44,096 bases of DNA from Acidimicrobiales bacterium (GTDB taxonomy: Bacteria > Actinomycetota > Acidimicrobiia > Acidimicrobiales > UBA8190): NCBI GenBank assembly GCA_035531755.1, contig DATKSK010000066.1:1-44096 (forward strand), given 5' to 3'. The translations under genes and the position numbers were made by a program. Positions 1-44,096 of this stretch are shown here, one piece after another (position 1 is the stretch's first letter; the number at the start of each line of letters is the position of its first letter). Below the pieces are notes generated by a model that made no database searches, was not told the DNA's origin, and saw only the letters and a list, made by a program, of their open reading frames with translations.

Positions 1-132
1 CACGCCCATCTCGAAGTCGTACTGCCGCCGCACGAAGTTGTCGACCACGGCCACCTCGTGGCCCCGGCGGCTCAAGTGCAGCGCCGTCGGCCACCCCAGG
101 TACCCGTCACCGCCCAGAACGAGGATCCGCAC
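1..132 (-). CDS. NAD-dependent epimerase, UDP-sulfoquinovose synthase-like (N-terminal fragment)
   Basis: Only the first 44 codons are in the window; the gene runs off the left edge. A GTG start at 132 gives a Rossmann N-terminus with the nucleotide-binding loop LGGDGYLGW followed by HEVAVVDN, where the Asp ends the second strand as expected for NAD binding. The GGDGYLGW loop and the later VRRQYD stretch resemble SQD1/Agl3-type UDP-sulfoquinovose synthases more than ordinary UDP-glucose 4-epimerases. That family makes UDP-sulfoquinovose from UDP-glucose and sulfite in the cytoplasm. The catalytic Thr/Tyr/Lys residues lie outside the window, so the specific function is an inference from the N-terminus only. 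A sulfonated sugar donor would fit the glycan genes downstream. Confidence 0.7.
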   Translation of the reverse strand, partial: MRILVLGGDGYLGWPTALHLSRRGHEVAVVDNFVRRQYDFEMGV

Positions 133-479
133 GCCCCCACCCCCCAGTCAGGTCGTCCGCCTCCCCTGGCGGGACGAACCCATAGTTTCGCTCATCAACC
201 TGGGAGGAGACTGGGACGACTGCCAGAGTGACCTGGGAAATTGCGAGAAGAATTCGGTGCCGCCGCGGGCCCCGACGAGAGGATGCCGGGGGGTCGAGCG
301 GCGAGCCTCGATCACCGGACCAGGGCCCCTCGGTGGCATGACCCCAGTGGGGGTATACCGCAGAGCGTCCCGGATCCGGCGTCCCGACCCGGCGTCCCGA
401 CCCGGCGCCCCGACCCGGCGCCCCGACCCGGCGTCGACCGGTCGGCACCGAACCGGAGCCCTGCCGCCGCGCCCGGACG
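133..479. other. Intergenic region with short direct repeats
   Basis: This gap lies between two minus-strand genes. I see no convincing gene: open frames on both strands here have no recognisable domain. It holds a 13-bp tandem repeat at 383-434, a small CCCC-AGT-GGGG hairpin at 342-352 next to a GGTATACC palindrome (352-359), and a less G+C-rich patch near 225-260. The promoter of the epimerase gene should lie in the first 100 bases, but I could not pick a clear -35/-10 pair. Confidence 0.6.
383..434. repeat. 13-bp tandem repeat, 4 copies
   Basis: Four head-to-tail copies of CCCGACCCGGCG(T/C), at 383-395, 396-408, 409-421 and 422-434, with a degenerate copy just before. It is non-coding and sits downstream of the oxidoreductase stop codon. 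No function is visible. Confidence 0.85.
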
Positions 480-1469
480 TCAGGCGGAGGGGACGCGCCG
501 CTCCAGGCCGGCGCGGCGATAGGCGGCGTCGATCACCTCCATGTTGGCGATGGCGTCGTCGGGCCCCGTGATGGGCGGCTCCTCCCCCGCCACAGCGCGG
601 CAGAAGGCCTCGAGTTGGAACTCGTACGTGGGGCGGCGGGTGAGGTGTTCCACCTGGCGGCGGCCCCCGCTACGCACCGAGATGCGGTGGTAGACGTTGG
701 GCCCGAGCGGGTTGAACACCTTCAGCTCTCCGGCCGATCCCGTGACGCGCAGGCCCACCCGCAACAACCGGCGCGACCACATGGAGCACGTGACCTGTCC
801 CGTGCGCCCGTCGGCGAAGCGCAGGTCGGCCTGCAGGGCCCGGTCGACGCCCGGCGAGCGCAGCAGGGCGGTCGCCGCCACCACCTCGGGCTCGGCGTCG
901 GCCAGGTGCCGGGCCATGTGGATGGCGTAGCACCCGGCGTCCATGGTCGCCCCACCCGCCAGGTCGAGGCGGTAGCGGATGTCGCCGAACCTGGGCAGCG
1001 GGAAGCACAGCGCGGTCGCGATGTGCCGCACGTCCCCGACGGCGCCCTCGGCGAGGAGCTGCTTGGCCCGCGCGAACACCGGGTGGTAGCGGTAGTGGAA
1101 GGCCTCCATCACCACCGTGCCCGGCGGGACGGCGGCGGCGACGGCGCGCGCCTCGTCGGCGTTGGCCGTGAAGGGCTTCTCGCACAGCACGTGCTTTCCG
1201 GCCGCCAGGGCGGCGATGGTCCAGCGACCGTGCAGGCCGTTCGGGAGCGGGTTGTACACGGCGTCGATCCCGGGGTCGGTGACGAGCTCGTCGTAGGACG
1301 ACAGCACGCGCGGCACGCCGTGCTTGGTGGCGAACGCCGTGGCGCGGCCGTGGTCGCGCGCCGCCACCGCCACCACCTCGGCACCGGCGACGGCCCGGGC
1401 GGGCCGGATGATGGCGGCCGGCGCGATGCGCGCCGCGCCGAGGACGCCGATGCGGATGGGAGGCATCAT
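480..1469 (-). CDS. Gfo/Idh/MocA family oxidoreductase
   Basis: Predicted cytoplasmic NAD(P)-dependent sugar or inositol-type dehydrogenase, 329 aa, a normal length. The N-terminal Rossmann fold begins RIGVLGAARIAP (residues 6-17). The family EKP motif, whose Lys is catalytic, is at 97-99 in CEKPFTANADEA. A DAGCYAIH segment (177-184) supplies the usual conserved Asp/His region. The C-terminal alpha/beta domain follows and ends with EVIDAAYRRA. Two ATG codons are adjacent (1469 and 1466). A TAGCCT hexamer ends 3 nt before the first and 6 nt before the second, so a leaderless mRNA starting at the second ATG is plausible. The substrate cannot be told from sequence. The neighbouring epimerase suggests a sugar-nucleotide or sugar role. 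Confidence 0.88.
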   Translation of the reverse strand: MMPPIRIGVLGAARIAPAAIIRPARAVAGAEVVAVAARDHGRATAFATKHGVPRVLSSYDELVTDPGIDAVYNPLPNGLHGRWTIAALAAGKHVLCEKPFTANADEARAVAAAVPPGTVVMEAFHYRYHPVFARAKQLLAEGAVGDVRHIATALCFPLPRFGDIRYRLDLAGGATMDAGCYAIHMARHLADAEPEVVAATALLRSPGVDRALQADLRFADGRTGQVTCSMWSRRLLRVGLRVTGSAGELKVFNPLGPNVYHRISVRSGGRRQVEHLTRRPTYEFQLEAFCRAVAGEEPPITGPDDAIANMEVIDAAYRRAGLERRVPSA

Positions 1470-1472
1470 CGC

Positions 1473-1478
1473 AGGCTA
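1473..1478 (-). promoter_or_regulatory. -10 hexamer TAGCCT of the oxidoreductase gene
   Basis: TAGCCT reads on the minus strand and ends 6 nt before the ATG at 1466. The same hexamer occurs before the genes at 27544, 32302 and 40559. No matching -35 box is seen. Confidence 0.5.
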
Positions 1479-1512
1479 CAGCCACTGCACGCCCACGCCC
1501 CGTGGACGGGCA

Positions 1513-1518
1513 TAGTGT
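1513..1518 (+). promoter_or_regulatory. -10 hexamer TAGTGT of the propeller-protein gene
   Basis: TAGTGT ends 7 nt before the GTG at 1526, the spacing expected when transcription starts at or next to the start codon. It argues for the 1526 start over the upstream in-frame GTG at 1502. An overlapping CATAGT (1511-1516) is an alternative reading. Confidence 0.45.
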
Positions 1519-1525
1519 CCGCGCC

Positions 1526-3847
1526 GTGACCCGGGCCGTGCATTCGAGGTCGGCGCGCGTCCGGACTCCGGGACGGCGCCGCCTGGCGGTGGCCGCCCAC
1601 GTGGCCGCCGTGCTGGCGGCGACGCTGGTGGCGGTGGTCACGACCAGCCGGCTCGCCACCGAGCCGGCCGGTGCGCTCCCTTCGGGGTGCCCGTCGTCCC
1701 CGACGGTGGTCGGCGACGGCCTCGAGGTGTCGTGCAAATGGGCCACGTTCCTGCCGGGCCAGGTCTTCCAGTCGTCGCCGAACCTCGCGCAGCTCGACGG
1801 GTCGGGCCCGAGCGTGGTGGTCGGGGCGCGCGACACCGGCCAGGTCTACGCGCTGCACCTGTCGGACGGTTCGGTCGTCGCCGGGTGGCCCGCCTCCATG
1901 GGGATGGCGGTGGACTCGTCGCCCACGGTCGTGCCCGACCCGGCGGGCGGTGGCCTCGACGACGTCGTGGTCGACGCCGGTGATGTCACCACGGGGCCAC
2001 CGCCGTCACTGAACATCGACCAGGGAGCGGTGGCCGAGTTCGGCCCGGACGGCTCGCTGCGCTGGTCGCGCACGCTCCCGGACCAGTTCGACGGGTTCGG
2101 CGCCCACCCGGCGGTGTACGCCACGCCGCCCGCCGCCGACATCACCGGGTCGGGACGCCCGTCGCTCGTCACCGCCGGGGTCAGCCTGTCGCAGTACGCG
2201 CTCGACGCCGGCACCGGCGCCACCGTGCTCGGCTGGCCGCGCAAGACGGCCGACAGCACCTTCTCGTCGGCGGCGGTGGCGGACCTCGACGGCGGGTCGC
2301 GCCCCGTGGTGGTGGCCGGCAGTGACTCGAGCGCGGGCCCCGGCGCGCTCTACGACTGGAACGGCGGCGTCGTGCGGGCCGAGGACGGGACCGGGCGCGT
2401 GCTGTGGGTGCACCGCACCGACGAGGTGGTCAGCTCCTCGCCGGCGGTGGGTGACCTCGACGGCTCGGGTGACAAGGTGGTGTTCGGCCACGGCCGGTAC
2501 TGGGCCGACCGGGAGCCCACCGCCGACGCCACGGCCGTCACCGCGCTGAACGCCGACGGCACCCTCGACTGGCAGACGAGCCTGTCGGGCTACACGCCGG
2601 CGTCCCCGGCGCTGGCGGACCTCGACGGCCGCCCCGGCGAACTCGACGTGGTGGAGCCCACGTGGGTCGGCCAGGGCCAGTCCGACGGCGGCGGGCAGGT
2701 GTACGCCCTCGACCCCCACGGCGCCGTCCTGTGGGGGCCGGTGTCGCAGACCTTCGTGCCCGGCGTCGCCGGGAACCCCGCGGACATCTTCGGAGGGGTG
2801 GCCACCGCCGCCTTCACGCCCGGCTTCCAGGACGTGGTGTTCGGCTCGACGTTCGGGTGGAACATCATCGACGGGCGCACCGGATCGCTCCTGCTGCCGC
2901 CGCCCTCGGTGTCGGCGGACAACGTCGACGGCGAGTTCGTCGACTGGGACGGCACCGTCGCCAACCTCGACATCCAGGGCACCCCCCTCGTGACACCGGA
3001 CCCGGTGAGCGGGATGGACGTGGTCCTGGCGGGCACGTACGCGCCCTCCGACCCGAGCGGGGACCGCGGCTTCGTCGCCGTGTACCGGGTGCAGAACGCC
3101 GCGGCCGGCGCCGTCGGCGCGGGGTCGTGGCCCATGTTCCACCACGACCCCCGACACACCGGGTCGGTGTCACCGCCGGCGCTGCAGTGTGCCGGGTGCG
3201 TGCCGGCCGGAGCCGGCCACGGCTACTGGCTGGCGGCGTCCGACGGCGGGGTGTTCGCCTACGGCGGGGCGCCGTTCTACGGCTCCATGGGCGGCCAGAC
3301 GCTGGCGCGCCCGGTGGTGGGCATGGCCCCCACGCCCGACGGGGGCGGCTACTGGGAGGTGGCGTCCGACGGCGGGGTGTTCGCCTTCGGCGACGCCGAG
3401 TTCTACGGGTCGCTCGGGCGCGTGCGCCTGGCCGCGCCGGTGGTCGGCATGGCGCCCACCACCGACGGCCTCGGGTACTGGATGGTGGCGTCCGACGGCG
3501 GGGTGTTCGCCTTCGGCGACGCCGACTTCCACGGGTCGATGGGGGGCCGGCACCTGGCCGCGCCCGTGGTGGCGATCACCCCCGACCCGGGGTCGGGTGG
3601 CTACTGGCTGGTCGCTGCGGACGGGGGCGTGTTCGCCTTCGACGCGCCCTACGGGGGGTCGATGGGGGGCGCCGCCCTGGCGCGCCCCGTGGTGGCGCTG
3701 GCCGCTCCCCCACCCGACGTGGCCGGCGGGTACTGGGAAGCGGCCGCCGACGGGGGCGTGTTCGCCTTCGGTGGCGCGCCCTTCGACGGGTCGGCCGGCA
3801 CCCTGCAGCTGGCTGCACCCGTCGTCGCCATGGCCGTGGCCGGCTGA
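1526..3847 (+). CDS. Secreted beta-propeller-like protein with C-terminal GYW/DGGVFAFG repeats
   Basis: Predicted exported protein of 773 aa with the GTG start at 1526; an in-frame GTG at 1502 would add 8 residues. An Arg-rich N-terminus and one hydrophobic stretch (about residues 22-45, VAAHVAAVLAATLVAVV) form a signal peptide or anchor. The next 520 residues contain repeated D(L/I)DG(S/R)G-type turns and strands (SPTVV, SPAVGDLDG, SPALADLDG), typical of FG-GAP/VCBS or PQQ-type beta-propellers. The last 210 residues are five repeats of about 42 aa starting near 3217, 3343, 3469, 3595 and 3724, each reading like GYW.xASDGGVFAFG.A.F.GS. Such repeats are common at the C-termini of secreted actinobacterial proteins. 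A role in surface binding is inference; no catalytic motif is visible. Confidence 0.8.
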   Translation: MTRAVHSRSARVRTPGRRRLAVAAHVAAVLAATLVAVVTTSRLATEPAGALPSGCPSSPTVVGDGLEVSCKWATFLPGQVFQSSPNLAQLDGSGPSVVVGARDTGQVYALHLSDGSVVAGWPASMGMAVDSSPTVVPDPAGGGLDDVVVDAGDVTTGPPPSLNIDQGAVAEFGPDGSLRWSRTLPDQFDGFGAHPAVYATPPAADITGSGRPSLVTAGVSLSQYALDAGTGATVLGWPRKTADSTFSSAAVADLDGGSRPVVVAGSDSSAGPGALYDWNGGVVRAEDGTGRVLWVHRTDEVVSSSPAVGDLDGSGDKVVFGHGRYWADREPTADATAVTALNADGTLDWQTSLSGYTPASPALADLDGRPGELDVVEPTWVGQGQSDGGGQVYALDPHGAVLWGPVSQTFVPGVAGNPADIFGGVATAAFTPGFQDVVFGSTFGWNIIDGRTGSLLLPPPSVSADNVDGEFVDWDGTVANLDIQGTPLVTPDPVSGMDVVLAGTYAPSDPSGDRGFVAVYRVQNAAAGAVGAGSWPMFHHDPRHTGSVSPPALQCAGCVPAGAGHGYWLAASDGGVFAYGGAPFYGSMGGQTLARPVVGMAPTPDGGGYWEVASDGGVFAFGDAEFYGSLGRVRLAAPVVGMAPTTDGLGYWMVASDGGVFAFGDADFHGSMGGRHLAAPVVAITPDPGSGGYWLVAADGGVFAFDAPYGGSMGGAALARPVVALAAPPPDVAGGYWEAAADGGVFAFGGAPFDGSAGTLQLAAPVVAMAVAG
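3217..3843 (+). repeat. Five coding repeats of about 126 bp (GYW..DGGVFAFG)
   Basis: Each unit encodes about 42 residues with the core SDGGVFAFGDAxFxGSxG and a PVVGMAPT-like linker. The first three cores are nearly identical at the DNA level (gcgtccgacggcggggtg). The last two have drifted to gac-ggg-ggc. Confidence 0.85.
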
Positions 3848-3899
3848 GGCGCATTCCACACCGCAGGCGGCGCCCGACCGGCGCCCGACCGGCGCCGAG

Positions 3900-4385
3900 T
3901 CACACCGCCAGGTGCACCTCGGCGCGCCAGTCCCCCGTGAGTCGCACGGCGCTCACCACCATGCCCGCTTCGAGGAGCCACGTCAGCACGGCGCCGTGGT
4001 CGGCATGTGTCGGCGGCGTCACCACCAGGCCGCGGCGGGGGTGGTCCTGGACCAGTCGCCAGCCCTCGGGCAGCCCCACGCCCGCCGAGGTGAGCCGGGC
4101 GAGCACCCGGGTGCCCACGGCGTGCTGCACCCCCACCGAGTCCGGCTGCACACCGTTGCGCCCGACCTTTCCCGCCACCCAGGTGCACACGGGGACGTCG
4201 TGCACCGCGCCCGCCAGGAGCATCGTGCCCAACCCCCGTTGCGGGGGCGGCTCGTCCTCGGGGCGCACGTGGGGGTGGAGGTTCAGCCAGCCGTCGTGGC
4301 GCGTCGCCAGGTCGTCCATGGCGCGCACCACGGCGCCGGTGTCCTCCACCCGGAATTCGATCACCTCGGTGCGCCGGCGCGCCAC
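3900..4385 (-). CDS. Uncharacterised protein, 161 aa
   Basis: I do not recognise a family. The GTG start at 4385 lies 28 nt after the stop codon of the nitroreductase gene on the same strand, so the two may share a transcript. The protein has alternating strand- and helix-like segments, no signal peptide and no membrane helix, so it is probably cytoplasmic. It starts RRRTEVIEFRVEDTGAVVRAMDDL, reminiscent of small alpha/beta proteins, with a Gly-rich loop GLGTMLLAGAV in the middle. Its stop codon faces the propeller gene's stop codon across 52 nt. G+C at third codon positions is high, which supports real coding. Confidence 0.65.
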   Translation of the reverse strand: MARRRTEVIEFRVEDTGAVVRAMDDLATRHDGWLNLHPHVRPEDEPPPQRGLGTMLLAGAVHDVPVCTWVAGKVGRNGVQPDSVGVQHAVGTRVLARLTSAGVGLPEGWRLVQDHPRRGLVVTPPTHADHGAVLTWLLEAGMVVSAVRLTGDWRAEVHLAV

Positions 4386-4413
4386 GTCGCCGCGATGCCC
4401 TGGCGGCGGGCGT

Positions 4414-5109
4414 TCAGGCCGGCCCGCGCAGCGCGGGCCCGTCGAACCGGTCGACGGTGGCGAATTCCTCGACGGCCTGGCGCGTCAGGCGGCGCGGCTG
4501 GTGGACGGGCCGGCCCAGGGCCACCAGGGCCGCCACCGCCATGTGCCCGGGCACGGCGAACAGGGTGCGCACCTCGGGCTCGCGCCGCACCACCATCGTC
4601 GTCATGACCCCGGCGAGACCCTCGCCGCGCGCCGCCAGGAGCAGGCTCCACACGAAGGGGTAGACCGACGCCCCCCCCACGAGCGTGTAGCGGTCGAAGC
4701 CCCGGTCGACGGTGGCCAGCTTGCGCAGGTCGGCGAGGACGAGCAGCAGGAGCGGCACCTGGTCGAGATGCTCGGCGAATCCCCCCGGCCCCGCCGCCGC
4801 CGCGGCCGCCACGGCCGGGGCCTCGGCGAGGGCGCGCCGCTCGGCCTCCCCGTCGGTGACCGGGGCCCACGGCACGAGACCGGCCGCCCCCTGCGCCAGG
4901 TACTCGTACCAGCCCGGCAGGTAGAGGTCGCGCAGCGCCGCCTTGCGCGCCGGATCGCGCACGACCACCACCCGCCACGCCTGGCGGTTGCCCCCGCTGG
5001 GCGCGAAACGGGCGGTGTCGAGGAGGCGGTAGGCAACGTCGTCACCGACCGGGTCGGAGGTGAAGGAGCGCACCGCCCCCGTGGTGCGCAGGGCGTCGGA
5101 GATGTCCAC
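4414..5109 (-). CDS. Nitroreductase family protein
   Basis: Predicted FMN-dependent oxidoreductase of 231 aa, the usual size. After the start come RTTGAVRSF (residues 8-16) and APSGGNRQAWR (about 36-46), the two N-terminal FMN-binding segments of the family. GGASVYPFVWSLLLAARGEGLAG in the second half matches the region where nitroreductases bind the flavin phosphate. GTG at 5109 was chosen because it begins the conserved domain and because TACCGT lies 7 nt upstream; the open frame itself runs on far beyond. The substrate is unknown: the family includes nitroaromatic reductases, flavin destructases and dehalogenases. Reasonable confidence in family, none in substrate. Confidence 0.85.
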   Translation of the reverse strand: MDISDALRTTGAVRSFTSDPVGDDVAYRLLDTARFAPSGGNRQAWRVVVVRDPARKAALRDLYLPGWYEYLAQGAAGLVPWAPVTDGEAERRALAEAPAVAAAAAAGPGGFAEHLDQVPLLLLVLADLRKLATVDRGFDRYTLVGGASVYPFVWSLLLAARGEGLAGVMTTMVVRREPEVRTLFAVPGHMAVAALVALGRPVHQPRRLTRQAVEEFATVDRFDGPALRGPA

Positions 5110-5116
5110 GACGCCG

Positions 5117-5122
5117 ACGGTA
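5117..5122 (-). promoter_or_regulatory. -10 hexamer TACCGT of the nitroreductase gene
   Basis: TACCGT on the minus strand ends 7 nt before the GTG at 5109. This suggests a leaderless transcript separate from the upstream MFS gene. Confidence 0.45.
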
Positions 5123-5162
5123 GTTCCCCCACCGGGCCCGACGCCGGGCGCGACGCCATGCG

Positions 5163-6440
5163 CTACGCCGTGCCGGGCCACAGGTCCTCGGGCTCGCGGC
5201 CCATGGTCTCGGGGAGGAGCGCGAACAACGCGGTGGCGAGCACCACGGGAAGGAACGTGACGGCGGCGGCCAACCCGAATTGGTTCCCGATCTGGCCGAC
5301 GGTCCCGAAGGTGACGAGGCCGGTCACGGCGCCGGCGACGCTGGCGGCCACGTTCCAGCCCGCCACCGAGGCCCGGACCGAGGTCGGGAAGAGCTCGTTG
5401 GCGAGCGCGCCGGCCGCCGGGGCGAAGGTCGCCGCCGCCAGCACCGCCAGCTCGTAGCCGACGAGCAGCGCCAGGCGCGACCCGCTGTAGGCCAGCATGC
5501 CGGTGAGGGCCATGGCCAGCATGGCGAGGGCGCCCGTGGGACGGCGCCCCACCCGGTCCGCCAGGAACCGGCCGAGCAACAGCCCCGTCAACCCGAAGGC
5601 CGCCGCCGCGGCCACCATGGCGGCGGTCTGGTCGCCGGACATCTTCAGGACGTTCTGCGCGTACAGGAAGACGAAGCCCGTGGCGGGGCCGGTCACCACG
5701 GCGACGGCGAACGCCAGCGACGCCACCGTGAGCAGGCGCCAGCGGTAGGCGGGTGCCACCGCGCCGAACACCGGCACGGGGTGTTCGACCGCCGCGGCCG
5801 CGATGGCGAAGCGACCGGGCTCGACGAGCCACCGCCGGATGAAGAGCATGGCCAGGAGCGGGATGACGGCCAGGGCGAAGAGCCCCCGGAACCCGAGGGT
5901 CGACTTGGCGAGGCCGTGGATCACCGCCGTCAGGCCCGAGCCCACGCCGTAGCCGGCGGCGATGAGGGCGATGGCCCGGGCGCGGTCCCAGGTGCCGGTT
6001 TCCTCGGCCGCGCTGACCTGGGCGACGGCGTTGGTGGCACTCAGCAGCGGGCGGCCGAGCGCGAAGATGACCACGAACCACCAGTAGCCGGGCGAGGCCG
6101 ACGCCAGGACGGTGAAGGTGAGCCCCAGGGTGCAGGTCACCAGGAGCATGAACCGGCGCCCGTAGCGGTCGGCGAGGCCGGCGAGGGGGAGGCCACCGAG
6201 CGAGGCCAGTCGCAGGACGGCGAGCCCCACCCCGAGGGACGTGAGCGACAGCCCGGTCTGGTCGGCGATCGTCCTGCCGTGGACGATGCGGCCGAAGTGC
6301 GCGGCCACGTCGCCCAGTGCCGCCACCGCGCCGAACTGCCCGAATCCCGAGGCGAGCGCCATGAGCGCCAGTCCCACGATGGCGCGATCGGACCACGAAC
6401 GGAGCCCGAGGTCCCCGCCCGGCGGACCGCCGGCGCTCAC
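5163..6440 (-). CDS. MFS transporter
   Basis: Predicted 12-helix inner-membrane transporter of 425 aa. The loop 2-3 signature appears as GLADRYGRRFMLL in the first half and repeats as LADRVGRRPTG in the second half, the pseudo-symmetry typical of major facilitator proteins. LPETMGREPEDL at the end resembles the PETKG-type ending of sugar-porter-like members. The GTG at 6440 follows the stop codon of the nicotinate phosphoribosyltransferase gene by 10 nt, so the two are probably co-transcribed. That could hint at uptake of a pyridine or carboxylate compound, but this is inference. The open frame extends to 6785 inside the upstream gene; that extension has no hydrophobic character and was left out. 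Confidence 0.88.
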   Translation of the reverse strand: MSAGGPPGGDLGLRSWSDRAIVGLALMALASGFGQFGAVAALGDVAAHFGRIVHGRTIADQTGLSLTSLGVGLAVLRLASLGGLPLAGLADRYGRRFMLLVTCTLGLTFTVLASASPGYWWFVVIFALGRPLLSATNAVAQVSAAEETGTWDRARAIALIAAGYGVGSGLTAVIHGLAKSTLGFRGLFALAVIPLLAMLFIRRWLVEPGRFAIAAAAVEHPVPVFGAVAPAYRWRLLTVASLAFAVAVVTGPATGFVFLYAQNVLKMSGDQTAAMVAAAAAFGLTGLLLGRFLADRVGRRPTGALAMLAMALTGMLAYSGSRLALLVGYELAVLAAATFAPAAGALANELFPTSVRASVAGWNVAASVAGAVTGLVTFGTVGQIGNQFGLAAAVTFLPVVLATALFALLPETMGREPEDLWPGTA

Positions 6441-6450
6441 GACGGGGCGC

Positions 6451-7818
6451 TCACGATGGCGGCACACCACCTGATCGACGTGCGGCGGCTTCCGCCCGTT
6501 CGGCCGTGCTCCGCAGGGCGGCTGTCGATCCGGGGACGACGGCCTGCGGTGCGTCCAGGGCGCGTGCCCCCGGCGGGAGGTCGGCGAGGTCGGCTTCGAA
6601 GCGCGCCCGGGCGGCCGTGATGTCGGCCACCGGGCCGCCCGCGGGGACGGTCGCCACCACCGGGTCGACGCGCCGGCCGCCGTGCATGACCGGCTCGAGC
6701 AGCGGGCGTGTCCCGACGGGCGGTTCCTCGTCACGGAGGCCGATCGTGTCGCGCATCGAAGGGCCCCGGAATACCTGTTTCGCACCGGGGAGCGACACCT
6801 TCCCCGGTGACAGCTTCATCACCGGGCGGCCGGCGAACGAGACGAGCTTGTAGGCGCTGTCGAGGAAGGGGGCGTCCGCGGACACCCCGAGGCGCGTCCC
6901 GACGCCCGCCGCGTCCACCGGGGCGCCGTCGGCCACCAGCCGGGCCAGGTCGTGCTCGTCGAGGCCTCCGGAGACGAGGATGCGGACCCGGGGAAGCCCG
7001 GCGGCGTCGAGCATGCGACGGGCCTGGTGGGCCAGTGCGCCGAGGTCGCCGCTGTCGAGCCGCACAGCGGCGTCCTCGCCCAGGCCGAGCTCGGTGATCA
7101 CGGTGATGGCGTTGGCCATGCCCGTCGAGGTGTCGTAGGTGTCGACGAGGAGCGTCACCCCCCGGGGATGGTCGCGGGCGTAGGTGCGGAAGGCGTCGAT
7201 CTCGGTCGGGAACGCCTCGACGAAGGAGTGGGCCATGGTCCCCGACGGGCGCAGCCCGTAGCGCCGGGCCGCCTCCACGTTGCTGGTGGCGACGAACCCC
7301 ACCATGGCCGCCACGCGTGCCGCCGCCATGCCGGCCTCGATCCCCTGGGTCCGCCGCAGCCCGAACTCCACGAGATCGAGGCGGTCGGCGGCGGCCAGGC
7401 GGCAGCGCGCCGCCTTCGAGGCCAGCGTGGTCTGGAAGGTGATCTGGTTGAGCAGGACCGTCTCGGCCAGCTGTGCCTCGGCGACAGGCGCGGTGACCTC
7501 GAGCAGGGGCTCCTGGGCGAACACGATGCGGCCCTCGGGGACCGCCCACACGTCACCGGTGAAGCGCAGCGTCGAGAAGGCCTCGAGGCTGGCGTCGTCG
7601 AAGCCCACCGTGGCCAGGTACTCGAGCTCTTCGGCGTCGAAGCGGAACTGCTCGAGCCAGTCGAGACAGGCACCGAGCCCCGCCGCCACCAGGAAGCCCC
7701 GCTCGGGCGGGAGCGCCCGGACGAAGAGGCTGAACGTGGCGGTGTCGTTCATGGCGTGGCGCAGGTAGCTCGCCGCCATGTTCAGCTCGTAGAGATCGGT
7801 CCGCAGCCCGCCGCTCAT
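6451..7818 (-). CDS. pncB: Nicotinate phosphoribosyltransferase
   Basis: Predicted cytoplasmic enzyme of 455 aa that joins nicotinate and PRPP to give nicotinate mononucleotide with ATP hydrolysis, in NAD salvage. It starts RTDLYELNMAASYL, the near-invariant N-terminus of the actinobacterial enzymes. EFGLRRTQG (151-159) and SGTMAHSF (192-199, with His197 in the position of the phosphorylated His) are the family's active-site segments. VSGGLDEHDL and GVGTRLG later form the phosphate-binding end of the barrel. ATG at 7818 was chosen from this N-terminus; the frame runs open to 8166. The 190-nt gap to the first AftD gene is a divergent promoter region. Confidence 0.95.
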   Translation of the reverse strand: MSGGLRTDLYELNMAASYLRHAMNDTATFSLFVRALPPERGFLVAAGLGACLDWLEQFRFDAEELEYLATVGFDDASLEAFSTLRFTGDVWAVPEGRIVFAQEPLLEVTAPVAEAQLAETVLLNQITFQTTLASKAARCRLAAADRLDLVEFGLRRTQGIEAGMAAARVAAMVGFVATSNVEAARRYGLRPSGTMAHSFVEAFPTEIDAFRTYARDHPRGVTLLVDTYDTSTGMANAITVITELGLGEDAAVRLDSGDLGALAHQARRMLDAAGLPRVRILVSGGLDEHDLARLVADGAPVDAAGVGTRLGVSADAPFLDSAYKLVSFAGRPVMKLSPGKVSLPGAKQVFRGPSMRDTIGLRDEEPPVGTRPLLEPVMHGGRRVDPVVATVPAGGPVADITAARARFEADLADLPPGARALDAPQAVVPGSTAALRSTAERAEAAARRSGGVPPS

Positions 7819-7939
7819 GTGCCCTGCCCGCGTTCGCCGCCGGAAGCCGCGATGTGCCCCCGTTCTACTCGCCTGCTCGCCGGGGGGTGGGGACGGCGGC
7901 CGCCGCGGGACCGTCAGGCAATGGCGGGCGGGCACCTCG

Positions 7940-7945
7940 TAGGCT
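7940..7945 (+). promoter_or_regulatory. Possible -10 (TAGGCT) for the first AftD gene
   Basis: TAGGCT stands 63 nt before the GTG at 8009 in the divergent gap and resembles the recurring TAGCCT hexamer. No -35 match at 17 nt and no strong ribosome-binding site near the start were seen. Confidence 0.3.
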
Positions 7946-8008
7946 GCCACCCGGCCGCCCCGAGGTTTCGAGCGCTCGTGCCGCGGGGGCGCCGCGCCAC
8001 CTCGAACC

Positions 8009-11000
8009 GTGACCCGAACCCGCCCGCCCGCCGACGAGCCGAGCACCCCCCGCCCGCCACGCTCCGGGCGCCGCGTCGTGGCTACCTGGTCCGGGCACCT
8101 CGTGCTGGCCGCGGTGGCGTACGTCCCGCTCCTGCGTACCGCACCGGGGCAGGTGGGCGCGGACACGAAGCTCTACCTCTACCTCCACCCGGCGCGGTTC
8201 ATGTCGCAGGTGGCGTCCATGTGGGACCCCGACGTCGCCATGGGGTCGGTCACGCACCAATACATCGGCTACCTCCTCCCCATGGGCCCCTACTACGCGT
8301 CGATGCAGGGCCTCGGGGTGCCCACGTGGGTGGCCCAGCGCCTGTGGACGGGCAGCCTGCTCTTCCTGGCCGGCGCGGGCGTGCTGTTCCTCCTGCGCAC
8401 CCTGTCGCCGGTGACCACCACGCCGGGGGCCGGGTCGCTCGACATGGGCACGCTGGGCGGCGTGGGCGCCATGGTGGCGGCCTTCGCCTACATGCTCTCG
8501 CCCTACGTGCTGCAGAACGAGGCCCGGGCGTCGGTGTTGCTGCTGCCGTGGGTGGGGCTCCCGTGGATGATCGGGCTCGTGGCCCGGGCCCTGCGCCACG
8601 GCGGGTGGCGGCATCCCGCGCTCTTCGCCGTGGTGGTGGCGCTGGTCGGGAGCACGAACGCCGCCTCCCTGGTGCTGGTGGGCGTGGGGCCCGTGCTGTG
8701 GGTGCTGTGGGAGCTCGTCGCCCGCCGCGTGGACTGGCGCCGGGCGCTGGCGACCACGCTCGAGATCGGGGTGCTCAGCGCGGCGGTGTCACTGTGGTGG
8801 GCGACGGGGCTCGCCGTCGAGGGCACCTACGGCATGGACATCTTGCGCTACACCGAGACGATCCCCACCGTGGCGCGCACGAGCCTGGCGTCGGAGACGC
8901 TGCGGGGCCTCGGCTACTGGTTCTTCTACGGCGTCGACAAGGTGGGTCTGTACCTGCCGATGGCGGGTCCCTACATGACGTCGGTGTGGCTCCTGGCGGT
9001 GAGCTTCGCCGTCCCGGCCGCGGCGTTCCTGGCCGCGTTCGTGACCCGGTGGCGCGAGCGGGCGTTCTTCGTGACCCTGATCGTGGTGGGCACGATCATG
9101 TCCGTCGGCGCGCACCCGCTGTCGGACCCCTCGCCGCTGGGTCGCCTGATCAAGGCGGGGGCCACCGGCTCGACGGTGGGTCTGGCCCTGCGCAGCACCA
9201 ACCGTGCCACGCCGCTCGTCGTCCTCGGGGTGGCCGTGCTCCTCGGGGCGGGCGTCGCCGCCCTCGCCCGCCGGTGGAGGATCGCGGGGGTGGTGGCGGC
9301 CGCCGCGGCGACCGGCCTCGTGGCCGCTGACCTTCCCGCGCTGTGGACGGGGCAATTCGTCGCCGCCAACCTGAGCAGGCCCGAACACATCCCCTCGTAC
9401 CTGACGCAGGCGGCCGACTACCTCGACAACCAGCCCGGGGCCCACCAGACCCGCGTCCTGACCGAGCCCGGCATCGACTTCGCCGTCTACAACTGGGGCA
9501 CCACGCTCGAGCCGGTGCTGCCCGGCCTCATGACCCGCCCCGAGGTGGACCGGGGCCTCGTGCCCTACGGCTCGCCGGGGTCGGCCGACCTGCTGGGAGC
9601 GGTCGACGAGGGCGTCCAGGCCGGCACCTTCGACCCCTCGGCACTCGCTCCCATGCTCCGCCTGATGAGCGCCGGCGATCTCGTGCTCGAGTCCGACTTT
9701 CAGTACGAGCACTACGACACGCCCCGCCCCCAGGCCCTGTGGCAGAAGCTCGACCCTCCGCCGCCCGGGCTGGGCGCCCCCATCGGGTTCGGCAGCCCCA
9801 GGGTCACGGCGGCCTCGCCGAGGAAGTACCCGGAGATCGACGAGACGGCGCTGGGCCTCCCCCACGACGCCGCCTATCCGGCACCGGTGGTGGCCTTCCC
9901 CGTGGCGAACGCCCGCCCCATCCTGCGGACCGAGGGCGCCACCACCCCGATGCTCGTCGACGGTGACGGCACCGGACTGGTGGCGGCCGCCGGCGCCGGC
10001 CTGCTCGACGGGCAGGCGACCGTCTTCTATTCGCCGTCGTTCGCATCGCAGCCGGCCGAGCTGCAGCGCCAGGTGGCCCGGGGTGCCGACCTGGTGGTCA
10101 CCGACACCAACCGGCGCCAGGCCGAGCAGTTCGGCACCGTGCGCGAGAACGTCGGGTACACCGAGATGGCCGGCGAGAAGGCACTCGTCCCCGACAGCCG
10201 CGACGCCCGGCTGCCGCTGTTCCCCGCGGCCGCCGGGGACACGAGCAGGACGGTGGCCGTGCAGCTCGGGGTGAAGAGCGTGCAGGCGAGCGGCTACGGC
10301 AACCCCATCACCTACGTGCCCGAGGACCGGCCCGACCAGGCGATGGACGGCAACCTCCGCACGGTGTGGACGGTGGGCGCCTTCGACGACCCGGTGGGCC
10401 AGTTCCTGCGGATCACGCTCGACCACCCCCTCACCACCGACCACGTCAACCTCGTGCAGCCGCTCTATGGACCACGTGACCGGTGGATCACCCGCGCCAC
10501 CTTGCGCTTCGACGGCGGCCGGCCGATCACGGTCGACCTCGACGGCACGTCGCGGACCTCGGCGGGGCAGACCGTGTCCTTTTCCACGCGGACGTTCACC
10601 ACGCTGCAGATCACCATCGACAGGACGAACACGAGCGGCCAGCGCTCGACCGACGGGATGTCGGGCGTGGGCTTCGCCGAGGTCCGTCTCGGCGGCCAAC
10701 AGGTCGACGAGGTGCTCCGCATGCCGCAGGACCTGTTGACGGCGGCCGGCGCGTCCTCCGCGTCGCACCGCCTGACCCTCGTGATGACACGCCAGACCGC
10801 GGCCCCCGTCCCGCCGCGCACCGACCCTGAGATCGACATCGCCCGCTTCTTCACGCTGCCCACAGCGCGGTCGTTCTCGGTGAGCGGCACCGCCGAGCTG
10901 TCGCCGCTGGTCCCCGACGACGACATCGACCGGCTGCTCGGGACGACCGTCCCCGGTGTCGAGGCGGCGTACTCGTCGGGCCGGCTCCCCGGCGCGTTGC

Positions 11001-12670
11001 AGGACCGGGCGTCGTCGACGCTCGACGGCGACCAGGCCACGGTGTGGAGCCCCGGGCTGGGGCCGCAGGCCGGCAACTGGCTCGAGTACGACCTGGCGCG
11101 CCCGCTCACGTTCGACCACCTGTCGATGTCCGTCGTCGCCGACGGCCGGCATTCGGTGCCGACGTCGGTGACCGTCAGCGCGGGGGGCCAGAGCCGGACG
11201 GTCCCCGTGCCGGCCCTGTCCGACAGCACGCAGCCGTGGGCGACGCAGACGGTCACGCTGACGTTCCCCGCGCTGACCGGCACCGACGTGCGGCTCACCT
11301 TCGGCACGGTGCGGCAGGTGACCGATCTCGACTACTACTCCGACACGCAGGTGGGCCTGCCTCTCGGCATCGCCGAGGTGACCATCCCCGGCATGCCCCG
11401 GGCCGTCGCCGCCCCCGCCGCGCTGCCCGGGACGTGCCGGAGCGACCTGCTCACCGTGGACGGCGTGCCGGTGCCGGTGAGCATCACGGGCACGACGGCG
11501 GCCGCCGAGGCCCTCGACGCCGTCGGGGTGCACGGCTGTGGCAGCGCCACCGACGGCATCACCCTCGGCGCCGGCCCGCACGAGCTGCAGACCCAACCGG
11601 GGTTCCCGCCGGGCGTCGACGTGAACATCGACAGCCTCGTGCTCGACTCGGGCCCGGGCGGGTCCGCGCTGGCGACCGGGGCGACGGGGCGGGCGCAGCC
11701 CGTCGAGTCGGGGCCGGCGCCGACGCTCACGGTCGTGCACTCCTCGGCGACGGCGGCGAAGGTCGTGGTCCACCATCCGACGCGGCCGTTCTGGATGGTG
11801 CTCGGTGAGAGCACCAACGCCGGGTGGCACGCCATCACCGGCACCGGCGCGGACCTGGGCCCGCCGCAGCTCGTCGACGGCTACGCCAACGGGTGGTTGG
11901 TGACCCCCGCCACCGCGGGCCACGACATGGTCATCATGCTGCAGTGGACGCCGCAGCGGCTGGTGTCGGCGTCGTTGGTGGTATCCGGGGTGTCGCTGGC
12001 GCTGTGCCTTGCCCTGGGCTGCCTGCCGCGGCGATGGCGGGCGAGGCTGCGTCGGCTCGCCCGGTCGGTGCGGGCGAGGCCGCGCCGCCGTGCGCGGCCG
12101 GAGGAGCCGGGCGTCGCCGTGCCCATCGGCCCCGCCGGAGCCTACCGTCGGGCCTCGGCGCCGGGCACCGTCTCGGCACGACTCCACGGCGCGCCACCGG
12201 GGGCGTCCGACACGGCCGCCGAGCGCTCCCCCCTGCTCGGCTCGCCGTTGCGATCGTCGGGGGCGCGGCCGGGGTGGGTGGGCCTGGTCGTCGTGCCCGT
12301 CGTGGCCGGGGGGGTCACCGCCGCCGTCGTCACCCCGGGCGCCGGTCTCCCGGTGGCCGCGGCCGCCTTCCTGGCCGCCGCCACCGGCTACGGGAGGGTC
12401 GTGCTCGCCGTCGGGTCGGTGGGACTGCTCGTCGCCGTGGACCGCATGGTGACCAGTGCCCAGCGCACGTTCCACTACGCCGCCGACTTCGGGTGGCCCA
12501 ACCATGTCGAGACGGCGAGCACGCTGGCGTGGATCGCCGTGGCGGTGCTCGGCGCCGACGCACTGGTGCAGGAGGTCCGTGACCGTCGCGCCCGCGGCGC
12601 GCCCCGGTCGGGACGGCGGACGAGCCCCAACCACCCTGCACGGGGCAGGCACATTCGTCGGCCCGAGTGA
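8009..12670 (+). CDS. AftD-type alpha-(1->3)-arabinofuranosyltransferase homologue (DUF3367 GT-C), copy 1
   Basis: Predicted membrane glycosyltransferase of 1553 aa using a polyprenyl-phosphate sugar on the outer face of the membrane. After a short Pro/Arg-rich N-terminus and the first helix, the loop ADTKLYLYLHPARF carries Asp52, the likely GT-C acidic residue, then the family stretch YIGYLLPMGPYY. About a dozen helices follow to about residue 480. The large extracellular part has two discoidin/CBM32-like modules (about 755-870 and 990-1090). The ending has TM helices at about 1315-1335 and 1425-1530. Mycobacterial AftD is somewhat shorter but similarly arranged. A paralogue lies at 32447-36943. 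The acyltransferase gene follows after 28 nt. Real donor and acceptor sugars are unknown; arabinose is only the mycobacterial precedent. Confidence 0.88.
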   Translation: MTRTRPPADEPSTPRPPRSGRRVVATWSGHLVLAAVAYVPLLRTAPGQVGADTKLYLYLHPARFMSQVASMWDPDVAMGSVTHQYIGYLLPMGPYYASMQGLGVPTWVAQRLWTGSLLFLAGAGVLFLLRTLSPVTTTPGAGSLDMGTLGGVGAMVAAFAYMLSPYVLQNEARASVLLLPWVGLPWMIGLVARALRHGGWRHPALFAVVVALVGSTNAASLVLVGVGPVLWVLWELVARRVDWRRALATTLEIGVLSAAVSLWWATGLAVEGTYGMDILRYTETIPTVARTSLASETLRGLGYWFFYGVDKVGLYLPMAGPYMTSVWLLAVSFAVPAAAFLAAFVTRWRERAFFVTLIVVGTIMSVGAHPLSDPSPLGRLIKAGATGSTVGLALRSTNRATPLVVLGVAVLLGAGVAALARRWRIAGVVAAAAATGLVAADLPALWTGQFVAANLSRPEHIPSYLTQAADYLDNQPGAHQTRVLTEPGIDFAVYNWGTTLEPVLPGLMTRPEVDRGLVPYGSPGSADLLGAVDEGVQAGTFDPSALAPMLRLMSAGDLVLESDFQYEHYDTPRPQALWQKLDPPPPGLGAPIGFGSPRVTAASPRKYPEIDETALGLPHDAAYPAPVVAFPVANARPILRTEGATTPMLVDGDGTGLVAAAGAGLLDGQATVFYSPSFASQPAELQRQVARGADLVVTDTNRRQAEQFGTVRENVGYTEMAGEKALVPDSRDARLPLFPAAAGDTSRTVAVQLGVKSVQASGYGNPITYVPEDRPDQAMDGNLRTVWTVGAFDDPVGQFLRITLDHPLTTDHVNLVQPLYGPRDRWITRATLRFDGGRPITVDLDGTSRTSAGQTVSFSTRTFTTLQITIDRTNTSGQRSTDGMSGVGFAEVRLGGQQVDEVLRMPQDLLTAAGASSASHRLTLVMTRQTAAPVPPRTDPEIDIARFFTLPTARSFSVSGTAELSPLVPDDDIDRLLGTTVPGVEAAYSSGRLPGALQDRASSTLDGDQATVWSPGLGPQAGNWLEYDLARPLTFDHLSMSVVADGRHSVPTSVTVSAGGQSRTVPVPALSDSTQPWATQTVTLTFPALTGTDVRLTFGTVRQVTDLDYYSDTQVGLPLGIAEVTIPGMPRAVAAPAALPGTCRSDLLTVDGVPVPVSITGTTAAAEALDAVGVHGCGSATDGITLGAGPHELQTQPGFPPGVDVNIDSLVLDSGPGGSALATGATGRAQPVESGPAPTLTVVHSSATAAKVVVHHPTRPFWMVLGESTNAGWHAITGTGADLGPPQLVDGYANGWLVTPATAGHDMVIMLQWTPQRLVSASLVVSGVSLALCLALGCLPRRWRARLRRLARSVRARPRRRARPEEPGVAVPIGPAGAYRRASAPGTVSARLHGAPPGASDTAAERSPLLGSPLRSSGARPGWVGLVVVPVVAGGVTAAVVTPGAGLPVAAAAFLAAATGYGRVVLAVGSVGLLVAVDRMVTSAQRTFHYAADFGWPNHVETASTLAWIAVAVLGADALVQEVRDRRARGAPRSGRRTSPNHPARGRHIRRPE

Positions 12671-12682
12671 GAGCGGCCATGG

Positions 12683-12688
12683 TACGGT
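12683..12688 (+). promoter_or_regulatory. -10 hexamer TACGGT of the acyltransferase gene
   Basis: TACGGT ends 10 nt before the ATG at 12699, in the 28-nt gap after the AftD gene. This would give the acyltransferase its own nearly leaderless transcript. Confidence 0.4.
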
Positions 12689-12698
12689 CGAACGACTG

Positions 12699-14198
12699 AT
12701 GGTGGACGCCGCGCCCCTTCCCGCTGCCGAGGCGATCGACGAACCGGTCGACGGCGCGGCGGCACCGGATCTCCGGAGCCCCGAGAGCGGCATACCGGGC
12801 GTCCGGCCCCGGCACTTCCCCTGCTTCGACGGGCTGCGTGCCATCGCAGCGGTCCTCGTCGTCCTGGTGCACACGGGGTTCGACTCGGGGTTCACCCTGC
12901 GAAGTTCGTACGGCATCTACACCGCCCGCCTCGAGATCGGCGTGTCGGTGTTCTTCCTCATCTCGGGGTTCCTGCTCTACCGGCCCTTCGCGGCGTCGCA
13001 CATCGCCGGCGGGGCGCCGCCGGCCGTGGGGACCTTCTGGGCGCGGCGCCTGCTGCGCATCCTCCCGGCGTACTGGCTGGCGTTCGTGGTGACGAGCTAT
13101 GTCCTGCACGCCAACAAGATCTATCCCGGGTGGCACTCGGTGCTGATCTACCTGGGCCTGCTGCAGATCTACTTCCCGAAGCACTCGTTGTCGGGGATCA
13201 CGCAGGCGTGGTCCCTGTGCACCGAGATCTCCTTCTACTTCTTCCTGCCCCTGTTCGCCATGGCGGTGAACGCGCGGCGCCGCTCCGACCGTCACCAGAT
13301 GCGCCGCGAGGTCATGGTCCTCGTCGTGCTCTACACCATCGGGATCGGCCTGCGTTTCTGGTTGCTCCACTCCCACTCGGGCGCGGCGGGCGCCATGGAG
13401 ACGACACTGCCCGCGTACCTCGACCTCTTCGCGCTCGGCATGTTCCTGGCCCTGGCGAGCAGCTGGCTGGCACACCGCCACCGCGAGCCCCGGTGGCTCT
13501 GGCACCCGGCCATGCCGTGGGTCAGCTGGGGGCTGGCGCTGGCGATGCTGTGGTCGGTGTCGCACATCGGGATCTCGCGGCTCCCGCTCGTGCACAGCTC
13601 GCCGGGGCGCGGCGTCGAGCAGGAGGTGCTGTACGGCCTGTTCGCGTTCTTCCTGCTGCTGCCGGCGGTCTTCGGCCCCCAGCACCGCGGTGTGATCCGC
13701 GGGGCGCTCACGTGGAAGCCCGTGGTGGCCCTCGGCATCGTGTCCTACGGCCTCTACCTGTGGCACCAGGCGTGGGCCACGCTGTTCGTCAAGTGGACGG
13801 GGCTGCTGTTCCGCCTGCCGCTGCTCGGGATGTTCGCCGTCGTCTTCGGCATGGGCCTGATCTCCGCCATCGCCAGCTATGTGATCGTGGAGCGGCCCAT
13901 CCTCGGCTTGAAGGACCGGCTGGGGTGGTGGAGCCGGATCCCGCGGCCCGGCGCCAGGGCACGCGGCCGGGCCGGGCCGACTGCGGTGTCAGCCGGAGCC
14001 CCCGCCGCCGTCGGCGACGTCCTTGCGGAGCAGGGCGAGCTCCTCGGCGAAGACACCGGTCATGTCCTCGAGCCTGCGCAGCTGCGAGCGCAGGTAGACG
14101 CAGACCGTCAGGAGGACGAGGGCGGCCAGCACGGTGAGCAGGGCCGGGGGGCTGATGACGCCGAGGGCCCGGGCGAGGCGGTCGAAGAGCCCAGGTGA
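12699..14198 (+). CDS. Membrane acyltransferase, OafA/acyltransferase-3 family
   Basis: Predicted multi-helix inner-membrane enzyme that O-acylates a sugar. The family's first-helix motif reads FDGLRAIAAVLVVLVHTGF with the conserved His58, then FFLISGFLLYRPF and RRLLRILPAYW. The C-terminal helix ends YVIVERPILGL. The ATG at 12699 was chosen over the longer open frame (from 12456) because upstream codons overlap the AftD gene and carry no domain. The acyltransferase domain ends near residue 430. The last 70 residues are low-complexity, rich in E, D, Q and G, and are read through the antisense of the small gene at 13989-14222, so the true stop may have been lost by mutation. AftD and acyltransferase genes are also near each other in mycobacteria. 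Confidence 0.85.
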   Translation: MVDAAPLPAAEAIDEPVDGAAAPDLRSPESGIPGVRPRHFPCFDGLRAIAAVLVVLVHTGFDSGFTLRSSYGIYTARLEIGVSVFFLISGFLLYRPFAASHIAGGAPPAVGTFWARRLLRILPAYWLAFVVTSYVLHANKIYPGWHSVLIYLGLLQIYFPKHSLSGITQAWSLCTEISFYFFLPLFAMAVNARRRSDRHQMRREVMVLVVLYTIGIGLRFWLLHSHSGAAGAMETTLPAYLDLFALGMFLALASSWLAHRHREPRWLWHPAMPWVSWGLALAMLWSVSHIGISRLPLVHSSPGRGVEQEVLYGLFAFFLLLPAVFGPQHRGVIRGALTWKPVVALGIVSYGLYLWHQAWATLFVKWTGLLFRLPLLGMFAVVFGMGLISAIASYVIVERPILGLKDRLGWWSRIPRPGARARGRAGPTAVSAGAPAAVGDVLAEQGELLGEDTGHVLEPAQLRAQVDADRQEDEGGQHGEQGRGADDAEGPGEAVEEPR

Positions 14199-14222
14199 GA
14201 TCGCCAGGACGGCGACCACCAC
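13989..14222 (-). CDS. DUF2304-like small membrane protein, short form
   Basis: A 77-residue protein with one TM helix (ALLTVLAALVLLTVCVYL) followed by RSQLRRLEDMTGVFAEELALLR. This matches, from memory, the C-terminal half of DUF2304 proteins, which usually have about 110 residues and two or three helices and sit in glycan clusters. The N-terminal half is absent: a TAG codon in the same frame, 9 nt upstream, ends the GT39-like gene. It is therefore either a truncated remnant or a short version, starting at GTG 14222. It overlaps the 3' end of the convergent acyltransferase frame by 210 bp. Third-position G+C and the coherent helix support that this strand is, or was, coding. Confidence 0.5.
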   Translation of the reverse strand: MVVAVLAISPGLFDRLARALGVISPPALLTVLAALVLLTVCVYLRSQLRRLEDMTGVFAEELALLRKDVADGGGGSG

Positions 14223-14228
14223 CGGCGC

Positions 14229-15794
14229 CTACGGCGCCGACACCGGCGACGCCGGGAACGGTGTGAGGGGCCCGGTGACCGCCGGCGGGTGGTCGTCGGG
14301 CGTGGCGCGGTCGACGGAGGAGCCGGACGGGCTGGTGGCGTCGGGGGCGGCGCCGCGGGGCGCGCCGGTGTCGGCGGGATGGCGCCGCCCGAGCACGACG
14401 TCGGGTGGGGACCCGGTGCGCCGCAGCCGGCCCCACAGCCAGTCGAGCTGCACGGCCCCGAGCAGTACCAGCGACACCTCGAAGGCGGTGCGGTAGCGCG
14501 TCTGACCGAAGCTCACGAGCACCGTGGCGGCCACGTCGATCCCCACCGCGACGAGCGGGAACACCGGCACGCGGCGGCGCCGCAGGACGACGAGGCCGCC
14601 GACGGAGAGCGCGACAAGGCCGTAGTACATCCCGAGGCCGACGAGCGCCCAGTGGTACGGGCGCGTCTCGACGTAGTAGTCGAGCCATACCTGCATGGCC
14701 GGATGGAAGGCGCCGAAGGCCCGCCCGAGGCGGGCGAGCTCCACGGGCAGCAGGCGGTTCTCGTGGGCCCGGATGTAGCGCAAGGCGTCGGTCTGCGCCT
14801 GCGCCGACTGCACCGACTTGTCGGCGTGCGGGTTGACGGGTGCGTGCAACGAGCACGTCAGCGACCAGTAGCCCTCGAACGTCCCCGACCACGTCACGTC
14901 GCAGTTGGCGGAGGCCAGGGTGATCCCGAGGCCCGAGCTGATGAAGGTGGGTTTGGTGAAGCGGCTCATGTTGTAGCCCACCCAGGGCGCCACCACGGTG
15001 AGCGCCGTGAGCGTGCCGAGCCCGAGCAGCGCCAGCCGCCGGCGCCAGCGGAGGCGGGCCGCCAGGGCCAGGGGGAAGAGGATCAGCGGGAGCAGCAGGG
15101 CGAGCTCGTCGCGACCGAGCGCGGCCAGGCCCATGACGGCACCGAGGGCGAGCACCGAGCCCGTCGAGGGGCGCTTCCAGAACCGGTACGCGCAGAGCAG
15201 GACGCCGGCCACGAGCAGCGGGGTGAGGGTCTCGGAGAGGGCGAGCTCGTCGCTCATCCAGATGTTGGGGTACACCGCCACCAGGAAGGCGGCGATGAGC
15301 CCGGCACGGCGCCCGGCGATCTCGCGCCCGGTCAGCCCGCCCACGGTGACGGCGGCGGCACCGATGACGCAGCACCACACGCGGTGGGCGAAGAAGGACT
15401 TCAGGCCGACCACCGAGGTGGCGGCGAGCACGAAGACGAACAGCGGTGGCCAGTCTGCGGTCTGCACGACCGAATGCTCCAGGGCGTTGTAGTGCCACGG
15501 GTCGATGAAGCCGTGGCCCGACACGAGGAGGTTGGCGGCATTGTGGAAGTAGTAGGCGTCCCCGCCGGGCTTGCGGTCGGGGCGCCCGAGGACGGTGGCC
15601 AACCGGATCCCGAACCCCATGAGGGTGATGGCCCCGAGCCACACCCACCACCGGCCCGCACGCGCCCGGGGCACCGCCGTCACGGGGGGCGGCGCCGTCA
15701 CGGGAAGCGGCACGGCGCCACGGTCTGCCAACCGGTCGGGCGGTTCGTGCTCGGCAGGTCGGCGCTCCTCGCTGCGCCGCCGCCGCCGACTCAC
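14229..15794 (-). CDS. GT39/PMT-like GT-C glycosyltransferase
   Basis: Predicted integral membrane glycosyltransferase of 521 aa (ArnT/PMT-2 type) using polyprenyl-linked sugars outside the membrane. A basic, Pro-rich 48-residue cytoplasmic tail precedes the first helix. The first periplasmic loop has KPGGDAYYFHNAANLLVSG, with Asp79 as the likely catalytic acid, and VYPNIWMSDELALSETLTPL matches the LSE segment of the family. Ten or so helices follow. The final 60 residues are Pro/Ser/Thr-rich and look disordered. The GTG start at 15794 overlaps the TGA of the methyltransferase gene (GTGA), so translation is coupled. The open frame extends to 16097 but that part is antisense or out of frame to the methyltransferase. 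The transferred sugar is unknown. Confidence 0.85.
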   Translation of the reverse strand: MSRRRRRSEERRPAEHEPPDRLADRGAVPLPVTAPPPVTAVPRARAGRWWVWLGAITLMGFGIRLATVLGRPDRKPGGDAYYFHNAANLLVSGHGFIDPWHYNALEHSVVQTADWPPLFVFVLAATSVVGLKSFFAHRVWCCVIGAAAVTVGGLTGREIAGRRAGLIAAFLVAVYPNIWMSDELALSETLTPLLVAGVLLCAYRFWKRPSTGSVLALGAVMGLAALGRDELALLLPLILFPLALAARLRWRRRLALLGLGTLTALTVVAPWVGYNMSRFTKPTFISSGLGITLASANCDVTWSGTFEGYWSLTCSLHAPVNPHADKSVQSAQAQTDALRYIRAHENRLLPVELARLGRAFGAFHPAMQVWLDYYVETRPYHWALVGLGMYYGLVALSVGGLVVLRRRRVPVFPLVAVGIDVAATVLVSFGQTRYRTAFEVSLVLLGAVQLDWLWGRLRRTGSPPDVVLGRRHPADTGAPRGAAPDATSPSGSSVDRATPDDHPPAVTGPLTPFPASPVSAP

Positions 15795-16681
15795 GAGCCT
15801 GCGGGGCGGCGGCGCAGCACCAGGAGCAGGTTCCACGTCGCCAGCTCCCGGACGGCCGGCACGTGGACGATCCAGCGCATCCAGTCGGGGTAGTAGCGCG
15901 GCAGGGCGTCGACGACGTCGACCCCGGGATGCGACCGGGCCAGGCGCAACGTGGGGCCGACGTGGCACGCGAACAGCGAGGACCCGAAGAGGTTGCCCGG
16001 CGGCCGGCCGAAGTGCCGCTCGTAGCGACGAGCGGCGCGGTGCCCGCCGAGGAAGTGCCAGGGGGCCGTCTCGTGGCCACCCCAGGGGGAGTACCACGCC
16101 GTGAACGACACGTACAGCAGGCCCCCGGGCCGGGTGACCCTGATGAGCTCGTCCATGAAGACGGCCGGTGACGCCACGTGCTCGAGGACGTTCGACGAGA
16201 AGGTCAGGTCGGCGACGCCGTCGGGTATCGGCAACACGTTCCCGTCGCCGGCGATGGTCCGTCCGGGGGCCAGCCGGCCCGGCGTGATGTGCCAGTCGTG
16301 GAGTTGGCGCACGGCGTCCTCCGATGGCGGCGCACCGTCGGTCGGGGGGCCGGGCTCGGGCGGTTCCGGCCGGGCGGCGGCGCCCGCCTCGGGCTCGACC
16401 AGGACGCAGCGCGCCCCGGCCCGCGTGAGCGCCTCGGTGAAGTAGCCCGGTCCCCCCCCGATGTCGAGCACGAGCTTCCCCGCGACCGTGGTGTACCGGC
16501 GCAGCTGCGCGACCGTGTCGGCCGCCTGGAACCGGTAGAACTCCTGCGGATCGGTCCGGTAGAAGCGGTCGAACTCCGAATGCCCGCCACGGAAGGCCCG
16601 GAAGAGTTCGATCGAACGGCGCAGCCCCCAGTTGTCCGGGCCGGCGAAGGACGTCTCCGTCTCACCCTGGGCGGTGACCAT
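15791..16681 (-). CDS. Class I SAM-dependent methyltransferase
   Basis: Predicted cytoplasmic methyltransferase of 296 aa. Motif I reads VLDIGGGPGYFTEAL, VLVEPEAG marks the acidic end of strand 2, and DLTFSSNVLEHV with RVTRPGGLLYVSF are the later motifs. The C-terminus (YYPDWMRWIVHVPAVRE and NLLLVLRRR) resembles, from memory, the methyltransferase found near aftD in mycobacteria (Rv0224c region). A two-codon ambiguity remains at the start (ATG 16681 or GTG 16678). TACCAT ends 8 nt before the ATG. It is coupled to the GT39-like gene downstream, so it probably methylates a sugar or a lipid-linked intermediate of the same pathway; this is inference. Confidence 0.88.
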   Translation of the reverse strand: MVTAQGETETSFAGPDNWGLRRSIELFRAFRGGHSEFDRFYRTDPQEFYRFQAADTVAQLRRYTTVAGKLVLDIGGGPGYFTEALTRAGARCVLVEPEAGAAARPEPPEPGPPTDGAPPSEDAVRQLHDWHITPGRLAPGRTIAGDGNVLPIPDGVADLTFSSNVLEHVASPAVFMDELIRVTRPGGLLYVSFTAWYSPWGGHETAPWHFLGGHRAARRYERHFGRPPGNLFGSSLFACHVGPTLRLARSHPGVDVVDALPRYYPDWMRWIVHVPAVRELATWNLLLVLRRRPAGS

Positions 16682-16689
16682 CCCGGCCC

Positions 16690-16695
16690 ATGGTA
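16690..16695 (-). promoter_or_regulatory. -10 hexamer TACCAT of the methyltransferase gene
   Basis: TACCAT on the minus strand ends 8 nt before the ATG at 16681. It fits a leaderless or near-leaderless transcript carrying the methyltransferase and GT39-like genes. Confidence 0.45.
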
Positions 16696-16732
16696 ACCGC
16701 CGGGCGAGGCTCGTCCCGGCTGCCGCGGGCGG

Positions 16733-19198
16733 TCACGCCGCGCCCGAGGGCGCCGGTGCTCGTGACACGCGGCGCCACGCCACCAGGGCGATCAGGTATG
16801 CCACCAACCCGAGGCCGAGCACCACGTGGAACCCGAAGATCATGGCCAGCAGCGTGGCCAGCACGGCGCCGACGACCGAGGCGAAGCCGTTCACGGCCCA
16901 GCCCCAGGCGACGTATTCGCGAGGCGTGTCGCTGAGGCGCGACACGGCGCGCAACCCCAGGGGCATGAACATCCCGAGGCACAGCCCGAGCGGTGCGAGC
17001 AGGCCGAAGGCGATGGGCACGCGCACCGCCATGGGGAGGCCGAGCAGCGCGTTGGTGAGTGGTGTGAGCCCGAACAGGTAGAAGGCGGTCAACGCGGTGA
17101 GGGCGACGAGCAGAACCGGGACGGTGGCCCGGTGGCCGTCCTGGCGGCTGCTCGCCAGGGCGCCGATCCCGGTGAAGACGAGGATCGACATCAGCGTCAC
17201 CGTCAGCGCGTAGGTCGGGTAGCCCAGGAACAGGTTGAGCAGCTGCATGAGCGTGACCTCGAAGAACATGAAGCCGAGCCCGACGGCCGCGAAGAACAGG
17301 GCCGAGCCCGCCTTGCGCGGCATGCGGCGCCAGTCCTTGCGCACGGCCACGAACGGCAGCAGCAGGAACAGTGCCGAGATCACCACGGACAGCACGAGGA
17401 GCAGGATGAGCACTCGCTCTCCCACCTGGTCCTCGCGGTCCTGGCTCGTGATGGGGTGGAAGTAGTCGCGCAGGACGGTGCCGAAACGCGCCACGTGCCA
17501 GAAGAAGGGGTCGTTGTCCGTCGTGGGGACGACGTTGTACGTGTAGGAGGCGTAGAAGGCCCGTAGCTGTGCGGCGGTGCTCGACGCCACCGTGTCGACG
17601 GGGTTCCGGGGCACCGCCCGCCCGGGAGCGTACTGCAGGCTCGTCCCCGGGACCGAGGCGAGCGACGCCACGAACCGGTTCACCTCGGCCGGGGTGAAGG
17701 CGGAGCGTTTCACGAGGATCGTCGACAGGGTGAACGATCCGAGCAGGTGCGCCGGCGACGTCGCCACCATGATGTGGGCGCCGGGATCGGTGATGCCGAG
17801 GTTCGTGAGGGCCTGGCGGGCGGTGGCGACGAAGCGCGTCGTCCGATACGGCTTGTGCTGGTAGTCGATCTCGCCGAACTGGGCCACGAAGATCCCGTCA
17901 CCGGTGAGGTGCTTCAGGCTGTCGACGATGGCGTCGGTCGTGTACAGGTAGCTCTCGGAGAGCACGAAGGCACTGGCGGTGGCGGCGTTCGTGGCCGCGT
18001 AGCTGTCCGGCGCCGGGTACCAGATCATGTCGTACTTGCGGTCGGTGCGCGCCAGGTAGGAGCGGCCGTCACCGTTGACGTAGTTCACGGCCGGGTTCTG
18101 GGCGAGGTGGCCGTCGAAGTCGGCGAAGGTCGTCGTGACGAGCGAGTACGTCACCGGATTGAGCTCGACGGCGTCGACGTGCGCCGCTCCGAACCACAGC
18201 GAGGCGAGGACCTCGTGCCCGCCGGCGGCGCCGATGACGGCCTCCTGCTTCGGTGGCGTCCCGGTGACGGCGAAGGGGATCGCCCGCGGGTCGGCGCCGA
18301 AATCGTAGTGGGCGAGCGACGACACGTGGCCGTCCCACCGGTAGATGGCGGAACCGATGATGCCGTCGTGGTAGAGGGTGCGGACGTCGGGGGTCGACTG
18401 GAGGGCGTCCACACGGAAGATCGGGCTCCACGCCGAATAGATGGGTGTGCCGACGAGGATGCTCGCCTTGGTGGTGTCGAGCCGCTGTGCCGGGAGGATG
18501 CTCGGAGCGGCCACGAGGACAGCGGTGAGCCCGGCCAGGACGACCATGACGGGCGCGGCCCGGGGACGCACACGCCACATCACGACGGCCGCCCCGACGA
18601 AGAGCACCGCCGCCGCCAGCATGATGGTCGCCGGCGGCCCGATGGAGCCGGTGAGCGTGATCACGATGGCGCAGGCGAGGCCCGCGCCCAGGAGGTCGGC
18701 GAAGTACAGGCCGCCGACGCCTTCGGGCCGTCGCCCGAAGAGGGTGGCGACGATGACGCCGGGGGCCACGAAGGGCACGAAGACGAGGAGGCAGATGGCG
18801 AGCAGGTCCCCCATGCTCTTCGCCCCCGTCGTTCCGTACCGCCAGATCGAGAGGGTGTCGAGCGAGATGTGGGCCACCACGACGTAACTCGCCACTACGC
18901 ACAGCGCGCCCAGGAGGAAGCTCCACAGAAGGACCGTGTCCGTGCGCGCCCGGCGCAGCCGCGCCGACACCGCCACCAGGACACCACCCGTGCCGATGCC
19001 GAGCAGTGCGAGGCCGATGATGAGGTACGTGTAGTAGTAGAAGAGCTTGTAGGAGATGACCCGCGTGTAACAGATCTCGATCAGCAGGGCGGCGAAGCTG
19101 ACGAGCAGGATCTCAGCGTGGTGGCCCCATCGAGACGGTCTGGCGTGGCCCGGCGTGGCGGCGACGCCCGTGCTCGGCCGAGTCCGCAGCGTGGTCAC
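16733..19198 (-). CDS. Membrane protein with spermidine-synthase-like domain
   Basis: An 821-residue protein of three parts: an N-terminal block of about seven helices (30-235) starting EILLVSFAALLIEICYTRV; a soluble Rossmann-like domain (about 260-570); and a C-terminal block of about eight helices (600-810). The soluble part resembles polyamine aminopropyltransferases: AVIGAAGGHEVLAS (about 319) matches the Gly-rich nucleotide loop and DAVELNP carries the acidic residue after strand 2. The usual catalytic DSSDP-like motif reads YPAPDS (about 393) instead, so a real spermidine synthase is doubtful. Such membrane spermidine-synthase-like proteins are widespread and uncharacterised. GTG at 19198 is the start; TAGACA lies 6 nt upstream. 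The methyltransferase gene follows after 51 nt. Confidence 0.75.
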   Translation of the reverse strand: MTTLRTRPSTGVAATPGHARPSRWGHHAEILLVSFAALLIEICYTRVISYKLFYYYTYLIIGLALLGIGTGGVLVAVSARLRRARTDTVLLWSFLLGALCVVASYVVVAHISLDTLSIWRYGTTGAKSMGDLLAICLLVFVPFVAPGVIVATLFGRRPEGVGGLYFADLLGAGLACAIVITLTGSIGPPATIMLAAAVLFVGAAVVMWRVRPRAAPVMVVLAGLTAVLVAAPSILPAQRLDTTKASILVGTPIYSAWSPIFRVDALQSTPDVRTLYHDGIIGSAIYRWDGHVSSLAHYDFGADPRAIPFAVTGTPPKQEAVIGAAGGHEVLASLWFGAAHVDAVELNPVTYSLVTTTFADFDGHLAQNPAVNYVNGDGRSYLARTDRKYDMIWYPAPDSYAATNAATASAFVLSESYLYTTDAIVDSLKHLTGDGIFVAQFGEIDYQHKPYRTTRFVATARQALTNLGITDPGAHIMVATSPAHLLGSFTLSTILVKRSAFTPAEVNRFVASLASVPGTSLQYAPGRAVPRNPVDTVASSTAAQLRAFYASYTYNVVPTTDNDPFFWHVARFGTVLRDYFHPITSQDREDQVGERVLILLLVLSVVISALFLLLPFVAVRKDWRRMPRKAGSALFFAAVGLGFMFFEVTLMQLLNLFLGYPTYALTVTLMSILVFTGIGALASSRQDGHRATVPVLLVALTALTAFYLFGLTPLTNALLGLPMAVRVPIAFGLLAPLGLCLGMFMPLGLRAVSRLSDTPREYVAWGWAVNGFASVVGAVLATLLAMIFGFHVVLGLGLVAYLIALVAWRRVSRAPAPSGAA

Positions 19199-19256
19199 CG
19201 GGCTTGTCTACCACGGGCCCCATGCGGCTCCATGGCTCGTCAGGCCGCGCCAGTAG

Positions 19257-19802
19257 TCAGAGACGCGCCGGGGCGATGTACCGCGCGGACACCACCCGCC
19301 CCTGGCGGAACTCGATGACCCACACGCACCCCTTCAGGCCCGGCGGGCGGCGCGGCAGGCGGATGCCGTCGGCGGCGGCGAGCGCGGCCAGCACCACGCC
19401 GATCACCTCACCATGGGTGCAGAGGACGACCGTTCCCGACGACCCCTGGTCCGACGACCCCTGGCCCGACGACCCCTGGTCCGACGACCCCTGGTCCGAC
19501 GACCCCGGGGTGGACAGGGAGCGGACGAGCGCCAGCGCGCCGTGCGCGGCATTGGGGGTCAGGTCGGCACCCTCCTCGATCGGGATCCCCAGCTCGGCGG
19601 CGAGGGGTTCCATCGTCTGGATGCACCGGTCGGACGGGCTCGAGAGGATGCGGTCGGGTCGCAGGGGGGCCACGACGTCGGCGATGTGCATGGCCTGGCG
19701 TCGCCCGCGGGCGTCGAGGGGCCGGCGCCGATCGTCGCCGGCCCATCCCTCCTTCGTCCCCGCACGGCCGTGTCGCACCAGCACGAGCTGCACGATCCCC
19801 AT
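19257..19802 (-). CDS. Histidine phosphatase family protein (SixA/phosphoglycerate-mutase-like)
   Basis: Predicted cytoplasmic phosphatase of 181 aa. LVRHGRAG near the N-terminus carries the nucleophilic His (RHG motif). Arg residues in SSPSDRCIQT and the second His in VVLCTHGEVIGV complete the active-site pocket, so the enzyme should be active. The start ATG at 19802 opens MGIVQLVLVRHG; the long open frame beyond it (to 21335) is spurious. Just before the strand with the second His, the protein carries tandem SSDQG units encoded by a 15-bp repeat, an unusual insertion into an enzyme core. The next gene (spermidine-synthase-like) starts 58 nt downstream on the same strand. Substrate unknown. 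Confidence 0.88.
   Translation of the reverse strand: MGIVQLVLVRHGRAGTKEGWAGDDRRRPLDARGRRQAMHIADVVAPLRPDRILSSPSDRCIQTMEPLAAELGIPIEEGADLTPNAAHGALALVRSLSTPGSSDQGSSDQGSSGQGSSDQGSSGTVVLCTHGEVIGVVLAALAAADGIRLPRRPPGLKGCVWVIEFRQGRVVSARYIAPARL
19441..19500. repeat. 15-bp coding tandem repeat (SSDQG units), 4 copies
   Basis: Four copies of gacccctgg(t/c)ccgac at 19441-19455, 19456-19470, 19471-19485 and 19486-19500, with degenerate half-copies on both sides. They lie in frame in the phosphatase gene on the minus strand. Confidence 0.9.
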
Positions 19803-19883
19803 GATGCCCCGCCGGCGTGAGGCCGGGCGGTGGCGCGCCCGGAATGTGACGACGACGGCACCACCGGCGGCGACGGTTGCCGG

Positions 19884-19889
19884 TATGGT
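19884..19889 (+). promoter_or_regulatory. -10 hexamer TATGGT of the LamG-like gene
   Basis: TATGGT ends 9 nt before the GTG at 19899. It favours this start over the in-frame codon at 19830. Confidence 0.45.
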
Positions 19890-19898
19890 GCTGCCCTG

Positions 19899-20789
19899 GT
19901 GCGTGCCCTGCAGCGGAAGACGGTTGCCATCGCAGTCGTGGTCGTGGTGGTCGGGGGGATCGCCGCCGGCATCGCGCTGTCGGCCGGAGGATCGGGGCAC
20001 CCGGTGACCGTCCCCGGGACGCGGCGACCCGCCGTCCCCTCGGTCCGGCCGCCTGCCGTCCCCGCCGGCGCGTTCGCCGTCGACACGTTCCACCGCGTGG
20101 TGTCGGGGGGATGGGGCGGCGCCGACGTGGGCGGGCCGTGGGTGGTCGCCAAAGGCGCGTCGGCCGACCTGTCGGTGGACGGTCACGACGGCAGCGTGGC
20201 CGTGCGGGCGGGCCCGTTCCTGACCGCCGAGCACATCGTCGTGCTGCCCGCCACGTCGGTCGCCGACTTCGAGGGGACCTTCGACGTCTCGTTCATGGAG
20301 GACATCAACACCGTGGACCCCGCCTACGGGGGCGTGCTGGCCTATGTGGTGGCCCGCTACCGCAACGCCGGGGCGACCGGGTACTACCGCCTCGGCCTGG
20401 TGTGGGACGCGGCGACGCGCCGGCTGTGGCTGCGCACCCAGAACCCGGTGGGCAAGGGCCAACCCGGTGACTTCACCATCGAGTACGACACCGGCATCGA
20501 CCCGACGGCGGACTTCCCCGCCGGGCCGCCCTACGGCCCGTACCGCGTGGCGGTCCGGATCTCTGGGTCCGACCCGACCACCTTCGCGTCCAAGGTCTGG
20601 CGGGCGGGCGGCCCCGAGCCGAGCGGGTGGATGCTGACAGGGCGCGACGGCGCCGACCGGGGACCGCAGGTGGCCGGGCCCGTCGGTGTCCGGGTGAGCG
20701 ACGACCTGCAGAGCAGCCCCCGTGTCTACCTCGACTTCGTCGCGCACGTGCGCATCGGGAACCTGGTGCTGGGCCCGGCCACGCGCTGA
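19899..20789 (+). CDS. Membrane-anchored extracellular protein, LamG/concanavalin-like
   Basis: A 296-residue protein with a basic start (RALQRK), one hydrophobic segment (TVAIAVVVVVVGGIAAGIAL, about residues 8-28) and a Pro-rich linker. A 220-residue domain follows, rich in strands and aromatic residues (FEGTFDVSFMEDINT, TGYYRLGLVWDAATRRLWL). That pattern is usual for concanavalin/LamG-like jelly-roll modules that bind glycans, but I cannot assign a named family. The GTG at 19899 puts the basic residues directly before the hydrophobic segment and has a -10-like hexamer 9 nt upstream. Its stop codon lies inside the first unit of a 20-bp tandem array. It diverges from the phosphatase gene. A role in holding or sensing a surface polysaccharide would fit the region but is inference. 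Confidence 0.7.
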   Translation: MRALQRKTVAIAVVVVVVGGIAAGIALSAGGSGHPVTVPGTRRPAVPSVRPPAVPAGAFAVDTFHRVVSGGWGGADVGGPWVVAKGASADLSVDGHDGSVAVRAGPFLTAEHIVVLPATSVADFEGTFDVSFMEDINTVDPAYGGVLAYVVARYRNAGATGYYRLGLVWDAATRRLWLRTQNPVGKGQPGDFTIEYDTGIDPTADFPAGPPYGPYRVAVRISGSDPTTFASKVWRAGGPEPSGWMLTGRDGADRGPQVAGPVGVRVSDDLQSSPRVYLDFVAHVRIGNLVLGPATR

Positions 20790-20930
20790 GCGGTCCGGCC
20801 ACGCGCTGAGCGGTCCGGCCACGCGCTGAGCGGTCCGGCCACGCGCTGAGCGGTCCGGCCGCGCGCCGAGCGGTCCGGCCGCGCGCCGAGCGGTCCGAGC
20901 GGGCGCCGAGCGGTCCGAGCGGGCGCCGCC
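20781..20930. repeat. 20-bp tandem array, 7 copies plus a half
   Basis: Unit acgcgctgagcggtccggcc. Copies 1-4 (20781-20860) are identical, copy 5 has gcgcgccgag, copies 6-7 (20881-20920) drift further to ...gtccgagc, and a half-copy ends at 20930. The stop codon (TGA, 20787-20789) of the LamG-like gene is in copy 1, so copies 2-4 carry extra TGA codons. There are no unique spacers, so it is not a CRISPR array. Confidence 0.95.
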
Positions 20931-21078
20931 GCCCGCGTTCCCGAGCAGGGAGGCTCCGGGGGCCGGGGGTTGCTCCGGTGCCCGGGCACGTGCTTTCTCG
21001 TAGGGGGCTCTCCGCCTACGCTTGTGCGACCGCACCCCGTGGCGTGCGTGGGGCCGGAGGGGGCAGGCAGGGCAATTG
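20931..21078. promoter_or_regulatory. Leader region of the cyclase gene
   Basis: A TACGCT hexamer (21017-21022) could be a -10, which would leave a leader of about 50 nt. GGAGGGGG (21055-21062) is the best ribosome-binding candidate but sits 16 nt before the GTG at 21079. No -35 match. Confidence 0.3.
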
Positions 21079-24000
21079 GTGTCGGAGCAGGTGGTGTCGG
21101 AGCAGGCAACCGCAGTGTCGCGTGCACCCGCGCCCCCCGCCAGCGGGACGGGGAACCTCCTGGCGCCGTACCTGCCGCGGCTGGTGGTCGACTGGGTCAC
21201 CGGGTCCCCCACCGATATCCACCGCGACATCGCCGGGTCCGTGGCCTTCGTCGACATCTCGGGCTTCACCAAGCTGTCCGAGCGCCTGGCGAGCCACGGC
21301 AAGGTGGGCGCCGAGGAGCTCAGCGAGACCATCAACCGGTGCTTCGTGGATCTCCTGGCGGTCGGCTACGCCCACGGCGGGGGCCTGATCAAGTTCGGGG
21401 GTGACGCACTCCTTCTGCTCTTCACCGGCGACGACCACGAGGTCCGGGCGTGCCGGGCGGCGGTGGGCATGCGCAGGACGCTGCGCGCCGTGGGCAGGAT
21501 CACGGTGCTCGGGCACCGGGTCGGGCTGCGGATGTCGGTGGGCGTGCACAGCGGCGCGTTCGATTTCTTCCTCGTCGGTGAGACGCACCGGGAGCTGATC
21601 GTCACCGGGCCGGCGGCCAGCACGACGGTGAGCATGGAGTCCACGGCCGAAGCGGGCGAGATCGTCGTCAGCCCGGCGACGGCGCGGGCCCTGCGCTCGA
21701 GCGTCCTGGGGAGCGGCAAGGGGGACGGGGTCCTCCTGCGGCGGGCGCCGCCCGGCCTGTCGTGCGCGCCTGCCACCCTCGAGCCCGTCAGCGCTTCGAC
21801 CGACCTGTCGGCATGCGTCTCCACGGCCGTGCGCGCCGCGCTCCTGGCGGGGATGCAGGAGCCGGAGCACCGTCGGGTGACCGTCGCCTTCATCCACTTC
21901 GATGGCACCGACGCCCTCATCGAGTCGTCGGGCCCCGAAAAGCTCGCCCATCTCCTCGACGGGCTCGTCAGCGGTGTGCAGCGGTCCGCCGACCGGCAGG
22001 GTGTCGCCTTCTTGGGGACCGACATCGACCGCGACGGCGGGAAGATCATCCTCACCGCCGGCGCGCCGTCGAGCTCGGGCGGGGACGAGCACCGGATGCT
22101 GCTGGTCCTGCGCGAGGTGATGGACCTGCGCCCTGAGCTGCCCCTGCGGATCGGGGTCAACCGCGGCTCGGTCTTCGCGGGCGACATCGGCCCCCACTAC
22201 CGGCGCACCTTCACGGTGATGGGCGACGCCGTCAACCTGGCAGCCCGGCTCATGGCCAAGGCACAGCCCGGCCAGATCCTGTCGAGCCCCGACGTGCTCG
22301 AGCAGTCCGGGGCCGACGTCGACACCGTCGAGCTCGAGCCCTTCGTGGTGAAGGGCAAGGCCCAGCCCGTCCGGGCGCTGAGCGTGGGGAACGTGGCGAC
22401 GGCTCGGCGGAGCCGGCGCGACGACGGCATCCCCTTCGTGGGCCGGCACACGGAGATCGGCCTCATGCGCGACGCCGTGACCGGGGCGCGCCAGGGCGGC
22501 GGCGCCCTCCTCCAGATCACGGGGGAGCCCGGCGTCGGCAAGTCACGGCTGGTCGAGGAGCTCCAGGCGATGGCCGGCGACATGACGCTGGTCCGGGCGA
22601 CGTGCGAGCACTACGAGTCGTCCACGCCCTACTTCCCGCTGCGGGGGTTGCTGCGAGGGCTGCTGGGCATCGCCCCCGACATGCCCGACACCGCGGCCGC
22701 CTCGTGCCTGCGCGACGCCGTGGACCGGGTCGCACCGGCAGTGGCGCCGTGGGTCCCCCTGCTCGCGTCGGTGGTCGACGTCCCCGTGCCCGACACCGAG
22801 GAGTCGGCGCAACTCGACGAGCAGTTCCGCCGTCCCCGGCTGGCGTCGGCGACCACCGAGCTGCTGGGCGCGCTCGTGGGCGCGCCCATGCTCCTCGTCG
22901 TGGAGGACGCCCACTGGATGGACGAGGCGTCCGCCGACGTCGTGCGCCACTGGGCGACAGCGGTGAGCGGCCGGCCCTGGGTGGTGTGCGTCACCCGCCG
23001 GGACGAGGCCACCGGGTTCTCGGCGCCACGCGAGCCGGCGGTGGTCCTCGTGGACCTCCTCCCCCTCGACGGCCAGGACGCCGCCGAGCTGATCCACCTG
23101 GCCACCCGGGACTCGCCCATCGCGCCGCACGCCATCGCCGCGCTGGCGGAGCGTTCGGGCGGCAACCCGCTCTTCCTGCGCGAGCTGGTGGCGAACACGC
23201 GGGCCGACAAGGGCCTCGGTGACCTGCCGGACTCGGTCGAGGCGGTCATCGCGGCCCGCATCGACCAGCTGCACCCGCTCGACCGGAACCTGCTGCGGCG
23301 CGCCTCGGTCCTGGGCCGGTCGTTCCCGGCCGGGCTCCTCGGGGCCGTCGTCGACGACTCCCCCGCCGTGACCGACGACCGCTGGCAGCGGCTGGGCGAG
23401 TTCCTGCAGCACGGCCCGGACGGCACGGTGACGTTCGCCCACGCCCTCATCCGCGACAGCGCGTACGACGGCCTGCCCTTCCGCCTGCGCCAGCGACTGC
23501 ACGCCCGCGCCGGCGACACCATCCGCGCCCAGGCCGGTGACGCCGCCGACGACCACGCCGAGCTCCTGTCACTGCATTTCTTCCATGCGCACCGCCACGC
23601 GGAGGCGTGGTCGTTCTCGCACGTGGCCGCGGAGCGCGCCCGCGCCGTCTACGCCAACATCGAGGCGGCGGAGTTCTACCAGCGCGCGCTCGACGTCGCC
23701 CGGCACCTGCCCGAGGTGGGCCCCGATGCCGTGGCCCGGACCCTCGAGGACCTCGGCGACGCCCAGAACCACGCCGGCAACTACCTGGCGGCCGAGGCCG
23801 CCTACCGCGCCGCGCGCCGCCACATCCACGGAGACGCCGTCGGCCAGGCCCGCGTCGTGCTGAAGCTGGCGCGCGTGATGGGCTGGCTGGACCGGTACTC
23901 GGCCGCGCTGCGGTGGATCACCCGCGGGTTGCGCACCATCGAGGGCGCCGAGGGCCCCGAGGCCGCCGCCCAACGGGCCCAATTGCTCGCCTGGTACGGG

Positions 24001-24993
24001 CGCTTCTGCCAGGAGGAGGGGCGCCACGCCCGCGCCATCACATGGTGCAACGCCGCGGTCGCCGAGGCCGAGGCGGCCGGCGAGCGCGACGCCATGGCGA
24101 ACGCCCTGAAGGTCCTCGACTGGGCGCACATGGACCTGGGCCGACTCGAGGAGCCCACCAACTGGACGCAGGCCCTGTCGCTCTTCGAGGAGCTCGGGGA
24201 CCTCACCGGGCAGGCGAGCGTGCTCAACATGCTGGGCGGGTTGGCGTACTTCCGCGGCGAGTGGTCGCGGGCCCTGGAGCTGTACCGCCGCGCCCAGGCG
24301 ATGGTGCGTCGCACGGGCAACTCCGTGATGGATGCCTTCTACATGAACAACATCGGGGAGATCTCGCTCGAGCAGGGCCGGCTCGCCGAGGCGGCGGAGC
24401 TGTTCACCGAGGCGTGGCGCATCTGGCAGGCCGCCGGCTACCGCTCGGGGGCCGCCTCGGTGCGGGGCCTGCTGGCCCGGGTGGCGTGCGGCGAGGGTCG
24501 CTTCGACGAGGCCATGGCACTGTTCGCGCAGTCGTTGCAGGAGTCACAGGGCGTGGGCGGCCACGTCGAGGTGCTCGACACCAAGGCCAGGATGGCCGAG
24601 TGCGAGCTCCTCGCCGGCCGGCCCGACGCCGCCCGACGCCTCGTGGAGGAGGCGCTCGAGGAGGCGAAGACCCTCGGCGGGGTGTCCGCCCAGCACCCAC
24701 TGCTCCTGCGGGTCCTGGGGGCCGCCCTGGCACGGACGGGCGACCTCGACGGGGCGCGCCGGGCGCTCCGGGAGAGCCTGGGTGCCGCCCAGACGCGGGG
24801 GGCCGACTACGAGCGGGCCCTCACCCTGCGGGTCGTGGCGCGCCTCGGCCACGGATCGGGGCCGGCGGCCGGAGCGGCCGAACAGAGCACGGCGGCCGGG
24901 ACGGCCGAGCAGAGCACGGCGGCCGGGACGGCCGAGCAGAGCACGGCCATCCTCGAACGGCTCGGCGTCGTCTGGACACCCGACCTGGTGTGA
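21079..24993 (+). CDS. Soluble-adenylyl-cyclase-type protein: two class III cyclase domains, AAA ATPase, TPRs
   Basis: A 1304-residue cytoplasmic protein predicted to make cAMP. Cyclase domain 1 (about 50-205) holds the metal-binding Asp59 (FVDISGFT) and Asp109 with Lys105 (IKFGGD). Domain 2 (about 265-435) holds Thr379, Asn386 and Arg390 in TVMGDAVNLAAR. Each domain lacks the other's residues, so together they form one active site, as in mammalian soluble adenylyl cyclase. An AAA_16-type ATPase follows: Walker A GEPGVGKS (482-489) and Walker B LLVVEDAHWMD (about 605). TPR-like helices run from about 830 to 1260. No HTH domain is seen. The C-terminus carries three TAEQSTAAG repeats. GTG 21079 was chosen over TTG 21022, which overlaps the putative -10. 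The input signal is unknown. Confidence 0.88.
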   Translation: MSEQVVSEQATAVSRAPAPPASGTGNLLAPYLPRLVVDWVTGSPTDIHRDIAGSVAFVDISGFTKLSERLASHGKVGAEELSETINRCFVDLLAVGYAHGGGLIKFGGDALLLLFTGDDHEVRACRAAVGMRRTLRAVGRITVLGHRVGLRMSVGVHSGAFDFFLVGETHRELIVTGPAASTTVSMESTAEAGEIVVSPATARALRSSVLGSGKGDGVLLRRAPPGLSCAPATLEPVSASTDLSACVSTAVRAALLAGMQEPEHRRVTVAFIHFDGTDALIESSGPEKLAHLLDGLVSGVQRSADRQGVAFLGTDIDRDGGKIILTAGAPSSSGGDEHRMLLVLREVMDLRPELPLRIGVNRGSVFAGDIGPHYRRTFTVMGDAVNLAARLMAKAQPGQILSSPDVLEQSGADVDTVELEPFVVKGKAQPVRALSVGNVATARRSRRDDGIPFVGRHTEIGLMRDAVTGARQGGGALLQITGEPGVGKSRLVEELQAMAGDMTLVRATCEHYESSTPYFPLRGLLRGLLGIAPDMPDTAAASCLRDAVDRVAPAVAPWVPLLASVVDVPVPDTEESAQLDEQFRRPRLASATTELLGALVGAPMLLVVEDAHWMDEASADVVRHWATAVSGRPWVVCVTRRDEATGFSAPREPAVVLVDLLPLDGQDAAELIHLATRDSPIAPHAIAALAERSGGNPLFLRELVANTRADKGLGDLPDSVEAVIAARIDQLHPLDRNLLRRASVLGRSFPAGLLGAVVDDSPAVTDDRWQRLGEFLQHGPDGTVTFAHALIRDSAYDGLPFRLRQRLHARAGDTIRAQAGDAADDHAELLSLHFFHAHRHAEAWSFSHVAAERARAVYANIEAAEFYQRALDVARHLPEVGPDAVARTLEDLGDAQNHAGNYLAAEAAYRAARRHIHGDAVGQARVVLKLARVMGWLDRYSAALRWITRGLRTIEGAEGPEAAAQRAQLLAWYGRFCQEEGRHARAITWCNAAVAEAEAAGERDAMANALKVLDWAHMDLGRLEEPTNWTQALSLFEELGDLTGQASVLNMLGGLAYFRGEWSRALELYRRAQAMVRRTGNSVMDAFYMNNIGEISLEQGRLAEAAELFTEAWRIWQAAGYRSGAASVRGLLARVACGEGRFDEAMALFAQSLQESQGVGGHVEVLDTKARMAECELLAGRPDAARRLVEEALEEAKTLGGVSAQHPLLLRVLGAALARTGDLDGARRALRESLGAAQTRGADYERALTLRVVARLGHGSGPAAGAAEQSTAAGTAEQSTAAGTAEQSTAILERLGVVWTPDLV
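24874..24950 (+). repeat. 27-bp coding tandem repeat (TAEQSTAAG), about 3 copies
   Basis: Copies at 24874-24900, 24901-24927 and 24928-24950 (partial), in frame near the C-terminus of the cyclase protein. Confidence 0.88.
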
Positions 24994-25002
24994 ACCGTCG
25001 CC

Positions 25003-25479
25003 TCAGGCGGCGCGCCGCAGGACACGGCGCACCGACAGGGCCCGGTGCAGCCCGTGGATGCCGGTGACAGGCGCCGCGAACATGAACGGGCACGCCCCGT
25101 CGACCACCCTCACGCCGTTGTGGCGGCACAGCGTCACGGCCTCGGGCGACACCGACCCCTTCCCCACGCCCCGGTGGAGCCACACCCGGGGCACACCCCG
25201 GGCGACGGCGTCTCGCACCACGTCGGCGGCGGCGTCGGCCCCCACCATGACGACGACCCCGTCGAGGGTCCCGGGCACCTCGGCCAGGGACCGATAGGCG
25301 CGGTCACCCTCGATGGCGGCCCCGTCGGCGACGCCGCGGTTGACCGGGACCATGGTCCGGCCGCCGTCGCGCAGCATGCGGTAGACGGCGTTCGGGAACT
25401 GGCGCGAGTCGGTGGACACGCCCACGAGGGCGATGTGCCGCTGGGCCAGGAAGTCGTCGATGTCGATCCGAGATGGCAC
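25003..25479 (-). CDS. CoA-binding domain protein (CoA_binding_2)
   Basis: A 158-residue cytoplasmic protein that is a single CoA-binding Rossmann domain. Strand 1 and the loop read ALVGVSTDSRQFPNAVYRML, followed by MVPVNRG and YRSLAEVPGTLDGVVVMV, the usual order for this family (YccU-like). A PRVWLHRGVG segment and a VVDGACPFMF ending match the family's C-terminal part, including the Cys often seen there. The GTG start at 25479 has a good ribosome-binding site (GGAAGGA about 5 nt upstream), an exception to the leaderless pattern elsewhere in the window. It converges on the cyclase gene with a 9-nt gap and diverges from the GT87-like gene. Biological role is not known for the family. Confidence 0.88.
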   Translation of the reverse strand: MPSRIDIDDFLAQRHIALVGVSTDSRQFPNAVYRMLRDGGRTMVPVNRGVADGAAIEGDRAYRSLAEVPGTLDGVVVMVGADAAADVVRDAVARGVPRVWLHRGVGKGSVSPEAVTLCRHNGVRVVDGACPFMFAAPVTGIHGLHRALSVRRVLRRAA

Positions 25480-25652
25480 GGTGTCCTTCCTTCCTGCCGG
25501 GGGGCCGCGCCGGGCGGCCCTCCTGCAGTATCCGCGCCGCTCGAGCCCGGCCACCAGGGGCGGAGGTCCCCGGTGCAGGGGCCGGGCGCTCGCCCCCGCC
25601 GCGGACGCCATGGCAGACTGCCACCGAAGCCCGTCCGTCCCCGGCACCGGTC

Positions 25653-27419
25653 ATGAGCCTCCTCCCGCAACCCACGGCACGTCGTCACCTGCGCCGGCTC
25701 GAGGCGATCCCGTCCTCGGCCTCCGTGGCCGACGCCGTCGACACGGTGCCCCTGGAGCGGTGGGCCTGGACGCTCGTGTGGTTGGGGGTGCTCACCGGCG
25801 GCATCAACCTGTGGGGCTTCTGGTGGTCGTCGCCGGTGACCGTCGCCCTGGCCGCGCTGCTGGTCCTGGCCGGCGTGGCGGGCACCGCCGCGTGCTGGCT
25901 GACGGGGAGCCCCCGGTCCGCGTGGCTGCAACGCCCGGCGCTGGGCGCCGCCCTGGCGTCAGCGGCGGTGCCGCAGGCGGTCATGATCCACACGCGCACC
26001 TTCTACAGCACCGACTCGGCCGCCTTCGACGACGTGTCGGCGCACGCCCTGGTGCACGGGGTGAACCCGTACACGGCCTCCATGGCGCCGGCGGCGCGCC
26101 TGCTGAGCGTCCCCGACCACTACTGGACCTACACCGTCACCGGGTCCCACGTGATGCACGCGTCGTACCCGGCCGGATCCTTCCTCGTCGACGTCCCGGC
26201 CATCCTGCTCGGCCTCGACCACCAGGTCGTCGACTGGGTGGACCTGGCGGCGTGGCTGCTGACCGGCGTGCTCCTCTTCGCGCTCCTCCCGGTCACGTTG
26301 CGGTGGCTGGCCGCGTTGGTGACCATCACCCCGATCTTCGTCGGCATGTTCGGCAACAGCGGGACCGACGCGCCCTTCCTGCCGCTGCTGATCCTGGCGG
26401 TGTGGCGATGGGACCGTTTCGCGCTGGGCACGGCGGCGGGCCCGGTGCGCTTCATGGGGCCCGTCGCGCTCGGGCTCGCCTGCGCCGTCAAGCAACTGCC
26501 GTGGTTCTGCGTGCCCTTCCTCGTCGTGGGCGTGGCCGTCGAGACTCGCCGCGCCGGGCGCCGCGGCGCCCCGGTGGCAACGGCCTATGTGGCGGTGGTG
26601 GTGGCCGTCTTCGCCGCCGTGAACCTCCCGTTCGTGGTGTGGCAGCCCGGCGCGTGGTTCCACGGGACCCTCGCCCCGTTCGTCGACCCGTTGGTCGCCG
26701 ACGGCCAGGGCCTCGTGACCCTGGCGACCCACGGCCTCACCGGGGGCGCCGACCTCGGCCTCCTCGATGTGGCGGGCGCCCTCGCCTACCTCTCCGTGGT
26801 GGCGGCCTTCGTCGTCTGGTACCCGGCGATGAAGCGCATCTGGCCGCTGCTGCTCCCGGTGGCCTTCTTCTTCTCGGCGCGGAGCCTGTCGAGCTACCTC
26901 GTGGACCTCTTCCCGATGGCGGTGGTGGCAGCGGTCACCGTCGCCGCCGGGGCGCGCCCGCCGTCGCAACCTCGGCCCGCGGTGGCCGCCCCGTGGGCGC
27001 GCCTGCGCGGCCTGCTGGGCGCGCGGCCGGCGCTCCTGATGGCCTTCCCCGTGACCGGCGTCGTGGTGGTGTCGCTGCTGGCGTTCTCGGCCGCGCCCCT
27101 GCAGCTGGCGGTGCGGTCGGTGCGCACCTCGCATGCCGGGCGATCGCTCGACGCCGTGACCGTGACCGTGCACAACCGGACGGCGGGCGCCCTCACGCCG
27201 CACTTCCTCGTGAACACCGGCAGCAGCGTCAACGGGTTCTGGGCGACGGCTTCGGACCGGCCCGTCGTCATCGGGCCGCACGCCTCGAGGACGGTGACGC
27301 TGCGCCCCCCGGTGGGCACGGGCGTGCCCCAGCACGGCGCCCGGTGGCTGGTGGAGGCGTACACCTCGGGCCCGCGGTGGCTCTCCACCTCCCCCCTTAT
27401 CGGCTGGCGGCGGCCCTGA
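25653..27419 (+). CDS. GT87-like membrane glycosyltransferase (DUF2029-type GT-C)
   Basis: A 588-residue integral membrane protein with about eleven helices between residues 35 and 470. The first large loop has FYSTDSAAFDDVSAHALVHG followed by NPYTASM, close to the D...A..G.NPY pattern of GT87/DUF2029 mannosyl- or arabinosyl-type transferases; one of its Asp residues is probably catalytic. After a last helix (about 465-485) comes a beta-rich extracellular domain of about 100 residues (VTVTVHNRTAGALTP) that may bind glycan. The ATG at 25653 gives MSLLPQPTARRHLRRLEAIP; earlier open frame lies in the divergent gap and has no domain. The donor is presumably a polyprenyl-phosphate sugar. Which sugar cannot be said. 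Confidence 0.75.
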   Translation: MSLLPQPTARRHLRRLEAIPSSASVADAVDTVPLERWAWTLVWLGVLTGGINLWGFWWSSPVTVALAALLVLAGVAGTAACWLTGSPRSAWLQRPALGAALASAAVPQAVMIHTRTFYSTDSAAFDDVSAHALVHGVNPYTASMAPAARLLSVPDHYWTYTVTGSHVMHASYPAGSFLVDVPAILLGLDHQVVDWVDLAAWLLTGVLLFALLPVTLRWLAALVTITPIFVGMFGNSGTDAPFLPLLILAVWRWDRFALGTAAGPVRFMGPVALGLACAVKQLPWFCVPFLVVGVAVETRRAGRRGAPVATAYVAVVVAVFAAVNLPFVVWQPGAWFHGTLAPFVDPLVADGQGLVTLATHGLTGGADLGLLDVAGALAYLSVVAAFVVWYPAMKRIWPLLLPVAFFFSARSLSSYLVDLFPMAVVAAVTVAAGARPPSQPRPAVAAPWARLRGLLGARPALLMAFPVTGVVVVSLLAFSAAPLQLAVRSVRTSHAGRSLDAVTVTVHNRTAGALTPHFLVNTGSSVNGFWATASDRPVVIGPHASRTVTLRPPVGTGVPQHGARWLVEAYTSGPRWLSTSPLIGWRRP

Positions 27420-27481
27420 CCCTGCGGCGGTGGCCAACCTCCGGGTCGGGGTGCGGGTCGGGCGGAGCGCCGGCAGCGCTT

Positions 27482-27510
27482 CTGACGTGGCGGCGGGCGG
27501 CGGTTAGCCT
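27482..27510 (+). promoter_or_regulatory. Promoter: CTGACG - 17 nt - TAGCCT
   Basis: CTGACG (27482-27487) matches four of six bases of TTGACA and lies exactly 17 nt before TAGCCT (27505-27510). The start codon at 27544 follows a leader with a strong AGGAGG-type site (27528-27534). It is the clearest promoter in the window. Confidence 0.6.
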
Positions 27511-27543
27511 CGGGTCGCAGAGCGCCGAAGGAGGTCCAACGCC

Positions 27544-27933
27544 ATGCCGTGGGAGCCGATCGCGATCACGAGCAAGGACGCCGTCGACGTGGAAGGCGAC
27601 CAGGTGCGCGTGGTGTGGTCCCTGACGAGGCGGCCGACGAGCGACTGGGCACGCGAGTTCCGCACCTGCAGCACCCAACGCAGCGGGTCCCCCGACTTCG
27701 TGCACATGCCCTCTCCCGACGTCCGCCTGGGCGGCACGATCCACTGGACCGTCCCCGCCGCCGACCTGCGCGGGGCCGTGGCCTACGTGCGGGCGTGCGT
27801 CGACGAGGCGAACCGCGCCTACCAGGAGCTCCTGGTGCGTCGGGAGGCGGACCGCCGCCGTCGGTCCGAGGAGGACCAGGCCAAGGCGGCCCGGCTGGCC
27901 GCGGCGCAGCAGGCGCTGAACGCGCTCGACTGA
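27544..27933 (+). CDS. Uncharacterised protein, 129 aa, with C-terminal coiled coil
   Basis: No family recognised. The first 90 residues look like a small alpha/beta or beta-rich domain (VRVVWSLTRRPTSDWAREF, GTIHWTVP). The last 50 form a charged helix (EANRAYQELLVRREADRRR and on to the end) likely to be a coiled coil. There is no signal peptide or TM helix, so it should be cytoplasmic. A strong ribosome-binding site (AAGGAGGT) stands 9 nt before the ATG and a good promoter precedes it, so it is probably well expressed as a single gene. The preceding GT87-like gene ends 124 nt upstream. A possible gene on the other strand overlaps its last 115 bases. Confidence 0.78.
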   Translation: MPWEPIAITSKDAVDVEGDQVRVVWSLTRRPTSDWAREFRTCSTQRSGSPDFVHMPSPDVRLGGTIHWTVPAADLRGAVAYVRACVDEANRAYQELLVRREADRRRRSEEDQAKAARLAAAQQALNALD

Positions 27934-28211
27934 CCCGGGTCGAGGGCGAGGTGTGGTGCCCGGTGCCGGCGGGTCAGCCGTCGGCGCGCGTCGGGCACCT
28001 CGGGCAACCGCTGGCGATCATGGAGATCGACGGGCGCCAGCCCGCACAACCGCCAGGCGATGGCTTCGGGGGTGGTCCCGAGAGACAAGCCGGGCGACAG
28101 GGCCGGCCCGTCGACGAGCCAGCGCGTGACCCGGATCCGCTCGACCCCTCGAGCTACGACCAGATGCCACCGGCCGTCGGGCAGCGGCACCGGGATCCCG
28201 TGGGGAAGCAT
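27819..28211 (-). CDS. Possible small protein, 130 aa, antisense-overlapping
   Basis: The ATG at 28211 opens a frame whose first 90 codons have strongly G/C third positions and read like protein (HGIPVPLPDGRWHLVVARG, RVTRWLVDGPALSPGL). The gap would otherwise be 476 nt with no gene. From about 27933 down, the frame runs antisense to the 129-aa gene and loses protein character, so the natural stop codon may have been lost or the gene may be a remnant. I recognise no family. The opposite-strand frame over the same bases is Gly/Pro/Arg-rich and less convincing. Confidence 0.4.
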   Translation of the reverse strand: MLPHGIPVPLPDGRWHLVVARGVERIRVTRWLVDGPALSPGLSLGTTPEAIAWRLCGLAPVDLHDRQRLPEVPDARRRLTRRHRAPHLALDPGQSSAFSACCAAASRAALAWSSSDRRRRSASRRTRSSW

Positions 28212-28409
28212 GGACGCTCCGTGGTATCGGACAGGATTTGCCGGCCGGTTGTGGGTAGTTTGGGAGGGGCGTGGGCCATGTGAGCGCACGATCAGTGATG
28301 GGGGGGGTACGGCGGGTGGCCTTACTGGGCAGGAACGGGTGCCCACCCGGCGAACAGGGGCCCCGACGTCCCGCGGGCCGGCGTCTGAGCACGGCGTGAA
28401 AGGCCCGAA
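28212..28409. other. Divergent intergenic region before the GGDEF gene
   Basis: The region has a lower G+C stretch (28225-28310) that should hold promoters for the flanking genes. GAAAGG at 28398-28403 is a likely ribosome-binding site for the GTG at 28410. No clear -35/-10 pair was picked. Confidence 0.4.
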
Positions 28410-29288
28410 GTGGACGCGGACGAGATAGGTCGCCGGCTCGAGGAGGAGCGCAACGACCTCCGCCGGGAGGTCCGGGACCTGCGCGACCGCTTGTCGACCG
28501 CCGAGGGCCGCTTCCGGGGTGCCGTCGAGAGCAGCACCGACGGTGTGGTCGTGGTCAACCGCGACGGCATCGTCGTCTTCGCCAACACGGCGGCCGCCAC
28601 CATGCTGGGACAGACCCGCTCCCAGCTGGTCGGCAAGATGGCGACCTTCCCGGTGGCGTCGACGGCCACCCGGCGGCCCGACCAGGAGGCCCTCCTCGCC
28701 GACATGCGGCTCGTCCCCACCGACTGGGGCGGGGAGCCCGCCGTCCTCGCCCTGTTGCGCGACGTCACCGAGCAGTCGCTGGCCGACGCCGAGACGGCCT
28801 ATCGCGCCACGCACGACCCGGTGACCGGCCTCCCCAACCGCTACCTGCTCGACGACCGCCTGAAGCAGGCGCTCGCCCGGGACAGACGGACGCCGAGGAC
28901 CCTGGCCATCCTGTTCTGCGACGTGGACGGGCTCAAGGGGATCAACGACCGCATGGGACACGGCGTCGGGGACCAGGTCCTCGTGGAGACGGCCCGGCGC
29001 ATCGAGACCGTCGTCCGGCCCGCCGACACCGCCGCCCACCTCGGCGGCGACGAGTTCGTCGTGCTGTGCGAGGACATCGACGAGGAGGCCGCCGCCGCCA
29101 TCGCCCAGCGGCTGACGACGGCGTTCGACGTCCCCCTCTCCCTGGACGGCACCGAGCTGAACGTGGGGGTGAGCGTCGGCCTCGCCGTCACCAGCGATCC
29201 CGACGCCCTTCCCGCCGAGCTGCTGGCCGAGGCGGACCACGCCATGTACCGCGCCAAGCAGCGGCGCCGCCGTCAGTCGGCGCGCTGA
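28410..29288 (+). CDS. Diguanylate cyclase with PAS domain (PAS-GGDEF)
   Basis: A 292-residue cytoplasmic protein predicted to make c-di-GMP from two GTP. A charged coiled-coil helix (about 5-38) precedes a PAS-type sensor domain (about 38-125, with DGVVVVNRDGIVVFAN). The GGDEF domain (about 130-287) follows and has the substrate loop THDPVTGLPNR, the metal site FCDVDGLKGIND and an intact signature LGGDEF (GGDEF at 212-216). The product-inhibition site RxxD is present as RPAD (203-206), five residues before GGDEF, so feedback control is likely. No EAL domain and no membrane helix. The PAS ligand is unknown. Its 3' end overlaps the convergent YfhO-like gene by 16 nt. Confidence 0.92.
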   Translation: MDADEIGRRLEEERNDLRREVRDLRDRLSTAEGRFRGAVESSTDGVVVVNRDGIVVFANTAAATMLGQTRSQLVGKMATFPVASTATRRPDQEALLADMRLVPTDWGGEPAVLALLRDVTEQSLADAETAYRATHDPVTGLPNRYLLDDRLKQALARDRRTPRTLAILFCDVDGLKGINDRMGHGVGDQVLVETARRIETVVRPADTAAHLGGDEFVVLCEDIDEEAAAAIAQRLTTAFDVPLSLDGTELNVGVSVGLAVTSDPDALPAELLAEADHAMYRAKQRRRRQSAR

Positions 29289-31546
29289 ACCGGGGCAGGC
29301 CCACCGACGCGCCGGCGCCTGGCCCGGAGCGCGCCCAGGCCGTCGAGCGGCCCCACCCACACGAGGGCGGCCAGCGTGACGGCGCCGACGGCGATCAAGG
29401 CCGGGTACGACCGGAAGCCGGCGTACGAGAAGGTGACGCGGTGGACGCCCGGCCCCACCGCCACGCCCGGCAGCGCCGGGGCGAGCATTTCGACGGCGAC
29501 CGGGTGGCCGTCGACGCGTACCGTCCAGCCCGGGTCGTACGAGGCGCTCAGGACCACGACGGCGGAACGACGCGCCACGACGGTCGCCGTGACGCGCCCC
29601 TCGGGGAGGTCGTCGCGCTCGTCGCGCACGCGCCCCGGGGAGCCGGTGACGTCCCCGACGGGCGCGGTCAGCGGCGCGGGGGCGCCGCCGCTGTAGGCGA
29701 CGGCGAGGTAGCGGGCGGCACCCGGGAGGTCGGAGCGGAGATAGGGGACGCTCATCAGGCCGACGTCGGTGCGATCCGCGCTGAGCACGCCCACGGTGTC
29801 GACGACGCGCACGTAGCCCGCCTCCGGCAGCACCCACAACCGGTAGGGACCGGCGGCCTCGACCAGGCGCGCCGGCACGGGTGAGGACATGCCGGCGGGG
29901 AGGATCATGTAGCGGACCCCGAAGAGCGGGTAGTCCCCCGGGTTGGTCTCGTCGAAGAAGAACTCGGGATCGGTCATGAGCGACGCGGTGCGCAGGGTGT
30001 AGCCCACCTCGTCGACGTCCCGGCTCTCGAGGTACTTGAACACCGGGACCACCCCCACCGTGAACTGCGAACCCCAGTTCGACGGCATCCCGGCGTAGAC
30101 GCGCCCCCCGCCGTGCCCACGCACGTAGGCGATCAGACGGCCGATCTCCGGGCCCCGGGCGCGCTCGGCGGCGCGCTGGGCGCCCACGGCCTGGGCGTTG
30201 CGCGAGGCGAAGGCGCTCGTCTGGGACCATGCCGGCGCCAGGGCCACGGCGCCGGCGGCGCCGGCCGCCACCACCAGCCCGAGGCGCCGCCCCGGTGACG
30301 CCGCCCAGGCCGCCACGCCCGGCCGTACCCTCGTCACCGCGGCGGCGACCGCCCGGGCGAGGGCGACACCACCCATGCCCGCCAGGTACAGCGCGGCGAG
30401 CTGCGCACCCATCATGAAGCGCCGCATGAAGATGTCCGTGCTCCCGGGCAGGAGCACCGTGAGCGATCCGAACGTCGTCCGGCCGAAGGAAAGGACCAGG
30501 CTCATCGCCCATACGACCACGACGGCGCGACCGCGATGGTCGGTGCGCCAGCGCGCCACGCAGACCACGAGGCCGACGGCGGCGAGGAGCGTCACGACGG
30601 GGAACCGCTGGGCGTCGTAGACCTGGCCCGACACCAGCCACGACAGCACCTGGCGCGCCCCGTACCCGTTCACGAGCGGGCCGTGGGCGAGGATCTCGTT
30701 GGTGGCCGCCCACCGACCGTCGACGATGACAGGGATGGTGACCCATGCCGAAGCGAGCAGCGACCCTGCCGCCACGGCGGCGGCGCGCCCCAGGCGCCCC
30801 CGCAGCGGTCCGGGCGCCAGGAACGGGAAGATGCCGATGGGCAGCAGGGCCAGGTACCCCGTCTCGAAGTGCAGGGCGATGGTCAGCGTGACGAAGAGCG
30901 CGGCGGGCAGGACGGCCCGGCGCGACGTCATGGCGCGCCAGGTGAAGCCCCAGGCGAGCGGGAGCGCCCACGCCGCCCACAGCTGGGCCCAGACCCCGTA
31001 GCCGATCCAGACGTAGGCCTTGGGCTCGTAGCCGACGCCCACCGCGCTGGCGAGGAACGGCGACGCCGCCGCGGCCAGCACCGAGGTGGCGCGGCTCAGG
31101 CCGAACACGCGTGCCGAGCAGTACACGGGCAACGGCCACAGCGCGAGGAGCAGGTACAGCGTCAACCGGAAGGCGGCGTCGCCACCGGTGGCCATCCCGA
31201 GCAGGCCGGTCAGCATGGCCCCGAGGCCCTGGTAGTGCAGGAAGTGCGGCGACCCGAGGCCCAGGTACGGGAACCAGCTCGTCAGGGGCACGTGGCCCGC
31301 CTGGAACCGGCGGAGGGCGAAGCGCACCATCTGCTCGTGCACCGAGCTGTCGTCGAGGTAGGCCACGGCGTTGAGCTCGGCGCGCCACTTCACCAAGCCC
31401 CACAGGACCACGGCCCCGAGGGCCACCCACGTCCCGGCGCGCGCCCACGGGCCACCCCCGACCGCGGTGGCGGCCCCGTCACCCCCGTGCGCTGCGGGGT
31501 CGGCCGGCGGCCGGGTGGCGGACGCCGCCGCCGACGTGGTCACCAT
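29273..31546 (-). CDS. YfhO-like GT-C membrane protein, 757 aa
   Basis: Predicted membrane glycosyltransferase or sugar-lipid enzyme. One N-terminal helix is followed by an extracellular loop with AYLDDSSVHEQMVRFA (Asp65, Asp66), the usual place for the catalytic acid of GT-C enzymes. About a dozen helices run to residue 440, then an extracellular domain with KYLESRDVDEVGY. Near the end, DPGWTVRVDGHPV and GVHRVTFSYAGF precede the last helix, a hallmark of YfhO-type proteins, which are needed for sugar modification of teichoic acid or similar polymers in Firmicutes. It lies 12 nt after the lipoprotein gene on the same strand, forming an operon with it. Donor and acceptor are unknown. Confidence 0.78.
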   Translation of the reverse strand: MVTTSAAASATRPPADPAAHGGDGAATAVGGGPWARAGTWVALGAVVLWGLVKWRAELNAVAYLDDSSVHEQMVRFALRRFQAGHVPLTSWFPYLGLGSPHFLHYQGLGAMLTGLLGMATGGDAAFRLTLYLLLALWPLPVYCSARVFGLSRATSVLAAAASPFLASAVGVGYEPKAYVWIGYGVWAQLWAAWALPLAWGFTWRAMTSRRAVLPAALFVTLTIALHFETGYLALLPIGIFPFLAPGPLRGRLGRAAAVAAGSLLASAWVTIPVIVDGRWAATNEILAHGPLVNGYGARQVLSWLVSGQVYDAQRFPVVTLLAAVGLVVCVARWRTDHRGRAVVVVWAMSLVLSFGRTTFGSLTVLLPGSTDIFMRRFMMGAQLAALYLAGMGGVALARAVAAAVTRVRPGVAAWAASPGRRLGLVVAAGAAGAVALAPAWSQTSAFASRNAQAVGAQRAAERARGPEIGRLIAYVRGHGGGRVYAGMPSNWGSQFTVGVVPVFKYLESRDVDEVGYTLRTASLMTDPEFFFDETNPGDYPLFGVRYMILPAGMSSPVPARLVEAAGPYRLWVLPEAGYVRVVDTVGVLSADRTDVGLMSVPYLRSDLPGAARYLAVAYSGGAPAPLTAPVGDVTGSPGRVRDERDDLPEGRVTATVVARRSAVVVLSASYDPGWTVRVDGHPVAVEMLAPALPGVAVGPGVHRVTFSYAGFRSYPALIAVGAVTLAALVWVGPLDGLGALRARRRRVGGPAPVQRAD

Positions 31547-31558
31547 GGCACGCCGGGC

Positions 31559-32302
31559 CTAGGCGGCGAGCTTGGGGTGGCGCACGCGGTGGCGGGCCGG
31601 GTGACGAGCGGGCTTGCGTGCCGGGTGGCGGGCAGGGTGCTTCGTCTTTTTCTTCTTCTTCTTCACGTGGGCGGGAACAGGCCCGCTCCCGGTCCCCGTG
31701 CCCGTCCCCGTGCCCGTCCCCGTGCCCGTCCCCGTGCCGGTCCCGGTGCCGGTCCCGGTGCCGGTTCCTGTTCCGGTACCCGTACCCGTCCCGGTGCCGG
31801 TCCCCGCGGTGGTGCCGCTGCCCGTCGTGCCCGGCAGGGGGGCGCTCGACAGGCGCCAGCGCAACGTCGGCCGCACCAGCAGCTCGAGCTGCGCCGGCAC
31901 CGCCCCGCTGGGGACCTTGAAGTACTCGCAACCCTGCACGGTCTGCCCCGGCGCCACGGGTGCGTAGAGTCCGACCCCCCCGCACTCGGGGACGATGACG
32001 GTGCTGTTGCTGTCGGCGCTGAACGTGTGACCGGCGGCGTCGCTGAGCAGCGAGATCACCGGCAGGTTCGAGAAGCTGCTCTGCCCGGTGGAGGTGTTCT
32101 GCACGGTCAGGAGGGTCGTCACCAGGTGCGAGGCGGGGTCGGGGATGACCTGGTCCAGCGTGAACGTGGCGTTCTTCGCCTGGAGCGTGCTGCCCACCTT
32201 GCCCATGGTGGCCGGCGGCGCCCCGGGCGCGCCCGAACAGCTGGCTGCGCCCAGGGCCGCTACGACAAGCAGCACCAGCGGGCGGTCATGTGGTCTGCGC
32301 AC
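31559..32302 (-). CDS. Lipoprotein with Gly-Thr linker and polybasic tail
   Basis: A 247-residue protein. The N-terminus (RRPHDRPLVLLVVAALGAASC) is a lipoprotein signal with Cys22 as lipidation site. Residues 35-155 form a beta-rich domain like DUF4352-type immunoglobulin-like modules (TLLTVQNTSTGQSSFSNLP), with Cys107 and Cys125 possibly paired. Residues about 167-205 are almost pure alternating Gly-Thr. The tail (212-247) has six Lys in a row and then HPAR/KPAR units, giving a very high positive charge. An extracellular basic tail could bind an acidic wall polymer; that is inference. The GTG start at 32302 has GGGGGGAG about 9 nt upstream and TAGCCT 21 nt upstream. The YfhO-like gene follows after 12 nt. 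Confidence 0.78.
   Translation of the reverse strand: MRRPHDRPLVLLVVAALGAASCSGAPGAPPATMGKVGSTLQAKNATFTLDQVIPDPASHLVTTLLTVQNTSTGQSSFSNLPVISLLSDAAGHTFSADSNSTVIVPECGGVGLYAPVAPGQTVQGCEYFKVPSGAVPAQLELLVRPTLRWRLSSAPLPGTTGSGTTAGTGTGTGTGTGTGTGTGTGTGTGTGTGTGTGTGTGTGTGSGPVPAHVKKKKKKTKHPARHPARKPARHPARHRVRHPKLAA
31688..31804. repeat. Hexanucleotide-type repeat encoding (Gly-Thr)n
   Basis: About 19 alternating GGx-ACx codons on the minus strand. The right half of the array (on the plus strand, lower coordinates) repeats ccccgtgcccgt almost perfectly. The higher coordinates have more varied third bases (ggttcctgttccggtacc), so the lower-coordinate end seems the younger expansion. Confidence 0.9.
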
Positions 32303-32323
32303 GTCCCGATCTCCCCCCGAGCA

Positions 32324-32329
32324 AGGCTA
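32324..32329 (-). promoter_or_regulatory. -10 hexamer TAGCCT of the lipoprotein operon
   Basis: TAGCCT on the minus strand lies 21 nt before the GTG at 32302, leaving a short leader with a ribosome-binding site. It is divergent from the AftD copy 2 promoter region. Confidence 0.5.
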
Positions 32330-32394
32330 CTCGCACGGGCCGTCGTAGCTGGTCGCGGCCCGTGCGGTGCCCCCGCCCGGGCTCGAGCGCATGG

Positions 32395-32438
32395 CATACT
32401 GGCTCGTTCCTAGTGGCACCCACGCCGGGAGGGGGGGG
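32395..32438 (+). promoter_or_regulatory. Promoter and ribosome-binding site of AftD copy 2
   Basis: CATACT (32395-32400) is a good -10 candidate. GGGAGGGGGGGG (32427-32438) is a strong purine-rich ribosome-binding site that supports the unusual TTG start at 32447. Confidence 0.45.
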
Positions 32439-32446
32439 ACGGCGCG

Positions 32447-35400
32447 TTGAGCCTGACGGCACCGAGCAGGACGGCGCGCGTCGGGCCCGCCGGACGCACC
32501 GGGTGGGCGCGCCCACCCGGTGGCTGGCTCGAGTACCTGGCGGTGGCGCTCATCGCCTTCGTGCCGCAGCTGTGGTCCCAGCCCGGCGTGGCCGACTCGG
32601 ACACGAAGAGCTACCTCTACCTCGACCCCGGGCGCTACCTGGGTCAGTCGGCGTCGATGTGGAACCCCAACATCGGGCTCGGGACCGTCACCCACGAGCA
32701 GATCGGGTTCCTCTGGCCGCTCGACCCCTTCTTCTGGGCCGTCCACGCCCTCGGGATCCCCCTGTGGGTGGGCCAGCGCCTGTGGGTGGGGCTGCTCCTC
32801 TTCGGGGCCGGAGCGGGGGTGCTCTACCTGTGCCGGACCGTGGGCCTCGGTGGGCCCGGGCGGTTCGTGGCGGCCGTGGCCTACATGCTGTCGCCCTACT
32901 TCCTCCAGGACGTGGGCCGCATCGGCACCCTCGTCCTGCCGTGGGCGGGGCTCGGGTGGATGGTGGCCTTCGTCATCCGCGGTGTGCGCACCGGCGGCTG
33001 GCGCTACCCGGCGCTGTCCGCCCTGGTGTGGCTGACGGTCAGCGGCAACAACGCCAGCGGCCCGGTCTACGCGGCGGTGGCCCCGCTGCTGTGGCTGGTC
33101 TACGCCGTCTTCGTCGCCAAGGACCACACGCTGCGCCAGGCGTGGGGCGTGATCTGGCGCACGGCCATCCTCGTCGCCGGTGTCTCGCTGTGGTGGGCGT
33201 GGGCGCTCGCCATCGAGTCCGGGTACGGCCTGAACGTCCTGGGCACCACCGAGACCGTCTCGGCCGTGGCCAAGACGTCGCTGTCGTCCGAGGTGCTGCG
33301 GGGGCTCGGCTACTGGTTCTATTACGGCGCCGACCTCGCCGGTCCGTGGGCGGCCACGTCGGCGGGCTTCACCCAGGACCTGTGGCTGATCGGCCTGAGC
33401 TTCGCCGTCCCGCTCGTCGCCCTGGTGGCGGCCGTCGTCGTGCGCTGGCGCCAGCGCTTCTTCTTCCTGGTCCTGATCATCGTGGGGATGATCCTCGCCG
33501 TGGGGTCGCATCCCTACGGCGATCCCTCCATCCTGGGCGGCGTCATCAAGTCGTTCATGACCAAGACGACCGCCGGCCTGGCCCTGCGGTCGTCGGACCG
33601 GGCCACGCCCATCGTGCTGCTCGGCCTGGCCGTGCTCCTCGGCGCCGGGGTCACGGCGCTGGCGCACCGCCGCCGGCTGCTGGGGGCGGCCGCCACGGTC
33701 CTGACGCTGGCCACCGTGGCCGCCGCCAACCCGCCCGCGTGGAACGGCACCACCGTCCTCGACCGGTACACGTTCCCGACCCCGATCCCGAGCTACGTCA
33801 CCCAGGCCGCCGACGCCCTCAACGCCACGCACCGCCAGACCCGCGTGCTCGCCGTCCCGGGGGACAACTTCGGCGCCTACCGCTACGGCAACACCGTCGA
33901 CCCCATCTGGCCCGGGCTCCTGACGCGGCCCTTCGCCACCCACGAGCAGGTCGTGTCCGGTTCCCTCCCGAGCTACGACCTGCTGTACGCCCTCGACTAC
34001 CCGATGCAGAACCGCACCGCCGTCCCCGCCGACCTCGCGCCCCTGGCCCGACTCATGAGCGTGGGCGACGTGCTGGTGCAGAGTGACATCGCCTACGAGC
34101 TCTACAACCGGCCCCCGCCACAGCAGTTCTGGAAGTCGCTCGACCTCCCTGCCGCCGGGCTCGGCGACCCCGTGGGCTACGGCACGCCCACGCCGAACGT
34201 GTCGATGTACCCGATGGTCGACGAGACCACCCTGGCGTCGTCCCCCGACGCCCGCTGGCCGTCGCCGCTCGAGGTGCTGTCGGTGGCCGACCCGCGCCCA
34301 CTCGTGCGCGGCGAGTCCACCACCGGCGCCTTGGTGGTCGCCGGCGACGGCGTGGGCCTGAAGGACATCGCCGGGCTCGGCCTGCTCGACACGACGTCGC
34401 CCGTGCTCTTCTCCCGCACCCTCGACCAGCACCCCACGGCGATGTCGAGCGCCCTGGCCGGGGGGGCGACCCTCGTCGTCACCGACAGCAACCGCAGGCA
34501 GACGTTCCTGTGGAACGCGGTGTCGGGGAGCGCCGGGGTGACCCTGGCGGCCTCCGACCCCCGACCGAAGGTGGCCCTCGACATCTTCGGACACTCCCCC
34601 GCCGACGCCCAGACCACGTCCCAGGTGAGCGGCGTGGCGTCGGTCCAGGGCGTGCCGACGGACCCGGACCATTCGCCGGTCATGGCCATCGACGGCATGC
34701 GCGACACCGCCTGGGAGACCCACTACGGCACGCCCGCGGTGAACAAGTACTGGCAGGTCACGCTCACGCAGCCGACGACGACGGGCCACGCCACCATCCT
34801 GCAGCGCGCACCGGGTGACTACCAGGTCGACCAGTGGATCACGCGGGCCACGCTGTCGTTCGACGGGGGCTCGCCCGTGGACGTCGAGCTGGGGACGTCG
34901 TCGCGGTCCGGCGCCGGGCAGGTCGTCACCTTCCCCCGCCGCACGTTCAGCACCTTGCGCATCACCATCGACGCCACCACGTTGAGCTCGAAGGCGAAGC
35001 GCGCCCTCGCGCCCGCCTCCCCCGTGGGCCTGGCCGAGGTCGGCCTGGCCGGGGCGCGCGCCCAGAACGTGATCGCCATGCCCGACGACCTCCTGCATTC
35101 GGTGGGCACGGCGTCGCAGTCGCACCGCCTGGTCGTCGTGATGACCCGCCAGCGCGTGGCCCCCATCCCGCCCGCGGCGGACCCCGAGCCCGTGCTGGCC
35201 CGGACCTTCACCCTGCCCGCGGCGCGCACCTTCGCGCTCGCCGGGACCGCCCGCGTCAGCGCGTCGGCGGCCGACGACACCGTCGACGCCGTGGTCGGCC
35301 GGCCCCCGGCGGACAAGGGCGGGACCGTGGCGTACTCCTCGGGGCGGCTTCCCGGCGACGTGCGGGCCACCGCCTCCGCCGCCCTCGACGGCGACCCCAC

Positions 35401-36943
35401 CACGATGTGGTCGCCCGGCATGGGGGCGGCGAACCAGCAGGGCGCCTGGATCCAGGTGAACCGGCCCCAGAGCTCGACCGTCGACCACCTGAACCTGGTG
35501 GTGGCGGCCGACGGTCACCACTCTGTGCCCACGGCGCTGCGCGTGCAGGCGTGCGACCGGCTCGCCGCCGACGGCCGCTGCCCGGCCGGGTCGCAGACGG
35601 CCGCCGTGACGCTCCCGGCGGTGGCCGACGGTCGCCGCCGGGGTGCCACCGTCGGCATGCCCGTGCACTTCGCGCCCGTGACGGGGCACGACCTCACCGT
35701 CACCGTCACCGGGCTCCGCACCGTGACGACGAAGGACTACACGTCGCAGGCGGCGATCTCTCTCCCCCTCGGCATCGCCGAGCTCGGCGTCCCGGGTACC
35801 TCGGTGGCGGCTCCGGGTGCCACGCTGCCCGCCACGTGCCGGACCGACCTCCTGTCGGTCGACGGCAGGCCCGTCCCGCTGGCGGTCACGGGTTCCACCG
35901 CCACCGCCCTGGGTGGCGGGGGGCTGACCGTGAGGCCCTGTGGTGCCGACGCCGCCGGGATCACCCTGGGGCCGGGCAGCCACGTCGTCGTGGGCACGCC
36001 CGGTGCGACCACGGGCTTCGACATCGACCAGCTGGTGCTGGACTCGGCCCCCGGCGGCGGGCCGGCTGCGAGCGGGGGCACCACGGGCGCCGCCACGACG
36101 GCGGCCACGACCGCGACCGCGGTGCGGCTGGCGGCGCCGGTCCCGGGACCGGCGCCGTCGGTGCACGTCACCTCGTCGTCGGCGACGACGCTGCACCTGC
36201 GGGTGACCGGCGCCACCCGCCCGTTCTGGCTCGTCCTGGGCGAGAGCATCAACACCGGCTGGACGGCCACCGTCGGCGCCACCGGGCACGACCTCGGCCC
36301 CTCGACGCTCATCGACGGCTACGCCAACGGCTGGCTGGTGCGGCCCACGGGGACGGGGGCGTTCTCCGTGACCCTGCGGTGGACGCCGCAGTCGATCGAG
36401 AACATCATGCTGGTGGTGTCGGGGCTCGCCGTCGCGGCCTGCCTGGCGCTCGTGCTGTGGCCCCGCCGTCGGCGGGCCCCGTCGGGTGGGCCGGGAGACG
36501 TGGCCGTGGCCAGCGCCGCCGGCACGCCTCCGGCCCACGACGCCGCCGGCACGCCGGCGATGGAGGACGTCCCGACCATGGCGAACCCCTTCGCCGAGGG
36601 CCGGGAGATCACGCCCGCGCTGGCGGCCGTCGTGGCCGCGGCGACGGGCTTCGTGGCTGCGGTGCTGGTGCCCCCGCCGGCGTTCCTGGCCATCTTCGCC
36701 GGCGTGGCGCTCGCCATGCTGGCGGCGCTGGTCATCCCCCGGGCGCGCGGGCTGTTGGCCCTGGCCGTGGTGGGCTTCGCCGTCGGGGGCGCCGCCTACA
36801 CGGTGGCCAAGCAGGCCAGCCAGCATTTCCCGCCGGGAGGATGGCCCGTCCACTTCGAGGCGGCCAACGTGTTGGTGTGGACGGCCATCGTCTTCCTGGG
36901 CGCCGACGCCGTGGTGGAACTGCTGCGGCGCCGGCGTCGCTGA
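32447..36943 (+). CDS. AftD-type alpha-(1->3)-arabinofuranosyltransferase homologue (DUF3367 GT-C), copy 2
   Basis: A 1498-residue paralogue of the protein at 8009-12670, with the same order of parts. The first periplasmic loop is SDTKSYLYLDPGRYL with Asp52, at the same residue number as in copy 1, then QIGFLWPLDPFFW. The helix region includes LRGLGYWFYYGADLAG and LALRSSDRATPIVLLG, nearly matching copy 1 over long stretches. Two discoidin-like modules follow (about 720-850 and 960-1110; copy 2 has an extra Cys-containing loop, VQACDRLAADGRC). C-terminal helices come last. Copy 2 differs by a long Gly/Ala/Thr-rich linker near residue 1200. TTG at 32447 is chosen for its ribosome-binding site. 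Expected to add a sugar from a polyprenyl donor to a surface glycan. Confidence 0.88.
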   Translation: MSLTAPSRTARVGPAGRTGWARPPGGWLEYLAVALIAFVPQLWSQPGVADSDTKSYLYLDPGRYLGQSASMWNPNIGLGTVTHEQIGFLWPLDPFFWAVHALGIPLWVGQRLWVGLLLFGAGAGVLYLCRTVGLGGPGRFVAAVAYMLSPYFLQDVGRIGTLVLPWAGLGWMVAFVIRGVRTGGWRYPALSALVWLTVSGNNASGPVYAAVAPLLWLVYAVFVAKDHTLRQAWGVIWRTAILVAGVSLWWAWALAIESGYGLNVLGTTETVSAVAKTSLSSEVLRGLGYWFYYGADLAGPWAATSAGFTQDLWLIGLSFAVPLVALVAAVVVRWRQRFFFLVLIIVGMILAVGSHPYGDPSILGGVIKSFMTKTTAGLALRSSDRATPIVLLGLAVLLGAGVTALAHRRRLLGAAATVLTLATVAAANPPAWNGTTVLDRYTFPTPIPSYVTQAADALNATHRQTRVLAVPGDNFGAYRYGNTVDPIWPGLLTRPFATHEQVVSGSLPSYDLLYALDYPMQNRTAVPADLAPLARLMSVGDVLVQSDIAYELYNRPPPQQFWKSLDLPAAGLGDPVGYGTPTPNVSMYPMVDETTLASSPDARWPSPLEVLSVADPRPLVRGESTTGALVVAGDGVGLKDIAGLGLLDTTSPVLFSRTLDQHPTAMSSALAGGATLVVTDSNRRQTFLWNAVSGSAGVTLAASDPRPKVALDIFGHSPADAQTTSQVSGVASVQGVPTDPDHSPVMAIDGMRDTAWETHYGTPAVNKYWQVTLTQPTTTGHATILQRAPGDYQVDQWITRATLSFDGGSPVDVELGTSSRSGAGQVVTFPRRTFSTLRITIDATTLSSKAKRALAPASPVGLAEVGLAGARAQNVIAMPDDLLHSVGTASQSHRLVVVMTRQRVAPIPPAADPEPVLARTFTLPAARTFALAGTARVSASAADDTVDAVVGRPPADKGGTVAYSSGRLPGDVRATASAALDGDPTTMWSPGMGAANQQGAWIQVNRPQSSTVDHLNLVVAADGHHSVPTALRVQACDRLAADGRCPAGSQTAAVTLPAVADGRRRGATVGMPVHFAPVTGHDLTVTVTGLRTVTTKDYTSQAAISLPLGIAELGVPGTSVAAPGATLPATCRTDLLSVDGRPVPLAVTGSTATALGGGGLTVRPCGADAAGITLGPGSHVVVGTPGATTGFDIDQLVLDSAPGGGPAASGGTTGAATTAATTATAVRLAAPVPGPAPSVHVTSSSATTLHLRVTGATRPFWLVLGESINTGWTATVGATGHDLGPSTLIDGYANGWLVRPTGTGAFSVTLRWTPQSIENIMLVVSGLAVAACLALVLWPRRRRAPSGGPGDVAVASAAGTPPAHDAAGTPAMEDVPTMANPFAEGREITPALAAVVAAATGFVAAVLVPPPAFLAIFAGVALAMLAALVIPRARGLLALAVVGFAVGGAAYTVAKQASQHFPPGGWPVHFEAANVLVWTAIVFLGADAVVELLRRRRR

Positions 36944-36962
36944 GGACGCCGGGCCCGATCGG

Positions 36963-36981
36963 GGCCGACGGCCGTCCGGCC
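36963..36981. terminator. Possible hairpin between convergent genes
   Basis: GGCCG and CGGCC arms flank a second palindrome, GACGGCCGTC (36967-36976), in the 51-nt gap between the stop codons of AftD copy 2 and the GT4 gene. There is no T-tract, so terminator function is uncertain in such G+C-rich DNA. Confidence 0.3.
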
Positions 36982-36994
36982 GCCGGGACGGCGC

Positions 36995-38320
36995 CTACAG
37001 GCGGGCTTCGGCCTCCTCGACCAGCGCGCCGAGGGTGGTGGCGGCCGTCGCCTCCCAGGTCAGGTTGCGGGCCCGCGCCATGGCGCCGCGCGCCAGGCTC
37101 TCACGCAGCGTCGTGTCGGTGAGCACCTGCACGAGCGCCTCGACGAATTCGTCCCCGGGGTCGACGAGCAGCCCGCTCACACCGTGTGTCAGCGCGTCGC
37201 GGTGCCCGGCGATGTCGGAGACGACCGCGGGCGTGCCGCACGCACCCGCCTCGGTGATGGTCATGTTCCAGCCCTCGCGCAGTGACGTGCTGGCGATGAC
37301 CCACGCCCGCCGGTAGGCGTCGGCGAGGTCGTCGTCGGACACGTAGCCGGTGAGGTCGATCCACGACGTCCCGCCGACGGCCTTGATCTTGGCCTCGAGG
37401 CGGGCGCGCTCGTAGCCCTCGCCGATGATCTGGAAGCGGAGGCTCGGCACGACCCGGCGCGCCCGGGCGACGGCGTCGACGAGGAGCTCGAGTCGTTTCA
37501 CGGGCACCAGGCGCCCCACCGCCAGGACCAGCGGGGCCGTCGACTTGCCGGTGCCGGTGTGGAACCGGGCGTCGACGCCCGGCGGGACGACACTCACCCG
37601 GGAGGGGTCGAGCCGGAGCATGGTCAGGATCTCCTGGCGCGACGACGTCGACGGTGTGAGCACCCGGGTGTGGCGGTACAGCGGCGGGGCGACACGCAGC
37701 TCGAGCGTCTCGCCGAGGCGCGCCATGCCGGGTGACATGACCATGCGCCACATGGACGCGTGCACGTGGTGCAGGAAGACGATACGGGGGCAGCGGGCCC
37801 ACAGCGGGGTGAAGAAGGGCATGCCGTTCCAGATCTCGATGATCCCGTCGGGCCGGCCGCGCCGGCCGACGAGCCCGCTCAACGCGGAGCGCGGGAACAC
37901 GGTGTGGCGGCCGGACTTGCGGATCACGTGGTACCCGTCGCGGCTGGTGATGGCCTTCTGGCCGGCCGCGGCCGAGGTGCGCATGGTGATGTCGAGGCCG
38001 GCACGGGCCCAGGCCGTCGCCATGCGGTGCGCGTGGAGCTCGGAGCCCCCGGCCTCGGGGTCCTCGAAGTCACGCCAGGCCAGCACCTGCACCCGCTGCA
38101 GTCCGATCTCGAGGGCCCGGGCCGCCACGCGGTCGAGCCGCGCCATGGCGAATTCCCCGGGGCGCTCGTCGTGATCGCCGGTGGCCCGCCCGACGTGCGT
38201 CACCGACGACATCGCCGTGGGACTCAGGGTGGGGAGGCCCGGATCGAGGACGACCTCGTCCAGGACCGCCTCGTCGCCGCGAACGGCGAGAACCCCCCAC
38301 TGACGCTCGACGTCGGTCAC
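36995..38320 (-). CDS. Glycosyltransferase family 4 protein
   Basis: Predicted cytoplasmic GT-B glycosyltransferase of 441 aa using a nucleotide sugar. A 70-residue N-terminal extension precedes the first domain, which starts VQVLAWRDFEDPEAGGSELH, the Gly-rich acceptor-side loop of GT4 enzymes. The C-terminal domain has LVLAVGRLVPVKRLELLVDA, then IIGEGYERARLE. The E-x7-E donor motif is intact as REGWNMTITEAGACGTP (about 347-362), so activity is likely. GT4 enzymes with the AWRD..DPEAGGSE start are, from memory, neighbours of aftD-type genes in actinobacteria. GTG at 38320 is the start; G-rich bases precede it. The 174-nt gap upstream is less G+C-rich and may hold its promoter (TAGAGT at 38405-38410 on the minus strand). 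Confidence 0.9.
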   Translation of the reverse strand: MTDVERQWGVLAVRGDEAVLDEVVLDPGLPTLSPTAMSSVTHVGRATGDHDERPGEFAMARLDRVAARALEIGLQRVQVLAWRDFEDPEAGGSELHAHRMATAWARAGLDITMRTSAAAGQKAITSRDGYHVIRKSGRHTVFPRSALSGLVGRRGRPDGIIEIWNGMPFFTPLWARCPRIVFLHHVHASMWRMVMSPGMARLGETLELRVAPPLYRHTRVLTPSTSSRQEILTMLRLDPSRVSVVPPGVDARFHTGTGKSTAPLVLAVGRLVPVKRLELLVDAVARARRVVPSLRFQIIGEGYERARLEAKIKAVGGTSWIDLTGYVSDDDLADAYRRAWVIASTSLREGWNMTITEAGACGTPAVVSDIAGHRDALTHGVSGLLVDPGDEFVEALVQVLTDTTLRESLARGAMARARNLTWEATAATTLGALVEEAEARL

Positions 38321-38404
38321 GAAATCCCCCCCCGCTGGACCACAACCCGGACGCGCCTCGAGTGACCGCGAAGCGTCCTGCCCGTGCGATGCCTCTTCCC
38401 GGGG

Positions 38405-38410
38405 ACTCTA
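38405..38410 (-). promoter_or_regulatory. Possible -10 (TAGAGT) of the GT4 gene
   Basis: TAGAGT reads on the minus strand 84 nt before the GT4 start, at the edge of an unusually A+T-rich patch (38395-38510). No convincing -35. Confidence 0.3.
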
Positions 38411-38494
38411 CGGATCGGAAGCGATCGTTCTCATCGTCACATCTGATGAATTCTCTCGCTCCGCCGCCCGAACAACCCCGGAGAGTGGTCGTTC

Positions 38495-39283
38495 TTACCT
38501 CCCGGAGTGGACTCTCGAGCTCCCCGACCCTCCGGTCCGTCCGCCGAGGGTACCTCGAGGAGCGGTGGCCGACGCCAGCAGGATGGAGGACAGGCTCGGG
38601 GTGCGGCACAGCAGCCGGTCGAGGGGCCGCAGCGGACGGGGCACGTCGTGGTAGGGCGCCCCGGTGATGACCACGTCCACGAACCCGTGGGCCTCCAGCA
38701 TGGCCTGGAGCGCCCGGCGGGTGAAGACCCGGAGGTGGCCCACCACCTCGTGGCCGGGGCGACCGTAGATCCCCTGCAGGCTCACCTCGGTGAAGATCGG
38801 TTGGACGCCGACCATGAGCAGGCCACGGTTGTACCAGGCGGCCAGGTTGGGGGTCGACAGCAGCAGGCTCCCCCCGGGGACGAGGACACGGCGCGCCTCG
38901 GTGAGGACGGTGTCGGGGTCGACGAGGTGCTCGATGACCTCGCTCACGATGACGATGTCGACGCTGCCCGAGCCGATCGGCAGGCCGGGATGCTCCGTCG
39001 AGCACCGCACGACCTCGAGCCCGTGCCCGCGCGCCTGCTCGAGGGCGGCCACGGACCAGTCGAGGCCGATGATGGTGACGTCGACACCGGCCCGCTTGGC
39101 GAAGTCGGCGGCCATGGCCGTCCATGTCCCCTCGCCGCAGCCCACGTCGATGGCGCGCAGCGGGCGGTGCGCGCCCGAGCCGACGTCCACCAGCATCTGT
39201 GCCTGCAGCCTGGCGCGCGGCGAGCCCGAGATGAGCGGTGTGGCAGGGTCCTCGTAGAGCTGCTGGAGCGACCGCGCCGTCAT
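38495..39283 (-). CDS. Class I SAM-dependent methyltransferase
   Basis: Predicted cytoplasmic methyltransferase of 262 aa. Motif I is AIDVGCGEGTWTAMAADF, the acidic strand-2 end is IIGLDWSV, and SVDIVIVSEVIEHLVDPD with RRVLVPGGSLLLSTPN are the post-I motifs of UbiE/Methyltransf_11-type enzymes. The C-terminal 60 residues (VFTRRALQAMLEAHGF) form the usual cap helix region; the last 20 are low-complexity Gly/Ser/Arg. ATG at 39283 opens MTARSLQQLYEDP. The longer open frame to 40393 is antisense or out of frame to the sulfotransferase gene and was rejected. It lies between GT4 and sulfotransferase genes on the same strand, so a glycan substrate is likely, by context only. Confidence 0.88.
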   Translation of the reverse strand: MTARSLQQLYEDPATPLISGSPRARLQAQMLVDVGSGAHRPLRAIDVGCGEGTWTAMAADFAKRAGVDVTIIGLDWSVAALEQARGHGLEVVRCSTEHPGLPIGSGSVDIVIVSEVIEHLVDPDTVLTEARRVLVPGGSLLLSTPNLAAWYNRGLLMVGVQPIFTEVSLQGIYGRPGHEVVGHLRVFTRRALQAMLEAHGFVDVVITGAPYHDVPRPLRPLDRLLCRTPSLSSILLASATAPRGTLGGRTGGSGSSRVHSGR

Positions 39284-39323
39284 GGCCGCCCGCGACGGCG
39301 ACGCGCCTGTGCGCTGCCTGCGG

Positions 39324-39374
39324 TCACCGCGCTCCCGGCCACGAACCCCCCGTCCCCCGCACGCGACGAGTGTA
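39324..39374 (-). promoter_or_regulatory. -10 TACACT with leaderless mini-ORF upstream of the methyltransferase
   Basis: TACACT (39374 to 39369 on the minus strand) is followed 6 nt later by GTG at 39362. That GTG opens a 12-codon frame (MRGTGGSWPGAR) ending in TGA at 39324, 40 nt before the methyltransferase ATG. It fits the spacing of the other leaderless starts but may simply mark the transcription start. Confidence 0.3.
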
Positions 39375-39418
39375 GCGCCGGGCCGCCGCCGTTCCGGCTG
39401 GATATGACCACAATTCTC

Positions 39419-39460
39419 GTCTCGGACGGCGGCGTCTCGGACGGCGGCGTCTCGGGCGGC
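39419..39460. repeat. 15-bp tandem repeat, 2 copies plus partial
   Basis: gtctcggacggcggc at 39419-39433 and 39434-39448, then gtctcgggcggc. It is non-coding, between the sulfotransferase stop codon and the methyltransferase promoter. Confidence 0.85.
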
Positions 39461-39501
39461 GTGGGGCGGTCTCGGGCACAGGGATCGCAGGTGGACCGGT
39501 C

Positions 39502-40431
39502 TCAGGCCGGGTCGTCGGCCTGACGGTCCCAGCGGGCGGTGTCGAGCCCGAGCCCCAGGCCGTCGAGGACCCGGCGGTCCTCGGCGAAGAGGTCGACGAA
39601 CCCGTGGCGCAGGCGAGAGCCGTGGGTGCCGGCGGTGGCCGAGGAGCGCAGCCGGCGGCGCACCGCCTCGCGGGCGAGCCGGCGCACGGGCCGAGGCACG
39701 AGCGGCCGGGCCCGTTGGCCGTGCTCGAGCAGGCGCTCGAGCGCCCGGCTCTTGCGGTTCACGGGCCTGTACATCGTCTGGTTGAGGCGCTCGTCCTCCA
39801 ACGGCGCGGGCAGGGGGTCGAGCCCGAGGAAGGCGCACACCTCGTCGACACCGCGATCGGGCGCCTCGGAGAGATCCTCCGCCAGCAGCACCAGTACCTG
39901 CTCGCGGGGGAACACCGTGAACAGCCGGGTCAGCTGCTCCCCGTAGAGGCCGAGCTCCCGGTAGAGCCAGAACGGCTCCCAGTCCAACCGCCGGCGCTCC
40001 TCCTCGGCGGCGACCGCCGAGGCGAAGTCGAGCTTCTCGCGTCCCTGCTCGCGCAGGTCGGCCCAGTTGGAGTACGCCCGCAGGGTCGGCTCGCGCAGCA
40101 CGGCCACGAGGCGTGCCTCGGGGACGAGGGACCGGATCCGGACCGCGGCGGCGCCGTCCCACAGGTAGTACGGCGTCGACTCGCCGGCGTACGCGCCGGG
40201 GCCCGGCGGATAGGTGAAGAGGGCCTCGTACGCACCGCGGTCCACGACGTAGTTGCGACAGGCGCGTTCGTCGCCCGGCCCGCGGTGATGCGGCCGGGCC
40301 CCCTCGGTGAGGAAGTACTTCGGCTCCTTGAGCGCCGACATCGAGATGCGGGGATGCTGCGCCAGGTACCGGTGCAGCGACGTGGTGCCGCACTTGGGCG
40401 CGCCGATGACGAAGAGGTTGGGGAGGGGCAC
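39502..40431 (-). CDS. Sulfotransferase family protein
   Basis: Predicted PAPS-dependent sulfotransferase of 309 aa. The 5'-phosphosulfate loop is at the very N-terminus: FVIGAPKCGTTSLHRYL (7-23; Lys13 and the Thr residues contact PAPS). The 3'-phosphate segment is VLREPTLRAYSNW, with Arg113 and Ser121 in the canonical spacing. KEPKYF (35-40) is the conserved stretch seen in bacterial and heparan-type N/O-sulfotransferases. The C-terminus has the usual basic region. No TM helix, so it acts in the cytoplasm, probably on a lipid-linked or nucleotide-activated sugar before export; substrate is inference. GTG 40431 gives the normal start. It diverges from the GT2 gene and lies upstream of the methyltransferase on the same strand. 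Confidence 0.9.
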   Translation of the reverse strand: MPLPNLFVIGAPKCGTTSLHRYLAQHPRISMSALKEPKYFLTEGARPHHRGPGDERACRNYVVDRGAYEALFTYPPGPGAYAGESTPYYLWDGAAAVRIRSLVPEARLVAVLREPTLRAYSNWADLREQGREKLDFASAVAAEEERRRLDWEPFWLYRELGLYGEQLTRLFTVFPREQVLVLLAEDLSEAPDRGVDEVCAFLGLDPLPAPLEDERLNQTMYRPVNRKSRALERLLEHGQRARPLVPRPVRRLAREAVRRRLRSSATAGTHGSRLRHGFVDLFAEDRRVLDGLGLGLDTARWDRQADDPA

Positions 40432-40545
40432 CGCGCCCCCGTCAGCCGTCGTCCGAGCGGTCCCGACGGCGCGTGCCCGACGGGACGGCCGCGCGTCGAT
40501 CCCCCACCGGCGTCACGCGCGCATCGTACCGGCGACCGCCCGAGT

Positions 40546-40551
40546 TAGCCT
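40546..40551 (+). promoter_or_regulatory. -10 hexamer TAGCCT of the GT2 gene
   Basis: TAGCCT ends 7 nt before the GTG at 40559, the spacing for a leaderless transcript. Confidence 0.5.
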
Positions 40552-40558
40552 ACGTCGC

Positions 40559-41464
40559 GTGCCCAGAAGGCTCACGCGGCGACCCGGGTGGTCTCGGCAC
40601 ACGGCCGAGGCGCGCCGCCACCTCGAGCCGCTGCCCGAGGGCGTGCGCGGCGCCGGCGGCGTGTGGGCCGTCGGGATGGTCCGGGACGAGGCCGATGTCA
40701 TCGAGACGGTGATCGCCAACCTCCTGGCGCAGGGCGTGGAGCGGGTGGTCATCGCCGACAACCTGTCGACCGACGACACCGGCGCCGTCCTGGAGCGGCT
40801 GGCCCGGGCGCACCCGGTGACCGTGCTGGCCGACCGGCTCCCGGCGTACTACCAGGCGGAGAAGACCACCCTCCTCGCCCGGGCCGCGGTGCGCGCCGGC
40901 GCGGGATGGGTGCTGCCCTTCGACGCCGACGAGGTGTGGACCGTGCCAGCGGGGACCGTGCCAGCGGGGACCGTGGCCGCGTGGCTGGCGTCGTGCGACG
41001 CCGACGTCGTGCAGGTGCCGGTGTTCAACCACGTCCCCACGGCGGGCGACGATCTCACCGAGCCGAACCCCGTACGGCGCCTGCGGTGGCGCAAGGCCGA
41101 GCCCAACCGACTGCACAAGGTGGTGGTCCGGGCCCATCCCCGGCTGCGCCTGGACCAGGGGAACCACGGTGTCTCCCGACGGGGCCGGCGCCAGCGGGGG
41201 CTGGAGGTCCGTCACTTCCCGTACCGCTCCGAGGAGCAGTTCGTGCGCAAGATCCGGCAGGGCAGTGCGGCGTTGGCGGTGAGCGAGCTCGCCGCCGACT
41301 CCGGCATGCACTGGCGCGGGCTCGGCGGCAACGACGACGACGCGCTGCGCGCGGCGTGGGTGTCGCTCCTCGAGACGCACAACATCCCGTCGGAGTGGTG
41401 GGTCCCGCGCCGCGGGCTGGTCGAGGACCCGGTGCGGCTGCCCGACCTCACGCCGGGTCGCTGA
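40559..41464 (+). CDS. Glycosyltransferase family 2 protein
   Basis: Predicted GT-A glycosyltransferase of 301 aa, Glyco_tranf_2_4-type. The domain starts GMVRDEADVIETVIANLLAQ, with DNLSTDDTGAVLERL as the nucleotide-binding strand-loop and FDADEVW as the DxD-like metal motif. Right after it come two TVPAG repeats encoded by a 15-bp tandem repeat (40940-40969), an odd insertion next to the active site. EVRHFPYRSEEQFVRKIRQG in the C-terminal part matches this subfamily. GTG at 40559 was chosen because it precedes the conserved domain and has TAGCCT 7 nt upstream; the frame is open to 40307 through the divergent sulfotransferase start. No TM helix. Its 3' end overlaps the convergent YfhO-like gene by 17 nt. 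Confidence 0.87.
   Translation: MPRRLTRRPGWSRHTAEARRHLEPLPEGVRGAGGVWAVGMVRDEADVIETVIANLLAQGVERVVIADNLSTDDTGAVLERLARAHPVTVLADRLPAYYQAEKTTLLARAAVRAGAGWVLPFDADEVWTVPAGTVPAGTVAAWLASCDADVVQVPVFNHVPTAGDDLTEPNPVRRLRWRKAEPNRLHKVVVRAHPRLRLDQGNHGVSRRGRRQRGLEVRHFPYRSEEQFVRKIRQGSAALAVSELAADSGMHWRGLGGNDDDALRAAWVSLLETHNIPSEWWVPRRGLVEDPVRLPDLTPGR
40940..40969 (+). repeat. 15-bp coding tandem repeat (TVPAG), 2 copies
   Basis: accgtgccagcgggg occurs twice in frame just after the DxD motif of the GT2 gene, followed by a partial third copy (accgtggccgcg). Confidence 0.85.
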
Positions 41465-43874
41465 GAGCGCCGACCCCCCCGGTCGCCACCGGCCCCGCCG
41501 TGTCGCCGGCCGTGTCGCCGGCCGTCCGCCGCCGCCACCGGGCGCGCAGACGCAGCCCCGCCGGGACCACCACGGAGGCGGCCACGGCCACGAGCGCGAG
41601 CACGATCCCCACGCTGAACGCCGCCGGGCGGTAGCGCAGCTCGACCGTGTGGTGCCCGCGCGGCACCCGCAGCTGGAGCATGACCCCGGCATACGCCTGC
41701 AGCGCCACGGGTCGGCCGTCCACCGTGGCGTGCCAGCCCGGCACGTCGGTGAGCCGGAGCCGCACGACGGCAGGGCCCACCGAGCGGGTGGCCAGCCGCC
41801 AGGCGGCGGGGTCGGGGTGGGTCACCCTGAGGGCCGTGCCCCGGGCGTCGACGGGCGGGAGCGCTCCTGACCGCGCCGCGGCCACCAGGGTGGCGGCGGC
41901 GGCGCCCGGGACGCGGTACAGGTCTTCCTGCGCGATCCGTCGCACCAGGACCGCGCCCGCGGGCCCCGGCGCCCCGGCGTGCTCGAGGACGTAGCCGATG
42001 CCGTAGCGACGGGCGATCTGCGCCGAGGGCACGACGGGACAGAAGACCGTGAAGGGGATGATGCCGGTGCCGTGGTGCAGCAGGGGTGGTTGGCCCGTCT
42101 GGGCGAACCAGGCCGAGTCGTAGCGGTGCGGAAGCAACGGGTCGTAGGCGGCGAACTCGTGGATGCCGAAGGCGGCGTTGACGTCGGGGACGGTGCCCAG
42201 CTGGTCGGGGGTGAAGCAGGTGTCGCTCCCGAGGCCCACGACGGCGCTGCCGACGGTGGCCCGCAGCGCCACCTCGGCAGGCGTGGGAGCCAGGAAGTCG
42301 GGGCTCGACGACCACAGCGAGGCGCCGGCGGTGACGAGGAAGGCGGTCTCGCAGCCGAGCAGGACGGCGGCGGCGGCCCACCGGACCGACCGCGGCCGGC
42401 GCCACCGGGGCGTGGCCCGTCCGGGGTCCTCCGGTCCCGCCGACGGTCCCGCACGGCGGGACCGGGCCCAGGCGGTCAGCACCGCCATGGTGGCCAGGCC
42501 CACGGCACACTGGGACCACGGCCACACGAAGCTCCGGGCGCGCGCCGCGGCGTCGCCCGGGGGGAGGCTGCCCCGGCCCAGGGCGAAGACGAGCAGCAGG
42601 AAGACCGCCGCCGACGCGAACCCGGCGACGGCCCACCGGCGCGGGCGGGCGCCCCGGGACCGGACGAGGACGTCGGTCCCCACCCCGGCGAGCACCGCCA
42701 GCGCGAAGTCCATGGGGAGCAGCGCCCGGTGCCACTGCACGGAGCCCAAGACCACCGGCGGGAGCACGGTGAGGGCGGCGGCGGCCACGGCGACCACGCC
42801 CACGGCGACGACCTCGGGCCGGCGACGACGCCGGCCCGAGGCTGCCGCCAGCGCCAGCGCGGCCAGGACGATGCCGATGACCCCCACGTAGGAGGCGGTG
42901 CGCATGTAGAACGACGAGCCGAACCAGCGCCCCGCAGGCGATCCGTCGAAGCCCTGCAGCAAGACGTGCACGAGGTCGCCCACGGGGAGCGCCTGGCTGC
43001 CCCCCTTGGCGCCGCGCACCGACCCGGCGAGGAGCTGCGCGCCGGGCAGGAGCAGCGGTGCCCCCAGCGCGGCCCCGGCACAGCCGGCCACCGCCAGGTC
43101 GAGCACGGCGCGCCCCACGCCGCCCGACCCGCCGAGCACGGGGGCCCGTTGCACCAGGAGGGCGGCGACGAACACCGCCAGCGCGGCCGCCAGCAGCACC
43201 AGGGCGTCGGGCTGCCCGGCGTAGACCGCCAGGGCCACGACGACGGCGACGGCGGCGATGGCACGGCTCCGGCGTCGGCCGCGCACCACGAGGAGCGCGG
43301 CGGCGAACAACCACCCCGCCCAGGACAGCACCGCCGCCATGGGCCAGCCGAGCCAGCTGAAGAACGCCCCGCTGAGCTCGTAGACGGTCCCGGCCATGAC
43401 GCAGCCGAGGACGCCCACGCCGAGCAGCCGGCCCAGGGTGTAGGCGCCGGTGCCGGCCACGGCGAGCGTCGTCAGGACCTGGACGCTGTAGGCGAGGTGC
43501 AGCGGGAAGAGGTAGCCGACGAGGGCGGGGAGGCTGAAGGTGGCGGACTGCCAGTTGAAGGCCAGGGGCGTCCCGAGCGCGTTGTAGGGGTTCCACAACG
43601 GCAGGTGGCCGTGATGCACCTGGGTCCACGACAGCGACGTCCACGGGATCATCTCCGTGACGAGGTCGAAGGTCTGGCGGTTGTGGATGGCGACGCCGGG
43701 TTGCTTCGACAGGCCGTACGACGCCAGCCAGTCGAACGGCCCGAGCGAGGCCCCGTGGGCCAGCGCCGGCGCCATGACCGCCGCGGCCGCCGCCAGCACC
43801 CAGCCGATGCCCAGGGCATCGGGGCCGAGGCGCCGCAGGCGCGCGGCGCGCCGGGTCGGGGGGGCGGCGGTCAT
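41448..43874 (-). CDS. YfhO family membrane protein, 808 aa
   Basis: Predicted GT-C-fold membrane protein. After the first helix, the loop has GPFDWLASYGLSKQPGVAIH and a later IPWTSLSWTQVHHGHLPLWN, which closely follows the YfhO pattern (D...Q..PW.......G.lPLWNPY). About thirteen helices follow. The C-terminal extracellular domain ends with LTDVPGWHATVDGRPV and HHTVELRYRPAAF before the last helix, the family hallmark. ATG at 43874 has TACGTT ending 6 nt upstream, consistent with leaderless expression. A 12-bp duplication near the 3' end (41500-41524) encodes GDTAGDTAG. Probably adds sugar from a lipid carrier to a surface polymer, as YfhO relatives do. Confidence 0.85.
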   Translation of the reverse strand: MTAAPPTRRAARLRRLGPDALGIGWVLAAAAAVMAPALAHGASLGPFDWLASYGLSKQPGVAIHNRQTFDLVTEMIPWTSLSWTQVHHGHLPLWNPYNALGTPLAFNWQSATFSLPALVGYLFPLHLAYSVQVLTTLAVAGTGAYTLGRLLGVGVLGCVMAGTVYELSGAFFSWLGWPMAAVLSWAGWLFAAALLVVRGRRRSRAIAAVAVVVALAVYAGQPDALVLLAAALAVFVAALLVQRAPVLGGSGGVGRAVLDLAVAGCAGAALGAPLLLPGAQLLAGSVRGAKGGSQALPVGDLVHVLLQGFDGSPAGRWFGSSFYMRTASYVGVIGIVLAALALAAASGRRRRRPEVVAVGVVAVAAAALTVLPPVVLGSVQWHRALLPMDFALAVLAGVGTDVLVRSRGARPRRWAVAGFASAAVFLLLVFALGRGSLPPGDAAARARSFVWPWSQCAVGLATMAVLTAWARSRRAGPSAGPEDPGRATPRWRRPRSVRWAAAAVLLGCETAFLVTAGASLWSSSPDFLAPTPAEVALRATVGSAVVGLGSDTCFTPDQLGTVPDVNAAFGIHEFAAYDPLLPHRYDSAWFAQTGQPPLLHHGTGIIPFTVFCPVVPSAQIARRYGIGYVLEHAGAPGPAGAVLVRRIAQEDLYRVPGAAAATLVAAARSGALPPVDARGTALRVTHPDPAAWRLATRSVGPAVVRLRLTDVPGWHATVDGRPVALQAYAGVMLQLRVPRGHHTVELRYRPAAFSVGIVLALVAVAASVVVPAGLRLRARWRRRTAGDTAGDTAGPVATGGVGALSDPA

Positions 43875-43880
43875 CGGCCC

Positions 43881-43886
43881 AACGTA
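43881..43886 (-). promoter_or_regulatory. -10 hexamer TACGTT of the YfhO gene
   Basis: TACGTT on the minus strand ends 6 nt before the ATG at 43874. Confidence 0.45.
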
Positions 43887-43979
43887 AGGGATCGGTGGGC
43901 CGTGGGGACGGAGCGCCCCCCCGGCGCCCTGTGGTGTGCTGCGGGGGTGCGACGCCCCCGACGGTCAGGCGTCGACCGT

Positions 43980-44096
43980 CTACGCGCCCGGCCCGCCGGC
44001 GGTCGTCAGCCGGCTGGCCGTCTTGCGCCACTGCACCGTGGGGGCGATGGCGGCGGGGTCGACCCGGCCCCGGTGCCGGTCGGCCACGTCGAGCAG
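43980..44096 (-). CDS. C-terminal fragment of an unidentified protein
   Basis: The last 38 codons of a minus-strand gene that enters from the right edge and stops with TAG at 43980. The visible residues (LLDVADRHRGRVDPAAIAPT, then VQWRKTASRLTTAGG) are hydrophilic with good third-position G+C. This is too short to assign to a family. It may belong to the same glycan locus, but that rests only on position. Confidence 0.55.
   Translation of the reverse strand: MLDVADRHRGRVDPAAIAPTVQWRKTASRLTTAGGPGA

Follow-up and report, generated by a model that had tools for sequence, protein, structure and literature searches.

A gene of an Acidimicrobiales bacterium raises the question of how far a bacterial tandem cyclase can be equated with human soluble adenylyl cyclase (sAC, ADCY10): is the likeness confined to the overall fold, or does it extend to the catalytic site and to the degenerate second site, where sAC binds bicarbonate? 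The stretch analyzed, referred to here as the window, comprises 44,096 nucleotides, and its open reading frames include a single long frame at 21022-24993 on the plus strand. The choice between two candidate starts, TTG at 21022 (1323 aa) and GTG at 21079 (1304 aa), is uncertain; the alignments of many relatives begin at approximately residue 28, where residue numbers, here and throughout, count from the GTG at 21079. Read from this codon, the gene (21079-24993; its features given below are likewise on the plus strand) encodes a tandem class III cyclase, a P-loop ATPase and a TPR array.

Pfam searches with the window protein returned, above the cut-offs, two Guanylate_cyc stretches (PF00211, 89.1 bits against a cut-off of 21.9), AAA_16 (75.2 bits against 32.6) and TPR. 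According to the Pfam match and the alignment with sAC, cyclase domain C1 (21238-21696) keeps Asp59 and Asp109 and carries Ser181 and Ser185 in place of the Asn/Arg pair, while C2 (21859-22365) keeps Thr379, Asn386 and Arg390 and carries His273 and Gly321 in place of the metal-binding Asp pair. The AAA_16 match (22432-22962), which includes a Walker A motif, GEPGVGKS (22522-22545), and a Walker B-like motif, LLVVEDAHWMD (22891-22923), is followed by the helical TPR array (23479-24852), which is supported by Pfam, the predicted structure and fold matches. A preliminary description of this DNA had held that the cyclase tandem runs on into ATPase and TPR regions, and these matches bear it out; the same combination of two cyclase domains, AAA_16 and TPR was present in all six clade members sampled with Pfam. 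Two short repeats accompany the gene: just upstream of it (20775-20917), a 20-bp unit is repeated directly in tandem about seven times, and close to the C-terminus a 27-bp repeat (24863-24947, 3.1 copies) encodes AEQSTAAGT-like units in a region that overlaps a low-confidence part of the predicted structure.

The likeness to sAC was assessed at the levels of sequence and fold. A one-sequence search of the PDB ranked human sAC first (E 1.7e-18), and a ten-row family profile also ranked it first, in a single stretch through both domains (E 1.5e-42), which places the catalytic residues in register. The structure predicted for C1-C2 (pLDDT 92.9, pTM 0.90) has a sAC-like fold: human sAC filled the top 24 rows of a Foldseek search against the PDB (E as low as 2.7e-29), and a second structural aligner gave human sAC a Z of 41.7 over 412 residues at 3.1 A and 22% identity, the best membrane cyclase being human AC9 (Z 37.2). 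Two of the checks proposed in the preliminary description, alignment with ADCY10 and structure prediction, came out in its favor, and the resemblance of the modeled C1-C2 pair to sAC is well beyond chance. The window protein and human sAC (PDB 4CLF, 4CLK and others) share the tandem C1-C2 arrangement with one catalytic and one degenerate site, the residues D47, D99, K95, T405, N412 and R416 of sAC, a fold alignment over ~ 410 residues of the predicted structure and a P-loop NTPase after the cyclase pair, represented in the window protein by AAA_16 with Walker A and B. Human sAC also has a TPR-like end. In contrast, identity is only 22-23%, the window protein lacks R176, K334, K144 and the FDKG loop of sAC (DRDG in the alignment), and its gene stands in a separate clade in the trees, which do not reject a joint grouping. 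Passages of PMC6660944 note that sAC, also in its bacterial forms, has a P-loop NTPase domain, and cite Roelofs and Van Haastert 2002 and Kobayashi and others 2004 for bacterial sAC-like P-loop proteins. Going by these passages, the kind of protein is already known, and the window clade is a variant of this known bacterial sAC-like kind; our literature search, which covered few subscription journals, returned no title or abstract start on this clade.

These data raise the question of where the window gene stands among bacterial tandem cyclases. Relatives were drawn from the best 80 loci of named genomes, the close relatives of the window, its class and its phylum. Within the class, 67 of 395 genomes gave a match at E 1e-40, some of these matches being to a different tandem type, and within the phylum 30 of 396 genomes did so at E 1e-60; since the best matches were aligned (up to 30 each from class and phylum, in addition to the best 80), the sample leans towards close relatives. 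The first alignment comprised 90 ORFs, with 16 left out for low score or length together with three copies of the window, and the main alignment with sAC comprised 144 bacterial tandem rows, eight having been dropped for length, including clade member L044. The clade set consists of 84 rows, L095 having been removed from an initial 85 because it was in by the motif rule and out by the tree; its rows are not all independent, as six pairs are more than 90% identical and at least one pair is identical.

In a quick 91-row tree, all 35 rows of the window type fell on one side of a branch with support 100, and sAC was grouped with rows from Chloroflexota, a cyanobacterium, Pseudomonadota and Acidobacteriota (support 97). 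A slower tree of 32 hand-picked rows joined sAC to six type-a rows (97/95) and recovered the window clade at 100/100; types a, b and c, the last being that of the window, were assigned by motif after the alignment had been viewed, and a and b are not single groups in the 91-row tree. By these trees, the window gene belongs to its own, mainly actinobacterial clade. The placement of sAC among other bacterial tandem cyclases is tentative, as an AU test on the 32 hand-picked rows did not reject a grouping of sAC with the window clade (p 0.161) and sAC was flagged as a very long branch. The clade is marked by the motif DIDRDGGK (22021-22044), in which Asp315 occurs in 84 of 84 rows and Lys322, in DGGK, in 81, as well as by His120 (83/84) and Ser or Thr at position 153 (84/84). 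Members from named records comprise 20 Actinomycetota, 3 Pseudomonadota and 2 Acidobacteriota; the labels of the latter two are weak, all five being metagenome bins by their record titles.

Another important question is whether the active site is complete. According to passages of PMC12867704, bicarbonate is served in human sAC by K95 and R176, the ATP base by K334 and pyrophosphate by K144, the other working residues being D47, D99, N412 and R416. The nine residues named in the preliminary description (D59, K105, D109, S181, S185, H273, T379, N386 and R390) are all present, and two of its assignments have to be corrected. At the second metal position of C2, for which a basic residue had been given, the residue aligned with sAC is Gly321, Lys322 lying one further on; Lys105, which had been counted in the active-site set of domain 1, aligns with Lys95 of sAC, a bicarbonate-site residue. 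Asp59 (21253-21255) corresponds to D47 and Asp109 (21403-21405) to D99, both metal ligands of the predicted active site, and the segment TVMGDAVNLAAR (22213-22248) contains Thr379, Asn386 and Arg390, corresponding to T405, N412 and R416. Thus, one Asp/Asp and Asn/Arg set characteristic of class III cyclases (D59, D109, N386, R390) stands in register. This set is intact in 83 of the 84 clade rows, the remaining row being truncated: the equivalents of D99, N412 and R416 occur in 84/84 rows each and that of D47 in all 83 rows with a residue there, and the T405 position holds Thr or Ser in 81 of 84. The four positions are likewise intact in 143 of the 144 bacterial tandem rows (in the one exception, the first Asp falls in a gap), and their columns are among the 34 of 449 alignment columns conserved at 98% or more.

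Such conservation across the clade, together with the sAC register, upholds the claim of one predicted active site and one pseudo-site shared between C1 and C2. The claimed match of this split site to sAC stands with regard to register, fold and the pairing of an intact with a degenerate site, but does not extend to the specific regulatory site, where R176 of sAC is replaced. Moreover, since the bacterial tandem cyclases aligned here generally share a split active site, it constitutes no special link to human sAC. The same applies to the spacings Lys-Asp +4, Thr-Asn +7 and Asn-Arg +4, which had been presented as equal to those of sAC. When a narrow regular expression was run on other cyclase genes of this genome and related ones (14 loci), all three spacings turned up at six loci (L019, L020, L021, L023, L024 and L026) and the Thr-Asn-Arg spacing alone at L002, with no Thr-Asn-Arg match at the other seven. 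In these sequences, the spacings are common, which does not imply that they are universal, and they were rejected as evidence of kinship with sAC because other cyclases in related genomes have them.

Comparison with other tandem cyclases places these features in context. The DDKG-type bacterial sAC-like cyclases, found at cyanobacterial, Chloroflexota, Proteobacteria and Acidobacteriota loci (such as L069, L071, L083, L107 and L074), share with the window protein two cyclase domains and one intact site, but K95 is kept in 10 and K334 in 8 of their 11 listed rows, and the K144 position holds Lys in 7, Arg in 3 and His in 1; R176 occurs in none of the 11, as in the window clade. The 'LQLTxGDKG' tandem cyclases of Chloroflexota and some Actinomycetota (L017, L018, L066), a type sorted by its letters at K95 and K334, also have two cyclase domains and one intact site and differ in that K95 is replaced, K334 is mostly Gln and K144 is mostly kept; they lie outside the window clade in the tree. 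On an Anaerolineae contig (L057), two tandem-cyclase ORFs adjoin each other (5758-9738 and 10518-13421). The TOMM system kinase/cyclase fusion model (NCBIfam TIGR03903) matches residues 378-892, the end of C2 and the ATPase, at 186 bits, far under its cut-off of 705.75, and the window protein, unlike this fusion, has no protein kinase domain among Pfam matches with E up to 1.

Is the pseudo-site, then, a bicarbonate sensor? Lys105 (21391-21393) occupies the K95 position and therefore falls in the pseudo-site half, and Lys is present there in 78 of 84 clade rows. At the position of R176, described in part of PMC12250328 as the switch that frees D99 upon bicarbonate binding, the window protein has Val184 (21628-21630), and none of the 144 bacterial tandem rows, including the 11 nearest to sAC in type, has Arg there; the pseudo-site therefore matches the bicarbonate site of sAC in the lysine but not in the switch. 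Among the initial 85 rows, the pseudo-site letters N173, R177, D298 and D342 occur in 0, 8, 0 and 0, respectively, and the clade has in turn Ser or Thr (76/84), a mixture led by Glu, a mixture led by His, Lys and Arg, and Gly (68/84) at these positions. A bacterial sensor working in the manner of sAC, in which bicarbonate in the pseudo-site would release the second metal-binding Asp by way of a switching Arg, could be supported by the rank of human sAC as the best PDB match in both sequence and fold and by the retained lysine. The threonine linked to bicarbonate regulation, which we take to be the Thr379 position, is also kept. Such a threonine is thought, according to a passage of PMC3383692, to predict bicarbonate regulation in sAC-like cyclases. 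However, passages of PMC12867704 tie the replacement of either K95 or R176 to lost bicarbonate sensitivity, so that, with valine at the switch position, bicarbonate sensing does not follow from the alignment, and the rows nearest to sAC in the trees belong to another type. We therefore consider a sensor of this kind most improbable, while the window protein may respond to bicarbonate by a route other than the Arg switch, a bacterial sAC-like cyclase being reported in PMC3085406 to be regulated by bicarbonate. The degenerate site would be regulatory at most.

The residues that would contact the nucleotide bear on two further readings. Since Thr379 matches T405, the adenine contact of sAC according to part of PMC12250328, cyclic AMP is the likeliest product suggested by the alignment; the Thr or Ser at this second base position nevertheless decides little, because both are also found there among guanylyl cyclases (a passage of PMC4215837). 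The ATP-base lysine K334 is replaced by Gly313 (22015-22017), its column in the clade containing no Lys (mostly Ala 36, Gly 26, Glu 9 and Ser 4 of 84), and none of the 85 rows has a Lys anywhere in sAC columns 330-338, beta-2 of C2. The pyrophosphate lysine K144 is likewise absent, its place being taken by Ser153 (21535-21537), part of the invariant Ser/Thr column noted above. With the usual base lysine missing, this choice of product is tentative, and the additional loss of the pyrophosphate lysine makes weak turnover or a non-ATP substrate possible. A preference for GTP or a pyrimidine nucleotide would fit the replaced lysine and the invariant Asp315 two residues after it, as well as the PADLOC Pycsar cyclase models, which match both domains (best E 2.4e-11); yet these matches are weak and would suit class III domains of many kinds, Chloroflexota rows combine this Asp with a retained Lys334 (NKIDMGDKG), and the second base position is sAC-like, for the little that this weighs. 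Such a preference is accordingly very unlikely in our estimation. The loss of both lysines could also mean that the cyclase pair binds nucleotide without turnover, serving as a nucleotide-sensing or dimer-forming module of a STAND protein; a tandem class III cyclase-like ATP-binding protein of Pseudomonas aeruginosa, presumably without cyclase activity, is indeed among the fold matches (6yii, Z 27.2). A pseudo-enzyme would hardly be expected to retain Asp/Asp/Asn/Arg in every untruncated clade row at a median pairwise identity of 45%, and we judge this reading unlikely, although less so than the previous two. We infer, rather, a cyclase with one working site, probably producing cyclic AMP.

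Genomic context was also considered. The genome contains seven cyclase-domain matches, two of them in the window gene, and three cNMP-binding domains that score above the cut-off and are candidate receptors for cyclic nucleotides. Of seven nearby ORFs, five had no Pfam match, and some of these may not be genes; the other two matched His_Phos_1 (histidine phosphatase) and CoA_binding_2 (CoA-binding), at 19257-19850 and 25003-25647, both on the minus strand. When the neighborhoods of 32 loci were compared, leaving aside the cyclase and overlapping frames, no neighbor family common to at least three loci included the window; three Agromyces loci by themselves accounted for most shared families, and the largest of the remainder covered 5, 5 and 4 loci. 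A phage-defense reading was set aside, as PADLOC matched only Pycsar-cyclase and TPR models. With regard to a dedicated Pycsar cyclase beside an effector gene, the cyclase matches are weak, and the Pfam families identified among the nearby ORFs are the two named. A tRNA search of the window found none. Elsewhere in the window, a 126-bp repeat (3220-3792, 4.5 copies, 73% matches) has a consensus that looks protein-coding, GYWLVASDGGVFAFGDA-like.

What could control the cyclase pair is suggested by the C-terminal half, the predicted structure of which has a pLDDT of 88.2. Its NTPase half aligns with MalT (8bob; Z 20.5, 376 aligned residues, 5.3 A) and Apaf-1 (3sfz; Z 18.5, 387 aligned, 5.1 A), and its TPR half aligns with MalT domain III (1hz4; Z 24.2, 327 aligned, 3.8 A). 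The first Foldseek row is 6mfv, a STAND protein with a TPR sensor (E 2.0e-12). Weighing against a STAND reading, which draws on fold and P-loop, Rap (Z 26.1) and similar TPR proteins head the list of the structural aligner for the C-terminal model, TPR proteins predominate among the 60 of 97 PDB matches listed for the C-terminal profile, and the superposition with 6mfv is loose (TM 0.34/0.42, 12 A). In the window protein, a P-loop NTPase carrying Walker A and B precedes helical repeats, with a MalT/Apaf-1-like predicted fold, the layout by which STAND proteins are recognized. The NTPase and helical-repeat fold is shared with STAND NTPases that have a TPR sensor (MalT, PH0952) and, more distantly, with Apaf-1; the window protein differs from them in its output domain, a cyclase pair. 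Given the likeness of this half to MalT and Apaf-1, the protein is most likely to be a STAND switch that controls a cyclase with a single site. The Walker A pattern was matched in 68 of 76 clade rows, and two of the eight non-matching rows (L039, L047) do carry the motif. In the remaining six (L036, L051, L012, L123, L135, L149), the first Gly is replaced, as in ADVGMGKS, and L135 lacks a second Gly too (AEASMGKS); ATP switching is therefore perhaps not universal in the clade.

Taken together, these results make it probable that the window gene encodes a soluble STAND-like signaling protein with TPR input and a sAC-like, pseudo-heterodimeric class III nucleotidyl cyclase output with one catalytic site. 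In such a protein, the TPR array would sense an input, the P-loop ATPase would change its state, and the cyclase output would change in turn, C1 contributing the metal-binding Asp59 and Asp109 and C2 contributing Thr379, Asn386 and Arg390 to the single site. More speculatively, and with the balance of probability against it, the clade might have rebuilt both sAC-like pockets under STAND ATPase control, with the base read without a lysine, perhaps by Asp315, and with Lys105 and the clade-specific Lys322 of the pseudo-site holding a regulatory anion or nucleotide without an Arg switch.

In our sample of bacterial tandem cyclases, an intact site paired with a degenerate one is the rule, and the mammalian Arg switch occurs in 0 of 144 rows, so that the role the pseudo-site had in the ancestor becomes open to experiment. 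If a STAND ATPase does gate the cyclase, this protein would offer a soluble bacterial system, amenable to study, as a model of the C-terminal part of full-length sAC, which is poorly understood.
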